In this document: positions 1 to 64,000 of the stretch, in pieces
Numbering within the stretch: position 1 is the stretch's first letter
Layout of the letters: the number at the start of each line of letters is the position of its first letter
Source of the DNA: Fictibacillus enclensis
GTDB lineage: Bacteria; Bacillota; Bacilli; Bacillales; Fictibacillaceae
Reading direction: 5' to 3'
Assembly: GCF_001457035.1 (NCBI RefSeq)
Contig: NZ_KQ758617.1
Span: 682,001 to 746,000 of the forward strand
Length of the DNA stretch: 64,000 nucleotides
The notes under the pieces: model-generated
Told to the model about the DNA's origin: nothing
Database searches by the model: none
What the model saw: the letters and a program-made list of their open reading frames with translations, nothing else
Position numbers and translations under genes: made by a program

Positions 1-405
1 GTGCCAGTCTTTTTCATACTTTAAGCGGAGGGCGACACGAATACGGGCGAGAAGCTCAACCTTATTAATCGGTTTTGTTATGTAATCCATACCCCCAACA
101 TCCAACGCCTCAGCCAGTTTATTGGCGTCCTCCAAAGCAGTAATAAAGATGATGGGGATATCTTTTAACCGCTCAGCTTCCTGGATGCGCCGGCAAGCCT
201 CGATCCCGTCAGTTTCCGGCATCATGATATCGAGAAGAATCAAATCAACGTCGGGCTTTGGAGCCTGGGGTTTGTCAATTTGAAGATAATCAAACAGCTG
301 GCCGGCCGATGAGAGAGACACCGTATTTTCATAGCCGGCACCTTTCAATATTTTATCAATCACAAATAGATTCACAGAATTATCATCTACCATAAGAATG
401 GTCAT
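1..405 (-). CDS. Response regulator receiver domain protein (3' part cut off)
   Basis: The reading frame begins at an ATG at 405 behind an AGGAG at 414-420 and is open to base 1, so only the first 135 residues are visible. They form a complete CheY-like receiver domain: acidic pair D7-D8, phosphoacceptor D59 in LLDIMMP, T89 and K111 in TKP. It would receive a phosphoryl group from a histidine kinase in the cytoplasm. The output domain lies outside the window, so the regulated process is unknown. Stand-alone, PP2C-phosphatase or GGDEF outputs are all possible. Confidence 0.85.
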   Translation of the reverse strand, partial: MTILMVDDNSVNLFVIDKILKGAGYENTVSLSSAGQLFDYLQIDKPQAPKPDVDLILLDIMMPETDGIEACRRIQEAERLKDIPIIFITALEDANKLAEALDVGGMDYITKPINKVELLARIRVALRLKYEKDWH

Positions 406-598
406 GGACGGTTTTCTCCTTCAAATTAATCTTATCTATTCAACAAAATGCAATAAACATCCCGTCATATTCTATTATTATACTAAAAATGTGAAAGAAG
501 GGTATCATTTACCCTTTTAGCATGCAAAAACCATGAGATATCGATGATCACCTGATAAAATGATATTATCGGTATGCATGTAAGGAGGAGGAACTATA

Positions 599-1054
599 GT
601 GGCACAGCATTCGTTTCACTTAAAAGCAAACTGGCCCGGTCTCCGCGATGATGTAGGCGAGATCGAGGCCGGAAATTTAAAAACAAAGATATCCATCCCG
701 CCGGAAATGGAGGGTCCCGGTGTAGGAACCAATCCGGATGAAATGCTCCTTGGAGCTGCGGCAACCTGTTATATTATTACGCTCGCTGCCATGATGGAGC
801 GCAGCCAGCTTGAAAAAGAAAGTTTGACCATGGAATCAGAAGGAATTGTTGAGGTGACCAAAGGAGTTATTACCTATAAAAAAATTATTCACCGCCCTCT
901 TATTGTGTTAAAGGAAGATGCCTCACAAAAGGACAAGGGGCTGGCGCAACGTCTTGCCGAAAAAGCAGAAACATCCTGCATGATCACGAGGGCCATCCAG
1001 GGTAACGTGGAAGTCAGCCTGGAAGCAAAGGTAATCACAGGGCAAAATCAATAA
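599..1054 (+). CDS. OsmC/Ohr-family peroxiredoxin-like protein
   Basis: This 151-residue protein starts at GTG behind a strong AAGGAGG. It has the OsmC fold pattern with two conserved cysteines, C57 in AAATC and C127 in TSCMI, which in this family form the thiol centre that reduces organic hydroperoxides. The length is normal for OsmC proteins. It is a single-gene unit followed by a hairpin terminator at 1056. Family assignment is firm; the exact peroxide substrate and whether it acts as Ohr or OsmC are not. Confidence 0.85.
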   Translation: MAQHSFHLKANWPGLRDDVGEIEAGNLKTKISIPPEMEGPGVGTNPDEMLLGAAATCYIITLAAMMERSQLEKESLTMESEGIVEVTKGVITYKKIIHRPLIVLKEDASQKDKGLAQRLAEKAETSCMITRAIQGNVEVSLEAKVITGQNQ

Positions 1055-1055
1055 A

Positions 1056-1077
1056 CCAGCACAATTGTGCTGGTTTT
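1056..1077. terminator. Intrinsic terminator after the OsmC gene
   Basis: A perfect 9-bp stem (CCAGCACAA with TTGTGCTGG) is followed by TTTT. It lies between convergent genes and may work in both directions. Confidence 0.7.
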
Positions 1078-1084
1078 AATTTGT

Positions 1085-1621
1085 TTACATACCAGCCCAT
1101 TCGTGTTTCAGGATACTGTAAAGAAGTGAATCCCGCCAGCCGTTCTTCATTTTTAAATCTTCTCGCATCGTCCCCTCTTTTGTCATTCCGAGCTTTTCCA
1201 AAACGCGGATGGAGCCGGAGTTTTCGGGGTGGCATGTTGCGTAGATCCGGTGAAGGTCAAGAACGGTATATCCTAAATGAAGAAGAAGGGCACCTGCTTC
1301 TGTGGCGTACCCGCTGCTCCAAAAATCAGGGTGGATGATATAGCCGATTTCCCCGATCTTATTTCCGAAATCTCGTATGTTCAGCTCTGCTACACCGATT
1401 AATTTTTCCTTTTCCTCTTCAATGACCGCGAATGCGAACCGTGACCTTGGGCTCTTTTTGGTATCCCTGATCGCCTGGCTTACAAACTTTAATGTATCTT
1501 CTTCTGAATTAGGCCCCCAAGGCTGATAGCGGCAGGAGATGTCGAGGCCTGCATAGGAATGGATAGATCTCCAGTCTGTCTGCCTTAATTCACGCAAGCG
1601 AATTCTTTGTTGAATGGCCAT
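1085..1621 (-). CDS. GNAT N-acetyltransferase (RimJ/RimL type)
   Basis: This 178-residue protein has the acetyl-CoA binding region HPDFWSSGYATEA and the downstream ENSGSIRVLEKLGM segment typical of RimJ/RimL-like acetyltransferases. It would transfer an acetyl group to a protein N-terminus, an amino acid or a small molecule; the acceptor cannot be told from the sequence. It is monocistronic and convergent with the OsmC gene. Confidence 0.85.
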   Translation of the reverse strand: MAIQQRIRLRELRQTDWRSIHSYAGLDISCRYQPWGPNSEEDTLKFVSQAIRDTKKSPRSRFAFAVIEEEKEKLIGVAELNIRDFGNKIGEIGYIIHPDFWSSGYATEAGALLLHLGYTVLDLHRIYATCHPENSGSIRVLEKLGMTKEGTMREDLKMKNGWRDSLLYSILKHEWAGM

Positions 1622-1787
1622 GATTGGTGGTCCTCCAATATAAGAAATGGTTTACTTAATAGAATAGTTCTTCACAGAAAGATGGTTTCCTGTTTCATTG
1701 AAGTATATGACCCAGTAGAGCAGGAAGATCTTTACTCTTATCGAATCCATTATGGGTATCTATTAAACGAAAAAGGGTGATGGAAAA

Positions 1788-2315
1788 ATGGAAAATTATT
1801 CTTTGAAAATCATGGATTATCATCACTGGGCCAACCAGAAATGGTTTGAACACTTAAAAAAGCTTCCTGAAGGCATACTGACTCAAAAAATCACCAGTGT
1901 ATTTCCAAGTCTGATGGATACACTTGTTCATATGCTAAAAACGGATTTTATCTGGCTATTGACCATTTCAGGCAAGGAATATGAAGAAACCATAGGAATG
2001 TTAAATGAATTCAATGAAAAATTGAAGGGCATCTCCCTGACCGAACTGGAAAAACAGTTTGACGCGATTACCGGAAAATATGTAACCTTTCTGAACGGAA
2101 TTGAAGATCCGCAACAGACCATTACCATTGCTCATCCGAAATTTGGTGAGGCCAAGGCACCGCTGCAGGACCTAATTGGCCATGTGGTTAATCATGGCAC
2201 CTATCACCGCGGCAATCTGACGGCCATGCTCAGACAGATGGGTGAGGCAGGGGCTCCAACCGATTATATTTTTTATTTGTATGAAGAACAGGCATTATTC
2301 GCTCCGAAACATTGA
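1788..2315 (+). CDS. DinB-family protein
   Basis: The protein has 175 residues and starts behind AAAGGGTG. It shows the DinB four-helix bundle pattern with candidate metal-binding histidines in TLVHML near the first third and in HVVNHGTYHRGN near the C-terminus. DinB proteins are putative metal-dependent enzymes, some being thiol-dependent transferases; no specific reaction can be assigned. It stands alone upstream of topB. Confidence 0.85.
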   Translation: MENYSLKIMDYHHWANQKWFEHLKKLPEGILTQKITSVFPSLMDTLVHMLKTDFIWLLTISGKEYEETIGMLNEFNEKLKGISLTELEKQFDAITGKYVTFLNGIEDPQQTITIAHPKFGEAKAPLQDLIGHVVNHGTYHRGNLTAMLRQMGEAGAPTDYIFYLYEEQALFAPKH

Positions 2316-2348
2316 AGCATTTGAACATTTCTATTCTTTAGGCTAGAG

Positions 2349-2357
2349 TGCTATAAT
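2349..2357 (+). promoter_or_regulatory. Extended -10 promoter of topB
   Basis: TGC followed by a perfect TATAAT at 2352-2357 forms an extended -10 element about 45 bases before the topB start. No good -35 is seen at normal spacing, as is usual for extended -10 promoters. Confidence 0.55.
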
Positions 2358-2403
2358 AAAAAGGAGTACAGACGTTCGAAGTTCTCGTTTCTAGGAGTGA
2401 AAC

Positions 2404-4575
2404 ATGAAGTTAATTATTGCTGAAAAACCATCACAGGCCCAGGCACTTGCAGGGCCTTTTTCTAAAGTGAAAAAACAAAAAGGCTTTTATGAGATTCCTC
2501 CTCAGGATCCCTTTCCTGACGGAGCTTATTTAACCTGGTGTGTGGGGCATCTTCTGGAACTGGTACCGCCCAAGGAGTATAAACCTGAGTGGGAAAAGTG
2601 GAAGCTTGACACATTGCCGATGATGCCCGAGCGGTTCCGCTACAAAGTATCTCCCTCCAAATGGGATCAGTTTCAAATCATTAAAAAGCTCGCATTTGAT
2701 CCAAAAGTAACCGGTATTATTGGAGCGACGGATGCAGGGCGGGAAGGGGAGCTCATTTACAAGTCGCTTCTGATGAACATGAATTGCAAAAAGCCGGTGA
2801 TGCGTCTTTGGATATCCTCCTTGACCAAGAAAGCGGTCCTTGAAGGATTCCGTCATTTGAAAAGCGGGCAGGAAACGCTGCCTGTCTTTTTTGAGGCGTA
2901 TTCCAGGGCATGTGCTGACTGGCTCGTGGGATTAAACACAACAAGAGCCTACACGCTGCTCATGCAGAAAAAAGGAATAAGAGAAACCTTTCCAACCGGT
3001 AGAGTCATGACTCCTACTGTTGCTTTGGTAGTGAAACGTGAAGCCGAAATTGAAAACTTTAAACCAGAGCCTTTCTTTGAAGTCATTGGGGAATTTGATG
3101 TGAACGGAAATCAGTACAGTGGAAAATGGCAGGAAAAGGAAAACATCCGTCTCAAGACAAAAGAGGAGGCGGAGGTGATCGCCGAACGAACCAAAGATCA
3201 GCGATGTGCGGTTGCCGATGTTAGAAAGGACCGAAAAGAATATCATCCGCCCATGCTGTATAACCTTTCTGCTCTGCAGGCAAAAGCCAATCAAATCTAC
3301 AAATACTCGCCTGAAAAAACGCTGAATATTACAAGTGAGCTGTACTTAAAAAAGATAGTCAGTTATCCGCGGTCAGACAGCCCGTATATTACGGAGGAAG
3401 AAGCAAAAACGTTGCCAGGTATTTTACAAAAGCTTGCCCAACAAGAAAACTATAATCATTTGCTGCCCGCCCCCAAACGTTCGCTGATGGGAAACCCGCG
3501 CTTTGTGAATGCCGCAAAGGTTTCTGACCACTATGCCATTATTCCCACGGAAAATGTGGCAAGCCCTGAAAAACTAAGCAGGGATGAGCGGAATATCTAT
3601 GACCTTATTGTGAGAAGCGTAATCGCTGCCCATTATGATAAAGCCGTTATGGATATCACTACAATCGTAACGAAAGTCAATAACCACGATGAATTTGTAT
3701 CCAAGGGAAAAGTGATTATACAGGAGGGCTGGCGCAAGGTCCTGTTTGAAAAGAACACTAAAAAAGCAGACAACAAAGACGATGAAGAAAACACTGTATT
3801 ACCTGATGTTCAATCAGGGGAAACGGGTACAGTGGAACAGGTAAGCATTCGGGAAGGAAAGACGCAGGCCCCGAAACGGTATACCCTGGGAAGCCTGGTC
3901 ACATTAATGAAAACAGCAGGAAAAACGATTGAAGATGAAGAGCTGAGCAAGGTGCTGAATCAGGTCCAGGGGCTGGGAACGGAAGCCACGAGAAGCAGTA
4001 TCATCAAAAAAATTGAAGAACTGGACTATATCCGTGTTCAGAAAAATCAAGTGTATGCGACAGAAAAAGCGAAAGCATTAATCACGGCGATCGGTGATGA
4101 TTCCATTTTAACCTCGGCGGAGACAACAGCTCTCTGGGAGCAGCGCCTGCACGAAATTGGTAAAGGCAGAGCGGACGCAAAGCAGTTTATCGATATGACC
4201 AAGAGAATGACAGAGAAAGTGATTCAGGATGCTATTGCAGCGTCTGGAAGCTGGAAAGTGGAACCCTTGCCCGTATCCAAGACGGCGAAAGCGGAAAATG
4301 AGCGTCTCGGAACGTGTCCGTTTTGCGGAAAAGATATCATCCATATTGCCATTAAACGCAATGACTTTTACGGCTGCAGCGGCTATAAGGAAGGATGTAA
4401 ATTCACAATTTCGGGCAGAATTGCCAAAAAGAAGCTGTCACCCGCACAGGTGAAGAGGCTTCTGGAAAAGGGTGAAACGACTAAGCTCAAGGGGTTCAAA
4501 AGCAAGCAGGGCAAACCATTTGCTGCTGCTCTTGCCCTGAACAAAGAAACCGGAAAAATTGAGTTTAAAATGTAA
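2404..4575 (+). CDS. topB: DNA topoisomerase III
   Basis: This type IA topoisomerase has 723 residues, close to the roughly 727 of Bacillus subtilis TopB. It begins with the TOPRIM start MKLIIAEKPSQA, has the acidic TOPRIM motif in GATDAGREGEL, and carries the catalytic tyrosine Y321 in SYPRSDS. The C-terminus holds one zinc-ribbon-like segment (CPFCGK, then C and C about 25 residues on) followed by a basic tail. It passes single DNA strands through a transient break and decatenates recombination or replication intermediates. The RBS is AGGAGTG. The rpiA gene follows after 63 bases. Confidence 0.97.
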   Translation: MKLIIAEKPSQAQALAGPFSKVKKQKGFYEIPPQDPFPDGAYLTWCVGHLLELVPPKEYKPEWEKWKLDTLPMMPERFRYKVSPSKWDQFQIIKKLAFDPKVTGIIGATDAGREGELIYKSLLMNMNCKKPVMRLWISSLTKKAVLEGFRHLKSGQETLPVFFEAYSRACADWLVGLNTTRAYTLLMQKKGIRETFPTGRVMTPTVALVVKREAEIENFKPEPFFEVIGEFDVNGNQYSGKWQEKENIRLKTKEEAEVIAERTKDQRCAVADVRKDRKEYHPPMLYNLSALQAKANQIYKYSPEKTLNITSELYLKKIVSYPRSDSPYITEEEAKTLPGILQKLAQQENYNHLLPAPKRSLMGNPRFVNAAKVSDHYAIIPTENVASPEKLSRDERNIYDLIVRSVIAAHYDKAVMDITTIVTKVNNHDEFVSKGKVIIQEGWRKVLFEKNTKKADNKDDEENTVLPDVQSGETGTVEQVSIREGKTQAPKRYTLGSLVTLMKTAGKTIEDEELSKVLNQVQGLGTEATRSSIIKKIEELDYIRVQKNQVYATEKAKALITAIGDDSILTSAETTALWEQRLHEIGKGRADAKQFIDMTKRMTEKVIQDAIAASGSWKVEPLPVSKTAKAENERLGTCPFCGKDIIHIAIKRNDFYGCSGYKEGCKFTISGRIAKKKLSPAQVKRLLEKGETTKLKGFKSKQGKPFAAALALNKETGKIEFKM

Positions 4576-4638
4576 GTCGAAGCGTGTATCCTAGAGTCAG
4601 AAGGGCAGACGAAACCAAACCCCAAAGGAGACAGGGCC

Positions 4639-5316
4639 ATGAATCAAAAACAACTGGCAGGCGAAAAAGCAGCCGATTACATCGAAGACGGGATGACGGT
4701 CGGACTTGGCACAGGCTCCACCGTGTTTTATACCATACAAAAGGTTGGAGAGGCCGTGAAAAACGGTCTTCGGATAAAAGGTGTATCAACGTCAGCTTCT
4801 ACGACCAAGCTGGCTCAATCTCTTGGTATTCCGCTGGTTTCCATTGATGACGTGGATAAGATCGACCTGACCATTGATGGTGCGGATGAAGTGGATCCCA
4901 AGCTTAATGGCATTAAAGGAGGAGGCGGGGCACTTTTGTTTGAAAAAGTGGTCGCTAATGCCTCGGCAAAAGTGATTTGGGTGGTGGACCCCGCCAAGAA
5001 AGTACAAACATTGGGAAAATTTCCTCTTCCTGTAGAAGTGATTCCGTTTGGAGCACAGCGATTATTTCGATATTTTGAAAAACAGGGTCTTTCGCCAGTG
5101 ATCCGGGACAAAGAAAATGCTCCTTATGTGACAGACAGCGGCCATTATATTATTGATCTTCATTTGGAGGAGATTCGTGAACCCGAGCAGCTGGCAACAT
5201 GGCTAGACAGCCTTACGGGTGTAGTAGAGCACGGCCTGTTTTTGAATGGTGCCGATCTCATCGTGGTCGGTGAGGCTGAAGGTCCCGAAATTATCGAAAA
5301 AAATAGGAACTCTTAA
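4639..5316 (+). CDS. rpiA: Ribose-5-phosphate isomerase A
   Basis: The 225-residue protein interconverts ribose 5-phosphate and ribulose 5-phosphate in the pentose phosphate pathway. Family motifs are present: GLGTGST near residue 25, the DGADEVD catalytic loop near 81-87, and KGGGGAL just after. The length matches bacterial RpiA. It starts at ATG after AAAGGAG. B. subtilis itself relies on an RpiB-type enzyme, so an RpiA here is worth noting but not unusual in related genera. It may be read through from topB. Confidence 0.95.
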   Translation: MNQKQLAGEKAADYIEDGMTVGLGTGSTVFYTIQKVGEAVKNGLRIKGVSTSASTTKLAQSLGIPLVSIDDVDKIDLTIDGADEVDPKLNGIKGGGGALLFEKVVANASAKVIWVVDPAKKVQTLGKFPLPVEVIPFGAQRLFRYFEKQGLSPVIRDKENAPYVTDSGHYIIDLHLEEIREPEQLATWLDSLTGVVEHGLFLNGADLIVVGEAEGPEIIEKNRNS

Positions 5317-5324
5317 AAAATTTC

Positions 5325-5353
5325 TTGTATCCCTTTGGAATATGCTGTATATT
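5325..5353 (+). promoter_or_regulatory. Sigma-A promoter of the tandem T-box leader
   Basis: TTGTAT (5325-5330) and TATATT (5348-5353) are separated by exactly 17 bases, just after rpiA. No comparable promoter was seen between the two T-boxes, so one transcript should carry both. Confidence 0.65.
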
Positions 5354-5384
5354 GTATTTTAATAAAACTGATCGGTTAAAAAGC

Positions 5385-5625
5385 ATTGAAAGGAACATGA
5401 GCCATTCTGTACGGTTGCACAGAGAGGAAGGGTGCTGAGAACTTCCCAACGCTGCGGAACGGCTTACCATCCTTGAGCTGTATGGGTGAACACAGTAGCT
5501 CATACCGCAGACGCTGCGTTAAAGCTAAGGAGCCATCAAATAGCCATGCTGTTTGATGGGAATCTGGGTGGAACCACGGGTAAAACGCACTCGTCCCTTT
5601 TGTTTGGGATGAGTGCGTTTTTTCT
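5385..5625 (+). promoter_or_regulatory. T-box riboswitch 1 (threonine, ACC specifier)
   Basis: The leader has a long stem I with candidate specifier codon ACC at 5466-5468 followed by a purine. The conserved T-box sequence TGGGTGGAACCACG lies at 5565-5578. A strong terminator stem follows (arms 5583-5597 and 5606-5620, then a T run). Uncharged tRNA-Thr would pair with ACC and with the T-box and favour the antiterminator. Confidence 0.93.
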
Positions 5626-5639
5626 TTTTCTCATCTCCT

Positions 5640-5896
5640 AAATTAAAAATAGTGTTGAACAGGACAATATCCATTGCCAACCGGTCATACAGAGAAGGAA
5701 GGAGAGCTGAGAACTTCCTGACAAAGGGGCACGGATTACCGCCTGGGAGCTGAATGGGTGAACTGGATTGATTAGCTTATTCCGCAGATGCTGCGTTAAA
5801 GCAAATGGAGCCGCCATTGATCGTAATGGCGGGAACCAGGGTGGAACCACGGGTAAAAGCACGCTCGTCCCTAGATGAGGGATGGGTGTGCTTTTT
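5640..5896 (+). promoter_or_regulatory. T-box riboswitch 2 (threonine, ACC specifier)
   Basis: A second complete T-box follows the first. The candidate specifier ACC is at 5738-5740, the T-box AGGGTGGAACCACG at 5838-5851, and the terminator stem with T run at about 5855-5896. It sits directly upstream of the threonyl-tRNA synthetase start, so two uncharged tRNA-dependent decisions must both favour read-through. Confidence 0.93.
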
Positions 5897-5927
5897 GTTA
5901 TTTAAAAACAGAATGGAGAGATGAAAA

Positions 5928-7847
5928 ATGAAAGCAAACGAAATCAGCCTTCAGTTCCCCGACGGTTCCCGGCACAGCTATCCGCAAGGTGTATCTGTTC
6001 ATGAAATTACGGCTTCCATCAGCCCAGAATTAAGCAAAAAAGCAGTTGCCGGCAAGGTAAATGGACGGCTTTCAGATCTCAGCACACCTCTTGAAAAAGA
6101 TGCAAACATCGAAATTATTAGTCTGCAATCCCCTGAAGGCGAAGAGGTTTTAAGGCATAGCGCAGCCCACGTTCTTGCACAGGCGGTTCAACGGATTTAC
6201 GGAGAGGTGAAGTTTGGGGTCGGGCCTGCCATTGAAAATGGGTTTTATTATGATTTTGATCTGCCAGTTTCCATCTCCAATGAAGATCTTTCCGCCATAG
6301 AAGCCGAAATGAAGAAAATCATTGCCGAAAATTTACGGATTGAGCGGTTAACGGCAACAAGAGAGGAAGCCGCCTGCTACTGGCAGGATAAGGACGATGA
6401 GCTCAAGCTTGAATTGCTGCGTGATATTCCTGATGGAGAGCTGATCACTTTTTATAAACAAGGCGAATTCCGGGATTTGTGCCGGGGGCCTCATCTACCT
6501 TCAACAGGGCGGATTAAGGCATTCAAATTAACTTCGGTTTCTGGTGCCTACTGGAGGGGAGATTCCAATAATCGGATGCTGCAGCGGATTTATGGTGTGG
6601 CGTTTTCTTCTAAAAAGAAGCTGGATGAGCATCTGCAGTTCTTGGAGGAATCTGCCAAACGAAATCACCGGAAGCTTGGTAAAGAACTGGAGTTGTTTAT
6701 GTTTTCCGATGAAGCTCCAGGAATGCCGTTTTTCTTGCCGAAAGGACAGGTGATTCGAAAGGAACTCGAAGGGTTTTTACGGAAATTCCAGGATATGGGC
6801 GGGTTTGAAGAAGTCAGGACTCCGCTGATGATGAATCAGAGGCTGTGGGAGAAGTCGGGCCACTGGGGGCATTACAAGGATAATATGTATTTCACAAATG
6901 TGGATGACGCAAGTTTTGCATTAAAACCAATGAATTGTCCCGGACATATGCTCATTTACAAAAATAAGCGGCGCTCCTACCGAGACCTGCCGCTCAGGCT
7001 GGCAGAGTTTGGACAGGTGCACCGCCATGAATACAGCGGTGCGTTGAATGGGCTCTTGAGAGTCAGGACGTTTTGCCAGGATGACGCTCATATTTTTGTA
7101 ACACCTGAGCAAATAGAAGAGGAACTAACATCTGTTTTACGAGTTGTCAATGAGGTCTACAGCACATTTGGCTTTTCTTTCGATGTCGAGCTTTCCACAC
7201 GGCCGGAGGATTTTATGGGAGATGAAACGCTCTGGAATCAAGCTGAAAGCGCTCTGGCAACTGTATTGCAAAAGGCAGGTTTCTCTTACCGGATCAATGA
7301 AGGAGACGGAGCATTTTACGGCCCAAAAATTGATTTTCATATCCGAGATGCCATAAAGAGAAGCCATCAATGTGCAACAGTCCAACTTGATTTTCAAATG
7401 CCGGAAAAGTTCGACCTTCATTATATGGATGAGCATAATGAAAAGCGGCGTCCGGTAGTCATTCACCGTGCCGTTCTTGGCTCCATTGACCGCTTTTTGG
7501 GCATACTGATCGAACATTATGCCGGGGCTTTCCCGGTTTGGCTTTCTCCGGTGCAGGTTAAAATTATCCCGGTGTCGCTTGATGCGCATTCGGAAAATGC
7601 AAAGGAACTCCTGCAACAATTAAGAGGTGCGGGAATCAGAGCAGAAGCAGATCTCAGAGAGGAGAAACTGGGGTATAAAATCCGTGAGGCGCAAATCCTG
7701 AAAACTCCGTATACACTCGTAATCGGTGATGAAGAACTCAAAAACAAAGGAGTCAGCGTAAGAAGGTACAGCGAAAGGACATCTGTGTTTATGAAACCGG
7801 AGGCTTTTCTAAAAAAACTCAAGGTAGAAATTGAGAATAAAAAATGA
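5928..7847 (+). CDS. thrZ: Threonyl-tRNA synthetase (ThrZ-like)
   Basis: The 639-residue class II synthetase charges tRNA-Thr. It has an N-terminal TGS domain (about 1-62), the editing-domain HSAAHVLAQAV motif near 79, the catalytic core with NCPGHM, the motif 3 region RAVLGSIDRF, and a C-terminal anticodon-binding domain. The length equals B. subtilis ThrZ (638) and is close to ThrS (643). Tandem T-boxes are typical of the inducible thrZ gene, which supports the ThrZ call. Whether a second thrS exists elsewhere cannot be seen here. A terminator follows. Confidence 0.93.
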   Translation: MKANEISLQFPDGSRHSYPQGVSVHEITASISPELSKKAVAGKVNGRLSDLSTPLEKDANIEIISLQSPEGEEVLRHSAAHVLAQAVQRIYGEVKFGVGPAIENGFYYDFDLPVSISNEDLSAIEAEMKKIIAENLRIERLTATREEAACYWQDKDDELKLELLRDIPDGELITFYKQGEFRDLCRGPHLPSTGRIKAFKLTSVSGAYWRGDSNNRMLQRIYGVAFSSKKKLDEHLQFLEESAKRNHRKLGKELELFMFSDEAPGMPFFLPKGQVIRKELEGFLRKFQDMGGFEEVRTPLMMNQRLWEKSGHWGHYKDNMYFTNVDDASFALKPMNCPGHMLIYKNKRRSYRDLPLRLAEFGQVHRHEYSGALNGLLRVRTFCQDDAHIFVTPEQIEEELTSVLRVVNEVYSTFGFSFDVELSTRPEDFMGDETLWNQAESALATVLQKAGFSYRINEGDGAFYGPKIDFHIRDAIKRSHQCATVQLDFQMPEKFDLHYMDEHNEKRRPVVIHRAVLGSIDRFLGILIEHYAGAFPVWLSPVQVKIIPVSLDAHSENAKELLQQLRGAGIRAEADLREEKLGYKIREAQILKTPYTLVIGDEELKNKGVSVRRYSERTSVFMKPEAFLKKLKVEIENKK

Positions 7848-7852
7848 TGGAA

Positions 7853-7894
7853 AAGAGAGAATTTCTCATGCAAATGAGAAGTCTCTCTTTTTTT
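7853..7894 (+). terminator. Terminator of the threonyl-tRNA synthetase gene
   Basis: A long stem (AAGAGAGA and TTCTCAT pairing back with ATGAGAA and TCTCTCTT) is followed by seven or more T. The rest of the gap to 8078 shows no convincing gene. Confidence 0.8.
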
Positions 7895-8078
7895 ATTCAC
7901 AGCTATTAGTACAAAAGCACTATTATTTATCCTTCGACAAGTGAAGAAAAGTGTTTCAGAACGGTTGCCCTCAAAAAGGGCTGAATCCATGGCATGTAAG
8001 GATTTTAGGCATACTCGGCAACAAGATAGCCGTATTCTTGGCAGATGAAAGTTAAGTGATAATGGTTCTCAAGTATGA

Positions 8079-8141
8079 TTGACGATGAGAATGATTTTCA
8101 TTTAGAGTAGAGGCTGTAAATGTTAATGAAAATCATTATCA
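8079..8141 (+). promoter_or_regulatory. Siderophore operon promoter with two Fur boxes
   Basis: A -35 TTGACG (8079-8084) and a -10 near TAGAGT (8103-8108) flank a 7-1-7 Fur box at 8086-8100 (TGAGAAT-G-ATTTTCA). A second box at 8127-8141 (TGAAAAT-C-ATTATCA) lies between the promoter and the first start codon. Both differ little from the Bacillus consensus TGATAATNATTATCA, so iron repression by Fur is very likely. Confidence 0.85.
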
Positions 8142-8161
8142 ATTAAAGGAGTTTGATATAG

Positions 8162-9514
8162 ATGGTTACTCAACAATTAACAAAGAATGAGTTTCTTCTA
8201 AAACAGCAGGCGGGCAGAGAATCCAATGCCCGGTCGTATCCGCGCAGAATTCCTATTGCGATCGAAGAAGCAGAGGGCATTTTTGTAAAAGACGTGAACG
8301 GAAAAACCTATTATGACTGTTTGGCCGGCGCGGGAACTCTGGCGCTCGGACATAACCACCCTGTGGTAATCGAGGCTATACAACAAGTGATCAAGGACAA
8401 GCGCCCTCTGCATACGCTTGACCTTACCACTCCGGTCAAGGAAGAGTTTGTCACCGAGCTGTTTGACAGCCTTCCGAAGGAATTTGCCCAAAAAGCCAAG
8501 ATCCAATTTTGCGGGCCGACGGGTGGAGATGCCATTGAGGCAGCCATTAAATTAACAAAAACGGCAACAGGACGGCAGAGCATTCTATCCTTCCAGGGCG
8601 GGTATCACGGGTCCACTCATGGCACGATGGCACTCAGTGGCAACCTTGGGCCAAAGGAGAAAATAAGAGGCCTTATGCCGGATGTTCACTTTTTGCCATA
8701 TCCATACACCTACCGGGATCCGTTCGGTATTGGTGGAGATGAGTCACATCGCATCAGCTCGCAATACATCGAGAATCTGCTCGATGATCCGGAAAGCGGA
8801 ATCCTTGCACCAGCAGCCATGATCCTTGAAGTGGTTCAGGGGGAGGGCGGCAGTATTCCAGCACCAATTGAATGGCTTCAGGAGATGAGAAGAATCACCA
8901 AAGAACGGGGCATACCTCTCATCATTGATGAAGTGCAGACAGGAATCGGAAGAACAGGGGAATTCTTTGCCTTTGAACACGCCGGAATTGTACCGGATGT
9001 ACTCGTTCTGTCAAAAGCCATCGGAGGGAGTTTGCCACTATCCGTTGTGGTTTATGATAAGGCACTCGACCAATGGTCACCGGGAGCTCACATTGGTACG
9101 TTCAGAGGGAATCAAATGGCGATGGCAGCAGGCACAGCCACCCTTAACTTCATCAAAAAGCAGAACTTGTCCGGGCATGCGAAAAGGATGGGAGAGCTTC
9201 TTAGTGAAAGGCTTGAGCAAATTCAGTTATCTTATCGGCAAATCGGCGATGTGAGAGGGAGAGGATTGATGATTGGCGCGGAAATCGTCAACCCGGAAGG
9301 AAAGAAAGGGAAAAACGGAAGTCTTCCTGCTGCTCCATCGCTCGCCAGTGCGATCCAGCGTGAATGCTTTCATCGCGGGCTGATCCTTGAAGTCGGCGGA
9401 CGCCATGGCAGTGTGGTTCGTTTTCTGCCGCCGCTTATTATTACAGAAGAGCAAGTCCTGGATGTAGCCTGGATTTTTGAACAGGCCATACAGGCAGCTG
9501 TAAATGGAGAGTAA
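8162..9514 (+). CDS. dat: Diaminobutyrate--2-oxoglutarate aminotransferase (RhbA/Dat type)
   Basis: This 450-residue PLP enzyme belongs to class III aminotransferases. It shows the PLP region IIDEVQTGIGRTG and the catalytic lysine region VLSKAIGGSLPLS. It converts aspartate semialdehyde and glutamate to 2,4-diaminobutyrate, the precursor of 1,3-diaminopropane. The start is ATG after AAAGGAG, immediately downstream of the Fur boxes. It is the first gene of six in the same order as Sinorhizobium rhbABCDEF. Confidence 0.93.
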   Translation: MVTQQLTKNEFLLKQQAGRESNARSYPRRIPIAIEEAEGIFVKDVNGKTYYDCLAGAGTLALGHNHPVVIEAIQQVIKDKRPLHTLDLTTPVKEEFVTELFDSLPKEFAQKAKIQFCGPTGGDAIEAAIKLTKTATGRQSILSFQGGYHGSTHGTMALSGNLGPKEKIRGLMPDVHFLPYPYTYRDPFGIGGDESHRISSQYIENLLDDPESGILAPAAMILEVVQGEGGSIPAPIEWLQEMRRITKERGIPLIIDEVQTGIGRTGEFFAFEHAGIVPDVLVLSKAIGGSLPLSVVVYDKALDQWSPGAHIGTFRGNQMAMAAGTATLNFIKKQNLSGHAKRMGELLSERLEQIQLSYRQIGDVRGRGLMIGAEIVNPEGKKGKNGSLPAAPSLASAIQRECFHRGLILEVGGRHGSVVRFLPPLIITEEQVLDVAWIFEQAIQAAVNGE

Positions 9515-9521
9515 TTCACAG

Positions 9522-11033
9522 ATGACTACAGTTGTTAATCTAAAAACGAAATTTGATGACTTGTTTATCAAGGAGGGGATGAGCGGCCATGATGCCTACC
9601 TTCAGGCGATCGATCAGACAAAGAAGGTAGTTGCGGATGTGTTGGTTCAAGCGAGAGGGCCCTTTTCCGGAGAAACGCCACAGATGATTCAACGTGCGGT
9701 TAAAGAAATGAAACTGGCTACAGAAAAAGGCCAGCCGCTTGAAGTGGTATTGGAGGATGTGGCGACATTGCTTCTTCACAGCATCCAGGTGAATCATAAA
9801 GCATGCATCGGGCATCTTCACTGTCCTCCGCTCGTTCCTGCCCTTGCGGCTGAAATGGTGATCAGTGCGGCCAACCAATCTCTGGATTCATGGGATCAAA
9901 GCTCAAGCGCCACCTATCTTGAACAAGAGTTGATTGACTGGCTTTGCAACCGCCTTGGATTGGGAGAAAACGCGGATGGAACGTTTACGAGCGGAGGAAC
10001 ACAATCGAACTATATGGGCCTTCTGCTCGCAAGGGATGCATTTTGCGAAAAGCAATGGAACTGGAATGTACAGAAGAAGGGCTTGCCCCCTGAAGCTCGC
10101 CGGTTACGAATTCTATGCTCGGAAGCCGCTCATTTTACGGTGGAAAAATCCGCTTCACAGCTGGGCCTTGGTGAAGACGCAGTGATACTGGTGAGCACCG
10201 ACCGCCATCAACGAATGTCTCTCACAGATCTGAAAGAGAAACTTCGAATCTTGAAAGCTGAAAATCTGCTGCCTTATGCACTGGTCGGGACGTGCGGGAC
10301 TACCGATTTTGGAAGTATAGATCCACTTCTTCACATGGCAAAAGCAGCGAAGGAAAACGGCTTATGGTTTCATGTGGATGCAGCCTACGGAGGAGCTCTC
10401 ATGCTAAGCCATAATGATCATCACCGGCTTCGGGGAATAGAACAAGCCGATTCGATCACCGCCGATTTTCATAAACTCTTTTTTCAGCCGATCAGCTGCG
10501 GTGCTTTTTTGTTAAAGGAACGGAAGCAATTTAAACATATCAGCTACCATGCCGATTATTTGAATCCTGAACAGGACGACGAGGAAGGATTGCTCCACCT
10601 TGTCAATAAGTCGGTCCAGACGACCAGAAGATTTGATGCCTTAAAACTGTTTATGTCCCTCCGGGCGGTGGGATTGGATCGTTTTGGAGAGATGATCGAC
10701 CATACCATTGAATTAGCAAGGAAAACAGCACAGCTTATGAAGGAAAGCAGATTCTTTACGGTTATAAATGCCGAACCTGAAATTAACGCGGTTGTTTTTC
10801 GCTATGAACCTTCGTTTCTTAAAAACAACTTTGATGCATTAAACAAACAGATTCATAGCGAGCTTCTTCAAGGCGGAAAAGCCTTGTTGGCGAAAACCAT
10901 GCATGAGGGAGAGCTGTATCTTAAATTTACATTGCTTAATCCACGAGTAACCATGGAAGACATGAAGAAATTGATCGCCGACATTGCTGAATTGGGCGAA
11001 ACCATACATAGAAGGGAAGGGAAATCATCGTGA
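9522..11033 (+). CDS. ddc: L-2,4-diaminobutyrate decarboxylase (RhbB/Ddc type)
   Basis: This group II PLP decarboxylase (503 residues) has the PLP lysine motif ITADFHKLFFQP and the cofactor aspartate region HVDAAYGG. It forms 1,3-diaminopropane, the diamine arm of schizokinen-type siderophores. ATG 9522 is chosen because GGAGAG at 9506 gives a normal spacing; an upstream in-frame ATG at 9504 overlaps the preceding stop and lacks a ribosome binding site. The 3' end overlaps the next gene by four bases (GTGA). Confidence 0.92.
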   Translation: MTTVVNLKTKFDDLFIKEGMSGHDAYLQAIDQTKKVVADVLVQARGPFSGETPQMIQRAVKEMKLATEKGQPLEVVLEDVATLLLHSIQVNHKACIGHLHCPPLVPALAAEMVISAANQSLDSWDQSSSATYLEQELIDWLCNRLGLGENADGTFTSGGTQSNYMGLLLARDAFCEKQWNWNVQKKGLPPEARRLRILCSEAAHFTVEKSASQLGLGEDAVILVSTDRHQRMSLTDLKEKLRILKAENLLPYALVGTCGTTDFGSIDPLLHMAKAAKENGLWFHVDAAYGGALMLSHNDHHRLRGIEQADSITADFHKLFFQPISCGAFLLKERKQFKHISYHADYLNPEQDDEEGLLHLVNKSVQTTRRFDALKLFMSLRAVGLDRFGEMIDHTIELARKTAQLMKESRFFTVINAEPEINAVVFRYEPSFLKNNFDALNKQIHSELLQGGKALLAKTMHEGELYLKFTLLNPRVTMEDMKKLIADIAELGETIHRREGKSS

Positions 11034-12790
11034 ACAGCAAGCAGCTTGCAGAGCAGGCGACCATACAAAGCTTTCTGAACTGTTACTTGCGTGAGACGGG
11101 AGATTCGAATGAAAAGAAAGCGGGCATGATCTGGATCAGCACGTTGGAGAACCAAAACATTGAGGTCTTGATTCCAGTAAAGTATTGGTCTCCGACAGGA
11201 AGGCACCTGTTTTCGTTTCCCATCATGTATCAAAGCAAAGGAGGAGGGAAACCTGTTCCGGCTGATTACCTCAGTCTGGTTTCACTGCTCGCTAAAGAGC
11301 TCTTGCTGAGGCAAGGCAGAGAAGATGCGGGAGACGAGCTTGTTCTTCGCGTCATACTGAGCTGCAAGAATATGAAGGAGACGATTCAACAGAGATTTGC
11401 TGATGCTGGGAAGTTAACAGAAGAGGAGTTTATGTTTATTGAAGCGGAACAATCCCTTCTTCTGGGCCATCTGCTTCATCCTACACCCAAAAGCAAACAA
11501 GGGATGCTTCCCGGGGAGGAAATGATCTACTCACCAGAATTTAAGGGAGAATTTCCGCTGTATTACTTTAAGATCCATCGTTCTCTCGTTCTTCAAGATT
11601 CCACGTTGAGCCATTCTGCGGTGGAACTTGTAAGGCGCATGCTTCTGGATGATCCTGCCGTGCCCCACGAATTTGTAGTGGAGCATTGTATGGATGAGGA
11701 CTTCCATCTCGTGCCGTCCCATCCGCTTCAGGCAAGAGAGTTAGTTGTTCAGCCAGCTGTCCGGAAACTGATTGAGCAAGGCAAGATTGTTGATGTCGGC
11801 TGTACGGGAAGTCCGTTTACACCCACATCCTCACTGAGGACGGTGTACCGCAGGAATTTCAAGTACATGTTTAAGTTCTCAGTGCCTGTCAAGATTACCA
11901 ATTCACTAAGAGCCAATAAACCGAAAGAGCTTGAACGGGGAGTCGAAATATCACGCCTGCTGCATACGGAACTGGGTACTGAGCTTGAAAATCGTTATCC
12001 CGGTTTTCTGATCGTTGAAGATCCAGCCTATCTTTCTGTTCGGGCAGGAGAAGAGGAATCAGGGTTTGAAGTCGTCATTCGGGAAAATCCTTTTTATCAA
12101 AATGAACGGAATGCCAGCCTGATCGCGGGGTTGTGCCAGGATCATCCATACGGCAGGAAAAACCGGTTGTTCTCGATCATACAATCGATCGCACAAAAAG
12201 AAAACCGAACGACAGAAGAAGTCAGTACCGATTGGTTTGAAACCTACTTAGCTCTTTCTCTGGAACCGATGCTGTGGCTGTATAAGCAATACGGGTTAGC
12301 GTTGGAGGCCCATCAGCAAAATTCCATCGTCCAGCTTTCGGATAACGGGTATCCAGCTGCGTTTTATTACAGAGACAACCAGGGTTACTATTATGCGGAA
12401 TCCAAGGCACACAAACTGAAGCAGCTTCTTCCCGGTTTAAACCGCAAAAGTGAAACGATCTGCTCTGACGCCACGGCAGAGGAGAGATTTCGATACTATC
12501 TCATTTTTAATCATCTATTTGGATTGATCAACGGATTCGGAACGGCAGGACTTGCAGATGAAACAGCCTTACTTGATATTCTGCGAAAATCTCTCGCCCG
12601 CCACAAAGAAAACGGAGCGGGCCAGCTGGTGCAAAGCCTGCTGAATGAACCGGTCCTGCCGTGCAAAGCCAACCTGTTGACAAGACTTCATGACAAGGAT
12701 GAGCTTGTCGGAACACTGGAGGAGCAATCGGTATATGTAAATGTAATCAATCCAATTGCGCAAAAGGCGGGGGTCACATATGGTGTATGA
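11030..12790 (+). CDS. NIS siderophore synthetase, IucA/IucC family (RhbC-like)
   Basis: The 586-residue protein has the IucA/IucC synthetase signature, including the HPLQARELV segment and the ATP site region TPTSSLRTVYRR, plus a C-terminal FhuF-like iron transporter domain region with LEAHQQNSIVQL. It condenses a carboxyl of citrate with an amine or hydroxamate through an adenylate. Its GTG start overlaps the upstream stop and has AAGGGAAGG in front. In the rhizobactin 1021 model, RhbC and RhbF attach the two diaminopropane-derived arms to citrate. Confidence 0.93.
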   Translation: MNSKQLAEQATIQSFLNCYLRETGDSNEKKAGMIWISTLENQNIEVLIPVKYWSPTGRHLFSFPIMYQSKGGGKPVPADYLSLVSLLAKELLLRQGREDAGDELVLRVILSCKNMKETIQQRFADAGKLTEEEFMFIEAEQSLLLGHLLHPTPKSKQGMLPGEEMIYSPEFKGEFPLYYFKIHRSLVLQDSTLSHSAVELVRRMLLDDPAVPHEFVVEHCMDEDFHLVPSHPLQARELVVQPAVRKLIEQGKIVDVGCTGSPFTPTSSLRTVYRRNFKYMFKFSVPVKITNSLRANKPKELERGVEISRLLHTELGTELENRYPGFLIVEDPAYLSVRAGEEESGFEVVIRENPFYQNERNASLIAGLCQDHPYGRKNRLFSIIQSIAQKENRTTEEVSTDWFETYLALSLEPMLWLYKQYGLALEAHQQNSIVQLSDNGYPAAFYYRDNQGYYYAESKAHKLKQLLPGLNRKSETICSDATAEERFRYYLIFNHLFGLINGFGTAGLADETALLDILRKSLARHKENGAGQLVQSLLNEPVLPCKANLLTRLHDKDELVGTLEEQSVYVNVINPIAQKAGVTYGV

Positions 12791-13373
12791 ATTTGAAACA
12801 TTCGACGATGCGCTCAAAAACCGGATCTCCTTCCGGCGCGTGAAATTTGAAAAAGACGCCGAGCTTCTTCATAAGTGGATGAACGAAGAGCACGTAATTC
12901 CTTTCTGGAAGCTCGACGGACCAAGAGAAATCTACTATAAGCATTTGGAAAAAGCCCTTTCACATTCGCACCAAACTCTCTATATCGGATGTATAAACGA
13001 CAAGCCGATGAGCTACTGGGAAGCGTACTGGGTAAAAGGAGATGTGGTGGAAAACGCGTATCCATCCGCCCCTTTTGATCAGGGCATTCATCTATTGATC
13101 GGAGAGAAGGAGGATTTGGGCAAAGGGTATTCGTTGCCTCTGCTGAAGGCGATGGTAAGGCATCAGTTTCAGGAGCCGGACACAGAAAAAGTGATTGCGG
13201 AACCGGATATTCGGAATAAGAAAATGATACATGTTTTTGAAAAATGCGGTTTTCGCGCAATCCAACCGATCGAGCTGCCGGATAAAACGGCGCTGTTAAT
13301 GTTTTGCACAAAAGACGAATTTCACAGGAGGTGGAGCTACCTTGACAAGGAAAGAGCAAAGGCACATCTATGA
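12780..13373 (+). CDS. Siderophore N-acyltransferase (RhbD-like GNAT)
   Basis: This 197-residue GNAT protein (residues WKLDGPREIYYKHLE and the C-terminal RNKKMIHVFEKCGF) matches the IucB/RhbD group that acetylates the hydroxylamine of N-hydroxy-1,3-diaminopropane to make the hydroxamate. The frame is open further upstream, but ATG 12780 has AAAGGCGG at a good distance and gives an 11-base overlap with the preceding synthetase, so I place the start there. Its 3' end overlaps the next gene by about 32 bases. Confidence 0.9.
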   Translation: MVYEFETFDDALKNRISFRRVKFEKDAELLHKWMNEEHVIPFWKLDGPREIYYKHLEKALSHSHQTLYIGCINDKPMSYWEAYWVKGDVVENAYPSAPFDQGIHLLIGEKEDLGKGYSLPLLKAMVRHQFQEPDTEKVIAEPDIRNKKMIHVFEKCGFRAIQPIELPDKTALLMFCTKDEFHRRWSYLDKERAKAHL

Positions 13374-14718
13374 TGCTGTTGGAATTGGAATCGGCCCGTT
13401 TAATTTAGGAATGGCAGCATTGGCTGAAGGAACCGGGCTTGATTGCCTGTTTTTTGAACAAAAAAGTGAATTTAACTGGCATGAGGGAATGCTGATCGAA
13501 GGGACTACCCTTCAGGTGCCGTTTCTGGCAGATCTGGTCAGTATGGCCGATCCGGCGAATCCATTCAGCTTTCTTTCTTATCTCCACGAGCAGGGTCGTT
13601 TATATCACTTTTATTTTCTGGAAAAGTTTCATATTCCGAGAAATGAGTACAATCATTACTGCCAGTGGGCAGCCCGTAAGCTATCGTCCTGCCGATTTGG
13701 CATGAAGGTGGAGGAAGTACTGCCATTTGGATCGGAGGACGGCTTTCTCTATAAAGTCTATGTACGGGACGAAAAGACGGATCAAGTAAGATCGGTACTC
13801 GCACGCAACCTGGTCATGGGAATCGGGACGAAGCCTTATCTGCCGCCACATGCGGAATGGTTCTCAGGCAAATCAGTCTTCCATTCATCACAGTATTTAA
13901 AAAGAAAAGACGAAATGCTTGGCGCCAGTTCCATCACAGTGGTGGGATCCGGACAGAGCGCGGCCGAAATTTTTCTTGATATTGCCCGCAGCATAGACGA
14001 TGGGGCGTGTCAGCTTAACTGGCTGACACGTTCAAAAGGATTCTTTCCCATGGAATATTCGAAGCTGGGACTTGAATATTTTTCACCGGACTACATTGAT
14101 TTTTTCTATGCTCTTCCTCAGGAGAAACGGGATGCGCTTCTGGCTCAGCAGGATCTGCTGTATAAAGGCATCAGCGCAGAAACCATTGGTGAAATCTATG
14201 ATCTGCTTTACGAAAAATCAGCAGCTGGAAAAGAAACCTCTTTCCATCTCCAGCCCATGGTGGAGGTCACGGGAATCGATCAATCGGATTCCACTCACGT
14301 GCTTCACTGCCGGCAATGGATGACGGAAGAAGTCTTCCAAAAGCAATCAGACGTGGTCATTATGGCTACCGGCTATAAACCGGCAATCCCATCCTTTCTT
14401 AGTGGACTGGAAGATTATATTGAATTTGACGATCAGGGAAGATTCCAGATTGAACGGGAGTACTGTCTGAAAACCCACCTGCATACAAAGAACGAGATTT
14501 TTATTCAAAACGGAGAAATGCACACACACGGAGTGGGAGCACCTGATCTTGGACTTGGTGCTTACCGCAATGCAGTGATATTGAATGCCATTGCGAAAAA
14601 GCCGTTGTATCCGGTTGAAAAGAAAAATATATTTCAACAGTTTATGGGTGAAACGACGCAAAAAGCCGGACCAAAAGATCCAACCAGCAGAGGAGGACAC
14701 ACGCATGTTTTTTGTTGA
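13342..14718 (+). CDS. Diamine N-monooxygenase (RhbE/IucD-like)
   Basis: This 458-residue flavoprotein starts at TTG behind AGGAGG. It has the FAD motif GIGIGPFNL near residue 14, the NADPH-binding motif VVGSGQSAAE in the middle and the C-terminal ATGYKP motif, which are hallmarks of lysine/ornithine N-hydroxylases. In this operon the substrate should be 1,3-diaminopropane. It oxidises one amine to a hydroxylamine before acylation by the preceding gene product. Confidence 0.93.
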   Translation: MTRKEQRHIYDAVGIGIGPFNLGMAALAEGTGLDCLFFEQKSEFNWHEGMLIEGTTLQVPFLADLVSMADPANPFSFLSYLHEQGRLYHFYFLEKFHIPRNEYNHYCQWAARKLSSCRFGMKVEEVLPFGSEDGFLYKVYVRDEKTDQVRSVLARNLVMGIGTKPYLPPHAEWFSGKSVFHSSQYLKRKDEMLGASSITVVGSGQSAAEIFLDIARSIDDGACQLNWLTRSKGFFPMEYSKLGLEYFSPDYIDFFYALPQEKRDALLAQQDLLYKGISAETIGEIYDLLYEKSAAGKETSFHLQPMVEVTGIDQSDSTHVLHCRQWMTEEVFQKQSDVVIMATGYKPAIPSFLSGLEDYIEFDDQGRFQIEREYCLKTHLHTKNEIFIQNGEMHTHGVGAPDLGLGAYRNAVILNAIAKKPLYPVEKKNIFQQFMGETTQKAGPKDPTSRGGHTHVFC

Positions 14719-16507
14719 AGAGCTAAAGCAAAATCTGAATCGCGAGAAATGGGTTGATGCCAACCAAAGGCTGCTCGCCAAGATGATCGCCGAATATATG
14801 TATGAGGATATGATTTACCCTGAACAGGTCGAAGGAAACACCTATCTATTAAAGATCGGCGAGTGGATTCCATACCGGTTTCAAGCAGAGCCTCGTTTGT
14901 TCAACAGCTATTCCGTAGACTGCAAAACTATCGAAAAATACAGCAATAACAACTGGGAGCCGGCAGACAGTGCCGTGCAGTTTATCCTAGATATTCAGCA
15001 ATCCATCGGGATGTCAGCAGAAACAGCAGGACACTTGATCAAAGAATTGAACGCGACACTGCTTGCTGATGTGAATCTTATGGTCAATCATACAAAAAGT
15101 GCGGACGAGCTGGCTGAACTGGGCTATGAAGAGCTGGAAGGGGAAATGACAGGGCATCCATGGATTACTTACAATAAGGGCAGAATCGGCTTCGGATATG
15201 ATGATTACTTGATGTATGCGCCGGAAAACCAGCAGAAGGTACAGTTATCCTGGATCGCTGTTAAAAAGGAGAAAGCTTCCTACCAATCGGTTGCAGGCGC
15301 AAATTATGATTCTCTGTTGAAGTCTGAACTTGATCAAGAGACACTCCATTCCTTTCATGAGCGTCTAGCGGCAGAGGGCTGTGACCACAGTCAATATTTC
15401 TATATGCCCGTACATGAATGGCAATGGAAAAACGTGATCATCCAGAATTTTGCACATGAACTGGCTGCAAAGATCATCGTTCCTTTGGGAGATGGCCCGG
15501 ACCAATACCTTCCGCAGCAATCCATCCGTACGTTTGTTAACACGTCACAAAAAATGAAGCAACATGTGAAGCTTCCGATGAGCATTTTGAACACGCTCGT
15601 ATATCGTGGATTACCCGCTGAACGAACGGTGATTGCCCCCAAGATTACTGAGTTTATCAAAGGCATAGCTGATCAAGACCGATTTTTAAAGGAAGAGTGC
15701 CGGGTAATTCTTCCCGGGGAGAATGCCAGCATCAATGTGGATCAATATCATTTTTCAGAGTTAAAGGGAGCCCCTTATCAATATCTTGAAATGCTTGGTG
15801 TGATATGGAGGGAAAGCATTCATATGTATACAGAGGAAGGTGAGCGTCCGATTACGCTTGCGGCGCTGGCGCACGCTGATGCTTCAGGCAAGCCATATGT
15901 GCAAAGCCTGATGGAGAAATCAGGATTATCTCCGGAGGAATGGATCAGGCAAATGTTTCATGTGGTTATGCCGCCGCTGCTTCATTACTTGTATCAGTAT
16001 GGCACCGTTTTTTCTCCGCATGGCCAGAATACGATCCTTGTACTGAAGAAATACAAGCCTCACCGTCTTGCGATTAAAGATTTTGTCGATGATGTGAACA
16101 TCAGCGACCAGCCATTTGCAGAGTTGGAGTCTCTTGCGCAGGAGCTGAAAGCGGTATTGCGCAGCGAGCCGCCGGAAGGGCTGACTCAATTTATTTTCAC
16201 AGGGTTGTTTATCTGCCATCTTCGTTATTTGGCGGATCTGCTTGTAAAGAACGACCTTCTAAAGGAAACATCGTTCTGGCGGCTTCTTGCTGAAGAAATT
16301 TATGCCTATCAGGATAGATTTCCACACCTGCAAGAACGGTTTGCACTGTTTGATTTCTTTCAGCCCGAACTCACAAAACTCTGCCTGAACCGGAACCGTA
16401 TGGTGGATTACGGGTATGGAGATGGAGAGGACAGGCCGCATGCCTCAGAATTCGGAAAAGTCAGCAATGCATTACACCTGTTTGCCAGGGAGGAAGTTTC
16501 CTCATAA
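14705..16507 (+). CDS. NIS siderophore synthetase, IucA/IucC family (RhbF-like)
   Basis: The second citrate-condensing synthetase has 600 residues. The start at ATG 14705 is preceded by AGAGGAGG; an in-frame upstream extension to 14585 lies inside the monooxygenase gene and is basic and low-complexity, so it is rejected. Motifs are MPVHEWQWKN, PTSS-like VNTSQKMK and FSPHGQNTILVL. Together with the RhbC-like enzyme it would finish a symmetric dihydroxamate such as schizokinen. No RhbG-like lipid transferase or uptake genes lie in the window. Confidence 0.93.
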   Translation: MFFVEELKQNLNREKWVDANQRLLAKMIAEYMYEDMIYPEQVEGNTYLLKIGEWIPYRFQAEPRLFNSYSVDCKTIEKYSNNNWEPADSAVQFILDIQQSIGMSAETAGHLIKELNATLLADVNLMVNHTKSADELAELGYEELEGEMTGHPWITYNKGRIGFGYDDYLMYAPENQQKVQLSWIAVKKEKASYQSVAGANYDSLLKSELDQETLHSFHERLAAEGCDHSQYFYMPVHEWQWKNVIIQNFAHELAAKIIVPLGDGPDQYLPQQSIRTFVNTSQKMKQHVKLPMSILNTLVYRGLPAERTVIAPKITEFIKGIADQDRFLKEECRVILPGENASINVDQYHFSELKGAPYQYLEMLGVIWRESIHMYTEEGERPITLAALAHADASGKPYVQSLMEKSGLSPEEWIRQMFHVVMPPLLHYLYQYGTVFSPHGQNTILVLKKYKPHRLAIKDFVDDVNISDQPFAELESLAQELKAVLRSEPPEGLTQFIFTGLFICHLRYLADLLVKNDLLKETSFWRLLAEEIYAYQDRFPHLQERFALFDFFQPELTKLCLNRNRMVDYGYGDGEDRPHASEFGKVSNALHLFAREEVSS

Positions 16508-16511
16508 CATC

Positions 16512-16550
16512 AAAAAAGCCGGTGATCTCGATTGGATCGCCGGTTTTTTC
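16512..16550. terminator. Terminator after the siderophore operon
   Basis: The stem has arms around AAAAAAGCCGGTGATC and GATCGCCGGTTTTTT and contains one bulged G. It has T runs on both strands, so it can end both the siderophore transcript and the minus-strand remnant next to it. Confidence 0.8.
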
Positions 16551-16552
16551 TA

Positions 16553-16815
16553 TTAAAGCGTTTTAATGATTTCATAAAAGGCGGATACAGGATGGTAATC
16601 TGTTTTGGGGGCCGTTGATTTCGTATCACTGTATTTCTGGTTCTCCCTGTTGAGCAGCTTGTACCAGCTGCCATGCTTATGATCCATAAAGTTCTACGTT
16701 TCCCTACCATTCTTTAAATTCCGTTATCCCAGCCTTTTTCCGTGTATGTGTCCGTCACCAACATTCCCACCCGCTCTTTCGTTTCATGAGTCGCTTTTCC
16801 CTGAAAATGCAAAAA
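16553..16815 (-). pseudogene. Remnant of an AGE-family epimerase/isomerase
   Basis: Reading leftward from 16693, one frame gives NFMDHKHGSWYKLLNREN and then KTDYHPVSAFYEIIKTL before a stop at 16553. This resembles the C-terminal end of N-acylglucosamine 2-epimerase/mannose isomerase-like proteins (W..G.W then K..YH...E). An in-frame TAG sits just upstream. Another frame to the right gives GKATHETKERVGML and TEKGWDNGI, also compatible with this family. No start codon or intact frame exists, so I read it as a decayed 3' fragment. The family call is inference from short motifs. Confidence 0.45.
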
Positions 16816-16831
16816 ACAAACAAGAATGGGT

Positions 16832-16878
16832 TTGACATCTTTTGTTGTACTGGTGTATTATATCACTAGTACACTAGT
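16832..16878 (+). promoter_or_regulatory. Promoter and YtrA-like operator of the ABC operon
   Basis: TTGACA (16832-16837) and TATTAT (16856-16861) are spaced by 18 bases. Overlapping the -10 is an inverted repeat with 9-base arms, ACTGGTGTA (16849-16857) and TACACTAGT (16870-16878), separated by 12 bases. The GTGTA...TACAC core resembles operators of YtrA-type GntR repressors, and such a repressor is encoded second in the operon. Confidence 0.65.
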
Positions 16879-16911
16879 TCATTGGAACAATTTTGAATGG
16901 AGGTCTGCTGA

Positions 16912-17670
16912 ATGAATCCATGGTGGGGTCAATTAGCGAAAGAATATCGTTTGGGAAGAGGAGGAGTCATCGGGGCTCTGATTGCTCTTTTCTTGTATCT
17001 TGGAATCGGGGTGTATGTTTCCTGGAGAATGGGCAATCCGGAAACCTTTCTTGCATTTTGTGCGTTTGCCCTGATGATGCATGTCCTTTATATGGCAGGT
17101 TATATGTGTGTAAGTTTAATTCGTGAACAACGGACGCTTCATCTTTGGCTGCAGACTCCGCTGCCGGCATATAAACTTTTGCTTGCGAAACTATTAAACG
17201 GATGGGGAGCACTTGCTTCTTCGCTTTTCATTATAAGTGCAATTACACTAATTTCAGGAACCATGGTTGTTAACCTATTTGAACTGAACCCGGAACTCAC
17301 TTGGCCGGATGTCATTAGCACAGGCCTTTTCATCGACATTCACATCTTGCTGATTGCGCTCTATATCGGCATCGGATTAACGTTTCTATGGGCGATCTAC
17401 CTTGTGGTATCCAAATCCCTCGGAAAGGTGAGCGGAAATGTCATCGGTATCGTTCTTTTCTTCTTCCTTCCATGGCTGATGTCCAAATGGGAGGGTACAG
17501 GATTATTTCATGCATTGTTCATCTGGGGAAAGCTCGATCTCAATTTCAGTGAAGCCGCTTATGTAGCCTTCAGGCATGTATATATCGGTTATTATTTCTA
17601 TCATTTTCTTCTGGCACTTTTACTCCTATTCATAGCGAGCTGGTTGATTGAACGTAAAGTTGAGGTGTAG
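16912..17670 (+). CDS. ABC transporter permease, first of the YtrA-type operon
   Basis: This 252-residue protein has about six hydrophobic segments (for example LIALFLYLGIGVYV, LIVSA-type helices near 100 and 150, and a last helix ending in SWLIERKVEV). It is probably the membrane part of an ABC exporter working with the two ATPases downstream. The start is ATG after TGGAGGT. The gene order is permease, GntR, ATPase, ATPase, permease. The substrate is unknown; related operons respond to cell-wall-active peptides. Confidence 0.8.
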   Translation: MNPWWGQLAKEYRLGRGGVIGALIALFLYLGIGVYVSWRMGNPETFLAFCAFALMMHVLYMAGYMCVSLIREQRTLHLWLQTPLPAYKLLLAKLLNGWGALASSLFIISAITLISGTMVVNLFELNPELTWPDVISTGLFIDIHILLIALYIGIGLTFLWAIYLVVSKSLGKVSGNVIGIVLFFFLPWLMSKWEGTGLFHALFIWGKLDLNFSEAAYVAFRHVYIGYYFYHFLLALLLLFIASWLIERKVEV

Positions 17671-17673
17671 CAA

Positions 17674-18060
17674 ATGGCTGAAGATTTTAATGCGTCAAAA
17701 CCTATATATTTACAGTTGGCCGACCGGATCAACCGGCAGATCCTCAGAAAGGAACTGGAAACCGGGCAAAAACTACCTTCTGTACGGGAGATGGCGATTC
17801 AATCGGGTGTAAACCCCAATACCGTCCAGCGGACGTACAGTGAATTGGAAAGGATGGGCAGTGTGGAATCCAAAAGAGGGCAGGGGACGTTTGTGACAGA
17901 AGATCAATCCGTGCTTAATCAGCTTCGGCAACGTTTAAAGAAAGAGCAAATCTCTTCATTTTTCGAGGATATGAAGGAGATGGGTTTTACAGCGGATGAG
18001 ATGATTTCAGGTTTGGAGGAGTACATTTCCGATGAAGAACGGGGTGAAACGAATGATTGA
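17674..18060 (+). CDS. GntR-family regulator, YtrA subfamily
   Basis: The protein has 128 residues. An N-terminal winged helix (IYLQLADRINRQI, then LPSVREMAIQSGVNPNTVQRTYSELE) is followed only by a short dimerisation tail, as is typical of YtrA-type repressors that lack a large ligand domain. It likely represses its own operon through the inverted repeat at 16849-16878. It starts three bases after the permease stop and overlaps the next gene by eight bases. Confidence 0.92.
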   Translation: MAEDFNASKPIYLQLADRINRQILRKELETGQKLPSVREMAIQSGVNPNTVQRTYSELERMGSVESKRGQGTFVTEDQSVLNQLRQRLKKEQISSFFEDMKEMGFTADEMISGLEEYISDEERGETND

Positions 18061-18760
18061 ATTTAACCATGTGACGAAAAAGTATAGAAGTCAGGCAGCA
18101 TTGAATGACTTTTCACTTTCTCTGCCTGCCGGAAAGATCATTGGCCTTGTTGGAGAAAACGGAAGCGGAAAATCAACCGCTCTAAAACTCATTTCCGGGC
18201 TGATCTCCCCAACCAAAGGCAGTGTAACGGTAGATGGGGAAGTGGCGACGCGGAGGATCAGCAGCAAAGTTTCATATTTGTCGGAACTGGATGCCTATTA
18301 TACCTTCTACACCGTTACGGAAACCGTCAGCTATTATGCGTCTCTTTACAGCGATTTTAACAAAAGCAAAGCAGAAGAAATTCTTGACTACATGAAGCTC
18401 GACCGCAGTAAAAAAGTGAAAGATTTATCAAAAGGCAACCGTGGCCGTTTAAAAATTGCGGTGACGCTGGCACGCGAGGTTCCGGTTATTTTAATGGATG
18501 AACCTCTGTCCGGACTGGATCCCATGGTACGGGATTCAATTGTAAAAGGCTTGCTTTCCTTTATGGATTTTGAAAAGCAGACCTTGATCATTACGACACA
18601 TGAAATCAAAGAAATCGAACCCATTCTCGACACGGTTGTCCTCATTAAAGACGGGGTTCTATTAAAAATGGAAGATGTAGAAGAATTGAGAATCGAACAA
18701 CATGTTTCGATCGTTGAATGGATGAAGCAGGTATATCAGGATGGAGGGATAGACAAATGA
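18053..18760 (+). CDS. ABC transporter ATP-binding protein
   Basis: The 235-residue ATPase has Walker A GENGSGKST, a signature region KDLSKGNRGR (a loose LSxGxxxR) and Walker B VILMDEPLSGLD followed by the switch histidine in TTHE. The ATG at 18053 overlaps the regulator stop and has GGGGTG before it. It presumably energises one of the two permeases. The weak signature motif is common in YtrB-like ATPases. Confidence 0.92.
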   Translation: MIEFNHVTKKYRSQAALNDFSLSLPAGKIIGLVGENGSGKSTALKLISGLISPTKGSVTVDGEVATRRISSKVSYLSELDAYYTFYTVTETVSYYASLYSDFNKSKAEEILDYMKLDRSKKVKDLSKGNRGRLKIAVTLAREVPVILMDEPLSGLDPMVRDSIVKGLLSFMDFEKQTLIITTHEIKEIEPILDTVVLIKDGVLLKMEDVEELRIEQHVSIVEWMKQVYQDGGIDK

Positions 18761-19683
18761 ACAAAAAACCATTGGTAGAGCTTAAGGGTGTAAAAAAGAG
18801 AATCGGTAAAAAAGACATTATCCATGGTCTGACGTTTGATATATATGGCGGAGAAGTGTTTGGGTTCCTGGGGCCAAACGGTGCAGGAAAAACAACGACA
18901 ATACGGATGATGGTAGGATTAATGTCGTTAAGCGGCGGACAGATCCTAATCAAGGGGAAAAACATTGAAAGTCAGTACAAACAAGCTGTTTCAGAAGTGG
19001 GAGCAATTGTTGAAAATCCGGAAATGTACAAATTTTTGACAGGCTATCAGAACCTCATTCACTACAGCCGCATGGTTAAAGGAGTGAGTAAGGGGAGAAT
19101 AGCAGAAGTGATTGAACTCGTTGGCTTGACCAACAGAATTCATGAAAAAGTAAAAACCTACTCCCTTGGAATGAGGCAGAGACTCGGGCTTGCCCAGGCT
19201 CTGCTGCATTCTCCCTCGGTCCTTATTCTGGATGAACCAACAAACGGTCTGGACCCGGCTGGTATTCGGGAAATCCGGTATTATCTTCGGCAGCTGGCAG
19301 AAAAAGAAGGTATCGCTGTAATCGTGTCGAGCCATTTGCTCTCTGAAATGGAGCTGATGTGTGACCGGATCGCAATTATTCAGAACGGAAAGCTGATTGG
19401 TGTACAAAGTACAAAAGAGTTTGTAGAGAGCGGGACAGAAAGAAAGGTTCGTTTTCTCGTGGATGAGATAGCGGCCGCCCGTCATGCTGTCAGTCATCAT
19501 GTCAAATCTGAACGGATTACACTTGGCAATGGGTTCATCGAAGCTGAAATGGAACGGGAGCTGATTCCGGAAGTAACCGCAACTCTCGTTGTGGAAGGCG
19601 TAAAAGTGTACGGAATCTCAACTGAAACAAGAACACTTGAAGATAAATTCCTGGAAGTGACGGGAGGAAAAGAAATTGTCTAA
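18757..19683 (+). CDS. ABC transporter ATP-binding protein, BcrA-like
   Basis: The second ATPase has 308 residues: Walker A GPNGAGKTT, signature YSLGMRQRLGLA, Walker B VLILDEPTNGLDP and an H-loop in SSHLL, plus a C-terminal extension of about 85 residues as in BcrA-type peptide-antibiotic exporters. ATG 18757 overlaps the preceding stop (ATGA) and follows GGAGGG. Its partner is most likely the ABC-2 permease directly downstream. Confidence 0.93.
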   Translation: MNKKPLVELKGVKKRIGKKDIIHGLTFDIYGGEVFGFLGPNGAGKTTTIRMMVGLMSLSGGQILIKGKNIESQYKQAVSEVGAIVENPEMYKFLTGYQNLIHYSRMVKGVSKGRIAEVIELVGLTNRIHEKVKTYSLGMRQRLGLAQALLHSPSVLILDEPTNGLDPAGIREIRYYLRQLAEKEGIAVIVSSHLLSEMELMCDRIAIIQNGKLIGVQSTKEFVESGTERKVRFLVDEIAAARHAVSHHVKSERITLGNGFIEAEMERELIPEVTATLVVEGVKVYGISTETRTLEDKFLEVTGGKEIV

Positions 19684-20617
19684 TTTTATTGGCTTAATCC
19701 GAAATGAAAATATGAAAATATACAGCCGCATCGGGAATCTCATCATGATCGTTCTTCTGATTGGTTTCATTGGACTTACCGGGATCCTGACCAAGACAGA
19801 CAAAACAAAGCCTGTGAGTGATAATTGGAAACAGGAGCTGAAAGAACAGAATGCTTCCATGCAAAAAGAGATTAAAAAAGAGCCGGTGATGAAAAGCCAC
19901 TATGAGCGGAATATCGCAATTAACGAATATCGTGTCACCCAAAATATAAAGCCCATGGATACAAAAAGCCAATGGTCGTTTATCGGAGAGAGCCCTGATG
20001 CCATCCAGTTTATCCTGATTTTTACGATCATTGTGGCGGGTGGCATGGTCGCCAGTGAATTTTCATGGGGAACCATTAAGCTTCTCTTAATCCGGCCGGT
20101 CAGCAGATCCACCATCCTTGCATCCAAATATGTTTCAACGTTGCTTTATGCTCTTCTTCTCATTGTGATTACGTTTGTGTTTTCCTGGCTGTGGGGAGGT
20201 ATCCTTTTTGGTTTTGAGCTAAGCCCTGGGACTCATTTAAGCTATGCGGACGGAAAAGTGATTGAGGAAAACATGATATGGCACATGTGGAAAGAATATG
20301 GATTTGCGAGCATTCTGTTGTTAATGATGGCAACCTTTGCTTTCATGATGTCCACCATCTTCCGCAATAGCTCGCTGGCCATTGGATTCTCCATCTTTTT
20401 ATCGATGTCAGGCACCGTCGCGGTCCAGCTGTTGTCCAAGTACGAATGGGTGAAATATATCCTGTTTGCCAACGTGGATTTAAAGCAATATTTTGATGGA
20501 ACACCTCTGACAAAGGGAATGACCCTGAATTTTTCCTTGGCAGTGCTCGCAGTCTATTTTGTACTGTTTGTAGCGCTTTCCTGGTTAGTATTCAAAAAAA
20601 GAGATGTTGCTGCATAA
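19676..20617 (+). CDS. ABC-2 type permease
   Basis: This 313-residue protein starts at TTG after GGGAGGAAAAG. One helix near the N-terminus (LIMIVLLIGFIGLTGIL) is followed by an extracytoplasmic loop of about 80 residues rich in K and E, then five more helices. This is the BcrB/ABC-2 topology. It overlaps the BcrA-like ATPase gene by eight bases and should form the exporter with it. The substrate is not evident. Confidence 0.88.
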   Translation: MSNFIGLIRNENMKIYSRIGNLIMIVLLIGFIGLTGILTKTDKTKPVSDNWKQELKEQNASMQKEIKKEPVMKSHYERNIAINEYRVTQNIKPMDTKSQWSFIGESPDAIQFILIFTIIVAGGMVASEFSWGTIKLLLIRPVSRSTILASKYVSTLLYALLLIVITFVFSWLWGGILFGFELSPGTHLSYADGKVIEENMIWHMWKEYGFASILLLMMATFAFMMSTIFRNSSLAIGFSIFLSMSGTVAVQLLSKYEWVKYILFANVDLKQYFDGTPLTKGMTLNFSLAVLAVYFVLFVALSWLVFKKRDVAA

Positions 20618-20624
20618 TCAAAGA

Positions 20625-20662
20625 AAAGGGAAGCTGGCACAATTGGCCAGCTTCCTTTTTTT
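20625..20662 (+). terminator. Terminator of the ABC operon
   Basis: The 12-base arms around AAGGGAAGCTGG and CCAGCTTCCTTT are followed by a T run. Confidence 0.8.
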
Positions 20663-20817
20663 CATTCTTTATTTTCCTCGTCTTTTACGGCATCTTCTAT
20701 CTTACGGGCATTGCCCTTGGCATTGATCATTTCAAGAACCTCATTAAGTCCTGATTCCTCACTGCGATTTTCTGTTTCCGGTTGGTTTATCATGTTTTCT
20801 TCTTTTTTATCTCCCAT
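20662..20817 (-). CDS. Small acidic hypothetical protein (51 aa)
   Basis: An ATG at 20817 preceded by AAAGGAG opens a 51-residue frame ending at 20662. The product is highly charged (MGDKKEENMINQPETENRS at the start), has no membrane segment and looks intrinsically disordered except for a short helix-like ESGLNEVLEMINAKGNAR. The strong ribosome binding site is the main evidence. Function unknown. Confidence 0.6.
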   Translation of the reverse strand: MGDKKEENMINQPETENRSEESGLNEVLEMINAKGNARKIEDAVKDEENKE

Positions 20818-20869
20818 TAAATAAACTCCTTTTTTTCGTAATACCCTCTACCTTCAAAGCCTACACCGA

Positions 20870-21901
20870 TTAAGAGAGCTTTCTGCTTGATCTCAGTCTG
20901 GTCCGCAGCGGAGTTTCTGATGTTCTTTTCTGATGAAGTGCTGTGCGGTGGAGGCCGCTTTCAATACAATAACGTGGTCTTTTCTTCACTTCTTTAAATA
21001 CTTTTCCCACGTATTCACCAATGAGCCCAATCGCCATCAGCTGCAGTCCGCCGATCAGCCAGAGGGAGAGGACAATAGATGTCCATCCGGGAACCGTATA
21101 TCCGTTCATTTTTTGAAAAAGGGCGAAGAGTCCCGCAGCCGCACTGATGAAAAAAAACAAGAAGCCGCAAGCGGTAAGAAAGCGGATCGGTTTGATGCTG
21201 AAAGATGTTATTCCATCAAATGCAAAAGCAAGCATTTTACCAAGGGGGTACTTTGATTCTCCTGCGGCCCTTTCTTTTCGGTCGTAATAGACTTGGGCAG
21301 AGGGAAAGCCAATAAGAGGAACAATGCCCCTCATAAAAAAATTCCTTTCATCGTAGCGTTCAAGTTCCTTGAGAGCCCGCTTACTGAGGAGACGGTAATC
21401 CGCATGGTTGTAGATAAGTTCAACGCCCAATTTACTCATCAGCTTATAGAAAACTTGTGCTGTCTGTCGTTTGAACATCGTATCACTTTTGCGCTGACTC
21501 CGGATTCCGTAAACGACATCATAACCATCCCGGTATTTCAGGATAAATTCGCGGATGACATTAACATCATCCTGCAGGTCGGCATCAATGGAAATAATGC
21601 AGTCTGAAAAATTTTTGGCCTGATCCATTCCCGCGAGCAGAGCGTTTTGATGGCCTGCATTCTTTGCCAGCTTGACCCCGCTGACATGCCGGTTGGTTTT
21701 ATGCATGGCGGTGATGAGCTCCCATGTTTTATCCTGGCTGCCATCATCCACGAAAAGAATGGCGCTCTCCATGGAAACCAGCGATTCTGATATCATCCCC
21801 TGAACGACGGCTGTCAGTTCCCGTGCGGTAATCATAAGCACTTCTTCTTCGTTGTAGCATGGAACGACGATGGCAAGGACCGGGGGTTTATTTTTCTGCA
21901 T
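20870..21901 (-). CDS. Family 2 glycosyltransferase, polyprenyl-phosphate type (CsbB/YkcC-like)
   Basis: The 343-residue protein has the GT2 start AIVVPCYNEE, the acidic motifs FVDDGSQD and SIDADLQDD, and two C-terminal membrane helices (FLTACGFLFFFISAAAGLF and SIVLSLWLIGGLQLMAIG). This layout is typical of enzymes that load a sugar onto undecaprenyl phosphate at the inner face of the membrane for glycosylation outside. Sugar and target are unknown. The tail after the last helix is unusually basic. Confidence 0.9.
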   Translation of the reverse strand: MQKNKPPVLAIVVPCYNEEEVLMITARELTAVVQGMISESLVSMESAILFVDDGSQDKTWELITAMHKTNRHVSGVKLAKNAGHQNALLAGMDQAKNFSDCIISIDADLQDDVNVIREFILKYRDGYDVVYGIRSQRKSDTMFKRQTAQVFYKLMSKLGVELIYNHADYRLLSKRALKELERYDERNFFMRGIVPLIGFPSAQVYYDRKERAAGESKYPLGKMLAFAFDGITSFSIKPIRFLTACGFLFFFISAAAGLFALFQKMNGYTVPGWTSIVLSLWLIGGLQLMAIGLIGEYVGKVFKEVKKRPRYCIESGLHRTALHQKRTSETPLRTRLRSSRKLS

Positions 21902-21933
21902 GTGTCATTTCTTCCTTCCTCCACGCGGCGGGA

Positions 21934-22197
21934 TTATTCATAACGGGTTGCTTCAATGGCGTTTGTTGTTTCCTGAAGATGGCGAAGGTGTTCATGGGCA
22001 TGAAACAGCTTTTGGGCCTGTGTCTCTGATAATCCATCGGTTTGGCGCATTTGCTGTACCCTTTCATGGGCTTGTTCGAGAAGTTGTTTGGCCTGCTGGA
22101 ATTCTGAGGGGTTGTTGCTTCCTTGTGCATCTTCGATGGCTTTTCTCGCATTTTCCACACTTTCTAAAGCTTGGGTGTACAGGTGTTGATCGTCCAT
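21934..22197 (-). CDS. Small helical hypothetical protein (87 aa)
   Basis: The product is almost wholly alpha-helical by composition (Q, E, A and H rich, with heptad-like spacing) and has no membrane segment. The pattern of A-L-x2-A repeats is reminiscent of the DUF2564 family, which I cannot verify. It lies 32 bases upstream of the glycosyltransferase on the same strand and may be cotranscribed. Confidence 0.6.
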   Translation of the reverse strand: MDDQHLYTQALESVENARKAIEDAQGSNNPSEFQQAKQLLEQAHERVQQMRQTDGLSETQAQKLFHAHEHLRHLQETTNAIEATRYE

Positions 22198-22350
22198 TTA
22201 CACTTGGCTCCTTTTCTTCTTTATCATTAACATGCGTTTTGGAGAAATTTGTTATTCGTTCTTTCCCAATTTCCTTTTCAAAAAAGGTCGTACAACCTTC
22301 TTGGCTTGAATAGACTTGTATTAATTCAAAAAAACAGGCGGAGGGCTGAA

Positions 22351-22977
22351 GTGGGAATATTGATAAAATATATGCTCTTGGGACTATCATTGGCTGCACC
22401 AATCGGGCCGATTAACGCTGCTCAAATGGATAAAGGGATTCGCAGCGGGTTTTGGCATGCTTGGATGGTAGGACTGGGTGCTACCACCGCAGATGCCATT
22501 TATATGGCATTGGTTTATATGGGGCTGGTTCATTTTTTGGAAGCGCCGATGATAAAGGCCTTTCTATGGTTGTTTGGGTGTTTTGTTCTGATTTATACCG
22601 GGATTGAGAGTTTCAGGAGTTCGGCAGTAATGGTACTTTCCAAAAAACAAGAACAGGAAAAAATGAGAAAATGCTTTTTTTCCGGCTTCTTTATGTCATT
22701 AACCAATCCGCTTACCATTTTGTTTTGGCTTGGAATATACGGATCGGTCCTTGCGGAAACCGCTGCCGTTTCTCAAACAGAGCAGCTTATTCTGCACAGC
22801 TCAGCAATTTTTGGCGGCATTTTATTATGGGACTTTACGATGGCGCTGGTTGCCAGCGGTTTTCGCCGGTTCCTTGCCGATACACTTCTTAGCATGATCT
22901 CCCGTCTTTCGGGTATATCATTAATTGGCTTTGGCATTTATTTTGGATATCAGGCATTTAAGTTTCTATGGAAGTAA
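22351..22977 (+). CDS. LysE/RhtB-family amino acid exporter
   Basis: The protein has 208 residues and six hydrophobic segments. The family signature is at the N-terminus: GLSLAAPIGPINAAQM followed by a second helix with G-x-T-x-A-D. The frame is open further upstream, but GTG 22351 follows GCGGAGGG and yields the usual family length. It probably exports an amino acid or related metabolite. It is monocistronic. Confidence 0.9.
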   Translation: MGILIKYMLLGLSLAAPIGPINAAQMDKGIRSGFWHAWMVGLGATTADAIYMALVYMGLVHFLEAPMIKAFLWLFGCFVLIYTGIESFRSSAVMVLSKKQEQEKMRKCFFSGFFMSLTNPLTILFWLGIYGSVLAETAAVSQTEQLILHSSAIFGGILLWDFTMALVASGFRRFLADTLLSMISRLSGISLIGFGIYFGYQAFKFLWK

Positions 22978-23077
22978 TGCGTTACCCATAAACCATTTGT
23001 GATAGTAAGAAGCATCTGAGAAAATGAAAGAAATGCTGATGTGATGCTTTGGGGCAGTGGGAGGAGTGGCGCAGCCG

Positions 23078-23371
23078 ATGAAATTGTACAAGTGGATCTG
23101 CTATTTGCTTGCCGTGTTTAATGTTGCGGATGCGTTTTTAACGTTCAGGCTGCTCGAACGGGGAGGAAGAGAGTTAAACCCGATTATGAGGCTTCTCTAT
23201 CATTTTCATCCTTTGGCGTTTTTGGGAGTAAAGCTTCTATTCTCGATGCTCGTTATTCTTTTGTCGTTTCTGCCGCTTCGCGGCAAGTACAGCATCTTTG
23301 TGTATCTTGCTTTCGGTGTCTATCTGCTTTTGATGGGATGGCACATTTATATACTGGCTTTTCTTTCATAG
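23078..23371 (+). CDS. DUF5658-like small membrane protein
   Basis: This 97-residue protein has three predicted membrane helices and the family-type motif NVADAFLTFRLLERGGRELNP. The start is uncertain: ATG 23078 is a little far from GGAGG (23060-23064), and GTG 23057 is the alternative. Function is unknown. Its terminator carries the inserted palindrome at 23394-23444. Confidence 0.65.
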   Translation: MKLYKWICYLLAVFNVADAFLTFRLLERGGRELNPIMRLLYHFHPLAFLGVKLLFSMLVILLSFLPLRGKYSIFVYLAFGVYLLLMGWHIYILAFLS

Positions 23372-23380
23372 CAATAAAAC

Positions 23381-23460
23381 AGCGCACCAGCTATGAACTG
23401 CACCCCCAATTTTAGAGTGTGTCTAAAATTGGGGGTGCAGTTCACTATTGCCGGTGCGCT
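23381..23460. terminator. Terminator hairpin interrupted by a palindromic insertion
   Basis: The outer arms AGCGCACC (23381-23388) and GGTGCGCT (23453-23460) pair and probably formed a short bidirectional terminator between the convergent genes. A 51-bp element now sits in the loop and forms a much stronger stem by itself. Confidence 0.6.
23394..23444. mobile_element. 51-bp MITE-like palindrome with IS150/IS3-type ends and 3-bp duplication
   Basis: Two perfect 23-bp inverted repeats (23394-23416 and 23422-23444) enclose only five bases. The outer ends read TGAACTGCACCCCC inward from each side, like IS3/IS150-group terminal repeats with their TG...CA termini. The element is flanked by CTA at 23391-23393 and CTA at 23445-23447, the 3-bp target duplication expected of that family. 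No coding capacity remains. The family link is from memory of IS ends and is an inference. Confidence 0.65.
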
Positions 23461-23465
23461 TAGAT

Positions 23466-24734
23466 TTATGCTTTGTTGAGATGAGATCGGAAACGATCCA
23501 GCATTTCACTGTAGTTTGCCGATGTCTCTTCAAATGGTACATGAAGCCGGTTGCTTAAATATTCGACCGCTTTGTCATCATTTAAAAGCCATGAACTGTA
23601 TTGACGTTTCACGTAGTTTTCTGCCGATTGAAAATCAGAAAAAGTTTCCGAAGCAGGCTGATGATGATGAATAAGTTTCCATTGTTGATCGCTGTCCCTG
23701 AAAACGATCGTTGACTCTTTTTTATGGTTAATGAAAATGGTTCCTTTTTCATTTTCTTTAACATTTTGTTCGTTGTCATGTGCATCGGGCCGACGTGGCG
23801 GAATTTCAAAAGCGGGGAGAACAAACCTTTGAAACCCTTCAGGTGTAAGTGTGCATCCTGAAGCTTTTGGATGTCCGCCTCCTCCAAATTGCGCTGCATA
23901 TTTGGATACATCCACATGATCATAAATGGTACGGAATCCTGCTCTTTTGCCCCCGATGTTCAGGATCACGATTAGATCCAGATGGGGATTTTCACGGTTC
24001 AATTCATTACCCAGCTCCGAGTGATGGCTTTCTGCATGAACGATGCCGATTCGGTAAGGCTCGCTCCCGGTTTCGTATACCGAATCCCATGTTTCAGCCA
24101 TTTGCCGCTGCTTTTTCTTGATATACGCTTTTCTGCTGTCCTCCTCAAGCTGAAGAATGGTTTCTTCGGTTTGTGAAAAACGGAAGTGCTCTTCTGTTTT
24201 TAAACGTTCGATCATATCCTTTTCGAATTGTCCTTGAGGAAGAAGGAAAAACAAGTCGTTCAGACGCTTGGCATCCTCATTTTCATTCTCAAACCATTCC
24301 CAGGTATCATATTGTCTGACGAGTTCAACAAATTCCTTTAGCGCCCCTCCGTCTTTGAGAAGTCCCTTTTCAATAAAATGCTCATAAAGAAGGGAAGTGG
24401 CAGAGGTAAGCTTTCCGTCCTCCTTTTTTGCTTCAACAAAGCCCCATTCATAGCCGTTAAAGTGGTCGGCCGTAACATGGTGGTCGATCAGCTGAATTTC
24501 CCGTCCGTCTTCAAATTCCTCTTCCAGCTGGCGGGCCACCTCGTCATTCACTGCGATATCCGTTATGTAAACAGGAGTATTCTTGTGTTGTTCCAATTGT
24601 ATATAATTGGCCACACGACGATTGATGTTTTCGTGTGAACAGTAGAAGGTCTCTACATTTTCCTCTCCGATTGCAAGCATTGCCACGATGCCGCAGGATT
24701 TTCCATCCAGGTCATTATGTGAAAAAAGTTTCAA
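23466..24734 (-). CDS. nrnB: DHH-family oligoribonuclease NrnB
   Basis: The 422-residue phosphoesterase has the DHH-domain motifs SHNDLDG (residues 5-11), TDIAV and LIDHHVTAD (DHH at 84-86), and the DHHA1 motif GGGGHPKASG further on. This arrangement fits B. subtilis NrnB (YngD), which degrades short RNA oligonucleotides using manganese-type metals. The C-terminal 100 residues after the DHHA1 motif are less conserved and acidic. Its 3' end abuts the palindrome-containing terminator. Confidence 0.88.
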   Translation of the reverse strand: MKLFSHNDLDGKSCGIVAMLAIGEENVETFYCSHENINRRVANYIQLEQHKNTPVYITDIAVNDEVARQLEEEFEDGREIQLIDHHVTADHFNGYEWGFVEAKKEDGKLTSATSLLYEHFIEKGLLKDGGALKEFVELVRQYDTWEWFENENEDAKRLNDLFFLLPQGQFEKDMIERLKTEEHFRFSQTEETILQLEEDSRKAYIKKKQRQMAETWDSVYETGSEPYRIGIVHAESHHSELGNELNRENPHLDLIVILNIGGKRAGFRTIYDHVDVSKYAAQFGGGGHPKASGCTLTPEGFQRFVLPAFEIPPRRPDAHDNEQNVKENEKGTIFINHKKESTIVFRDSDQQWKLIHHHQPASETFSDFQSAENYVKRQYSSWLLNDDKAVEYLSNRLHVPFEETSANYSEMLDRFRSHLNKA

Positions 24735-24872
24735 TTCACTAACGCCTCCTTTCTATTTCCCTATTCAATAGTATAGGCACGGGGCCTTTCTTTCAACCCA
24801 AGAAGGAATTTTCAGAAGATACCCGAATACAAAGTAGAGCAACTTCTATTATGGCTTGAAAGGAAAGAGAAC

Positions 24873-25712
24873 ATGCAATCATTAACAAATCGTGCCGATA
24901 AAATGGCAGAGATCTACCAAAAAAATGAAAACATCGCAGGTGTTTTACTTGCCGGCTCGGTTTCACGTGGCTGGGATGACAGCCATTCTGATATTGAGCT
25001 CCATATTTTGTGGAAGAAACCGCCCAGAGACAGAGATCGTCTTCAGCCCATTGAAAAGGTAAACGGCGAGATCATTGATTTTCATCCATACGAAGAAGAA
25101 GAGTGGGCGGAAACTTATATTGTCGATGGCGTAAAATTTGAAATCAGCAGCTTCCTTGTAAGTACCATTCAGGAAGTTCTTCAACAGGTCGTTCAGCAGG
25201 CAAATACAAACTATGATTTTCAATGTCTGGCTGCTTCACTTAAAGACGGAAAGATCCTGTTTGAGGAAGAACGAACGCTGTCTGCGTTAAAAGAAGAAGT
25301 GATGGCTTACCCGGCGGCACTGGCTGAAAATATGATCATCGAAAACCTTGAGTTGGGAAGCCGGTGGAATAACCGCAAAGCCCTGCTGGCTCGTAAAGAT
25401 TGGCTCATGTATTATGATTTGATGACAGCGGTTCAAAAACGAATGCTCGGCATTTTATTTGGTTTGAATGGCATGTATGTTCATCATCCTGCATTCAAAT
25501 GGCTGAAGCAGAGCACAGATGAAATGAAAATCGTGCCCGATCAATTATATGAAAGGTTCACATCGGTTCTTACAGACAGCCCGGAGGAAAGCATTTCTAC
25601 TCTTGAAGGAGTTGTTGGGGAAGTGTATGCACTTGTCGAAACGCACTACCCTCATCTGCCTGTAACAGAGGGTAGAAAACAGGCTGCATTTACAAGACCG
25701 GTGCATCCTTGA
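24873..25712 (+). CDS. Nucleotidyltransferase-domain protein
   Basis: The 279-residue protein has a minimal nucleotidyltransferase core near the N-terminus: LLAGSVSRGWDDSHSDIEL (GS followed by the D-x-D metal motif). It is followed by a helical domain as in aminoglycoside nucleotidyltransferases and DUF4037-like proteins. It probably transfers a nucleotide to a small molecule or protein; the acceptor is unknown. It is a single gene. Confidence 0.8.
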   Translation: MQSLTNRADKMAEIYQKNENIAGVLLAGSVSRGWDDSHSDIELHILWKKPPRDRDRLQPIEKVNGEIIDFHPYEEEEWAETYIVDGVKFEISSFLVSTIQEVLQQVVQQANTNYDFQCLAASLKDGKILFEEERTLSALKEEVMAYPAALAENMIIENLELGSRWNNRKALLARKDWLMYYDLMTAVQKRMLGILFGLNGMYVHHPAFKWLKQSTDEMKIVPDQLYERFTSVLTDSPEESISTLEGVVGEVYALVETHYPHLPVTEGRKQAAFTRPVHP

Positions 25713-25814
25713 TGTTACTGTAACTAATTACCTAGTTGAACAGAATTGTACGCGCTAATTTTCTTATCTGTCATTATTTAGCATGCATCCAATTTCTCAT
25801 TTTTCTGAAATTTA

Positions 25815-25843
25815 TTGTTTTTATCTACTTAGGGTGCTACAAT
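25815..25843 (+). promoter_or_regulatory. Candidate sigma-A promoter of ispA
   Basis: TTGTTT (25815-25820) and TACAAT (25838-25843) are exactly 17 bases apart, about 110 bases before the protease start. Confidence 0.6.
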
Positions 25844-25951
25844 CAATGCAAACACCTATTCCCCTTTCTTTGAAACTATCATTTGGGAAAAAGGCGGTTT
25901 AAAAAAATCTTTACCTGTTTTACCATCATCTTTTTAAAGGAGGAAGGACGA

Positions 25952-26926
25952 ATGAGTGAAGTTCATTTAATTCCTTTTAAGTTAGAAGAAGTTGTACAGA
26001 CAGCTGGTGAAGAAATTCCGTACGGTATTCAAATGATCAATGCTCCTGCTGCATGGGAGCAGGGATACAAGGGGAAGGATGTGGTCGTCGCGGTTCTTGA
26101 TACAGGCTGCGATGTAAACCATCCGGACTTGAAAGACCGAATTATTGGAGGAAGAAATTTTACGAGTGATGATCCTGAGGACTACTTGGATGGCCACTAT
26201 CATGGAACACATGTAGCAGGTACGATTGCCGCTACTTTGAACAATAAGCTAGGGGTTGCAGGCATAGCGCCGGAAGCCAAGCTTTTGATTCTCAGAGTCC
26301 TTGGAAAGGACGGAAGCGGTAGCTACCAGGGAATTATTGATGCCATCAACTATGCCGTGGAATGGCGGGGCGACAATGGCGAAAGAGTTCGGGTCATTTC
26401 CATGTCACTTGGCGGACCGGACGATATCCCCGAAATGCATGAAGCCATTAAAAACGCCACTCAAAACAATGTTATGGTCGTCTGCGCAGCAGGCAACGAA
26501 GGCGATGACAATGAAAGAACTGATGAGCAAGCCTATCCAGGGTATTATAAAGAAGTGGTCCAGGTCGGTGCTGTAGATGAACAAAAGCACTTGGCCGAGT
26601 TTTCAAATACGAATGATGAAATCGATCTTGTAGCTCCGGGAGTCAATATCCTTTCCACCTATCCTGGTGAAAAGTACGCCAAGCTCTCAGGTACATCCAT
26701 GGCTACACCTCACGTTTCCGGTGCCGTGGCTGTCCTTATCCTGAAAGAGGAAGCTGAATTCGGCCGGGAGTTAACCGATCCTGAAATTTATGCCCAGCTT
26801 TGTAAGAACACCCAAACGATTGGCCTGACGAAAAAAGGAGAAGGCAACGGGTTGCTTTACTTAAAGATGGGTGAAAGAACTGATTCCGGCAACAAAACAG
26901 AAGAAACAACTACCGTTCAAAAGTAA
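25952..26926 (+). CDS. ispA: Major intracellular serine protease (subtilisin family)
   Basis: This 324-residue subtilase has no signal peptide. The catalytic triad is D50 (VAVLDTG), H84 (YHGTHVAG) and S249 (GTSMATPH), with oxyanion N182. The N-terminal LIPF at 6-9 corresponds to the LIPY-type propeptide motif that blocks the active site of intracellular subtilisins until cleaved. ATG 25952 is taken after AAAGGAGGAAG; an in-frame extension to 25883 has no such site. It acts in cytoplasmic protein turnover, mostly in stationary phase. Confidence 0.95.
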   Translation: MSEVHLIPFKLEEVVQTAGEEIPYGIQMINAPAAWEQGYKGKDVVVAVLDTGCDVNHPDLKDRIIGGRNFTSDDPEDYLDGHYHGTHVAGTIAATLNNKLGVAGIAPEAKLLILRVLGKDGSGSYQGIIDAINYAVEWRGDNGERVRVISMSLGGPDDIPEMHEAIKNATQNNVMVVCAAGNEGDDNERTDEQAYPGYYKEVVQVGAVDEQKHLAEFSNTNDEIDLVAPGVNILSTYPGEKYAKLSGTSMATPHVSGAVAVLILKEEAEFGRELTDPEIYAQLCKNTQTIGLTKKGEGNGLLYLKMGERTDSGNKTEETTTVQK

Positions 26927-26959
26927 AGCGGCTCCCAATTTTAAGAGGGGATGTTGACC

Positions 26960-27097
26960 ATGGCGGTTTATCATGTACTGTCCTTAATGATTGGCTTTGC
27001 CACGCTGACACTAAAACTGGTGGAGGAGCGAAACCGCAGACACAGAAAAACATCACTTCCTTCCAAGAAGGAACAACCGAAACGAAAAAAAGCCTGA
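26960..27097 (+). CDS. Putative holin-like toxin family small protein (45 aa)
   Basis: An ATG 34 bases after ispA, behind GAGGGGATG, opens a 45-residue frame. The product has one hydrophobic helix, MAVYHVLSLMIGFATLTLKL, and a very basic tail. This is the pattern of the Hol_Tox (TxpA/BhlA-like) family of single-helix membrane peptides, some of which are type I toxins. No antisense antitoxin was identified. It ends in a strong terminator. Confidence 0.6.
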   Translation: MAVYHVLSLMIGFATLTLKLVEERNRRHRKTSLPSKKEQPKRKKA

Positions 27098-27103
27098 CTT
27101 TTA

Positions 27104-27139
27104 AATAAAGCTGATTCTCACAAGAGAATCAGCTTTATT
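27104..27139. terminator. Bidirectional terminator
   Basis: A perfect 16-bp stem (AATAAAGCTGATTCTC and its complement) has a 4-base ACAA loop. It lies between the small toxin-like gene and the convergent secreted protein gene. Confidence 0.85.
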
Positions 27140-27142
27140 GTC

Positions 27143-28357
27143 TTATTTTGCTGTTACTTTAACTGTGGCAGCCGGGCTTACCGCATTCTTTGAATCTTTA
27201 TAAGTCACCTTTAATACGGTCCCTGCTTTTTGTAGGGGAATCTTCATGGTAAACGATCCGGTCGAATTCGCTTTAACGGCACCCAGGCTCGTACTTCCTC
27301 TTTTAACGGTGATTGTGCTCAATTTTATCGCCTTTCCTGAAATCTGTCGGCTCTTGCCGTTCACAGGCATAACCGTTGGCTTAGAAAGCATTTTGGTGAT
27401 ATAGGGGGAGGCTATGTACCATGTGCCCTTTTGTCCGGGAACGGAAACGGGATACCAGACAAATGGGTTGGAACTGCCATTAGAACGGTCGAAGGTATAT
27501 GGTCCGGCAATTGCGAGCTGGCTTCCTTTTTTTATCCACTTGAATGAACTATCAGTAGAAGGTGCTTTGCGGATCCTTACCTGGGTAAGAGAAGAATTCT
27601 CCCAGCTGGCAAATACTTTATCGTTCTTTTTGAGTCCGTATCTTGTCTCATGAAGCAGGCTGGACAGTGTATACGTTTTCTTCAAAAAATTAATATTGGC
27701 TGTGCTTTTAGGGTTATATTTAAAATCTTTAACAGAAAAAGAGGGCTTGCGAATGTTTGTATCCCCTATGAAACTCTCACTTTTCAGGTATGTCCAGACT
27801 TTTTCCTGGTACGCATTGGTGTTCACTTTCCCGGTGCTCTGATAGAGCGGGCTGTTGACGGGCTTGGTTCCATTGTATGCCATGATCGCAAAATACCACG
27901 TTTCAAGCACGGCTTTATCCTTTGGCAGGATGGAAGGAAGATCGGACCTGTTATACATATCGTTCAACAAATCCGCACCTGCTTTCAAATTATAAGGAAT
28001 ATCGTACTTTAGTTTTTCGATATCATACCGCTTTTGGTTTGTAATTTGCATTACGCCAATTCCGTGGTCGGATGAAATGGCCGGTTTTCCTTTTTTATCA
28101 AATTGTTTCCATGAGGTGTTTTCCTGGGTGGCAACTGCTTTCATAATTTCGGGCGGAATACCTGCTTCTATGGCTGTCTGTGTCAGAAGGCAGTTCATAT
28201 GCTGTGTGGATGGGTTTGTACCTTTTTTTAAGGTGCCCAACGAGCTGCATTTCGACTGAACATTGGAGCTCGATGCTGCCAGGGCGTGATCCTGAAAAAG
28301 TGGCAGTCCGAGAGCCAGGCAGCCCGCCAAACCGGCTTTTATAAACAAAGATGTCAT
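27143..28357 (-). CDS. Secreted lytic-transglycosylase-like protein with SH3-like and Ig-like domains
   Basis: The 404-residue precursor has a signal peptide ending near HALAAS. A lysozyme-like transglycosylase region follows (EAGIPPEIMKAVATQEN with the candidate catalytic E, then SSDHGIGVMQITN and AIMAYNG), then an SH3-like wall-binding region (about 220-340) and a C-terminal Ig-like repeat with ITVKRGSTSLGAV. It should act on peptidoglycan outside the cell. ATG 28357 follows GGAGGA at normal distance; a TTG six bases upstream is too close to that site. Confidence 0.85.
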   Translation of the reverse strand: MTSLFIKAGLAGCLALGLPLFQDHALAASSSNVQSKCSSLGTLKKGTNPSTQHMNCLLTQTAIEAGIPPEIMKAVATQENTSWKQFDKKGKPAISSDHGIGVMQITNQKRYDIEKLKYDIPYNLKAGADLLNDMYNRSDLPSILPKDKAVLETWYFAIMAYNGTKPVNSPLYQSTGKVNTNAYQEKVWTYLKSESFIGDTNIRKPSFSVKDFKYNPKSTANINFLKKTYTLSSLLHETRYGLKKNDKVFASWENSSLTQVRIRKAPSTDSSFKWIKKGSQLAIAGPYTFDRSNGSSNPFVWYPVSVPGQKGTWYIASPYITKMLSKPTVMPVNGKSRQISGKAIKLSTITVKRGSTSLGAVKANSTGSFTMKIPLQKAGTVLKVTYKDSKNAVSPAATVKVTAK

Positions 28358-28505
28358 AGTCAATCCTCCAAATCTCGTAATCTTCTAAATAATACCATAT
28401 ATCACAAGGTGAATGGTGTAAAATAATAGAATATTTTGGAATGAAGGTAAATGCGTATCCTCTAAAGAATAGATAGAGCAGAGTATGTCAAAGGAGGCGG
28501 TTTTT

Positions 28506-28556
28506 ATGAAAAAAAAGATAGTCATGGGGAATGGGAAGGGTACCGAGAGAAAATAA
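28506..28556 (+). CDS. Possible 16-residue leader peptide
   Basis: A perfect AAAGGAGG (28491-28498) precedes ATG 28506, which opens a 16-codon frame (M, three lysines, then IVMGNGKGTERK). The frame ends 15 bases before the TTG start of the next gene. The strong site argues for translation and perhaps translational coupling. No stem for attenuation was seen. Confidence 0.35.
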   Translation: MKKKIVMGNGKGTERK

Positions 28557-28571
28557 ACAGGAGATGATGGT

Positions 28572-29129
28572 TTGAAGCAAGCCTTGCTAATTATTGATGC
28601 ACAACAGGAATTAATGGACGGAAACACAGAGAATGAGGAAGTCTATCAAAAAAAGGAAGTCATTCACACTATAAATAAGGTCATTCTTAAAGCCGGGCGT
28701 TTAAAGGTACCTGTATTGGTCGTGCGTGACCTGGACGTAGCCGGGGGGAGTGGTGATGGGTTTCTTGTTCACAGCGAGATTCAATTGCCGGCAGATACGC
28801 CTTTCTTTGACAAAAGCGCCACCAGCGCTTTTTATGGAACCGGATTGCTGGAGCATTTACAAAAACAAGAGATTGAGCATCTTGTGATTGCGGGATGCAA
28901 AACCGAGCATTGTATTGATACCGCTGTTCGCATGGCAACTGTGCTGGGGTTTGATGTCACCTTGATCAAGGAAGGACATTCCACCACATCCTCAAAGAGC
29001 TTGCGTGCCGAAAAGATTATTCAGCATCATAATGAAATTCTTCATGGACATTACAATGTGGACCATTTTTCCATGGTAAGAAGTGCCGATGAAGACGTAT
29101 TCGAACCGCTTCATTACAAGTACCGATAA
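28572..29129 (+). CDS. Isochorismatase-family cysteine hydrolase
   Basis: This 185-residue protein shows the family triad D9 (LLIIDAQ), K81 (FDKSATSAF) and C114 (CKTEHC) with the cis-peptide region before the cysteine. Enzymes of this family hydrolyse amides or vinyl ethers such as nicotinamide or isochorismate; the substrate here is unknown. The start is TTG after AGGAG. It is not close in position to the second family member in the microcompartment operon. Confidence 0.87.
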   Translation: MKQALLIIDAQQELMDGNTENEEVYQKKEVIHTINKVILKAGRLKVPVLVVRDLDVAGGSGDGFLVHSEIQLPADTPFFDKSATSAFYGTGLLEHLQKQEIEHLVIAGCKTEHCIDTAVRMATVLGFDVTLIKEGHSTTSSKSLRAEKIIQHHNEILHGHYNVDHFSMVRSADEDVFEPLHYKYR

Positions 29130-29138
29130 TAGCAAACG

Positions 29139-29171
29139 AAAAAAGAAGACCTCATCGGGGTCTTCTTTTTT
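29139..29171 (+). terminator. Terminator after the cysteine hydrolase gene
   Basis: Arms AAAAAAGAAGACC and GGTCTTCTTTTTT surround a 7-base loop. Confidence 0.85.
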
Positions 29172-29174
29172 ATA

Positions 29175-29228
29175 TTAAGAAAGTCTTAAGAATTATGCTG
29201 ACTGATTGTTAAGATTTACAGGTTAAGA
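29175..29228 (+). promoter_or_regulatory. Four TTAAGA repeats before the two-component operon
   Basis: TTAAGA occurs at 29175, 29186, 29209 and 29223. The first two are 11 bases apart (one helical turn) and the last two 14 apart. Direct repeats of this kind are typical binding sites of OmpR-type regulators such as the one encoded next, suggesting autoregulation. Confidence 0.45.
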
Positions 29229-29283
29229 TACAGGTAATCCACAAAAAAGGGCATGGTATAATTTTGAAGGGAGCGTGAGAAAA

Positions 29284-29976
29284 ATGAGCGAATTTACAGT
29301 ATTGGTTGTAGATGATGAAAAAGAGATCAGAGATGCCATTGAAATCTATTTGAAAAACGAAAAGATGAATGTCCTCCAGGCATCAGACGGCATAGAAGCC
29401 ATTGAACTCTTGAATGAAGAAGTCGTTCATTTAATCATACTGGATATTATGATGCCGCGCCTTGATGGCATAGCGGCAACGTTTAGGATCAGGGAACAGA
29501 AGAACATTCCGATCATTATGCTTAGTGCAAAAAGTGAGGATACGGACAAAATCCTTGGACTTCAAATTGGAGCCGATGATTATTTGACAAAGCCTTTCAA
29601 TCCCGTTGAACTGATTGCCCGGGTGAAATCCCAGCTGAGGAGGTATATGACGCTGGGCACATATGAGGGAAAGAATTCGATCATAAACCTGAGCGGCCTT
29701 ACTCTTGACAAGGATGCGAGAGAAGTGGCCATTCACGGGGAGGCTGTTAAGCTGACTCCAATCGAATACAGGATTGTAGAGCTTTTGATGTCCTATCCTG
29801 GGCGTGTATTTTCGATTCATGACATTTATGAACGAGTATGGCAGGAGCCTTGCTATAACGCAGAAAATACAGTGGCCGTTCATATCCGGAAAATCAGAGA
29901 GAAAATAGAGATTGATCCAAAAAATCCAAGATATTTAAAGGTGGTATGGGGTGTTGGGTACAAAATGGAAAAGTAA
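29284..29976 (+). CDS. OmpR/PhoB-family response regulator
   Basis: This 230-residue regulator has a receiver domain with D10-D11, phosphoacceptor D54, S81 and K103, and a C-terminal winged-helix DNA-binding domain (LTPIEYRIVELLM, then ENTVAVHIRKIREKIE, then VWGVGYKME). ATG 29284 is preferred over GTG 29275 because AAGGGAG then has a usable spacing. It overlaps its kinase gene by 26 bases. The target genes are unknown apart from likely autoregulation. Confidence 0.95.
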   Translation: MSEFTVLVVDDEKEIRDAIEIYLKNEKMNVLQASDGIEAIELLNEEVVHLIILDIMMPRLDGIAATFRIREQKNIPIIMLSAKSEDTDKILGLQIGADDYLTKPFNPVELIARVKSQLRRYMTLGTYEGKNSIINLSGLTLDKDAREVAIHGEAVKLTPIEYRIVELLMSYPGRVFSIHDIYERVWQEPCYNAENTVAVHIRKIREKIEIDPKNPRYLKVVWGVGYKMEK

Positions 29977-32188
29977 GCTGAGTTGGGGTGCATGGCTGCT
30001 CTTGTTTACCATCGGGTTGAGCGGTACATTAACCTTCTTGTCTCACTGGGATGCCTATCTGGGAAAGAGTTACTTTGATACGGATGAATTCCAAAGTGAG
30101 TACAATACGTTTCTGGGATATCTCCATATTTCCGAAGTCAGCAATTTGACAGGGGATGAGATGAAAGAAAAAATTACGGTTTCAGATGAAGAAATGGAGG
30201 AATACCGCTTCAGATACGGTGAGTTATCTGATCAAATCAATAGCATCCAGGAACAGTACAGACCGCAGCTGGATGAGGCGAAAGCGGATCATAATCAAAA
30301 ACTTGAAAGTTATTATCAAAAGCAAAGAGACAAAAAGATTGAAGACATTCAGAAGAATTTTGAAAGTGACAAATATGTAAAAGAGAAAGTAAAAAAAGAA
30401 AAAGAGAAGCAAATCGATCATTTTATTGAAAATAAAGAAGAGGTAAAGAGGCAGTTGAAGCAATGGGATTCTTCGTTTGATTACTATTTGCAAAATAATG
30501 AGAGCGCTGAAGTATTTACCAATCTCTCCTCTTCAAATAAGCAGGATGCCTATCAAAAGTTAAACAATAGCAACATGCAGTTTGTTCAGGAATACAAAAG
30601 TGCAAGGGATCTGTCCATCTCAGATTACATGCCGCCATCGGACGATACTGGAGAGGGTCCAAATTATGATAATACTGTTACTGATGTTTTATCAGATGAA
30701 AAACCGGTGCTGATCGGAAAAATTGGTGTGCCGAAATCCTTGCCAAAGACCAGCATGATCTACGAGCAGTATCATATGTTCCAGATCAATCAGCTCTTTT
30801 TTTACCTCTACAGTACTGTGGGTGTGTTTGGTTTAGCTATAAGTATCTGGCTTGCAAGAAAATACCGTTTGCTGGCTGCTATTGGTGAACTGCCAATTAA
30901 AAACGTTTACCGAAAAGCGCCGATTGATCTAAAAGTAGCATCCTTACTTTTATTTGTTTTTGTTCTCATGGTATCCGTCGGTAACATTTTTACTTTTACT
31001 TTATACGGCGACTATTCAGTTATGATCAAAAATACGCTTTTTGATATTTTATTTACAAGCATTGTTGCAGGGCTAATCTTGATTCAAGTGGTTTGCCTCC
31101 GTGAAGAGATAAAAGAAAACGGCCTGACTAGAGCAGACTTGAAGCATTCTCTTATTTACCGGTTATGGATGGATGTGCTGAAGGCTTTTCATTCATTAGG
31201 ATTTGCTTTTCAAATTCTAGTTTTGCTTGGTATTGTATTTGCCTCCGGCTTTGGTGTGGGCTTCATTATGTACAACGACCAGCTTATCGGACTCTATCTA
31301 ATACTCTTTGTGGTGGTTACGGTACCGGCATTGTTACTGTTGCTTCGGAAGATTTCTTACTTAAACCGGATTGTTATTTATTCTTCCGATTTGGCTGCCG
31401 GGAAGATGGAGCCGGATTTGAAGGCCAAAGGAAATTCTCCGCTCGCCGCGCTGGCAAGGAACATTAACACACTGAAGCATGGTGTAAAGGCATTGCAGAA
31501 GTCCGAAGCAAAAAGTGAACGGCTGAAAACAGAGTTGATCACCAATGTAAGCCACGATTTACGAACACCGCTCACCTCGATCATTTCTTACACGGAGTTG
31601 TTAAAAACACCGAATCTCGATCAGGACAGCCAAAAGGCGTACGTTGAAATTATTGATAGGAAATCAAAACGGCTCAAAGTCTTGATTGATGATTTGTTTG
31701 AAGCATCAAAAATGGCGAGCGGAAATATTGAACTTGTCCGAACAAAAGCAGATATCGTTCAAATGCTGCAGCAGGCACTTGCTGAAAATGATGAAGCCAT
31801 AGAGAAATCCAATTTGCAGTTCAGACTGTCATTTTCTGAGCAGCCAATCCATGCAAATGTCGATGGACAAAAAATGTGGCGTGTATTTGATAATCTGATC
31901 GGAAATGCGTTGAAATATTCCCTAGATCGTACGAGAGTATATATCGAAATTGAACAAAAACAGGATGAAGTGATCATCTCGTTTAAAAACATTACAAAAT
32001 ATGAGTTGGGGGGCAACACGGAGGAGCTGTTTGAACGGTTCAAAAGAGGGGACACCTCACGACATACGGAAGGATCAGGCCTTGGCCTGGCGATTGCCAA
32101 ATCGATCGTTGATCTTCATGAAGGCCAGATGGACGTGGAAGTGGACGGAGATTTATTTAAAGTGATAATCCGGCTGGATGCGGTATAA
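29951..32188 (+). CDS. Sensor histidine kinase with a large coiled-coil sensor and six membrane helices
   Basis: The 745-residue kinase starts at GTG after AAAGGTGG. A first helix (about 12-32) leads into an extracytoplasmic region of about 245 residues, very rich in K, E and Q with predicted coiled coil at roughly 90-190. Five more helices follow (about 281-300, 329-352, 361-383, 417-440, 443-465), then a HAMP-like linker. HisKA has H535 in NVSHDLRTPLTS, followed by an HATPase domain with N (DNLIGNALKYS) and GSGLGLAI. The signal is unknown; the multi-helix layout resembles kinases sensing envelope stress. Confidence 0.93.
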   Translation: MLGTKWKSKLSWGAWLLLFTIGLSGTLTFLSHWDAYLGKSYFDTDEFQSEYNTFLGYLHISEVSNLTGDEMKEKITVSDEEMEEYRFRYGELSDQINSIQEQYRPQLDEAKADHNQKLESYYQKQRDKKIEDIQKNFESDKYVKEKVKKEKEKQIDHFIENKEEVKRQLKQWDSSFDYYLQNNESAEVFTNLSSSNKQDAYQKLNNSNMQFVQEYKSARDLSISDYMPPSDDTGEGPNYDNTVTDVLSDEKPVLIGKIGVPKSLPKTSMIYEQYHMFQINQLFFYLYSTVGVFGLAISIWLARKYRLLAAIGELPIKNVYRKAPIDLKVASLLLFVFVLMVSVGNIFTFTLYGDYSVMIKNTLFDILFTSIVAGLILIQVVCLREEIKENGLTRADLKHSLIYRLWMDVLKAFHSLGFAFQILVLLGIVFASGFGVGFIMYNDQLIGLYLILFVVVTVPALLLLLRKISYLNRIVIYSSDLAAGKMEPDLKAKGNSPLAALARNINTLKHGVKALQKSEAKSERLKTELITNVSHDLRTPLTSIISYTELLKTPNLDQDSQKAYVEIIDRKSKRLKVLIDDLFEASKMASGNIELVRTKADIVQMLQQALAENDEAIEKSNLQFRLSFSEQPIHANVDGQKMWRVFDNLIGNALKYSLDRTRVYIEIEQKQDEVIISFKNITKYELGGNTEELFERFKRGDTSRHTEGSGLGLAIAKSIVDLHEGQMDVEVDGDLFKVIIRLDAV

Positions 32189-32202
32189 AATGAAAGATAG
32201 CT

Positions 32203-32230
32203 AAAGAAGCGGACGATGCCGCTTCTTTTT
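32203..32230 (+). terminator. Terminator of the two-component operon
   Basis: Arms AAAGAAGCGG and CCGCTTCTTT surround a 6-base loop and end in Ts. Confidence 0.8.
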
Positions 32231-32313
32231 GATATCCGGAAAAATCTTTTGTTTACATTTCTATAAGGTTCTGTTTTATTATAGGAATAGACTGAATGTA
32301 AGAGGTATAACTT

Positions 32314-33255
32314 ATGCTAAATGTTTATTACACTGACACCGCAAACCAACTAACAGAAGTGGAAGACATTCAAAAAGGATGCTGGATCAATCTTATTGCA
32401 CCGACCAATGAAGAAATTAACTGGGTGGTTGAGAAAATAGGAATCGATCCGGACTTCCTGAGAGATGCCCTGGATGAAGAAGAACGTTCCAGGGTAGAAA
32501 AAGAAGCAAATACCGTAAGTGTTATCGTGGACCTGCCGATTTTGGATTCAGACGAGAACGGAGTACAGTATGATACCTTTCCGCTTGCCATGATATCCAC
32601 CGATTCTCATTTTATAACGGTTTGTCTGAGAGAAAACCCGATTCTGGAGCTGTTTGCCAAGCGAAAAGTAAAAAACTTTTACACGTATAAAAAAACGCGT
32701 TTTGTGTTTCAGCTGCTTCAGATGATTGCTACTTATTATTTGCGTTACCTGCGGCAAATCAACCGGAAGACAGAGCAAATCGAATATGAATTACGGCAGA
32801 CACTGAAAAATGAGGATCTCTTTGAACTGCTCAGGCTTGAGAAATCTCTCGTGTATTTTGCCACTTCCCTTAAATCAAATGATGCTGTACTTGAAAAATT
32901 GCTGAAGGTCAGCTACTTGAAAATGTATGAAGAAGACAAGGATCTGCTTGAAGACGTTATTATCGAAAACAAGCAGGCGATTGAAATGAGCCTTATATAC
33001 AGAAATATATTAAAAAGCCTTATGGATGCTTTCTCTTCGGTAATATCGAATAACCTGAACGTAGAAATGCGCTTTTTAACGTCCATTACGATTATCCTTG
33101 CTTTGCCTACCATGGTAGCGAGCTTTTATGGAATGAACATTCCGTTGCCGTTTCAGAAATATCCGCATGCGTTTTTTGTAAGCCTGTGTGTTGCTTTTAC
33201 CATATCGGGATTGGTTGCCTTTATCTTTTGGAAAAAGCGCTTCTTTCGGAAATAG
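32314..33255 (+). CDS. corA: CorA-family divalent cation transporter
   Basis: The 313-residue protein has a long soluble N-terminal funnel domain, a helical stalk, and two C-terminal membrane helices. The selectivity motif G273-M274-N275 (FYGMNIPLPF) sits at the end of the first helix, and a basic cluster (KKRFFRK) ends the protein. It forms a pentameric channel for magnesium or related ions. It is monocistronic. No M-box riboswitch was recognised upstream. Confidence 0.92.
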   Translation: MLNVYYTDTANQLTEVEDIQKGCWINLIAPTNEEINWVVEKIGIDPDFLRDALDEEERSRVEKEANTVSVIVDLPILDSDENGVQYDTFPLAMISTDSHFITVCLRENPILELFAKRKVKNFYTYKKTRFVFQLLQMIATYYLRYLRQINRKTEQIEYELRQTLKNEDLFELLRLEKSLVYFATSLKSNDAVLEKLLKVSYLKMYEEDKDLLEDVIIENKQAIEMSLIYRNILKSLMDAFSSVISNNLNVEMRFLTSITIILALPTMVASFYGMNIPLPFQKYPHAFFVSLCVAFTISGLVAFIFWKKRFFRK

Positions 33256-33270
33256 AAAATCATTCTGCGG

Positions 33271-33302
33271 AAGGGAACTTTTCACAATAAAGTTCCCTTT
33301 TT
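33271..33302 (+). terminator. Terminator after corA
   Basis: Arms AAGGGAACTT and AAGTTCCCTT surround a 9-base loop and are followed by Ts. Confidence 0.8.
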
Positions 33303-33315
33303 GTTCGCTTGATAG

Positions 33316-33329
33316 CGAAAACGCTTTCC
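33316..33329 (+). promoter_or_regulatory. cre-like CcpA site upstream of coaA
   Basis: CGAAAACGCTTTCC agrees with the catabolite-responsive element consensus TGWAANCGNTNWCA at 12 of 14 positions, including the whole core. It lies 150 bases before coaA. A role for CcpA is possible but unproven. Confidence 0.35.
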
Positions 33330-33479
33330 TATGGAAGGGTAATGGCTTTACAATCAGGTTATCTTATCTTTAAAATTATGTTAACATTGTAAAGCGATAT
33401 GATACTTAAATTGAAGTGTATCCTATGAACGATGATATAGAATATTAAGCATAGTGATCCAAAAAAGGAGATGCCAGCA

Positions 33480-34445
33480 ATGAGCCAGACCATGTTAGAG
33501 AATGAGTCGCTGTCTCCCTACCTTTCTTTTACCAGGGAAGAATGGGCGGGCTTGTATTCGGCCGATATACAACCGTTAACAGAATGGGAAGTGTCGGAAC
33601 TTCAGGGAATCAACGAAAATGTATCCCTCAATGAGGTCTCGTCCATTTATTTGCCATTGTGCCGGTTGCTTAACCTATATGTCACCTCTTCACAGCAGCT
33701 TCATCTGCAATCGAATGCATTTTTGCGCAAGCAAATGAAGAAGCCACCGTTCATCATCGGGATTGCCGGAAGTGTAGCGGTTGGCAAAAGCACAACGTCC
33801 CGGATCATTCAGGCGCTTCTGTCCAGATGGCCCAACACGCCAAAGGTTGAACTTGTTACAACCGACGGCTTTCTTTATCCAAATGCTGTTTTGGAGCAAA
33901 AAGGGCTGATGGGGAAGAAAGGATTTCCAGAAAGCTACGATTTAAAAGGACTGATCCAGTTTTTGTCCCAATTGAAATCAGGAAAGCCGGTCGTGGAAGC
34001 TCCCATCTATTCTCACTTGGAATATGATATTTTGCATGACCAGGTACAAACCATTTCTGAACCCGATATTGTTATTGTAGAAGGTATTAATGTACTGCAG
34101 GTTCCGAAACAAAAAAGAAGCAAAAAACAAAATACACAAATCTTCGTTTCAGATTTCTTTGATTTCTCCCTTTATGTGGACGCGGACGAAGAGGAAATCA
34201 AGCAATGGTATGTGGATCGATTTAAAATCTTGAGAAACACCGCTTTTCAAAGCCCGGTATCCTATTTCCACCGTTATGCCGATCTGAATGATGAGGAAGC
34301 GATTGAATTTGCACTTAATATTTGGAATACCATTAACGGATTGAATTTGCGTGAAAACATCCTTCCGACCAAGTATCGGGCGCATCTAATTCTGGAAAAA
34401 GGAAAAAATCATTCCGTATCCGGGGTTAAAATGAGAAAAATGTAG
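33480..34445 (+). CDS. coaA: Type I pantothenate kinase
   Basis: The 321-residue kinase phosphorylates pantothenate in the first step of coenzyme A synthesis. The P-loop [12 protein letters not shown] (K103) and the family motifs [12 protein letters not shown] and IVEGINVLQ are present, and the length matches B. subtilis CoaA (319). ATG 33480 has AAAAAAGGAG nine bases upstream; ATG 33471 lies directly on that site and is rejected. Confidence 0.95.
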
Positions 34446-34447
34446 TC

Positions 34448-34475
34448 AAAAAAGACGGCAAACGCCGTCTTTTTT
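34448..34475 (+). terminator. Terminator after coaA
   Basis: Arms AAAAAAGACGGC and GCCGTCTTTTTT surround an AAAC loop. Confidence 0.85.
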
Positions 34476-34702
34476 GATGAACTCTTCGGAACGAGACATA
34501 GCGTGGAAAGAAACAGGGTATACAGTAGGAGTCGACCGAATATTGAGCCTATATTACAAAATTTGTATCTATTTTCTCATTTTTATGATAGGTGATATAG
34601 AGTATGGTAATAGTACAATACTTACTTAAAAGTAACTTATTATCTTTTGGCGACTAAGCAGCAACTACTTTTTGAATGAATACCCGTATGGGAGCTGATG
34701 TT

Positions 34703-35344
34703 GTGAAAGATTCCGAATTGAATAAACATGTCTTTTTGGCCAAACTGATTACACAGTATGCAAGAGTTCATCGGAAAGCAGTGGGTCCTGTTGCCGAAGA
34801 ATATATCCGTCAGATTGGTATACGAACGGGAGAGTGGATAGAGGGCTATTACAAGGGTTACAGCAGCCCGTGGACTATTGAGCAATATGTGGATATTCTG
34901 ATCGATTTGAAAAATAAAATAGGCGGTCAGTTTGAACTTTTATCCATAGATGGTGACCGAATCGTGATGAAGGCGATTCAATGTCCCTTTGGAGATGACG
35001 TAACTCATGCGCCCCACCTTTGCATGATGACGTCCAGCGTATTCGGCGGGATTGCTGCAAGACATTTCGGTTACGGCAAAGTTTCACTCAGGAAACAAAT
35101 GGCTCTTGGACACGAAAATTGTGAAATTGCGATTTATTTATCGCCAGATGATTCGGAAGAGGGGATTGAGTATAAAGATTTGGCCATTTCCCCCGCTCAG
35201 GCAGATCCTTTCCTCTGGGAAGAAGAAACCATCACCATGCTGAACGAAGAGCTAAAACGGACGGATGAATTAATGATCAAATTACTTGACGAGTTGGAAG
35301 AATTAAGGGGAAAAGTAAAAGAGGATGGAAAAATGAAGAGATAG
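34703..35344 (+). CDS. Methanogen output domain 1 (MetOD1)-type protein
   Basis: The 213-residue protein matches the MetOD1 pattern: FELLSIDGDRIVMKAIQCPFGDDV, then APHLCMMTSSVFGGIAARHFGYGKVSL, then an LGHENCEI segment, with three cysteines that could bind a metal or react. A C-terminal helix rich in K and E (about 175-213) may be a coiled coil. This output domain is usually fused to signalling modules; here it stands alone. The start is taken at GTG 34703 after GGGAG; in-frame ATGs at 34676 and 34688 are alternatives. Function unknown. Confidence 0.75.
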   Translation: MKDSELNKHVFLAKLITQYARVHRKAVGPVAEEYIRQIGIRTGEWIEGYYKGYSSPWTIEQYVDILIDLKNKIGGQFELLSIDGDRIVMKAIQCPFGDDVTHAPHLCMMTSSVFGGIAARHFGYGKVSLRKQMALGHENCEIAIYLSPDDSEEGIEYKDLAISPAQADPFLWEEETITMLNEELKRTDELMIKLLDELEELRGKVKEDGKMKR

Positions 35345-35458
35345 AGAATTCAGAATGTATGTGTGTGGTGTCAAACAGCACGCTTTTTTTATACACCAGA
35401 ACGTTTGAAAGAAAGTATGAAAGGTTAAGGAGAATTATAGGAAAAGGAGTGGAGTAAT

Positions 35459-36244
35459 GTGAAACTCAAAACAGCTAACCTAGACAAAAGGAAACTCGCT
35501 TATATTGATGAAGGAAAAGGAGAAGCCATCGTGTTGCTTCACGGTTTTTGCGGAAGCCATGAATATTGGGAGGAAGTGGTCCCCAAGCTTGCTAAAGAAT
35601 ACCGTGTAATTGCACCTGATTTGCGTGGGCATGGAAAATCATCGGTCAGTGATTCTGCATGTGCCGTGGAGGATTTTTCTGAGGATATCAAGGATTTGCT
35701 CGGGCATTTAGGATTGGATAAAGTCACCATGCTGGGACATTCACTGGGAGGTTATATTACTTTAGCGTTTGCTGATCATCAAAGCAACCGGCTGAAAGGG
35801 TATGGACTGATTCATTCCACTGCCTTTCCAGACGATGAAGCCGGCCGGTTGAAGAGAGACCGTACCATTGAGCAAATACAGGAAAACGGAATTAACTCAG
35901 TGATTGATCAATTGATACCCAACCTGTTTGCACCCGATACTACGCTGACTGATAAAATAGAGAAGGCGAAACAAATCGGATATGATACTCCGCCTGAAGG
36001 AGCCATTACTGCGTCCATTGCCATGAAAAACAGGCCCAATCGCAATGACGTCCTCCAGAACTCAAATATTCCGGTTCTTTTGGTGGCTGGTGAAAGTGAT
36101 CAAGTGATTCCACCAGAGAAAACATTTTCAGTTTCCAAGGAGAATATTACCCAAGTGACCTTACCAAGGACCGGGCACATGGGAATGTATGAAGCCACAG
36201 ATGCTCTGATCGAAGAAATCACCGAATTTATGAAAAAAATATAA
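35459..36244 (+). CDS. Alpha/beta-fold hydrolase
   Basis: This 261-residue hydrolase has the oxyanion HGFCGS near 29, the nucleophile elbow GHSLGG with S95, D214 in GESDQVIP and H240 in RTGHMG. It starts at GTG after AAAAGGAGTGG. Substrate unknown; related proteins include lactonases, esterases and haloperoxidase-like enzymes. Confidence 0.9.
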   Translation: MKLKTANLDKRKLAYIDEGKGEAIVLLHGFCGSHEYWEEVVPKLAKEYRVIAPDLRGHGKSSVSDSACAVEDFSEDIKDLLGHLGLDKVTMLGHSLGGYITLAFADHQSNRLKGYGLIHSTAFPDDEAGRLKRDRTIEQIQENGINSVIDQLIPNLFAPDTTLTDKIEKAKQIGYDTPPEGAITASIAMKNRPNRNDVLQNSNIPVLLVAGESDQVIPPEKTFSVSKENITQVTLPRTGHMGMYEATDALIEEITEFMKKI

Positions 36245-36249
36245 TAAAA

Positions 36250-36277
36250 AAAGGCTCCTGATAATTCAGGAGCCTTT
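36250..36277. terminator. Bidirectional terminator between the hydrolase and csp genes
   Basis: A 12-bp stem (AAAGGCTCCTGA and complement) has a TAAT loop, with A and T runs on both flanks. Confidence 0.85.
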
Positions 36278-36287
36278 CATGTATTCC

Positions 36288-36485
36288 TTACTTTTGAACG
36301 TTAGCAGCTTGAGGTCCGCGAGCACCTTCAGTGATTTCAAACGTTACATCTTGACCTTCTTCAAGTGATTTGAAACCGTCGCCTTGAATAGCAGAAAAGT
36401 GTACGAATACATCGTCTTGGCCTTCAACTTCGATGAAGCCGAAACCTTTTTCTGCGTTGAACCATTTAACTTTACCTTGTAGCAT
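36288..36485 (-). CDS. Cold shock protein, CspB-like
   Basis: The 65-residue OB-fold protein begins [10 protein letters not shown] and carries RNP1 KGFGFIEV and RNP2 VFVHF. It closely resembles B. subtilis CspB in sequence and length. It binds single-stranded RNA and DNA and acts as an RNA chaperone. ATG 36485 follows AGGAGGAAC; the frame is open further upstream, but that part is not family-like. The divergent 220-bp gap to lapA probably holds its long leader. Confidence 0.95.
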
Positions 36486-36708
36486 AGATGTTCCTCCTGT
36501 GTGGATAAAACCCACGATTTATTACTATTCCTGCTCAAATATCATTCAAGACGCAAACCACTGCGAAGAAGTCATGTACCGAACAAAAATAACTGTTACT
36601 ACTGTAACATTCTTTAACCGAATACGCAAGGGTGTTAAGTTTTTAATCATATTTTTATTTAAAAGTTTAAAAATAGGGAATAAGAGAGCTAAGAAGGAGG
36701 AGGATAGA

Positions 36709-37077
36709 ATGAAGGCACAAGGATACTTAATCTTTGGATTGCTGTTTGCCTTATTGATTGCGGTTTTTGCTGTTGTTAATGGCAATGATGTTAGTTTTAA
36801 TTATATTTTTGGGACAGTCAAATGGCCGTTGGTTCTCATCATTCTCGGTTCAGCAGCTATTGGTGGATTGGCTGTGGGGTTTTTTGGCATTCTGAAAGTG
36901 GTTCAGCTGAGAAACCGGGTAAGGCGGCTTGAATCTCAGTTGAAAAAGCAAGAATCCCTGCAAAGGGAAACCATTGTTGATGATCATCAGAAGGAATTGA
37001 TGAATGAAACGATCGATGAACCTCAGCGCAGGTACCGCGCTGCCGAGGAACCAAAAAGAAGCCGGTCTCAGATCTAA
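36709..37077 (+). CDS. LapA-domain (DUF1049) membrane protein
   Basis: The 122-residue protein has two N-terminal helices (LIFGLLFALLIAVFAVVN and LVLIILGSAAIGGLAVGFF), a short VSFNYIFG loop between them, and a charged cytoplasmic coiled-coil tail (RRLESQLKKQESLQ). This fits small LapA/YrvD-like proteins of Bacilli. Function in Gram-positives is unknown. ATG 36709 follows AAGGAGGAGG. Confidence 0.85.
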   Translation: MKAQGYLIFGLLFALLIAVFAVVNGNDVSFNYIFGTVKWPLVLIILGSAAIGGLAVGFFGILKVVQLRNRVRRLESQLKKQESLQRETIVDDHQKELMNETIDEPQRRYRAAEEPKRSRSQI

Positions 37078-37095
37078 TTCTGAGCCGGCTATTTT
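37061..37095 (+). terminator. Terminator overlapping the end of the LapA gene
   Basis: AGCCGG(T)CTCAGA pairs with TCTGAGCCGGCT with one bulge, followed by ATTTTT. The stem starts inside the last codons. Confidence 0.7.
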
Positions 37096-37129
37096 TGAGC
37101 ATTCCTTTAACTCTTTAGGAAAAATGGTT

Positions 37130-38107
37130 TTAAGGCAGCTTTACACCTCTGGAAGACACATAGAGTTCATACCACTCTTCCCGGGTCATGATTTCAGAGA
37201 TACGGACGGCATCGGCTGAATCCTTGATTCGCTGAACATTGGTCGTACCGAGAACGGGCTGAATCTTTGCGGGATGGCGCATTAGCCAGCCAAGAACGAT
37301 GGCTTCAAGCGTGGTTTCTTTTTCAGCCGCCATTTTGGCTACCAAATCCTTGGTTTGTGCTTCTGCTTCTGTTAATTCTATGGAACTGTTGCCGGAAAAA
37401 ATGCCTTTAGCCAGCGGGGACCATGCTTGAACTTGAATATCCTTTCTCATGCTATGCTCCATCAGACCACTTGTGAAATGAACGGACAAACCAGCTTCCT
37501 GATTGACGTGAACCCCTTCATCGGCAAAATCCACTTTGTTTAAACTCATTTCAAGCTGGTTAACTATCAGCTTTTCATCCATAAAGGCTTCCAACAGTTC
37601 TATCTGAGACTGGTTCATATTGGATACGCCGAAATGGCGCACTTTACCTGAGGATTTCAACTTTTCAAAAGCTTCCGCCACTTCTTCAGGTTCCATTAGC
37701 GGATCCGGGCGGTGAAGCAGGAGAATATCTAAATAGTCGACAGTAAGCCTTTTCAAAATCTCGTCCACAGAAGTAAGGATATGTCTTCTTGAAAAGTCAT
37801 ACCGCCCTGGGCCAATATCATCCGCAAATCGAATTCCGCATTTGCTCTGGATTACCATTTGTTCACGCAGACTCGGATTTCCCTGGAGTACGCGCCCAAA
37901 GGCCTCTTCTGCTTTGCCCATCGTATAAATATTTGCATGATCAAACATGGTGATACCGGTTGAGAGTGCCGCATCCACAGCCTTTTCTGTTTTTAATACT
38001 TCATCATCCGAAAGGGGGCTTCGGTCCCAGCTTCCGCCAAACCCCATACAGCCCAGTGCCAGTCGGCTGGATGTAATTCCTCGCTTTTCCAAAGGCATTT
38101 TGCGCAT
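37130..38107 (-). CDS. Aldo/keto reductase (YdhF/YcsN-like)
   Basis: This 325-residue TIM-barrel oxidoreductase has the AKR tetrad D56, Y61, K89 and H132 and the C-terminal NADPH region VLGTTNVQRI. It reduces aldehydes or ketones with NADPH; the substrate is unknown. ATG 38107 follows AGAGGT; 14 more in-frame codons upstream are hydrophobic and unlike the family, so they are excluded. Confidence 0.9.
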   Translation of the reverse strand: MRKMPLEKRGITSSRLALGCMGFGGSWDRSPLSDDEVLKTEKAVDAALSTGITMFDHANIYTMGKAEEAFGRVLQGNPSLREQMVIQSKCGIRFADDIGPGRYDFSRRHILTSVDEILKRLTVDYLDILLLHRPDPLMEPEEVAEAFEKLKSSGKVRHFGVSNMNQSQIELLEAFMDEKLIVNQLEMSLNKVDFADEGVHVNQEAGLSVHFTSGLMEHSMRKDIQVQAWSPLAKGIFSGNSSIELTEAEAQTKDLVAKMAAEKETTLEAIVLGWLMRHPAKIQPVLGTTNVQRIKDSADAVRISEIMTREEWYELYVSSRGVKLP

Positions 38108-38197
38108 TATGTAACCTCTTTTCACTTGGATAATAACTATCAAGAACATTGTAGTCAGGCTTGGCCAAAAACTGCAACTATTACGATTAGGCAGAAC

Positions 38198-38232
38198 AAA
38201 AGCCTGCTGTTGGCTACAGCAGGCTTTTTTCT
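38198..38232. terminator. Hairpin terminator
   Basis: A perfect 10-bp stem AGCCTGCTGT/ACAGCAGGCT has a 5-base loop and T runs on both strands. It lies directly after the decayed small gene at 38235. Confidence 0.75.
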
Positions 38233-38234
38233 AA

Positions 38235-38425
38235 TTATGCGTTATGCTGATCAGAATCTCCCCAGCATTCCACGTTTTTTAAACCAGGAATACTGTTTTC
38301 GGTAAACACTGGATCTTTTCCTTGCTTCTTTTGTTCTTTGTGGAAATGGTGTTAGCCTGTACGGAATTGAAGGCAAGACCGAATGTGATGGAAATAAGAA
38401 TAGAGAAAATGATTCGAAACCTAAC
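38235..38425 (-). pseudogene. Decayed small secreted-protein gene
   Basis: Read leftward, one frame encodes a signal peptide (RFRIIFSILISITFGLA, then FNSVQA as cleavage site) without a start codon in frame. The next frame encodes HKEQKKQGKDPVF, ENSIPGLKNVECWGDSDQHNA and a stop at 38235. An ATG near 38428 belongs to a third frame. Joined by shifts, they would give a secreted peptide of about 65 residues. A terminator follows, supporting a former gene. Sequencing error cannot be excluded. Confidence 0.4.
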
Positions 38426-38444
38426 ATATATAGCTGTTCTATAC

Positions 38445-38480
38445 GAAAAAAACTACATCTCCCGATGACGGAGATGCAGT
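38445..38480 (-). terminator. Terminator of the DUF2512 gene
   Basis: On the minus strand the stem with core CATCTCC/GGAGATG is followed by seven Ts. Confidence 0.75.
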
Positions 38481-38485
38481 CTGAT

Positions 38486-38839
38486 TTAGCTGTAAGAGTG
38501 TCTCATATGGTCGGATACGATCTGCTTGTGGATCAGGAGTTCCACCAGAGAGTAAGCAAGAGCAATCAGAAACGCGCCCCAAAGTGATACATAAGCACCA
38601 GCCATAAACGAGCTGATCACATAAACCAGCAGATACGAAAGAACAAAATCTGCGATAAATGTTAACCAAAAGGGTAAACGGGGCAAAAATATATATTCCA
38701 TAAGTACAGCAAGCGGAGCCAAAATTATTGTGATGATCAGAAAGGGAAGCGGCTTGTTGAAACTCACTCCTTCAAACCAAAAAGTGCACAGAAGAAGAAT
38801 CAGCGGAATACTGATTATCTTCAGCAATAAACTTTGCAT
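38486..38839 (-). CDS. DUF2512 (YndM-type) membrane protein
   Basis: This 117-residue protein has four membrane helices that fill nearly the whole chain, with PRLPFWLTFIADF in the third, a family-type segment. Function unknown. It is preceded by GGAGGA. Confidence 0.82.
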   Translation of the reverse strand: MQSLLLKIISIPLILLLCTFWFEGVSFNKPLPFLIITIILAPLAVLMEYIFLPRLPFWLTFIADFVLSYLLVYVISSFMAGAYVSLWGAFLIALAYSLVELLIHKQIVSDHMRHSYS

Positions 38840-38899
38840 AATGACAATCCTCCTTTGTCCACCTTTATTTTTGACGTATTGTTTAAAATTATGCTGATA

Positions 38900-39109
38900 C
38901 TACAGATTATTGTTTTGCTGGCTGATTTCTCCTTCGTCCAAATAAAGGTTTACCCGTTCCAGGTTTTTATGTTCGTTAACTGAATCCCCCGCTATATAAT
39001 CTTCTGATCCAAGTGGATGATCGGCGGATCTTCCAGCAGCAATTGTCATTTCTTCTTCTTTGGGAGCATTGGAAAGCATGTTTTCAGTAACGGTCGGTTT
39101 CTTTTTCAT
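38900..39109 (-). CDS. Small hydrophilic hypothetical protein (69 aa)
   Basis: This acidic, probably disordered protein starts MKKKPTVTENMLSNAPKEEE and has no membrane segment. AGGAGG precedes the ATG. Similar short proteins occur in Bacilli, often in spores, but no family is recognised here. Confidence 0.55.
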   Translation of the reverse strand: MKKKPTVTENMLSNAPKEEEMTIAAGRSADHPLGSEDYIAGDSVNEHKNLERVNLYLDEGEISQQNNNL

Positions 39110-39265
39110 AATGGCCTCCTTACAGCAGCTGTTTCAGCTATTTTCATTTAGCGTACTCTGTATCATCAGTCTCTATTCCGCTGAAAAAGGATTGGACAAA
39201 ACTAACATAAAATAAAAAGATACGGGGTATAACTTAATTATCTTGAATGAAGGAGGTCATTGCCC

Positions 39266-39508
39266 GTGGAGTACTCTTTGTATAAGAAAGATGGAGCCTT
39301 TCCCTGCGATGTAACGATTGATGTGGATAATAACATTTATACTGTCCGGGACAGCGATACAACAGGCCAGATCTTCCAAAGTGCACCAGAAGTCGCCTCC
39401 TGGATTAAACAAAATTGGGCACCGGATCAGTTCGAGAAACCTGATGATTATTATGATTTAGTCAATACACTCGAGTCATCACTGCAGGAAGATGAACTGG
39501 GAATATAA
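39266..39508 (+). CDS. Small hypothetical protein (80 aa)
   Basis: The product has a beta-rich N-terminal half (CDVTIDVDNNIYTVRD) and a helical acidic C-terminal half. GTG 39266 lies eight bases after AAGGAGGT; a TTG at 39260 is too near. It ends with a terminator. No function recognised. Confidence 0.65.
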   Translation: MEYSLYKKDGAFPCDVTIDVDNNIYTVRDSDTTGQIFQSAPEVASWIKQNWAPDQFEKPDDYYDLVNTLESSLQEDELGI

Positions 39509-39511
39509 AAA

Positions 39512-39545
39512 GGAAGCCAGACGATGGTCTGGCTTCCGCTTTTTA
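39512..39545. terminator. Terminator between the 80-aa gene and ade
   Basis: An 11-bp stem GGAAGCCAGAC/GTCTGGCTTCC with a GATG loop is followed by GCTTTTT. The minus-strand flank is also T-rich. Confidence 0.8.
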
Positions 39546-39555
39546 TGGTGGAGCC

Positions 39556-41295
39556 TCATTCGGTTACAGAAATAAAATTAAAGGATTGAACGTTGAATAA
39601 TCCTCCATCGGTCAGTTTCAGTTCAGGGATGACAGGAAGAGCTAAAAAAGAAAGGGTAAGAAATGGATTATAATCCTGTGAGAAGCCAATGCGGCGCAAT
39701 GCTAAATTTAGCTGCTTCAGCTGTTTATAAACTTCGATATGGCTTTGGTTACTCATTAAACCGGACAATGGAAGTGACAGGGAAGCAAGAATGTCTCCAT
39801 GCTCGACCACAGCCAGCCCGCCTTTCATAGAATCCACGGCTTTTATCGCTGCAAGCAAGTCTTGATCGTTTGTCCCGGCTGCGACAATATTGTGAGAGTC
39901 ATGAGCAACGGTGGATACAATCGCTCCTGAAGTGAGACCGAGCCCTTTTACAATTCCACGGCCTATGCGGCCAGTGGCATGATGGCGTTCTGCAACAATA
40001 AGCTTTAATTGGTCTTTATTCACATCCGGAATGAATACGCCGTTTGAGGAACTCACGTGTTCCTGCACATGCTTCGTTACAATACGGTTGGGGATGATTT
40101 GAATAATATTCGCTTTCTTCTTACCAGAGATGTGAATCGCCAAATCCTCGTTGCCAACCGGTTTCAACAGTACGCTGTTGGTGATGGTTAAGGGTGGGGA
40201 TATGGCCTTTGGAGAAGGCTGAATCATTTTCCCTTCGGAAGCCACTTTTACTCCCTTCTTATAGACATCCTTAATCTGAAAACTGGTAAGATCGGTCAAC
40301 AAAATAAAGTCGGCATCAAATCCCGGGGCAATTGCTCCTTTTTCCTTCAATCCAAAACATTCAGCGGCATTGAGAGTAGCCATTTGAATGGCAAGCAAAG
40401 GACTGAAGCCTTTTTCAACCGTGAGTCTGACATTATGGTCAATACTGCCATGGTCCATCAGATCATCAAGATGTTTATCATCAGTGACAAAAAGACATCG
40501 CCGGGCGTTTTTTTCTGTTACTGCATCAAGCAATGCTGTTAAATCTCTTGCTGCTGATCCTTCACGCAGCATGACATACAGCCCTCGGGACAGTCTGTCA
40601 CGGACTTCCTGGGGAGTCACGCATTCATGGTCTGTACGAATGCATGCCGTTCCGTACACATTGATTCCATCGGCAGGAATCCCTGACGCGTGGCCATCGA
40701 CATGTTTATTATGTAGCAACGCATCTTCAATTTTCCTTGTCATTTCCTTTTCACCGGAAAAGACGGCAGGATAGTTCATAACCTCGCCAAGACCGATGAC
40801 ACGCTCATGCTTGTAATAGGGATAAAGATCTGAAGCGATTAATTCTGAACCTGCATGTTCAAATGGGGTGGCAGGTACACAGGAAGGTAGCCCGATAAAC
40901 ACATCAAGAACGATGTTTTCTGATGCTCTTAACATGTAATCGATCCCATCTTTTCCGCTCACATTTGCAATTTCATGGGGATCGGCCACAACGGTAGTCA
41001 CCCCATGCGGGACAACGATATCGGAAAACTCCTCTGGCGGAACCATGGCTGATTCAATATGAACATGCCCATCAATCAGGCCTGGACAAAGATATGCACC
41101 CTCTGCATCTAGTTCTGTTTTGCCTTCATATGTTCCAATTCCAACAATTTTACCCTGGGTTACCGCTACATCCGCCTCAATGACTTCAAGATTGAATACA
41201 TCGATAATTTTGCCATTTTTAATGACCAGGTCGGCAGGAACCCTTTTAGAAGAGGCGGCAATCAATTGTGAAAGAGGGTATTTTTTATTTTTCAT
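39556..41295 (-). CDS. ade: Adenine deaminase
   Basis: The 579-residue amidohydrolase converts adenine to hypoxanthine. Metal and active-site motifs are intact: H77-x-H79 (GLIDGHVHIESAM), DPHEIAN, E171 (GLGEVMNY), H202 (VDGHASG), D222-H223-E224 (RTDHEC) and a late VTDD. The length is that of bacterial Ade. It is the second gene of an operon behind the purine permease; a GC-rich hairpin without a T run lies between them (about 41330-41360). The product feeds xanthine dehydrogenase. Compare the aberrant paralogue at 56715. Confidence 0.95.
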   Translation of the reverse strand: MKNKKYPLSQLIAASSKRVPADLVIKNGKIIDVFNLEVIEADVAVTQGKIVGIGTYEGKTELDAEGAYLCPGLIDGHVHIESAMVPPEEFSDIVVPHGVTTVVADPHEIANVSGKDGIDYMLRASENIVLDVFIGLPSCVPATPFEHAGSELIASDLYPYYKHERVIGLGEVMNYPAVFSGEKEMTRKIEDALLHNKHVDGHASGIPADGINVYGTACIRTDHECVTPQEVRDRLSRGLYVMLREGSAARDLTALLDAVTEKNARRCLFVTDDKHLDDLMDHGSIDHNVRLTVEKGFSPLLAIQMATLNAAECFGLKEKGAIAPGFDADFILLTDLTSFQIKDVYKKGVKVASEGKMIQPSPKAISPPLTITNSVLLKPVGNEDLAIHISGKKKANIIQIIPNRIVTKHVQEHVSSSNGVFIPDVNKDQLKLIVAERHHATGRIGRGIVKGLGLTSGAIVSTVAHDSHNIVAAGTNDQDLLAAIKAVDSMKGGLAVVEHGDILASLSLPLSGLMSNQSHIEVYKQLKQLNLALRRIGFSQDYNPFLTLSFLALPVIPELKLTDGGLFNVQSFNFISVTE

Positions 41296-41362
41296 GGTTT
41301 TGGCTCCTTCCGAACGGTATTGGACCGGGCAGCAATCCTTGCACCCGGCCCAGGATGAGAAA

Positions 41363-42712
41363 TTAATGGCTTCCCCAGATAAAGTTGATAATAAATGCGA
41401 GACTGATCACATACATCATCCAGTGCATGTCTTTATGCTTCCCAACCGCAAGTTTTAAAACCGTATAGGAAATAAATCCGAAAGCAAGTCCTTGGGCAAT
41501 GCTGAAAGTCAGCGGCATGAGGATAATGGTCAAAAAAGCAGGGATGACATCCGTAAAATCGTCAAAAGAAATGGATTTAATTTCGCTGAGCATCAAGGCA
41601 CCAACCAAAATTAAAATGGGTGCAGTTGCTACGGATGGAACAAACGCGATAAGGGGAGTGAAAAGAAGACTCAGGAAAAACAGGATGCCTGTTGTTAAAG
41701 CTGTCAGTCCCGTACGGCCGCCCTCTGAAATGCCTGTCGCATTTTCGACATAGGCGTTCATAACTGTACCACCCATGGCTGCGCTTGCCATGGTGCCGAT
41801 TGCGTCGGCTTGCAGGGCTCGGTCCAGGTTTTCAATTTCCCCATTTTCATCAGCAAGTCCGGCTTTATTGGATAGGCCAATGAGGGTTGCCAGATTATCA
41901 AATAATTCAACGATCGTAAACGAAAATAGAATTGACAGGATGCCATATGCAAAAGCGCCTTTCAGGTCCATGGCAAGGAACGTTTCTGAGAGGCTTGGGA
42001 GGGACAGGGAAGCAATGTCTTTCACACTGTGCGGGTAGTCAATAAAGCCTGTCACCATGGCCGCTATGGAAGTCACAAGGATGCTGATCAATAACGCGCC
42101 TTTCCATTTCTTTGACAGTAAAAACGAGGCAAAAAGCAATCCGAACAGCGCAAGCAGCGGTCCGGCTTCTGTTATTTTGCCCAGGCTGACAAAGGTATCT
42201 TTGTTGGCAACCACAATCCCGGCATTTTTTAAACCAATAAAGGCGATAAATAAGCCGATTCCGACAGAAATGGAAGATTTCAGGAGCGGAGGGACACCGT
42301 CAACAATCCGTTGGCGGACACCGGTGATTGTCAAAATAAAGAATACCATCCCTGAGATAAACACCGCTCCGAGAGCAGTTTGCCAGCTTAAACCGGCGCC
42401 AAGCACCACTGTATACGTAAAAAAAGCGTTCAATCCCATACCAGGTGCCACGGCAACAGGGAAGTTGGCCCAAAGTGCCATTAACAGTGTACAGAACACA
42501 CTGCCATAAATCGTTGCTGCCAAAGCAGCTTCCTTCGGGATACCTGCGTCCGCAAGAATGGAAGGATTGACGAAGATAATGTAGCTCATTGTGAGGAAGG
42601 TGGTGATGCCTGCAAGAATCTCCGTCCTGATAGTTGTTTTTCGTTCTTCCAGCTTAAAAAAGCGGTTCAAAGAAAATTCTCTTCCGGCTCTTTCTTTTCC
42701 TGCTCCTGACAT
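41363..42712 (-). CDS. NCS2/AzgA-type purine permease (PbuG/PbuO-like)
   Basis: This 449-residue membrane protein has about 12-14 helices and AzgA-type motifs: FLTMSYIIFVNP, VAVAPGMGLNAFFTY and the C-terminal-half ATGISEGGRTGL. Members import guanine, hypoxanthine or adenine with protons. Its position before adenine deaminase suggests adenine or hypoxanthine. No purine riboswitch was found in the 184 bases upstream. Two TTAACC motifs there are too weak to call PucR sites. Confidence 0.9.
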   Translation of the reverse strand: MSGAGKERAGREFSLNRFFKLEERKTTIRTEILAGITTFLTMSYIIFVNPSILADAGIPKEAALAATIYGSVFCTLLMALWANFPVAVAPGMGLNAFFTYTVVLGAGLSWQTALGAVFISGMVFFILTITGVRQRIVDGVPPLLKSSISVGIGLFIAFIGLKNAGIVVANKDTFVSLGKITEAGPLLALFGLLFASFLLSKKWKGALLISILVTSIAAMVTGFIDYPHSVKDIASLSLPSLSETFLAMDLKGAFAYGILSILFSFTIVELFDNLATLIGLSNKAGLADENGEIENLDRALQADAIGTMASAAMGGTVMNAYVENATGISEGGRTGLTALTTGILFFLSLLFTPLIAFVPSVATAPILILVGALMLSEIKSISFDDFTDVIPAFLTIILMPLTFSIAQGLAFGFISYTVLKLAVGKHKDMHWMMYVISLAFIINFIWGSH

Positions 42713-42850
42713 AAAAATACACCCCTTTTCTTTTAGTAGAATCCATTAACCCTAAAATAATTAACCGGCTTGAAGGGGAGGAATTCCTGTGATGACGAAA
42801 GCTCTTTCAATGCAGTGGGGGTGAGACAGGTTAATTTGTACATCCTATGT

Positions 42851-42877
42851 AAAAAAAACAGGAATATTCTCCTGTTC
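42851..42877 (-). terminator. Terminator of the xanthine dehydrogenase operon
   Basis: On the minus strand AACAGGA and TCCTGTT arms flank a short loop and are followed by eight Ts. It separates the xdh operon from the permease-ade operon. Confidence 0.8.
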
Positions 42878-42896
42878 TTTAAGTGCAGCAGAGGTC

Positions 42897-43199
42897 CTAC
42901 TGAAGCGGTTCAATAAAAACGTACATGATTCCTCCGCAAATTCCGCCGTCTTCATAAAGAAGACCGCTTGTCAGATCGACGTTATGTGTAACCGGTTTTC
43001 CTGTTTTAATCACTTCAAGTGCTTTTTTGATGACCTCACCTTCACCGCAGCCTCCACCAATGGTTCCGATGAGGGCTCCTGTTGAAGTGATGATCATTTT
43101 TGACCCCGTTTTACGTGGAGTCGATCCTTTGGTAGAGACAATAGTGGCGAGCGCGGCCCGTTTCTTGATTTGCAAAAACGTGTGAATCACGTTGATCAT
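42897..43199 (-). CDS. XdhC/CoxI N-terminal-domain protein (stand-alone)
   Basis: This 100-residue protein corresponds only to the XdhC_CoxI domain: RAALATIVSTKGSTPRKTGSKM and GTIGGGCGEGEV, with a CGG motif near the end. XdhC-type proteins bind and sulfurate the molybdenum cofactor before inserting it into xanthine dehydrogenase. ATG 43199 overlaps the preceding stop (ATGA); a TTG at 43214 is an alternative start. In B. subtilis PucA this domain is fused in front of the Rossmann domain; here it is a separate, downstream gene. Confidence 0.85.
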   Translation of the reverse strand: MINVIHTFLQIKKRAALATIVSTKGSTPRKTGSKMIITSTGALIGTIGGGCGEGEVIKKALEVIKTGKPVTHNVDLTSGLLYEDGGICGGIMYVFIEPLQ

Positions 43200-44020
43200 T
43201 TCGTGTTCCCGCAACGTGTTGTCCCCTTTCTGAACCCCTTTTTGGCCAACTCACGGATATGGGAACTGAGCGGTTCTCCGCTCTTTTTGTTTCTCACGGC
43301 AAGGATTTCAGCGAAAATGCTGACTGCAATCTCTGCTGGTGTCTCTGCTCCGATATCCAATCCAACAGGGGTGTGGATGTGGGTAAATGTTTCTTCGGGA
43401 AAATCATTGCGGAGTTGTTCAAAAACACCTGCAATTCTGCGTCTGCTTCCGATCATACCGATATAAGCTGGGCGATCCTTTCTGGACAATAACTGTTGCA
43501 GGATCAGCACATCGAACTGATGCCCTCGCGTTAACAGCAGAATGTAAGTGGAATTTTGCAGGGGAACATTTTGAAAGTAGGAATGAAAAGATTGGCAGCA
43601 CAGTTCGTCTGCACAAGAAAAGCGTTCCTTATTCACAAAGGAAGGGCGGTCATCAACCACAGTCACCGAGAAGCCCAGCATGTTTCCCATTTGTGCGACC
43701 GGTTCCCCGACATGGCCCGCTCCTGCAATGATAAGATGCGGAGAAGGAGGGAAGGCTTCATGAAAGATGGTGTACCGTTTATTTTGCCATTGAAAATCAA
43801 GGGAAGACGTGTTCTGCTTTGAAAAAGAAGGGGCGCAAAATGCAGCGGTGGCACGTATCAAATCATCGGACACCCCTTTTTCTCCATAAGCGGTTTCTGA
43901 TAAAAGAAGGATCCGTTTGCCGATCAGTTCAGGACTTGCTTCTGTGAATGTCACAAGCGAAACCGTTGTCCGGTTTAAGATGGCTTCTGAAAGTTTATGG
44001 TACAGGACTTCTTTTTTCAT
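43196..44020 (-). CDS. pucA: XdhC Rossmann-domain protein (PucA C-terminal type)
   Basis: The 274-residue protein has a weakly conserved N-terminal part of about 85 residues and the XdhC Rossmann domain with IIAGAGHVGEPVAQMG near 95-110, LTRGHQFD and IGMIGSRRR. It is a molybdenum-cofactor maturation factor for xanthine dehydrogenase. It overlaps the large-subunit gene upstream and the separate CoxI-domain gene downstream, each by four bases, which suggests coupled translation and a two-protein XdhC. Confidence 0.87.
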   Translation of the reverse strand: MKKEVLYHKLSEAILNRTTVSLVTFTEASPELIGKRILLLSETAYGEKGVSDDLIRATAAFCAPSFSKQNTSSLDFQWQNKRYTIFHEAFPPSPHLIIAGAGHVGEPVAQMGNMLGFSVTVVDDRPSFVNKERFSCADELCCQSFHSYFQNVPLQNSTYILLLTRGHQFDVLILQQLLSRKDRPAYIGMIGSRRRIAGVFEQLRNDFPEETFTHIHTPVGLDIGAETPAEIAVSIFAEILAVRNKKSGEPLSSHIRELAKKGFRKGTTRCGNTK

Positions 44021-46311
44021 TGGCGCACATCCCGGGATTTCAGCGCCTGATAAATTCGTTCGGGTGTGGCTGGAAGATGCATGATTCGTACTCCTGCTGC
44101 GTCATAAATCGCATTCATGATGGCGGCGATAATGGGGATCATCACAACCTCTCCAATACCCTTTGCCCCAAAAGGCCCGGTCTCTTCCGTGCTTTCAACC
44201 GGGAAGGTTTCGATAACGGGAGTCTCCCTGATGGTGGGTATGATGTAGTTTGTAAAATTAGCCGTTTGGTGATAACCGCCTTCCATTAATACATCCTCAT
44301 ACAGCGTGTAGCCGATCCCCATGACAGCACCGCCTTCCGCCTGCCCCTCAAGACCCTGAGGATTCAGCACTTTTCCGGCATCGGGTATGGAAACGACACG
44401 AAGAACTTCTGTTTCACCGGTAAGTGTATCGACTTCAACTAAAGCAAGATGAGTTAAATATCCGTATAAATGATGAGGAGCGCCTCCTGATCCGGGAAGT
44501 TCTTCTTTTTCTTTTGGAAGCATGAAATGGCCCTCTACCTTTGTTGAAAGCCGGTTTTCTTGTAGGTAGGCATAGAGTTCTTCATAGGTTGAAGCTTGTT
44601 CCCCATTCTCTGTTATTGCGTAATATTCATTTTCACCAATCAGTATATTTTCCGGCTCCACCTTATGCAGGGCAGAAGCTGCTTCAGTCAGGAGACGGAA
44701 CATATGGGGAACAGCAGCTGCGATCGCTTTGCCTCCTGTATATGTGGAACGGGAGGCGGTAACAGTTCCGCTGTCGAGCGTTTTTGCTGTATCACCCTGG
44801 ATGACTGTTATTTTATCAATATCACAGTTTAAAAGCTCTGCTGCCACCTGGGCATATACTGTGCTGTTGCCTCCTCCAATATCCTCACAACCGACCCCAA
44901 TCTTAAACGTCCCATCCGGCATCAGTTCAATGGTGGCTGCCCCATAGTCTGGCAGACCGATTCCCATGCCGACCGCATGAAAAGAGGTGGCTACTCCGAT
45001 TCCCCGTTTTTTCCACGGTTCGCTGCTGTTTTTTTTATGAGTTTCCCTGTTTTTCCAAAGCTCGCAGTTTTCAGCGGTCTCCAGTGTTTTTAATGTACCT
45101 ACGCTGGTTTTTAATTCGTGCCCGATGCTTGAGCGGTCTCCTTTTTCATAAGCGTTTTTCTTTCGAAGCTCAATGGGGTCCATGCCGAGTTTTTCGGCGA
45201 TCATATCCATGTGGGTTTCTATGGCTGCACACACCTGATTAACGCCGAAGCCTCTGAATGCTCCGGAGATACCGTTATTGGTATAGACGCAAAATCCTTC
45301 CAGGTCAACATTCGGAATCTTGTAGGGGCCGCAGCAATGTTCGATCGCCAGCGCGATGACCGCACCTCCAAGCGAGGCGTAGGCTCCCGTATCGGCAACT
45401 GCGCGCACCTGATTGGCAAGCAGGGTGCCATCCTTTTTTGCTGCTGTTTTCATTTGTACCTTGAACGGATGCCGTTTGATGCCGGCAATCACGGATTCTT
45501 CACGGGATAAATGTATTTTAACCGGTCGGCCGCCGGTATGAAGGGCAAGAAGGGCCAGGTAGATTTGAACCGTGATTTCATCCTTACCTCCGAATGCTCC
45601 TCCTATCGGATGCGAAATCACCCGGATTCTCGCGGGATTCATCGCGAGCGCGCGGGCAATTTGCAGGCGATCTCTGTACGCATACTGCCCGGGGCAGCGA
45701 ATAGTCAGCATTCCGTCCGGCTCCACGACTCCCCATCCGCCTTCTGTTTCAATAAAGGCATGCATCTGGCGTGGAGAATAAAAGGTGTTCTCCAAAATCA
45801 CATCCGCTTCTTCAAAGGCCGCTTCCGTGTTGCCGTTTTTAATGATGACATGACTATGAATATTGCCGTTTTCGTGCAGGGAGGGAGCATCGGAAGACAT
45901 GGCAAATTCCGCATCAGTCACTGGGTTAAGCCGTTCATAATTCACTTCAATGAGCGAGAGAGCTTGTTCGGCGATTTCCTTTGTTTCTGCCGCAACCAAA
46001 GCAACCGCATCACCCGTACAGCGAACCACATCACGGGCGAGAACAGGCTGATCCGGCACAACAATGCCAAATCCGTTAAAGCCCGGAATGTCTTTATGGG
46101 TTAAGACACAGACAACACCCGGTAATGATTCCGCCTTTGACGTATCGATGGATTCGATTCTTGCATAAGGATACTTGGAACGAAGGATTTTCCCCCAGAC
46201 CATCTGTTCAAAATGGTAATCTGTCATATATTTTAGCGTGCCTGTTACTTTTTCTGGTGCATCCATCCGGGGGACTCGTCTGCCAATATATTTAAAGTGG
46301 TTTTCTTTCAT
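44017..46311 (-). CDS. pucD: Xanthine dehydrogenase, molybdopterin-binding subunit
   Basis: The 764-residue subunit has an N-terminal hammerhead domain (RRVPRMDAPEKVTGTLKY), the moco-binding region with GGAFGGKDE and GAFRGFGVNQ, and the catalytic glutamate E721 in GAKGIGE. It hydroxylates hypoxanthine to xanthine, and canonically xanthine to urate. Its length is close to B. subtilis PucD (745). It overlaps the FAD-subunit gene by 20 bases. In this island it may mainly deliver xanthine. Confidence 0.93.
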   Translation of the reverse strand: MKENHFKYIGRRVPRMDAPEKVTGTLKYMTDYHFEQMVWGKILRSKYPYARIESIDTSKAESLPGVVCVLTHKDIPGFNGFGIVVPDQPVLARDVVRCTGDAVALVAAETKEIAEQALSLIEVNYERLNPVTDAEFAMSSDAPSLHENGNIHSHVIIKNGNTEAAFEEADVILENTFYSPRQMHAFIETEGGWGVVEPDGMLTIRCPGQYAYRDRLQIARALAMNPARIRVISHPIGGAFGGKDEITVQIYLALLALHTGGRPVKIHLSREESVIAGIKRHPFKVQMKTAAKKDGTLLANQVRAVADTGAYASLGGAVIALAIEHCCGPYKIPNVDLEGFCVYTNNGISGAFRGFGVNQVCAAIETHMDMIAEKLGMDPIELRKKNAYEKGDRSSIGHELKTSVGTLKTLETAENCELWKNRETHKKNSSEPWKKRGIGVATSFHAVGMGIGLPDYGAATIELMPDGTFKIGVGCEDIGGGNSTVYAQVAAELLNCDIDKITVIQGDTAKTLDSGTVTASRSTYTGGKAIAAAVPHMFRLLTEAASALHKVEPENILIGENEYYAITENGEQASTYEELYAYLQENRLSTKVEGHFMLPKEKEELPGSGGAPHHLYGYLTHLALVEVDTLTGETEVLRVVSIPDAGKVLNPQGLEGQAEGGAVMGIGYTLYEDVLMEGGYHQTANFTNYIIPTIRETPVIETFPVESTEETGPFGAKGIGEVVMIPIIAAIMNAIYDAAGVRIMHLPATPERIYQALKSRDVRQ

Positions 46312-47185
46312 TGTCTGCCCACCTTTTCATTAAACGGTACAATCCTCTTTCTAAAAGGGCACTCGCCATATCTCTGCGATAGGACGCCGAGGCACGGATA
46401 TCGGAGATCGGCATGACTTCCTTCCACGCGACGCTGCTTATATTCGATATCATGTCATTTGATAGTTCTCCGAGAGAGAGCATAGCTTCACACTTTTTCG
46501 CTCTCAGGACGGTAGGACCCACGGAACCGAAAGCGATTCGGCCGCCTAAACACTCCTTTGTTCCTTCCTTCATGGACAGGCTGATCGCCACATTCACGAT
46601 GGAGATGGATTGGGCTTTGCGCGGACCGAGTTTTTGAAAAATACCGATGTCATGTTTACCACGGATTTTAAAGGAGATTTTCGTGATGATTTCATTAGGG
46701 AAGGCCACTGTTTTACCTGGCCCGATAAAAAAATCTTCTGCGCTGACTTGCCGTTTTCCGGTTATTGAGGTGAGCTCAATGCTGGCTCCTAACGCAAAAA
46801 GAGCGGGTATTGTATCGCCAGCAGGGGAAGCGGTGCCAATATTTCCGCCGATTGTGCCCATATTTTGCATCTGGGCTGCCCCGACTTCCCGGCTGGCTTG
46901 TACGAGGACATCGGCATGGTCCTGCAACAGGGGAGACGAGATGATTTCTGAATGGGTGGCCAACGGCCCGATATGGATTTCATCTTTTTCGATAGCGATA
47001 AATTTTAATTCATCGATGTTGTTCAAATTCAGCCAGCAGTCATGCTGCCATTTTCCTTCCTTCATGCGAACAACCGCATCGGTTCCCCCGGCCAGCAGCC
47101 TAAAGCTGGCTTTATCATTTTCAAGAAGGTAAAGGCATTCCAGGAGAGAGTGGGGTGAAAGCATATCTATCTCTGAAACATACAT
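46292..47185 (-). CDS. pucC: Xanthine dehydrogenase, FAD-binding subunit
   Basis: This 297-residue protein has the FAD_binding_5 motifs LLAGGTDAVVRMKEG near 35, the TIGGNIGTASPAGD loop near 115 and a CO dehydrogenase flavoprotein C-terminal domain. It passes electrons from the iron-sulfur subunit to NAD or another acceptor. It starts at the end of pucB. Confidence 0.93.
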   Translation of the reverse strand: MYVSEIDMLSPHSLLECLYLLENDKASFRLLAGGTDAVVRMKEGKWQHDCWLNLNNIDELKFIAIEKDEIHIGPLATHSEIISSPLLQDHADVLVQASREVGAAQMQNMGTIGGNIGTASPAGDTIPALFALGASIELTSITGKRQVSAEDFFIGPGKTVAFPNEIITKISFKIRGKHDIGIFQKLGPRKAQSISIVNVAISLSMKEGTKECLGGRIAFGSVGPTVLRAKKCEAMLSLGELSNDMISNISSVAWKEVMPISDIRASASYRRDMASALLERGLYRLMKRWADNERKPL

Positions 47186-47784
47186 TACAGATCCTCCCTA
47201 TAAGCAGCTTCATAATCGTCCGGCGTGTTCAAGTTTAAAAGAATGCGAGGGTCAACGGTTTTCAGCAGTTTAACCCTTTTATGGTGCTTTTTAATGATGC
47301 TCCGCAATCCTTCCGTCTCTTCTGTAATCAGTAGCAGCTCGGAATAAAGAAGGCTTGGCAGAAGAGTCGGATGCCCCCGTTTCCCGTTATGGACAGGGAT
47401 GATAATAGATTCTGGATCGGATTTATGAAGCTTGTCCATTTGGCAGAGAACCTCAGACAAAAGAGGCTGATCAACCGCAGCAATAAGGACACCGGTCGAA
47501 TTCTTATCCATGCCATGCCATCCGATTCTGATGGATGAGCATTTTCCAGAAGAATAGTCGTTATTCTTTACTATTTTCACAGAGCTGCCATTCAATTCCC
47601 TGCTTATTTCAGCGGCTCCAAAGCCGAGTACGGCCACCACATCCTTAATCCCTGCGTGTTGAATGGTTTTAACCTGATAAGCGATAAGAGATAGCCCCTG
47701 CCATCGAAGAAGAGCTTTGTTTTGGTTCATACGGGAAGACCTGCCTGCCGCAAGCAGAATACAGGATAGGCTGGAAGCGGTCAT
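47185..47784 (-). CDS. pucB: Molybdenum cofactor nucleotidyltransferase (PucB/MocA-like)
   Basis: The 199-residue protein has the nucleotidyltransferase start LAAGRSSRMNQNKAL and the AAVDQPLL metal motif. It should convert the molybdenum cofactor to its dinucleotide form for xanthine dehydrogenase, as MocA and PucB do. It lies within the xdh operon, three bases after the iron-sulfur subunit gene. Confidence 0.9.
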   Translation of the reverse strand: MTASSLSCILLAAGRSSRMNQNKALLRWQGLSLIAYQVKTIQHAGIKDVVAVLGFGAAEISRELNGSSVKIVKNNDYSSGKCSSIRIGWHGMDKNSTGVLIAAVDQPLLSEVLCQMDKLHKSDPESIIIPVHNGKRGHPTLLPSLLYSELLLITEETEGLRSIIKKHHKRVKLLKTVDPRILLNLNTPDDYEAAYREDL

Positions 47785-47787
47785 GCT

Positions 47788-48270
47788 CTAAAGTTCCCTG
47801 AACGTCAGTTGTTTTTCAGCTGCTGTTTGAACGGCCTTCAGTATTTTTGTATAGCCTGTACAACGGCAAAGGTTGCCGCCTAGTGCCTGCTTGATTTCGT
47901 CCAGGCCGGGCAGGTGGCCGATGCTGTTCAAATAAGATCTTGCAGATACAATCAGACCTGGCGTACAGTAGCCGCATTGGGTAGCCCCCTCATCCATAAA
48001 CGCTTGCTGGACGGGATCCATATTTTCCGGTGTGCCAATGCCTTCCACTGTAATGATGTTTTCCCCATGAACCTGTCCGGCGAGCACGAGGCAGGAACAA
48101 ACTGGCAGGCCGTTTAGCGACACGGTACAAGAACCGCATTCTCCCTTGCCGCAGCATTCCTTACTGCCGGTTAAACCCGCATCTTCCCGGAGAACCTCCA
48201 GAAGTGTTTTCGAAGGACTGCATGTAACCGAAATCTCTGTTCCATTTACGAAAAAATCAATGGTCTTCAT
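47788..48270 (-). CDS. pucE: Xanthine dehydrogenase, 2Fe-2S subunit
   Basis: This 160-residue subunit has a plant-type ferredoxin cluster (CCGKGECGSCTV) and the second helical cluster (QCGYCTPG ... NLCRCTGY). The upstream part of the open frame is not family-like, and ATG 48270 has GGGAGG before it, so it is the start. It is the first gene of the minus-strand operon, divergent from the permease at 48447; the 176-bp gap should hold both promoters. Confidence 0.95.
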   Translation of the reverse strand: MKTIDFFVNGTEISVTCSPSKTLLEVLREDAGLTGSKECCGKGECGSCTVSLNGLPVCSCLVLAGQVHGENIITVEGIGTPENMDPVQQAFMDEGATQCGYCTPGLIVSARSYLNSIGHLPGLDEIKQALGGNLCRCTGYTKILKAVQTAAEKQLTFREL

Positions 48271-48446
48271 TGTCCGACCTCCCAATATAATTTTAGGACA
48301 AATCAACATGCTCTTTTGGGCTAGCACTAAATGAAGTTTGTACAAATATAGTAGGTTTTTTCAAAAACATTCCTATTTTCATAGCTTTTAAGGGAGGTGA
48401 TGTTGAGAAATTCACAAGAATAACAAACATCTGGGAGGGAAGCAGA

Positions 48447-49769
48447 ATGGCTCAATTGAAAACGTGGAAAGTAGGAGTACTTGGTCTGCAGCATGTTCTT
48501 GCCATGTATGCCGGAGCAGTCATTGTACCGCTCATCGTTGGACCGGCCATTGGGATGAATGCCCAGCAGCTGGCCTATCTGATCTCTATTGACCTGTTTA
48601 CCTGCGGAATTGCCACCCTGCTGCAGGTTATTGGCGGTAGGCATTTTGGTATCAGGTTACCGGTCATTCTCGGCTGTACATTCACAGCTGTGGCGCCCAT
48701 GATTGCCATTGGAAAACTTGAAGGAATTACGGCGATTTATGGCGCGATTATCGCCTCGGGACTGGTCGTCATGGTGCTTTCACAGTTTGTCGGCAAAATC
48801 CTTAAATTTTTTCCGCCGGTTGTAACAGGTTCAGTTGTACTCATTATCGGGGTGTCGCTGATCCCGGTTGCCATGAACAATGCGGCAGGGGGACTTGGAT
48901 CGAAAGGATTTGGCAGTCTGGAAAATTTGGCACTTGCAAGTTTTACATTCTTGCTGATCATTTTAATTAACCGGTTTTCCAGAGGCTATGTCCGGGCGAT
49001 CTCTGTATTGTTATCTCTGATCGCGGGAACCGTTCTTGCTTCCTTTATGGGGATTGTGGATGTCACCCCTGTTAAAGATGCGTCCTGGTTTCATATGGTA
49101 CAGCCGTTTTATTTCGGAATGCCTGAATTTCACGTTTCGGCCATACTCACCATGTCTATTGTCGCCATTGTGAGCATGATTGAGTCTACCGGTGTATTTC
49201 TCGCGTTAGGGGACATTTGCGACCGGAAGCTTGAATCCCGGGACATTAAGAAAGGCTTGAGGGCAGAAGGATTTGCTATTGTGATTGGCGGAATTTTTAA
49301 TTCCTTTCCCTATACATCCTTCTCACAGAACGTTGGGCTTGTGGCATTGACAAAAGTAAGAACAAGAAATGTGGTCATTGCCGCTGGCGGCTTTTTAATA
49401 CTTCTGGGCCTGCTTCCCAAGATTGCGGCTCTCACCACCATTATTCCAACGGCAGTCCTTGGCGGGGCGATGGTACCGATGTTTGGAATGGTCATTGCTT
49501 CAGGTGTGAAAATGCTGTCACAAGCCGATTTTTCAAGCAATGAAAATCTTCTGATTGTCGCTTGTTCGGTAGGAATCGGGTTAGGAACTGCCGTCGTTCC
49601 CATGGTGTTCAGCGAGCTTCCGGACGGTGTAAGGCTCCTTGTGGAAAATGGGATCGTCATTGGAAGTTTAACGGCAATTTTGCTGAATCTAGTATTTAAT
49701 TTCAAGTCTATGAATATACATGAGCAGGAAAGGATGAAGCAGCTGAAAGCCGATGGGGACGCAATATAA
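48447..49769 (+). CDS. NCS2 xanthine/urate-type permease (PbuX/PucK-like)
   Basis: The 440-residue membrane protein starts like PbuX and PucK (LGLQHVLAMYAGAVIVPL) and has the NCS2 signature area SFSQNVGLVALTKVRTRNV. The conserved substrate-site segment MSIVAIVSMIEST lies in the middle. It imports xanthine or urate with protons. It is divergent from the xanthine dehydrogenase operon and lies 92 bases upstream of the microcompartment operon with no terminator between, so it probably supplies that pathway. Confidence 0.9.
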   Translation: MAQLKTWKVGVLGLQHVLAMYAGAVIVPLIVGPAIGMNAQQLAYLISIDLFTCGIATLLQVIGGRHFGIRLPVILGCTFTAVAPMIAIGKLEGITAIYGAIIASGLVVMVLSQFVGKILKFFPPVVTGSVVLIIGVSLIPVAMNNAAGGLGSKGFGSLENLALASFTFLLIILINRFSRGYVRAISVLLSLIAGTVLASFMGIVDVTPVKDASWFHMVQPFYFGMPEFHVSAILTMSIVAIVSMIESTGVFLALGDICDRKLESRDIKKGLRAEGFAIVIGGIFNSFPYTSFSQNVGLVALTKVRTRNVVIAAGGFLILLGLLPKIAALTTIIPTAVLGGAMVPMFGMVIASGVKMLSQADFSSNENLLIVACSVGIGLGTAVVPMVFSELPDGVRLLVENGIVIGSLTAILLNLVFNFKSMNIHEQERMKQLKADGDAI

Positions 49770-49861
49770 CAGCTTATGGTTCGGGGACGGCGATCTGGCC
49801 CCCTGCCAGTACCGTTCCTTATCACTGTTTTGTTCTAAAAAAGTCTAAAGGAGAGTCGGAA

Positions 49862-51334
49862 ATGGATCTGATTTTAAAAAATGCAATGATCCCACAAGGA
49901 GACCGGACGGTAATCACCAACATTCTCGTGCATGAGGGCAGGATTACCGGCTTTTGCAATGATATTCAAACCTTAAATGCGGACAAGGTACTGGACATGG
50001 AGGGCAAACTGGTGGTTCCAGGCTGTATTGATCCGCATACTCATTTTATGGATCCAGGGTTCACCCACCGGGAAACGTTTGCGACAGGTTCACGGTCAGC
50101 GGCAGCGGGAGGATTAACGACCATTATTGATATGCCATGTTGTTCCAAGCCTTCTGTACGAGATGGGGAGAGCTTTCAGAAAAAAATCGCTCCAATCCGG
50201 GGACAGGCGTATATTGATTATTGCTTCTGGGGCGGCATGACGGGAGAGGATGCCCGCAATGGCTGGATCGATAACATCTATCCACAAATCGATGAAGGTG
50301 TTGTAGCGTTCAAGGTATACATGACGCCATCCGTGCCAACCTTTCCGAAAGTGTCCGATGGCGAAATGCTGGAGATTTTTCAAAAAGTCGCAAAAACAGG
50401 AATGCCAATCGGGGTTCATGCGGAGAACTATGATATTTGTACCTTCTATACAGAAAAGCTGAAGAATGAAGGAAGGGAAGATGGCCCGGCCTGGGCAGAA
50501 GCACGGATGGCGCTTGCGGAAAAAGTAGCCATTGAACTTATTATCAGCTATGCAGAAGCCACGGATGCGCGTGTTCATGTCGTTCATATGAGCACCAAAG
50601 AAGGCGTTAAACTGGTACGTGAAGCGAAAAAACGCGGTGTTAAGGTGACATCGGAAACGTGTCCTCATTACTTGATGCTGAATGCACAGGACTCCATGAC
50701 CGAAAGAGGAACCTTTGCCAAAATCGCTCCTCCTCTGAGAGGCAAGGACGATAACCAGGCTCACTGGCAGGCATTGGCAGATGGAACTATTGACTTTGTA
50801 GGCACAGATCATGCGCCATATGAAATCGCAACTGAAAAGGCCGCAGCCGATTCTTCCATATGGAACAGCTTCCCTGGCATTCCGGGTGTGGAGACCATGG
50901 TTCCGATCCTGGTCAGCGAGGGACTGAACAAAGGACGGCTGTCGCTATCCCGTTTTGTTGAAGTAACAAGCAAGAATGCCGCGGTTCATTATGGCATCTA
51001 TCCGAAAAAAGGAGCCATGGAAATCGGCAGTGATGCCGATTTTACGGTTATTGATCTTGATCATGAGTGGGTCATTGATGAAAAACAGACAGAGTCGATG
51101 GCCAAATACAATCCATTGCACGGAATCAAGCTCAAAGGGCGCCCGGTGCGGACGATCTTAAGAGGAACCGTTGTCTATGACTATGAAAAAGGCGGAATTA
51201 CAGGTACAGCCGGATACGGAGAATACGTGAAACGACAGAGCATCCAGCGCCTTGAGCGAATGCTGAAGTATGAAAACTATGAAACGGCAAATCAACCATC
51301 AGCCGCACGGCAGCAGCTGGAAAAAAGCAAATAA
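49862..51334 (+). CDS. Cyclic amidohydrolase (allantoinase/dihydropyrimidinase/dihydroorotase type)
   Basis: This 490-residue enzyme has a complete binuclear metal site: H59-x-H61, carboxylated lysine K151 (VVAFKVYMTPS), H186 (GVHAEN), H242 (VHVVHMS) and D316 (VGTDHAPYE), and the CPHYL motif near 267. Such enzymes open cyclic amides or imides. Allantoin is the textbook guess. In this operon I infer xanthine, opened at the bond equivalent to that cut by dihydropyrimidinase to give 4-ureido-5-imidazolecarboxylate. It is the first gene of a compact operon running to 59856. The C-terminus carries about 30 extra polar residues after the last family motif. Confidence 0.9.
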   Translation: MDLILKNAMIPQGDRTVITNILVHEGRITGFCNDIQTLNADKVLDMEGKLVVPGCIDPHTHFMDPGFTHRETFATGSRSAAAGGLTTIIDMPCCSKPSVRDGESFQKKIAPIRGQAYIDYCFWGGMTGEDARNGWIDNIYPQIDEGVVAFKVYMTPSVPTFPKVSDGEMLEIFQKVAKTGMPIGVHAENYDICTFYTEKLKNEGREDGPAWAEARMALAEKVAIELIISYAEATDARVHVVHMSTKEGVKLVREAKKRGVKVTSETCPHYLMLNAQDSMTERGTFAKIAPPLRGKDDNQAHWQALADGTIDFVGTDHAPYEIATEKAAADSSIWNSFPGIPGVETMVPILVSEGLNKGRLSLSRFVEVTSKNAAVHYGIYPKKGAMEIGSDADFTVIDLDHEWVIDEKQTESMAKYNPLHGIKLKGRPVRTILRGTVVYDYEKGGITGTAGYGEYVKRQSIQRLERMLKYENYETANQPSAARQQLEKSK

Positions 51335-51348
51335 GAAAGGAGATGCCT

Positions 51349-51939
51349 ATGGAATTGAGGGGAAAGAAGCATGTGGTTGTGGTCATTGACATGCTGAATG
51401 ACTTTATTGGGGAAAAAGCGGCACTTCGCTGTGAAAATGGAGAGAAAATCGTTCCAGCCATTAAAGAGCTCGTGGACTTTTGCCATGAAGAGAATATACA
51501 GGTTGTGTTCGTCCAGGAAGCTCACCGGCAAAATGACCGTGATTTCCGGGTCCGTCCTGTTCATGCGATAAAAGGAACATGGGGCTCGCAGTTCATTCCC
51601 GAACTTCAGCCGGATGAAAGCAAGGGAGATTATGTGGTTCAAAAAAGAAGACACAGTGCATTCAGCTATACCGATTTTGATTTGTTCTGCCGGGAAGAGG
51701 AAATAGATACCGTCGTGCTGACAGGGGTATGGACCAATGTGTGCGTGAGAAGCACCGGTTCTGACGCGCTTTATCATGGCTACAACGTGATTTGCCTGTC
51801 GGATTCCACAGCCTCCAAGGATGATTCAATGCATGAATCCGGACTTCGGGACATTGATTTATTCGGAGACATCATGACAACGAAAGAGTACATGGAAGCG
51901 GCAAGAAAAAAGTTCTCGAATAACAACCAGGTCGTATAA
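51349..51939 (+). CDS. Cysteine hydrolase, isochorismatase family (N-carbamoyl hydrolase candidate)
   Basis: The 196-residue enzyme has the triad D14 (VVIDMLNDF), K99 (QKRRHSAF) and C132 (TGVWTNVCVRST). Relatives include nicotinamidase, N-carbamoylsarcosine amidohydrolase and ureidoacrylate hydrolase RutB. Placed after a cyclic amidohydrolase, it is well suited to remove the carbamoyl group from a ureido acid, releasing CO2 and ammonia. Start ATG 51349 gives AAAGGAG a proper spacing; ATG 51343 touches that site. The next gene begins six bases on. Confidence 0.9.
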   Translation: MELRGKKHVVVVIDMLNDFIGEKAALRCENGEKIVPAIKELVDFCHEENIQVVFVQEAHRQNDRDFRVRPVHAIKGTWGSQFIPELQPDESKGDYVVQKRRHSAFSYTDFDLFCREEEIDTVVLTGVWTNVCVRSTGSDALYHGYNVICLSDSTASKDDSMHESGLRDIDLFGDIMTTKEYMEAARKKFSNNNQVV

Positions 51940-51945
51940 TCTGCC

Positions 51946-52515
51946 ATGGGCCAAAACAAACGGATCATTGTCGGTGTAACAGGAGCGAGCGGTGCTCTGT
52001 ATGGCTACTCGCTCGTCCGGGCCCTGCATCAGCTGGGAATCGAAACGCACCTGATCGTTACCCAGATGGGAGAAAAGGTGCTGCAGTTTGAATGCGGGAT
52101 CAGCATGGAAGCACTGAAGCCGTATGCTGAGATTCACAGCAATAAAAATTTATTTGCTTCCATTGCCAGTGGATCTTTTTTAACGGATGGAATGGTGGTT
52201 GTCCCTTGCTCGATGAACTCGCTCGGTTCACTTGCTAATGGTGTCGGTGACACATTGCTCAGCCGTGCTGCGAGCGTCGTGCTGAAGGAGAGACGGCAGC
52301 TGATCGTTGTCCCAAGGGAAGCTCCTTTTCATCTCATCCATCTTCAGAACATGACGAGGCTTGCGGAGGCAGGAGCCTGCATTATGCCCGCTTCACCAGG
52401 TTTTTATCATAAGCCGAAGGAGATTTGGGAGCTGGTGAACTTTATGTCCGGGAGAATTCTGGACATGTTGGGAATTGACCATGCGCTTCTGGAGCGATGG
52501 GGGGAGAAAGAATGA
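51946..52515 (+). CDS. UbiX-family flavin prenyltransferase
   Basis: The 189-residue protein has the UbiX start IIVGVTGASGALYG, the PCSMNSLGSLANGVGDTLL segment and VVPREAPF. UbiX makes prenylated FMN, the cofactor of UbiD decarboxylases. It overlaps the UbiD gene by four bases (ATGA), so the two products are made together. Quinone synthesis is unlikely as its role, given the purine and shell neighbours. Confidence 0.95.
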   Translation: MGQNKRIIVGVTGASGALYGYSLVRALHQLGIETHLIVTQMGEKVLQFECGISMEALKPYAEIHSNKNLFASIASGSFLTDGMVVVPCSMNSLGSLANGVGDTLLSRAASVVLKERRQLIVVPREAPFHLIHLQNMTRLAEAGACIMPASPGFYHKPKEIWELVNFMSGRILDMLGIDHALLERWGEKE

Positions 52516-53852
52516 ATCCAGCCACACTTCGTTCACTGCTGGACCAGTGGGATTCCGAACAAAAGCTTCTTCGTGTAAAAAGAGAGGTGGATCCGCTTTA
52601 TGAACTGGGAGCCGTCCTTAAATCAAAACAGGGAAAGCAGCCGTTTTATTTTGAAAACGTAAAAGGCTATCACTCTCCCATGGTCGGAGGCCTCGGAGGA
52701 GACCGCCAGCTTGTAGCGGACAGTATCGGTGTTCCTGTCAATCAGCTTATTCCAAAAATCATCCAGTCGATTGTAACTCCCATCCCAACCCACTTGGTGG
52801 CCTCCGGGCCAGTGCATGACAATGTCATTCTCGGCTCGTTCGATTTGGATACTCTTTTCCCCATCCCTACGTTTCATGAAGAGGATTCAGGTTCTTATTA
52901 TGTTTCAGGAATTCTTGTGGTCAAGGACCCTTCAGGCCTAAGACGCTACACGTCCATCAGAAGGATGCAGTTTCTCGGAGAGAACAAGACCAGTGTTCTT
53001 ATTACTTCCCCCGAATTGCTTCATCAATTTTATGATTATGAAAAGCGGAATGAACCGATGGAAGTTGCCGTTATGTTTGGTGTTGTTCCGGCCGTGGTTC
53101 TCAGCTCACAAATCAGCACGCACCTGTACCATACCGACAAGCTGGATGTAGCGGGAGCATTGATCGGCCAGGCGCTGGATGTGGTTCAGTGCCGGACGGT
53201 CGATCTGGAAGTTCTTGCTGAAGCCGAGATTGTGCTGGAAGGAAAGGTGCTGCCTCATGCAAGGGAGTTGGAAGGGCCGTTCGGTGAACTGGCCGGATAT
53301 TATGGAACCCGCGCATTGCAGCCTGTAATTGAGTTTTCTGCGGTTACGTACCGTGATCAGGCCATTTGCCAGACGATTTTCCCATCAAGTTATGAAGAAC
53401 GGCTGCCCATGGCGCTCGTACGTGAAGCCACGCTGTTGAGCACGGTCAGACAGACCGTGCCCAATGTAAAAAAAGTTCATATCACCATGGGTGGTGTGGC
53501 CAGGTTCCACGCGGTGATTCAAATTGAAAAGGTAACAGAAGGGGACGGGAAACAAGCTGCTCTTGCAGCTTTTGCCAGTGATAAGGATCTGAAGCATGTG
53601 ATTGTCGTGGATGAAGATGTGGACATCTTTAACCCGGAAGATGTGGAGTGGGCGCTGGCGGTAAGGGTGCAGGCCGACCAGGATATTTTCATTGTTCCGG
53701 GTGCAAAGGGCTCGCCTCTTGAAGCCTCTCACAACCTTAGAGGGGTCACGGCGAAGATGGGTGTGGATGCAACTGTTCCTTTGGACAAAAAAGAGGTGTT
53801 TAAGCGGACCTCTGTTCCGTTTGGTCCGATTGATTTAAAAGATTATTTGTAA
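52512..53852 (+). CDS. UbiD-family prenylated-FMN decarboxylase
   Basis: This 446-residue enzyme has UbiD landmarks: LRVKREVDP near 20-30, the GLRRYTSIRRMQ region, and LEGPFGELAGYY with catalytic-region acids E254 and E259. UbiD enzymes reversibly decarboxylate aromatic, heteroaromatic or acrylic acids and are often oxygen sensitive. Inferred substrate is 4-amino-5-imidazolecarboxylate, giving 4-aminoimidazole. Other heteroaromatic acids cannot be excluded. Eighteen bases later the first shell gene begins. Confidence 0.94.
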   Translation: MNPATLRSLLDQWDSEQKLLRVKREVDPLYELGAVLKSKQGKQPFYFENVKGYHSPMVGGLGGDRQLVADSIGVPVNQLIPKIIQSIVTPIPTHLVASGPVHDNVILGSFDLDTLFPIPTFHEEDSGSYYVSGILVVKDPSGLRRYTSIRRMQFLGENKTSVLITSPELLHQFYDYEKRNEPMEVAVMFGVVPAVVLSSQISTHLYHTDKLDVAGALIGQALDVVQCRTVDLEVLAEAEIVLEGKVLPHARELEGPFGELAGYYGTRALQPVIEFSAVTYRDQAICQTIFPSSYEERLPMALVREATLLSTVRQTVPNVKKVHITMGGVARFHAVIQIEKVTEGDGKQAALAAFASDKDLKHVIVVDEDVDIFNPEDVEWALAVRVQADQDIFIVPGAKGSPLEASHNLRGVTAKMGVDATVPLDKKEVFKRTSVPFGPIDLKDYL

Positions 53853-53870
53853 ACAAGGAGGAACGCAGGA

Positions 53871-54134
53871 TTGAATGCGATCGGCATGATTGAAACACGG
53901 GGGCTGACGGCTGCTGTTGAAGCGTTGGATGCGATGGCTAAAGCGGCAAATGTTCAGTTGACCTCATTTAAAAAGGTAGGTTCAGGATTGGTTACAGTCA
54001 TTATAGAGGGAGATGTGGCTGCCGTTTCGTCCGCCATTGAAGTGGGCAGGCAGGCTCACATTCAAACAGGGGGAGAGCTCATCTCATCGAATGTAATTCC
54101 ACGGCCACATTCCGAACTGGCAAAGATTCTGTAG
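53871..54134 (+). CDS. BMC-H shell protein 1 (hexamer)
   Basis: The 87-residue single BMC domain is a compact PduA/EutM/CcmK-type protein: NAIGMIETRGLTAAVEALDAM, KAANV, KKVGSGLVTVIIEGDVAAV and [13 protein letters not shown]. The pore loop is KVGSG as in canonical small-pore hexamers. It starts at TTG after AAGGAGG. Hexamers tile the facets of bacterial microcompartments. Confidence 0.96.
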   Translation: MNAIGMIETRGLTAAVEALDAMAKAANVQLTSFKKVGSGLVTVIIEGDVAAVSSAIEVGRQAHIQTGGELISSNVIPRPHSELAKIL

Positions 54135-54149
54135 GGGAGGTGGGAGCTC

Positions 54150-55016
54150 GTGTCAGAATTTATGCGTGCGATTGTTCAAGAAGTGCTTCGCCCGGCTGAA
54201 CGGCCGCCAAAAAAGGAAAAAGAGCCTCCTGCAGTTCATCAGAAGCTGCACCGGCCAAACTATCAGAATGCCATGCGGGAAAAACGGTTGAACGAGTTGA
54301 AGGGAAATAATGAGAAAATCACATCTCCAGATGATGAGCTCGTTTCCCGGTTGAATATCCTGACACTTGCCCAGGGAGCTGAGAGAGGAATAACTGTACC
54401 TGCAAATCATGGGACCGAAAACACCGCCGCCGGACAACCGTGCGGCCGGCTGATCGGATCAGCCCCATCGGGTCTGGCCGCCTGGCTCTATACCAATCTT
54501 CCGCATGAAAGGCTGGAATGGTTTCATCGCCCAATTCCCGCCCAGGGAGTTGCCGTTTTCTCCGCTCCTGTATCATCTCCCGGACAGCTTGTCATCCTTC
54601 AGGAGGAATTAAGCCGTACGGAGGATATGAAATATTTCATTCAATGGGACAAAAACGGGAAGACGGCCTTTCTTTTGGAACTCTTTCATAACGATTGCAG
54701 GTTACTTGAAACTACCGCAGAAAACATGTGGCAATCTCTAAACCGTCAAACGAAAAAAAAGAATAAACTTTTTTACTTGGAGCAGCCGGGATCATGGCTG
54801 TTGAACCAGCTGGAACTCACGGGAATAAGAGGGGCTGTTGCCATTATGGAAGGTCTTGGCCGGTATGAATCCTATTCTCTTCTTTTGCCGGTGCTGCAAG
54901 AGCTCGCATCAACCAATATCAGATACAGGATTGAGGAGAAATATCTGGTTCTTTATGGTGCTCATGAACAGCTTGCCAGCTATTTGCCCGGTTTTTTCGG
55001 AGAAATCCAACAGTAA
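54150..55016 (+). CDS. Unknown 288-aa protein of the microcompartment operon
   Basis: No family is recognised. The N-terminus MSEFMRAIVQEVLRPAE is a short amphipathic helix followed by a Pro/Lys-rich linker (about 18-45) and a soluble body. This is the layout of encapsulation peptides on microcompartment cargo. The body has a Gly/Pro/Ala stretch near 105-150 and alternating helix/strand to the end. The C-terminal 55 residues (from GAVAIMEGLGRYES) faintly resemble a BMC domain order but lack its core motifs. GTG start after GGGGAGG, between two shell genes. Cargo, scaffold and shell accessory protein are all possible. Confidence 0.8.
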   Translation: MSEFMRAIVQEVLRPAERPPKKEKEPPAVHQKLHRPNYQNAMREKRLNELKGNNEKITSPDDELVSRLNILTLAQGAERGITVPANHGTENTAAGQPCGRLIGSAPSGLAAWLYTNLPHERLEWFHRPIPAQGVAVFSAPVSSPGQLVILQEELSRTEDMKYFIQWDKNGKTAFLLELFHNDCRLLETTAENMWQSLNRQTKKKNKLFYLEQPGSWLLNQLELTGIRGAVAIMEGLGRYESYSLLLPVLQELASTNIRYRIEEKYLVLYGAHEQLASYLPGFFGEIQQ

Positions 55017-55028
55017 GGAGTGAGAAAT

Positions 55029-55346
55029 GTGCATGCATTGGGCATGATTGAAACCGTCGGATATTGTGCCGCTGTATCCGCAGCAGATGCCGCTGTAAAA
55101 GCCGCTGATGTGAAGATTGCGGCGATCGAAAAAGTAATTGGCGTTCAGGGGGCATTAGGTGTCACCCTTCACCTCAGCGGAGATGTAGCCGCCGTGGCCT
55201 CAGCGGTTGATGCAGGGAAAAAGGAGGCCGAACGGGTGGGGAAGGTCATCTCAGCCCACGTTATTCCAAGCACTCACAGCAATGTGGCAGAAAAACTCCT
55301 GTCCCGGTTTAAGCTGAATGCAGATAAACAAACGGAGAGGGGTTAA
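55029..55346 (+). CDS. BMC-H shell protein 2 with enlarged pore loop
   Basis: The 105-residue BMC protein reads ALGMIETVGYCAAVSAADAAVKAADV. Its pore-loop segment KVIGVQGALGVTLHLSGD is four residues longer than the KVGSGLVTVIIEGD of shell protein 1. It also has a C-terminal tail of about 15 polar residues. GTG 55029 is taken because GGAG at 55017-55020 then has normal spacing; GTG 55020 overlaps it. The changed pore implies a different metabolite selectivity. Confidence 0.94.
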   Translation: MHALGMIETVGYCAAVSAADAAVKAADVKIAAIEKVIGVQGALGVTLHLSGDVAAVASAVDAGKKEAERVGKVISAHVIPSTHSNVAEKLLSRFKLNADKQTERG

Positions 55347-55691
55347 ATGTCTGAAGGTAATGAACAAAAAGCATCAACGGTGCCAATCCAAGAAAACAGG
55401 AGGAATAATAGAATGGGCGAAGCGTTAGGCTTGATTGAAACAAAAGGCCTGGTCGGTGCAATTGAAGCCGCAGATGCCATGGTGAAAGCTGCCAATGTGG
55501 AAATCTGCGGGTACGAAAAGGTAGGATTCGGTCTGGTGACCGTCATGGTAAGAGGGGACGTTGGTGCGGTAAAGGCGGCTACAGAGGCGGGGGCAAGTGC
55601 TGCGAGCCGTGTGGGAGAATTGGTATCTGTACATGTCATTCCACGCCCCCACAGTGAAATTGAAAGAGCGCTGCTGTCTAAAGGAGAATAA
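55347..55691 (+). CDS. BMC-H shell protein 3, possibly with two starts
   Basis: The BMC domain ([54 protein letters not shown]) is preceded by a 22-residue polar extension if translation begins at ATG 55347, which directly follows the previous stop and has GAGAGGGG before it. An internal ATG at 55413 has a perfect CAGGAGG with ideal spacing and gives a standard 92-residue hexamer protein. Both starts look usable. The pore loop has GFG where protein 1 has GSG, placing an aromatic side chain at the pore. Confidence 0.93.
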
Positions 55692-55693
55692 GA

Positions 55694-56419
55694 GTGTATG
55701 GCGCCAGGCAGAGTACGGTCGTAAAAAATACCCTGCTTGAACTGCTTTTTTCGGAGAATAAGGAAGTTCCGCGTGTCCTTTCACTCTTAACCTATCACTT
55801 CACAGGGATGGAGCAAGGTTGGACACTGCTCAGGGAAGCGGGGAAAAAGAGAATCCGGATGGAAATCGTTGCAGAAGGAACGCTGCTGCAGCATATTACG
55901 ATTGCCAGTCTGGCCGCAGAGTGCCGTCACGACGCCCTGTATCCGGAATCCTTTTTAACAGGGGATGTTCTTCGGAGAACCGACTATGTCCTCATACCGG
56001 TTCTATCATTTTCTTTAGTTTCCGACCTTTTGCGGTTTAATGACCAAAGAACCTTGGTACGCTTTATTTTGCAGGCATTGCTTAACGGTAAAAAAGTAGT
56101 TGCACTGTCGTGCGGTGCAAATCCTTTTCATCCGGTGTTTGCCAATAAAAATTTGAACCTCGGAACAGATCACTTAAACGATAAGCTTTACAGCCAAATG
56201 ACTCAGCTTAAAAAGATGGGCATCAAAGTAGAGGGCTCAGATAACAGCGTGCTGTCCTGGCTGGAAGAAAAGAAAAAAAACGCCTTGATTACAGAAGCGG
56301 ATGTGCTGCAGGCTTTAAAAAAGGGCCGGAAATTCATTACTGCAGAGAAGCATGAAATCATTACACCGTTGGCAAGGGATGCGGCAAAACAACACAAAAT
56401 TTCGATTGCCAGAAAGTAA
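55694..56419 (+). CDS. Flavoprotein-like microcompartment accessory protein
   Basis: The 241-residue protein has an N-terminal region with VVKNTLLELL, a middle resembling the Flavoprotein (UbiX/Dfp-like) fold (YVLIPVLSFSLVSDLL ... KKVVALSCGANPFHP), and a C-terminal segment LITEADVLQALKKGRKFI followed by ITPLARDAAKQHKI. That last segment is of a type I associate with microcompartment-linked flavoproteins and EutQ-like proteins. Role unknown; cofactor handling for the decarboxylase is possible. GTG start after AAGGAG, two bases after shell protein 3. Confidence 0.65.
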   Translation: MYGARQSTVVKNTLLELLFSENKEVPRVLSLLTYHFTGMEQGWTLLREAGKKRIRMEIVAEGTLLQHITIASLAAECRHDALYPESFLTGDVLRRTDYVLIPVLSFSLVSDLLRFNDQRTLVRFILQALLNGKKVVALSCGANPFHPVFANKNLNLGTDHLNDKLYSQMTQLKKMGIKVEGSDNSVLSWLEEKKKNALITEADVLQALKKGRKFITAEKHEIITPLARDAAKQHKISIARK

Positions 56420-56431
56420 GGGGAAGCGAAT

Positions 56432-56710
56432 ATGTACATGGGCGTGGTGATTGGAAGAGTAACAGCTACACGAAAGGATGATAAATTGATAGGCACAAAA
56501 CTGCTGATTACACAGCCGATCGGCATGGGTGAATCCCAAAGCGGCATGCCGATCATTGCTGTAGATACGGTAGGTGCGGGTGTAGGAGAGAAGGTTCTTT
56601 ATGTTACGGGAAGCATGGCGTCCCGGGCGGCGGCCAATAAGGATGCACCCATTGATGCAGCCATTGTGGGCATCATTGACAGTCTCGATTGGGAAAGGCA
56701 GGGAGGTTAG
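56432..56710 (+). CDS. BMC-P shell vertex protein (EutN/CcmL family)
   Basis: This 92-residue EutN/CcmL protein reads MGVVIGRVTATRKDDKLIGTKLLITQP, then VDTVGAGVGEKVLYVTGSMASRAA, and PIDAAIVGIID at the end. Pentamers of this family cap the vertices of microcompartments, so with the BMC-H proteins the minimal shell set is present. ATG start after AAGGGGAAG. Confidence 0.96.
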   Translation: MYMGVVIGRVTATRKDDKLIGTKLLITQPIGMGESQSGMPIIAVDTVGAGVGEKVLYVTGSMASRAAANKDAPIDAAIVGIIDSLDWERQGG

Positions 56711-56714
56711 GAAT

Positions 56715-58535
56715 ATGGACACAAAAGGTATTAAAGAAGCCATTCAATGGAGGAAACTCATTGATGTGCTGCTTGATGCCAACCAGTATGCAGACACCAT
56801 TTTAAAGGGCGGCCAGTTTATTAATGTCATCACACGTGAAATTTATCCAGCCGATGTGGCCATAAAAGGAGAATATATTTTATTGGTTGGGGATTGCACA
56901 GACCTGGAAGGACCTTCAACCAAAGTGGAAGATGTGGAAGGTAAGTATATCTGCCCTGGTTTTATTGATTCTCATATGCATTTTGAAAGCGCAATGCTTA
57001 CAGTTACTGAATTTTCCAGGCTGTCTATCCCCACCGGAACGACCACGATTGTTGCTGATCCACATGAAATTGGTAATGTGCTCGGAGTGCATGGCATACA
57101 GGAAATGATTAAAGAGGCAAGGAGACTGCCCAACACGGTCTATTTTACCGTTCCCTGTTTAACGCCGGATGCTCCCGGACTGGAGACAGCAGGAAGGGAC
57201 ATTGGATCAGGGGACATGGCAGAACTGCTAAATGATCCTCTCGTACAGGGGATTGGTGAGATTCAGGGTTTCAGCAATGTCAGACCGGTCTACCAGCATG
57301 CTCCTGAACTCATTGATGATCTTATAGCGTCTGTTTCCTACGCAAAAAGCATCAACAAGACGGTGGAGGGAAATGCACCAGCTTTGTTCGGAAAAGAGCT
57401 CGCGGCCCATATTATTAGCGGAGGAAACCACATTTCCTGCCATGAGACGACGACCAAAGAAGAAATGATGGAAAAGCTGCGCAACGGTGTCAGTGTGTTC
57501 ATGAGAGAAGGATCATCCCAGCGGAATATGGCAGAATGCATCCGGGCAATCACGGAAGAAGGAATGGATTCCCGGCGTGCGATCCTCGTTTCAGATGATG
57601 TGGTACCGGAAGACCTTATGGAGATGGGCCATATGAATGACATTGTCAAAAGAACCATTGCACAGGGAATCGATCCGGTCGAGGCGATCCAGATGGTGAC
57701 CATCAATGCCGCTGCCCATTTTGGGTTTAAAGAAAGTGGTGTGCTTACTCCAGGAAAAAAGGCCGATATTGCTGTCATAAATGATCTGATGAACATGACG
57801 ATTGATTCAGTCTATCTTAAAGGGAAAAAAGCTGCACAGCAAAAGGAACTAATCATCGATCTTCCTGCTTACAAATACCCTGAAATTGTCAAATGCTCTG
57901 TCAAACGCAAATCGGTAAAAATAGATGATTTGGCCATTGAAGCTTCTGGATCCAGGGCACATGTCCGGGCCATTAAGGTGATCCCGGATCAAAATCTAAC
58001 TGGTTCGGCACAATTCCAGTTATCGGTTCGTGATGGAAAGATCCAGCCTTGCCTCCAGCAGGATGTATTGCCCCTATTGGTTCTCGAACGGCACGGCCGA
58101 TCAGGTCGTATCGGAAAAACCTTTCTTCACGGGTTTCAGTTGAAACGAGGCGCGATTGCCGAAAGCGTGGCGCATGACACGCACAATATCATCGTTTGCG
58201 GCACCAATTACGAAGATATGGTAACAGCGGTGAACAGGGTAATTGCGATGAATGGCGGAATTGCACTGATTCATAACGGACGAGTCGTCGGCGATCTGCC
58301 ACTGAACATCGGAGGATTGATGACCGACGAGATGACAGGGCAGGAAGTCAGTACACGAATTGCTGAACTTCACCGGCTGGCAGAGGAGGAATTAGGGTGC
58401 GCAATCCATGTTCCTTTTATGCATCTCTCTTTCTTGTCGCTGGTAACCAGCCCGGAATGGAAAATAACTGATATGGGATTGATCGACGTGGATTCCTTTA
58501 CGGTTATTCCTACTGTATTGAAGGAGGAAGGCTGA
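56715..58535 (+). CDS. Adenine-deaminase-family amidohydrolase with altered active site
   Basis: The 606-residue protein is clearly related to the adenine deaminase at 39556 (H87-x-H89, DPHEIGN, E182 in GEIQGF, D294 in LVSDD, AESVAHDTHNI). The conserved histidine of the GHxxG motif is asparagine (N220 in VEGNAPA), and the D-H-E motif has cysteine for aspartate (C242-H243-E244). It also has an N-terminal extension of about nine residues. With a normal ade elsewhere, another substrate is likely; I infer 4-aminoimidazole to 4-imidazolone. ATG 56715 lies four bases after the BMC-P gene. Confidence 0.88.
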   Translation: MDTKGIKEAIQWRKLIDVLLDANQYADTILKGGQFINVITREIYPADVAIKGEYILLVGDCTDLEGPSTKVEDVEGKYICPGFIDSHMHFESAMLTVTEFSRLSIPTGTTTIVADPHEIGNVLGVHGIQEMIKEARRLPNTVYFTVPCLTPDAPGLETAGRDIGSGDMAELLNDPLVQGIGEIQGFSNVRPVYQHAPELIDDLIASVSYAKSINKTVEGNAPALFGKELAAHIISGGNHISCHETTTKEEMMEKLRNGVSVFMREGSSQRNMAECIRAITEEGMDSRRAILVSDDVVPEDLMEMGHMNDIVKRTIAQGIDPVEAIQMVTINAAAHFGFKESGVLTPGKKADIAVINDLMNMTIDSVYLKGKKAAQQKELIIDLPAYKYPEIVKCSVKRKSVKIDDLAIEASGSRAHVRAIKVIPDQNLTGSAQFQLSVRDGKIQPCLQQDVLPLLVLERHGRSGRIGKTFLHGFQLKRGAIAESVAHDTHNIIVCGTNYEDMVTAVNRVIAMNGGIALIHNGRVVGDLPLNIGGLMTDEMTGQEVSTRIAELHRLAEEELGCAIHVPFMHLSFLSLVTSPEWKITDMGLIDVDSFTVIPTVLKEEG

Positions 58536-59218
58536 TGGGGGTGAAACTTGTTGATTTGTCGCAGGAGATTTACCAGGGCATGCCCGTCTTTCCTCTTCAT
58601 CAAAAAACAATGATTTTTCCCAATCTTTCTCATGAGGAAAGCATTAAAAAGATCGGTTTCCCCTTTGCCACAAACAACCTTCTCATCAATGAGCACGGAC
58701 CGACACACAGCGACGCCACTTACGAGTATGATCCCGGCGGGAAGTATATTGACGAAATGCCGCTTGACTATTTTTACGGACCAGCCGTTTGTCTTGATCT
58801 CTCCCACATTCAGCCGGAAGACTATATCACACCAGTTGAACTGGAAAATGCTCTGGACCGTTCGGGACAGCTCCTCCAAAAGGGAGATATATGCCTTCTG
58901 TATACAGGGCATTATAACCGTGCCTATGGAACAGAGGAATGGCTGAACAGGTATTCCGGCCTGGATTATGAAGGTGCCCGATGGCTTGCTGAAAAAGGGG
59001 TGGTAAACATCGGAATTGATGCGCCTGCTATTGACAATCCGCTGGATTTGGACTACTCGGGACACCTGATCTGCAAGGAATACGGCATCACCAATACGGA
59101 AAACCTCTGTAATCTTGATCAGGTCGCAAATATGCGGTTCCTCTATTTTGGCCTCCCACTAAGAATCCGGAATGGAACGGGGTCGCCAGTGCGGGCTGTA
59201 GCTGTTTTTATTGAATAG
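58535..59218 (+). CDS. Cyclase-family (KynB/isatin hydrolase-like) metal hydrolase
   Basis: The 227-residue protein belongs to the cyclase family (PF04199 type): LVDLSQEIYQGMPVFP at the start and the metal motif H54-G-P-T-H58-S-D60. The usual third histidine of HxxxHxDxxxH is E64 here. Relatives hydrolyse formyl amides or the cyclic amide of isatin. I infer opening of 4-imidazolone to formiminoglycine. Its ATG overlaps the previous stop (TGATG) and follows AAGGAGG. Confidence 0.88.
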   Translation: MGVKLVDLSQEIYQGMPVFPLHQKTMIFPNLSHEESIKKIGFPFATNNLLINEHGPTHSDATYEYDPGGKYIDEMPLDYFYGPAVCLDLSHIQPEDYITPVELENALDRSGQLLQKGDICLLYTGHYNRAYGTEEWLNRYSGLDYEGARWLAEKGVVNIGIDAPAIDNPLDLDYSGHLICKEYGITNTENLCNLDQVANMRFLYFGLPLRIRNGTGSPVRAVAVFIE

Positions 59219-59229
59219 GAGGAGTAGCC

Positions 59230-59856
59230 ATGTCCATTCACGATACCTACCGAATTAAGGAGGAAATCTTGATTCCGGCTTATGAGGGCAGAAGCACCCT
59301 CATAAAAGCAGGGGAGGAGCTTATCATTATTGATGTGGATGGAAAGCAGGTTGGGGACTTTGTCTGCTTTTCACTGCAAGATCCGGATGAATATGTTTCG
59401 CCTGTTCATATGAGGGCCAGCTTAGGCAGTATTTCACTGAAGGCAGGCGATCTGCTGTACAGCAACCGCCGGCGGCCGCTCATGCAGCTGGTTCAGGATA
59501 CGGTGGGCAAGCATGATTTTTTCTTTCCAGCCTGCGACTATTACCGGTACAAAGTAGACTTTGGACTCGAAGACCATCCGAACTGCCATGATAATTTAAA
59601 CAAAGCGCTAGCCTATTATTCACTCGGTCATCTTCCGGTACCTGATCCGATCAACTGGTTTATGAATAATATTCTTGATGAAAATGGAGATTACGTTATC
59701 AGTGAACCGCTTTCCAAGCCAGGAGATTTTGTACGGTTAAAAGCACTGGATGATGTCATCGTTGCCTGCTCCACTTGTTCCCAGGATCTTGCACCGGTGA
59801 ACGGCTTTAAAGTAACGGAACTAAAACTTCAGATTTTAAATAAAGCACGTATTTAA
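59230..59856 (+). CDS. DUF1989 protein (urea carboxylase-associated / carboxyguanidine deiminase family)
   Basis: This 208-residue protein has DUF1989 features: IIDVDGKQVGDFVCF, KHDFFFPACDYYRY, EDHPNCHDNL with H116, C119 and H120, and the cysteine pair C180-x2-C183. Characterised members form the two-subunit carboxyguanidine deiminase, so the family can hydrolyse an amidine C=NH to C=O. Formiminoglycine is chemically such a substrate, which would end the inferred pathway with release of ammonia. Only one DUF1989 gene is present here. It is the last gene before the riboswitch. Confidence 0.9.
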   Translation: MSIHDTYRIKEEILIPAYEGRSTLIKAGEELIIIDVDGKQVGDFVCFSLQDPDEYVSPVHMRASLGSISLKAGDLLYSNRRRPLMQLVQDTVGKHDFFFPACDYYRYKVDFGLEDHPNCHDNLNKALAYYSLGHLPVPDPINWFMNNILDENGDYVISEPLSKPGDFVRLKALDDVIVACSTCSQDLAPVNGFKVTELKLQILNKARI

Positions 59857-59886
59857 CATTAGGGTTTTTAGAAGTAAACCCATATC

Positions 59887-59960
59887 GATTTCATATAGTT
59901 TCGATAATACGGATCGAAAGTATCTACTGGAGTACCTTAAATATTCCATGCTATGAAATC
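59887..59960 (+). promoter_or_regulatory. Variant purine (guanine-class) riboswitch aptamer
   Basis: A three-way junction is visible. P1 is GATTTCATA/TATGAAATC (59887-59895, 59952-59960). P2 is 7 bp (59899-59905, 59913-59919) with 7-nt loop AATACGG. P3 is 7 bp (59928-59934, 59942-59948) with 7-nt loop CCTTAAA. J2/3 GTATCTAC matches the guanine-riboswitch GTTTCTAC except at the flipped-out position 48. Loop GG (59911-59912) can pair with loop CC (59935-59936). J3/1 is TGC rather than the usual AC/AU, keeping C74 but changing A73 and adding one base. Confidence 0.87.
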
Positions 59961-59963
59961 ATT

Positions 59964-59994
59964 CTTTTCTTTTTGCCCCGATAAGGAGGAAAAG
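59964..59994 (+). promoter_or_regulatory. Possible ribosome-binding-site hairpin below the riboswitch
   Basis: CTTTTCTTTTT (59964-59974) can pair over 11 positions, three of them G-U, with AAGGAGGAAAAG (59983-59994), which contains the Shine-Dalgarno sequence of the next gene. It starts four bases after P1 and could be a translational expression platform. No terminator with a T run is present. Confidence 0.5.
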
Positions 59995-59995
59995 C

Positions 59996-61330
59996 ATGTC
60001 TTCATTGATCATAAAAAACGCTGAAATCATCACAATGAACGAAAAGGAAGAAATCGTACATGGCGACCTTTACGTTGAGGACAACCGAATTAAAGAGATC
60101 GGGCCGGGGCTCGACCGCCATGCGGATGTCATCATTAATGCGAAACATAAAACGGTTATTCCCGGTTTTGTCCAAACGCATATTCACCTGTGCCAGACCT
60201 TATTCAGGGGACAGGCAGATGATCTCGAATTGATGGACTGGCTCCGGCAAAAAATATGGCCGCTTGAAGCTTCCCATGATGAAGAATCGATCTATTATTC
60301 GGCATTGCTGGGAACGGGTGAACTGATACAGAGCGGCACAACCACCATCGTGGATATGGAAACCGTCAATCATACGGACGCTGCATTTCAAGCGATCGCA
60401 CAAAGCGGCATACGGGCTCTGTCGGGAAAAGTAATGATGGATAAGGGAACGGATGTTCCAAGCCCCTTGAGGGAAAGTACGTCAAAGTCGCTGCAGCAGA
60501 GCGCTGACCTGCTGGAAAAGTGGCATGGGAGGGAAAATGGCCGTATTCAATATGCTTTTTGCCCACGTTTTGTTGTTTCCTGCAGTGAGGAGCTGCTCAC
60601 CGAAGTGCGTAATCTTTCAAAGCAGCATGGCGTGTTTGTACATACCCATGCGGCAGAAAACAAGGGTGAGATCGCCATTGTCGAACAGGAAACGGGAATG
60701 CGAAATGTGATGTATCTCGATCATATCGGACTTGCAAACGAAAAATTAATTCTCGCTCATTGTGTGTGGCTCAATGAGGAGGAAAAAAGCATCATCAAAA
60801 AACGCAAAGTGAAGGTAAGCCATTGTCCGGGCTCCAACTTGAAACTTTCTTCCGGCATTGCAGAGGTGCCGCAAATGCTGAGGGAGGATATTTTCATCAG
60901 CCTGGGTGCAGATGGAGCCCCGTGTAACAACAATCTGGACATGCTAAATGAAATGAGGCTTGCTGCTCTCATCCAAAAACCGATTCACGGTCCAACCTCG
61001 ATGAATGCAAAAACCGTGTTTAAAATGGCCACCATCGGCGGAGCAAGAGCAGTCGGCATGGAACATGAGATTGGAAGTCTTGAAGTGGGAAAAAAAGCGG
61101 ACATGGCCATTCTGAATCTTAATGATTTTCATATGTATCCATCCTATGGAACGGACCCCATTTCCCGTATCGTTTATTCAGCTACGCGGGCGGATGTCGA
61201 GACGGTGATTATTGATGGAAACATCGCGATGGAAAATCGCATGATGAAAAGGATGGATAAACATACGGTTCTCCATGAATCGAACAAATGTATCCGGCGG
61301 CTGCTGAAACGAAGTGAAGGAGTTTATTGA
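59996..61330 (+). CDS. TrzA/DadD/SsnA-type amidohydrolase (purine-related deaminase)
   Basis: This 444-residue enzyme of the COG0402 group has H62-x-H64 (FVQTHIHLCQTLFRG), RFVVSCSEELL, HTHAAEN, LAHCVWL and the metal aspartate in SLGADGAPCNNN. Relatives deaminate guanine, 8-oxoguanine, methylthioadenosine, 5'-deoxyadenosine or triazines. The variant purine riboswitch in front points to a purine or purine-like substrate. A role in guanine to xanthine conversion or in the aminoimidazole step is possible. Its 3' end lies only six bases from the convergent germination operon, without a visible terminator. Confidence 0.88.
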   Translation: MSSLIIKNAEIITMNEKEEIVHGDLYVEDNRIKEIGPGLDRHADVIINAKHKTVIPGFVQTHIHLCQTLFRGQADDLELMDWLRQKIWPLEASHDEESIYYSALLGTGELIQSGTTTIVDMETVNHTDAAFQAIAQSGIRALSGKVMMDKGTDVPSPLRESTSKSLQQSADLLEKWHGRENGRIQYAFCPRFVVSCSEELLTEVRNLSKQHGVFVHTHAAENKGEIAIVEQETGMRNVMYLDHIGLANEKLILAHCVWLNEEEKSIIKKRKVKVSHCPGSNLKLSSGIAEVPQMLREDIFISLGADGAPCNNNLDMLNEMRLAALIQKPIHGPTSMNAKTVFKMATIGGARAVGMEHEIGSLEVGKKADMAILNLNDFHMYPSYGTDPISRIVYSATRADVETVIIDGNIAMENRMMKRMDKHTVLHESNKCIRRLLKRSEGVY

Positions 61331-61336
61331 TAAGGA

Positions 61337-62464
61337 CTAGTCGATTACACCTGTGCGAAGCAGTTTAAAATCCACATCGACATTCACTTTTATGCTGGAA
61401 ACGTCTTTGTGCCATTGATCTCTTGTCAAATTTGAGTTTCTGACAGAGCTTCGGTAGCTTTCACCAAACCCAAACGGATCTGTTTCTTTGGAAAGGGCAT
61501 ATTTAATCACATCGTCTGCTTGTTTTTTTATTTTATTTTGTATCACGTTCTGAACAAAGACCATGTTTTTCGGAACATCCAGATTTACCGGGACACGGAT
61601 CTCGAGCAACCGGGCCCTGATCTTTAATGATACGTTAAATTTCTTTTCCTTTGCATTGATTAAGTCTATTTTGCTGCTGCTTTGCAAGGTATCGATGGCA
61701 ACAGGAATCCCCTTATTCTCTTTTTTGGGCAAAATGGGATCCAATGACCCCTTAGGAAGAAGAAATTCCATATTGCCGCCTTTATATCTCCCATTGATCA
61801 GCTTTATATAGTAGCCTTCCTTGGTGTTTAATTTTCCGACCATTTTATCATTTTTCATAAGAGCAATGCCGTTGATTTTTACACTCTCTCCTTTTCTCTT
61901 CAGAATGGGAGCGACCGGATCAAAGCCGGCTGCATAGTGGCCCTTCATAAATTCATGAATGGTAGGTGAAGGAATTTCCTCGTTCTTGATATTTTGGTCC
62001 AGGAGCCTGTACAGGTATTCTCCAATATCGGGGATATTTTCATACTGGTGATTAAGAATGTCAGCCGAAGTCGGTTCAGTAATGCACATGTAAACGATTT
62101 CACTGATTGAGGGATCTCGAGCGAGTGAGTCAGCAAAATTAATCAGTCCTTTTTTGGCAAGTCTGTCACTGAACAGTGCGACCCGCAGCTGGCCGGATCG
62201 GATTTTCCTTGATGACCGTAAATTTTCCAGGTTGACGATGCCTTTGCTCGTGTATCCTTCGTCCGTCATTATATCAACGTTTTGCAGCGCATCAGGATCA
62301 ACCTGAAGGACCGCCGTTGTTCCTTTTATTTTCCCGCTTCCATCTTCCGCATCATCATAGCCAACAGCAGTGATCAAGCCGACACGTTCAAGGATTTTTG
62401 GTTCCGTGCACCCGGAAAGAATCAATGAAAATATCAGTAATACAATAAGGGGAAACGTCTTCAT
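61337..62464 (-). CDS. Ger(x)C-family spore germination lipoprotein
   Basis: The 375-residue lipoprotein has a signal peptide with lipobox LILSGC and the Ger(x)C pattern (RVGLITAVGYD, RSGQLRVALFS and a C-terminal VNVDVDFKLLRTG). It forms the C subunit of a nutrient germinant receptor in the spore inner membrane. Its start overlaps the B-subunit gene by four bases (ATGA). The germinant cannot be told. Confidence 0.93.
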   Translation of the reverse strand: MKTFPLIVLLIFSLILSGCTEPKILERVGLITAVGYDDAEDGSGKIKGTTAVLQVDPDALQNVDIMTDEGYTSKGIVNLENLRSSRKIRSGQLRVALFSDRLAKKGLINFADSLARDPSISEIVYMCITEPTSADILNHQYENIPDIGEYLYRLLDQNIKNEEIPSPTIHEFMKGHYAAGFDPVAPILKRKGESVKINGIALMKNDKMVGKLNTKEGYYIKLINGRYKGGNMEFLLPKGSLDPILPKKENKGIPVAIDTLQSSSKIDLINAKEKKFNVSLKIRARLLEIRVPVNLDVPKNMVFVQNVIQNKIKKQADDVIKYALSKETDPFGFGESYRSSVRNSNLTRDQWHKDVSSIKVNVDVDFKLLRTGVID

Positions 62465-63585
62465 ATGGATTTCCTCCTTTTCCTCTCTTTATATGTTTTC
62501 TTGATCCATGTAACAGCAAACAACAGGAATGGGTAGCAGAAGACTACCCCAAAAGCAATTTTTGCAAAAAAGCCATTGAGCGTATTTACATCATTTCTGG
62601 TTTTCACAAAACAGACTGGAATAATGATCAGCAAGGAAAACCAATAGATGTAGCTCTTCTCATTGCGATGGAATACACGGCTCATGCCCCGGACTGCACA
62701 CCACAAGTACATCCCCAAGTTCGGAAGAATGATAAGCATCCAGAAGGTAATCGCCAGATATTCGAACCGTTCAACAAAGGGAAAATGAATGATTTTAAAA
62801 AGAGTCAGGGTCGCCCAGATTGTGTTTTCCAATTGAGCCCCGCTAAAATAAACGAGTGAAACAATCATCACCGATAAGTAAACAAAAAGCGTATACGCCA
62901 GACCGAGCGCAGAAAACTTCAGTGTCTTTTCTTTTTCTTTGATATACGGGTTGATAAAGTACAATACTTCAAATCCAATGATGGTAAAGGTCATATCATA
63001 AGCACCCCTCATCAAATGAGTTATGTTCGCTTCCATGACAGGGAGCAAGGAACGCCAATCCGCATATTCAATGGGAAAGATTAAAAGCAGGATCATCCAT
63101 GCACTGAACAACACACTGAAAAAACAAAGCCCGACCAATACCCTGATACCGCCTGACACCGTATAGATGGCCATCACCACAAGGGTAAGAGCCACAAACC
63201 AGGCATCAAGCTGCGGAAACAGCCAGGCCTGGATGACTTCAACATAATTGCGAATGATGATGAAAAAGGCAAACAGGCAATAAAGCATATAAAGAGCACT
63301 GAACAGACCCCCAATCCATTTACCGAACACATCAAAATGGATGCCATAAAGATCTGTATTTTCATAAAAGGATAGGGTTTTCACCATAATCAAAAGAACA
63401 ATAACTGACCAGATACCAGAAATTAAAACCGAAATCCAGGCATCATGGCCCGCACTTTTGAAAACGATTCTTTGAAATCCCTGCAGACCCACTCCTACCT
63501 GCACGGAGTGAAGAATAAAAAATAAAAGGAGTGCACTAATCGAATGCTGGGGGCGTTCTGCCAGGTTAATTTTCATGGCCGTCAC
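62461..63585 (-). CDS. GerB-type spore germination permease subunit
   Basis: The 374-residue protein has about ten membrane helices and the endospore germination permease pattern (QHSISALLLFFILHSVQVGVG, then VLYFINPYIKEKEK). GerB subunits are APC-superfamily proteins that bind the germinant. GTG 63585 after GGAGAAGG and ATG 63576 after AGGTG are both possible starts. It follows the A-subunit gene directly. Confidence 0.93.
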   Translation of the reverse strand: MTAMKINLAERPQHSISALLLFFILHSVQVGVGLQGFQRIVFKSAGHDAWISVLISGIWSVIVLLIMVKTLSFYENTDLYGIHFDVFGKWIGGLFSALYMLYCLFAFFIIIRNYVEVIQAWLFPQLDAWFVALTLVVMAIYTVSGGIRVLVGLCFFSVLFSAWMILLLIFPIEYADWRSLLPVMEANITHLMRGAYDMTFTIIGFEVLYFINPYIKEKEKTLKFSALGLAYTLFVYLSVMIVSLVYFSGAQLENTIWATLTLFKIIHFPFVERFEYLAITFWMLIILPNLGMYLWCAVRGMSRVFHRNEKSYIYWFSLLIIIPVCFVKTRNDVNTLNGFFAKIAFGVVFCYPFLLFAVTWIKKTYKERKRRKSI

Positions 63586-64000
63586 CTAACCTTCTCCATC
63601 TGATGGAGGAAATTTGTATGAGTCTTGGGGACGGGTAGCATCGGGACGTTTATATAAAAATTGTGCGGGAAAGCGAATGATACTGTCTTTCCAGTCTTTG
63701 TACCGTGGAGGATAAAAGGGTGCAAGGTATGGAACACCAAGGGTGGACTGGCGAAGCAGATGAATCAAAATAAAACAGAATCCCAGCATGATACCGTAAA
63801 ACCCCCAAAGGCCTGCCAGAATGATGATTGGAAAGCGAAGCAGGCGAATAACGTTTCCCAGCATGTAGCTTGGGCTTGTAAATGAAGCAAGGGCACTGAG
63901 CGCAATGATAATGATGAGGATATTGCTTGTAAATCCGGCTTCAACAGCTGCAGTGCCGATGACGATACCTCCAACGATACCCATGGTCTGCCCTACCTTG
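63586..64000 (-). CDS. GerA-type spore germination subunit (C-terminal part)
   Basis: The frame continues beyond base 64000. The visible 138 codons match the C-terminal membrane part of GerA-type subunits: KVGQTMGIVGGIVIGTAAVEAG, ASFTSPSYMLGNVIRLLRFPI, GVPYLAPFYPPRYKDWKDS, and a short hydrophilic tail ending PPSDGEG. With the two genes downstream it forms a complete A-B-C germinant receptor operon. An apparent start at 63984 is only an internal methionine. Confidence 0.93.
   Translation of the reverse strand, partial: KVGQTMGIVGGIVIGTAAVEAGFTSNILIIIIALSALASFTSPSYMLGNVIRLLRFPIIILAGLWGFYGIMLGFCFILIHLLRQSTLGVPYLAPFYPPRYKDWKDSIIRFPAQFLYKRPDATRPQDSYKFPPSDGEG

Follow-up and report, generated by a model that had tools for sequence, protein, structure and literature searches.

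Gene Content of the Locus

The window analysed here is a stretch of 64,000 nucleotides from Fictibacillus enclensis, and it carries an operon of 13 ORFs on the + strand (49862-59856), each with an in-frame start and stop and spaced at intergenic distances of 8, 6, -19, 18, 15, 3, 0, 2, 12, 4, -1, and 11 bases. Since the arrangement recurs in 33 genomes, the window's own included, it is not a product of chance. An earlier note on this DNA had described a single compact + strand operon, and the ORF and Pfam analyses place all of its listed genes where it had put them; the genes at 54150-55016 and 55694-56419 were missing from that list. The features of the operon and its flanks are as follows.

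39556-41295, -, second adenine deaminase
41363-42712, -, AzgA-like permease (named by reading alone)
43196-48270, -, xanthine dehydrogenase set: XdhC-like, Mo subunit, FAD subunit, MobA-like, 2Fe-2S subunit (Pfam for 4/5 genes; the XdhC-like gene, 43196-44020, named by reading the sequence alone)
48447-49769, +, xanthine/uracil permease (PF00860, 1.1e-119)
49862-51334, +, cyclic amidohydrolase, allantoinase/hydantoinase-like; proposed xanthine amidohydrolase (xanthinase) (Pfam Amidohydro_1)
51343-51939, +, isochorismatase-fold cysteine hydrolase; proposed 4-ureido-5-imidazolecarboxylate amidohydrolase (decarbamoylation) (Pfam, 1.2e-47)
51946-52515, +, UbiX flavin prenyltransferase (Pfam Flavoprotein; NCBIfam NF004685, 223.7 bits, cut-off 188)
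52497-53852, +, UbiD-family decarboxylase; proposed 4-amino-5-imidazolecarboxylate decarboxylase (Pfam UbiD N, middle, and C; TIGR00148 above cut-off)
53871-54134, +, BMC-H shell protein 1 (PF00936, 1.9e-28)
54150-55016, +, probable diverged BMC-T (PduB/EtuB/EutL-type) with N-terminal helix and linker (fold, relatives)
55020-55346, +, BMC-H shell protein 2 (PF00936, 9.5e-22)
55347-55691, +, BMC-H shell protein 3 (PF00936, 8.3e-30)
55694-56419, +, TIGR02536/PduM-like microcompartment-associated protein with UbiX-like flavoprotein fold (TIGR02536, predicted model)
56432-56710, +, BMC-P pentamer vertex protein (PF03319, EutN_CcmL, 1.5e-29)
56715-58535, +, adenine-deaminase-like amidohydrolase; proposed 4-aminoimidazole deaminase (PF13382, Adenine_deam_C; TIGR01178)
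58535-59218, +, cyclase-family hydrolase; proposed 4-imidazolonase yielding formiminoglycine (PF04199, 2.2e-34)
59230-59856, +, DUF1989 protein; proposed formiminoglycine deiminase yielding N-formylglycine and NH3 (PF09347, 1.2e-50)
59871-59973, +, purine riboswitch aptamer, 5' of 59996-61330 (RF00167, 69.8 bits, E 1.2e-10)
59996-61330, +, 5'-deoxyadenosine deaminase behind the riboswitch (NF005557, 722.1, cut-off 522)

The purine theme suggested earlier is supported by purine riboswitches in the cluster and by the purine genes in the flanks. The riboswitch is also found in 7 of the 13 other Bacilli loci scanned and in none of the seven non-Bacilli loci scanned, and a PucR regulator is present in one locus (L115). 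Promoter-like sites (10, shuffled mean 15.4) and terminator-like sites (12, shuffled mean 12.5) are at or below the shuffle level.

Enzymes

The cyclic amidohydrolase marginally passes the allantoinase model TIGR03178 (AllB; 358.3 vs. a cut-off of 357.85), though the gene context leads us not to accept allantoinase as its function. Its closest solved structure is the L-hydantoinase 1gkr, and residues H59, H61, K151, H186, H242, and D316 are invariant in 34/34 aligned rows. The isochorismatase-fold enzyme is closest to 3hb7, with N-carbamoylsarcosine, biuret, and ureidoacrylate hydrolases among its other solved relatives, and D16, K101, and C134 are invariant (35/35 rows). The same holds for R155, E259, and E264 of UbiD (33/33 rows; closest structure 6h6v, 409 bits) and for H54, H58, and D60 of the cyclase (30/30 rows). 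The adenine-deaminase-like enzyme passes TIGR01178 (480.4 vs. 472.5), and many of its fixed positions differ from four sequences of the second-Ade group. Going by the curated thresholds, these two proteins would be annotated as allantoinase and adenine deaminase, respectively the cyclic amidohydrolase and the Ade-like enzyme, which counts against the xanthine reading. The enzyme families and step order proposed in the earlier note gain support from these invariant residues and from conserved gene pairs, which mostly fit consecutive steps. Its claim that aldehyde dehydrogenase, PduL, alcohol dehydrogenase, and glycyl-radical families are absent also holds, as 0/13 operon genes match them; with no aldehyde core enzymes among the operon genes, an aldehyde-type metabolosome was rejected.

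Shell and Accessory Proteins

Three BMC-H proteins and one BMC-P protein, which had been recognized before, are confirmed by Pfam; the gene at 54150-55016 had been overlooked as a shell component. Its product has no Pfam match of its own, and PF00936 is matched by 5/19 aligned rows of its relatives (best 7.2e-20). Its AlphaFold2 model (mean pLDDT 75.4) finds PduB (2.4e-6), EtuB (4.0e-5), and EutL (1.3e-3) as best Foldseek matches, so that by predicted fold and relatives the protein is probably a diverged BMC-T. Among 15 genes whose conservation was compared beyond Fictibacillus, BMC-H 3 ranks first: its mean identity is 92% across eight other loci of the Bacillales type and 83% across 11 loci from outside the Bacilli. 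The product of 55694-56419 matches TIGR02536 at 1.6e-13, under the model's cut-off, and its predicted structure (pLDDT 87.0) matches UbiX (2.2e-5). The shell proteins are predicted to assemble into a polyhedral body that encloses the operon's enzymes.

Distribution

Within the limits set by contig ends and by the stretches fetched, the enzyme set occurs together with shell genes in 16 Bacilli genomes and, elsewhere in the phylum, in 17 genomes from other classes. These counts are lower bounds, since weaker UbiD matches are not included. UbiD matches in eight genomes (G101, G440, G276, G309, G189, G260, G328, and G102) and the window genome's own UbiD paralogue (L077) were left out because, over the up to 20 kb read, they do not belong to this pathway; seven loci judged over 4.3 kb only (L002-L004 and L011-L014) were likewise excluded. 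A plasmid search returned only UbiD relatives below 60% identity, in 28 records. The cyclase is found in 15/16 Bacilli and 15/17 other genomes, the remainder being cut by a contig end or unread. In one genome (G316) an apparent loss of the amidohydrolase and isochorismatase genes was rejected, as both are present on the contig that carries UbiD, ~17 kb away from it.

The Proposed Xanthine Pathway

We consider it probable that the locus is the Bacilli form of the XAU (BUF1) xanthine microcompartment, with the tail proposed below. Gene content, homology, conserved residues, and co-occurrence are observed directly, and from them we infer every substrate, the shell contents, and the pathway tail. 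Xanthine would be taken up or produced by the flanking dehydrogenase and deaminases. The cyclic amidohydrolase would open it, the isochorismatase-fold enzyme would decarbamoylate the product, and the prFMN enzyme UbiD, with its cofactor from UbiX, would decarboxylate it; the adenine-deaminase-like enzyme would then deaminate, and the cyclase-family enzyme would open the second ring to give formiminoglycine. The middle steps would take place inside a shell built from three BMC-H proteins, the diverged BMC-T, and a single BMC-P, which would retain reactive intermediates, such as 4-aminoimidazole. Fictibacillus is an aerobic genus, and the earlier note had explained the shell as shielding against oxygen. 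That rationale is weakened, because the 17 genomes of other classes, whose anaerobic life is inferred, carry the shell and these enzymes too.

A Proposed Hydrolytic Tail in Bacilli

In the classical xanthinase pathway the formimino group is finally passed on to tetrahydrofolate, whereas the tail here is probably hydrolytic. DUF1989 would remove the imino nitrogen of formiminoglycine, giving N-formylglycine and NH3; N-formylglycine would then be split into glycine and formate by an M20 hydrolase in most of the Bacilli, Fictibacillus excepted. DUF1989 lies in the locus in 16/16 Bacilli XAU genomes and is found in 0/17 of the other classes; FTCD_N has the reverse distribution (0/16 and 17/17) and is also absent from all 299 genomes of the window's order. 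Because this split coincides with the division between Bacilli and other classes, it may represent one event and not independent evidence. Some FTCD proteins may serve histidine breakdown, since the FTCD match and UbiD are on different contigs in 5/17 other-class genomes and 11/17 have more than one FTCD_N match. The formiminotransferase XauG (PF07837) has no match in the window's own genome, and its gene is absent from two Bacillus loci according to the available text of Ravcheev 2019 (PMC6620236); XauG is therefore not defining for the Bacilli form.

The metal-site cysteines of DUF1989 (C102, C119, and C183), placed by alignment to 3oru and TMAO demethylase, are kept in 15/15 XAU rows; matching residues are present in the genome's CgdA-like row and absent from its CgdB-like row. 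The XAU protein stays under the cut-offs of UAAP2 (TIGR03424; 116.3 vs. 284.7) and UAAP1 (TIGR03425; 67.1 vs. 205.95), whereas the genome's other DUF1989 pair, to which it is 24-29% identical, passes them (307.9 and 301.6) and is encoded beside a urea/guanidine-type carboxylase. The M20 gene directly follows DUF1989 in 9/10 Bacilli outside Fictibacillus, and in Evansella it is followed in turn by two ORFs that match portions of formate dehydrogenase.

On balance, we lean toward a replacement of the folate-dependent end by a hydrolytic one in Bacilli, with DUF1989 as formiminoglycine deiminase and the linked M20 protein as N-formylglycine deformylase. No such role for DUF1989, or for the M20 protein, was found in the literature searched, a coverage that leaves out Tong 2023 and Schneider 2020. 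It is possible, though less probable, that DUF1989 and M20 serve a different nitrogen compound and that another Bacilli enzyme handles formiminoglycine. Fictibacillus lacks an M20 orthologue (best 31-34% identity), the linked M20 matches the general ArgE/DapE deacylase model, and relatives of DUF1989 are described, in the sources as available, as carboxyguanidine deiminases (CgdAB) or as acting on TMAO. Such a role is harder to reconcile with the presence of DUF1989 in every Bacilli XAU locus and its absence from all 17 genomes with FTCD, and with the separate UAAP1/UAAP2 genes of Fictibacillus, whose models the XAU copy fails. A different substrate for these two proteins would leave the xanthine pathway itself intact.

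Probable Roles of the Two Ring Openers

Gene neighbourhoods favour the cyclic amidohydrolase as the xanthinase and the cyclase as the imidazolonase, the order of the earlier note. The amidohydrolase gene adjoins the isochorismatase gene in 34/34 loci with an amidohydrolase, the two form detached two-gene units in L141 and L142, and in L066 and L067 UbiD accompanies them in a neighbourhood free of shell genes. The cyclase adjoins DUF1989 in the window and in all 14 fetched Bacilli loci with an XAU DUF1989, and in L144 it is found with FTCD, apart from the amidohydrolase. These pairings make it unlikely that the same compartment has the two roles exchanged, the cyclase opening xanthine and the amidohydrolase the imidazolone, as the available text of Ravcheev 2019 implies by giving xanthine opening to Amet_4587 and the five-ring step to Amet_4584. 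Judged by the gene order of L118, 4587 would be the cyclase and 4584 the cyclic amidohydrolase, because 4586, 4583, and 4581 then correspond to FTCD, isochorismatase, and UbiD; this mapping is itself indirect, however, and the passage as available is inconsistent in its numbers. FTCD beside the cyclase lies between the two genes on the amidohydrolase's strand in 7/8 such loci, which speaks for the exchange, so that FTCD position alone does not decide the imidazolonase.

A compartment for the breakdown of a different cyclic ureide, such as allantoin, a hydantoin, or a pyrimidine, is very improbable: the first enzyme's borderline allantoinase score and hydantoinase relative, and the likeness of the isochorismatase-fold enzyme to RutB and BiuH, are set against a prFMN decarboxylase and UbiX as fixed members of the locus (we know of no role for such a decarboxylase in allantoin, hydantoin, or pyrimidine pathways), flanking xanthine dehydrogenase, xanthine/uracil permease, and purine deaminases, and the purine riboswitches and PucR. 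An allantoin route was rejected, as the window's own genome has no uricase match (1/16 Bacilli XAU genomes has one) and UbiD would be left without explanation.

Significance and Comparison with Known Systems

If the proposed pathway is correct, xanthine breakdown in Bacilli needs no tetrahydrofolate and ends in glycine, formate, CO2, and ammonia, which would explain how the pathway is completed in organisms lacking formiminotransferase. Formiminoglycine deimination would be a new activity for the DUF1989 family, two protein families would gain a concrete, easily assayed reaction, and the ring-opener assignment in a proposed purine microcompartment would be settled. A culturable host is also offered for asking why the xanthine pathway has a shell. 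The probable BMC-T identity, the ring-opener order favoured by neighbourhoods, and the DUF1989-versus-FTCD split are additions made here; the xanthine reading itself is well supported but was already known.

The anaerobic xanthinase pathway reportedly goes back to Rabinowitz in 1956, and Tong in 2023 is said to have described four hydrolases of different families and a prFMN decarboxylase; the reaction order is the same as that proposed here. The locus type was reportedly named BUF by Axen in 2014.

The suspicion that the type is catalogued was thus justified, and the supposed novelty of the pathway assignment was not, since the available text of Ravcheev 2019 (PMC6620236) already predicts a microcompartment for xanthine utilization, Xau, naming loci of Bacillus fordii and Bacillus sp. 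2_A_57_CT2. The BUF1/XAU type also appears in PMC8156839 and PMC11346464, and PMC12507026, citing Tong 2023, places a xanthinase enzyme cluster in Clostridia and Bacilli, as far as these texts were available.

Metabolosomes of the EUT, PDU, and GRM types share the TIGR02536/PduM-like accessory protein, but the present operon lacks their aldehyde core enzymes. The carboxyguanidine deiminase CgdAB shares family PF09347 and, in the genome's CgdA-like protein, the metal-site cysteines; the XAU DUF1989 differs in failing both UAAP cut-offs and in being encoded by a single gene rather than two. The closest system is Xau/XAU/BUF1, which has in common the shell genes, amidohydrolases, isochorismatase, carboxy-lyase, deaminase, a nearby xanthine dehydrogenase, and a locus without aldehyde dehydrogenase, PTAC, or alcohol dehydrogenase, and in which Bacillus loci were already noted; the cyclase is an addition of the present analysis to this enzyme set. 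The present operon differs in a BMC-T too diverged for Pfam, in ring-opener roles that appear swapped relative to the available text of Ravcheev 2019, and in the replacement of formiminotransferase by DUF1989, a swap that this text does not discuss.

Structure of the operon and its flanks

An earlier note had placed a compact microcompartment (BMC) operon at 49862-59856, and this observation was confirmed: the region encloses 13 genes, all on the plus strand and almost gapless.

Features of the operon and its flanks
Upstream of the operon, same strand: xanthine/uracil permease
49862-59856, +: operon, in gene order: cyclic amidohydrolase, isochorismatase-fold hydrolase, UbiX, UbiD, BMC-H, unmatched gene (54150-55016), BMC-H, BMC-H, TIGR02536/PduM-like (55694-56419), BMC-P, adenine-deaminase-like, cyclase-family, DUF1989
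59871-59973, +: purine riboswitch RF00167, 3' of the operon, 69.8 bits (gathering score 37), heading a 5'-deoxyadenosine deaminase gene
Divergent from the operon: xanthine dehydrogenase gene set, plus a second adenine deaminase

The TIGR02536/PduM-like protein is fast-evolving and has a predicted fold like that of the flavin prenyltransferase UbiX, while the true UbiX is encoded in the same operon. Elsewhere in the window, a run of ORFs at 8162-16507 looks, by eye only, like a siderophore biosynthesis cluster.

The proposal that the operon degrades xanthine is correct in outline but not novel, because the BUF, Xau, XAU, and xanthinase-cluster papers already contain it. As excerpted here, these sources define BUF as a cluster of amidohydrolases, deaminase, carboxy-lyase, isochorismatase, and formiminotransferases (Axen 2014; PMC4207490), predict it to be for xanthine utilization (Xau) with a step order, and report a cluster without a formiminotransferase gene in Bacillus fordii and Bacillus sp. 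2_A_57_CT2 (Ravcheev 2019; PMC6620236). In their excerpts, Sutter 2021 retains the BUF types (PMC8217296), and xanthine is tied to BUF1 (PMC8156839) and to XAU (PMC11346464). The genes for the pathway were not yet known in the 2012 text on Clostridium acidurici (PMC3519856, in the part drawn on); the corresponding part of PMC12507026 states that Tong 2023 identified the xanthinase gene cluster in Clostridia and Bacilli, and gives a xanthinase kcat of 0.1 per second. What this analysis adds is the assignment of a shell protein, evidence on which enzyme opens which ring, and a likely hydrolytic tail.

Distribution of the locus

UbiD was searched for in 100 relatives, 398 genomes of the phylum, 397 of the order, 3 of one class, and 391 of another, and was also sought by pattern in genome contigs (6 loci). 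Reading the neighborhoods yielded 33 genomes with a compartment locus. Sixteen are Bacilli: G000 (the window's own genome), G002-G006 (neighborhoods covered over 4.3 kb; loci L026, L030, L025, and L027 are those of G002, G003, G004, and G005), G316, G520, G623, G665, G680, G720, G739, G753, G764, and Evansella vedderi (G1183). The other 17 belong to other classes in the phylum and are inferred to be anaerobic and clostridial: G147, G186, G221, G269, G224, G294, G913, G935, G948, G991, G1003, G1051, G1056, G1061, G1102, G1129, and G1156, five of them less than 90% complete (G269, G224, G1051, G1102, and G1156).

A small MpsC-domain protein (Pfam) lies near the locus at L028:6721-7083 and L098:4524-4880, and similar ORFs were seen by eye in L060, L100, L101, L102, L103, and L104.

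The shell

The protein of 54150-55016 has no match in Pfam, and 5 of its 19 aligned positional counterparts match a BMC domain (best 7.2e-20); the matching rows look to be non-Bacilli. Its AlphaFold2 model (mean pLDDT 75.4, pTM 0.60, with low-confidence stretches at 14-33 and 53-92) matches PduB (2.4e-6), EtuB (4.0e-5), and EutL (1.3e-3). We therefore assign it, with good but not full confidence in view of moderate TM-scores of 0.39-0.45 by query and 0.48-0.57 by target, as a predicted diverged BMC-T shell protein. It changes fast, with a mean identity of 64% to four other Fictibacillus loci and 27% to eight other Bacillales-type loci; the values for UbiD over the same two sets are 88% and 71%.

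In seven loci (L110, L112, L113, L114, L115, L118, and L120), a protein of 93-160 aa, mostly starting M(A/S)NPL, is found where the BMC-T gene sits; the one copy checked (L112) had no Pfam match. In one non-Bacilli genus (L061, L062, and L063; tested in L063:12684-13493), the shell gene run includes an actin/Hsp70-fold protein, presumably EutJ-like.

Why should these enzymes be enclosed? Protection from oxygen in an aerobe, as first proposed, is a weak rationale because shell genes occur in the other classes too, which it fails to explain. A reasonable guess is that the shell holds back reactive 4-aminoimidazole. Shell genes are not always linked to the early enzymes, since two genomes (G336 and G262) possess the amidohydrolase, isochorismatase, and UbiD with no shell genes nearby.

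Purine control

Outside the window, purine riboswitches were matched in 2 of 6 loci in one scan and 5 of 7 in another, all in Bacilli. Five of these seven lie upstream of xanthine dehydrogenase genes; that of L027 precedes the deoxyadenosine deaminase gene, and that of L026 is in the same place by position. The window's close relatives L025 and L030 had none at the gathering threshold, nor did any of the seven non-Bacilli loci scanned, and a PucR regulator was found in L115, the one non-Bacilli locus tested. In the window's riboswitch, an adjacent core base is changed and the base at what we take to be the specificity-setting position is C, presumably the guanine type. Uricase (PF01014), for which the Bacillus subtilis control was positive, was matched in only one of the 16 Bacilli genomes with a xanthine locus, G753.

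Proposed last steps of the pathway

The genes proposed for the steps after formiminoglycine differ between the two groups. The formiminotransferase domain FTCD_N (PF07837) is present in 0/16 Bacilli and 17/17 other-class genomes with the locus, and DUF1989 (PF09347) in 16/16 and 0/17, respectively. The split follows taxonomy and may reflect one single replacement, since FTCD_N was found in none of 299 genomes of the order. DUF1989 starts some 6.8-7.6 kb from the start of UbiD in the 16 Bacilli (judged from coordinates, which also give the linkage in G006) and adjoins the cyclase in all 15 read. Among the 17 other-class genomes, 12 have an FTCD match roughly 14 kb or less from UbiD on the same contig; in G935, G1056, G913, G224, and G1102 it is on a different contig. 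Of the genomes lacking nearby shell genes, G336 has FTCD and G262 has neither FTCD nor DUF1989; DUF1989 is likewise absent from G001, a Fictibacillus genome that lacks the locus.

The DUF1989 members CgdAB are described, in the excerpts drawn on, as carboxyguanidine deiminases with one inactive subunit (PMC11410670 and PMC11271267), and three Cys of the DUF1989 domain bind zinc in TMAO demethylase (PMC12560246, likewise excerpted). These three Cys are kept in 15/15 rows of the DUF1989 copies from xanthine loci, and the operon's own copy falls under the cut-offs of the CgdA and CgdB models alike. The other DUF1989 pair of the window's own genome passes both cut-offs; this UAAP1/UAAP2 (CgdB/CgdA-like) pair adjoins a 1218-aa urea/guanidine-type carboxylase on another contig (L145:621-5736), probably a separate guanidine cluster. 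The simplest reading of the sequences is that the DUF1989 protein of the xanthine locus would act as an amidine deiminase on formiminoglycine, itself an amidine, and that the tail in Bacilli is likely hydrolytic. A literature search for formiminoglycine together with deiminase found nothing.

An M20 hydrolase gene follows DUF1989 in 9 of the 10 non-Fictibacillus Bacilli genomes, with the gene ends touching or overlapping in several; the exception, G316, has a relative elsewhere in its genome (47-48% identity), and Fictibacillus has no orthologue (best match 31-34% identity). In Evansella, M20 is followed by two adjacent ORFs with partial matches to formate dehydrogenase alpha, both scoring under the model cut-off.

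Predicted catalytic residues and the two proposed ring openers

After removal of rows below set length and identity limits, the alignments revealed invariant positions that we take to be the catalytic sites of the respective families: H59, H61, K151, H186, H242, and D316 in the amidohydrolase (34 rows); D16, K101, and C134 in the isochorismatase (35); R155, E259, and E264 in UbiD (33); H54, H58, and D60 in the cyclase (30); and H89, H91, and E184 in the adenine-deaminase-like enzyme (28). The closest solved relative of UbiD is 6h6v (409 bits), presumably the furan-dicarboxylate decarboxylase HmfF, whose substrate would be a five-membered heteroaromatic.

A UbiD paralogue, 42% identical to that of the operon, lies on another contig of the same genome (L077:3-10833), where its neighbors include the FeS subunit of a molybdenum hydroxylase, an acyl-CoA ligase, and an enoyl-CoA hydratase, a cluster which to us resembles one for furan-acid degradation.

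The isochorismatase gene adjoins the amidohydrolase in 34/34 loci holding the latter, most of them found through UbiD; L141 and L142, found via the amidohydrolase itself, have the pair without UbiD, and L066 and L067 have it with UbiD and without shell genes. The cyclase adjoins DUF1989 in 14/14 fetched loci with the xanthine-type copy, as well as in the window, and adjoins FTCD in eight loci (L110, L111, L112, L114, L115, L118, L120, and L144). Only L144, a separate cluster of cyclase, FTCD, and FTCD_C (named by likeness to a tested gene), is clear evidence for the latter linkage, because in the other seven FTCD sits between cyclase and amidohydrolase on the strand of the amidohydrolase. About 7 kb separates cyclase and FTCD in L105-L107, and L071, L113, L116, L117, and L119 have no FTCD near the cyclase within the fetched stretch.

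On balance, gene adjacency in the loci compared favors the order originally proposed, in which the amidohydrolase would be the xanthinase and the cyclase, as the second ring opener, the imidazolonase. This differs from the published scheme: when the numbering in the excerpt of Ravcheev 2019 is mapped onto the gene order of L118, a mapping inferred in this analysis, the two ring openers are reversed.
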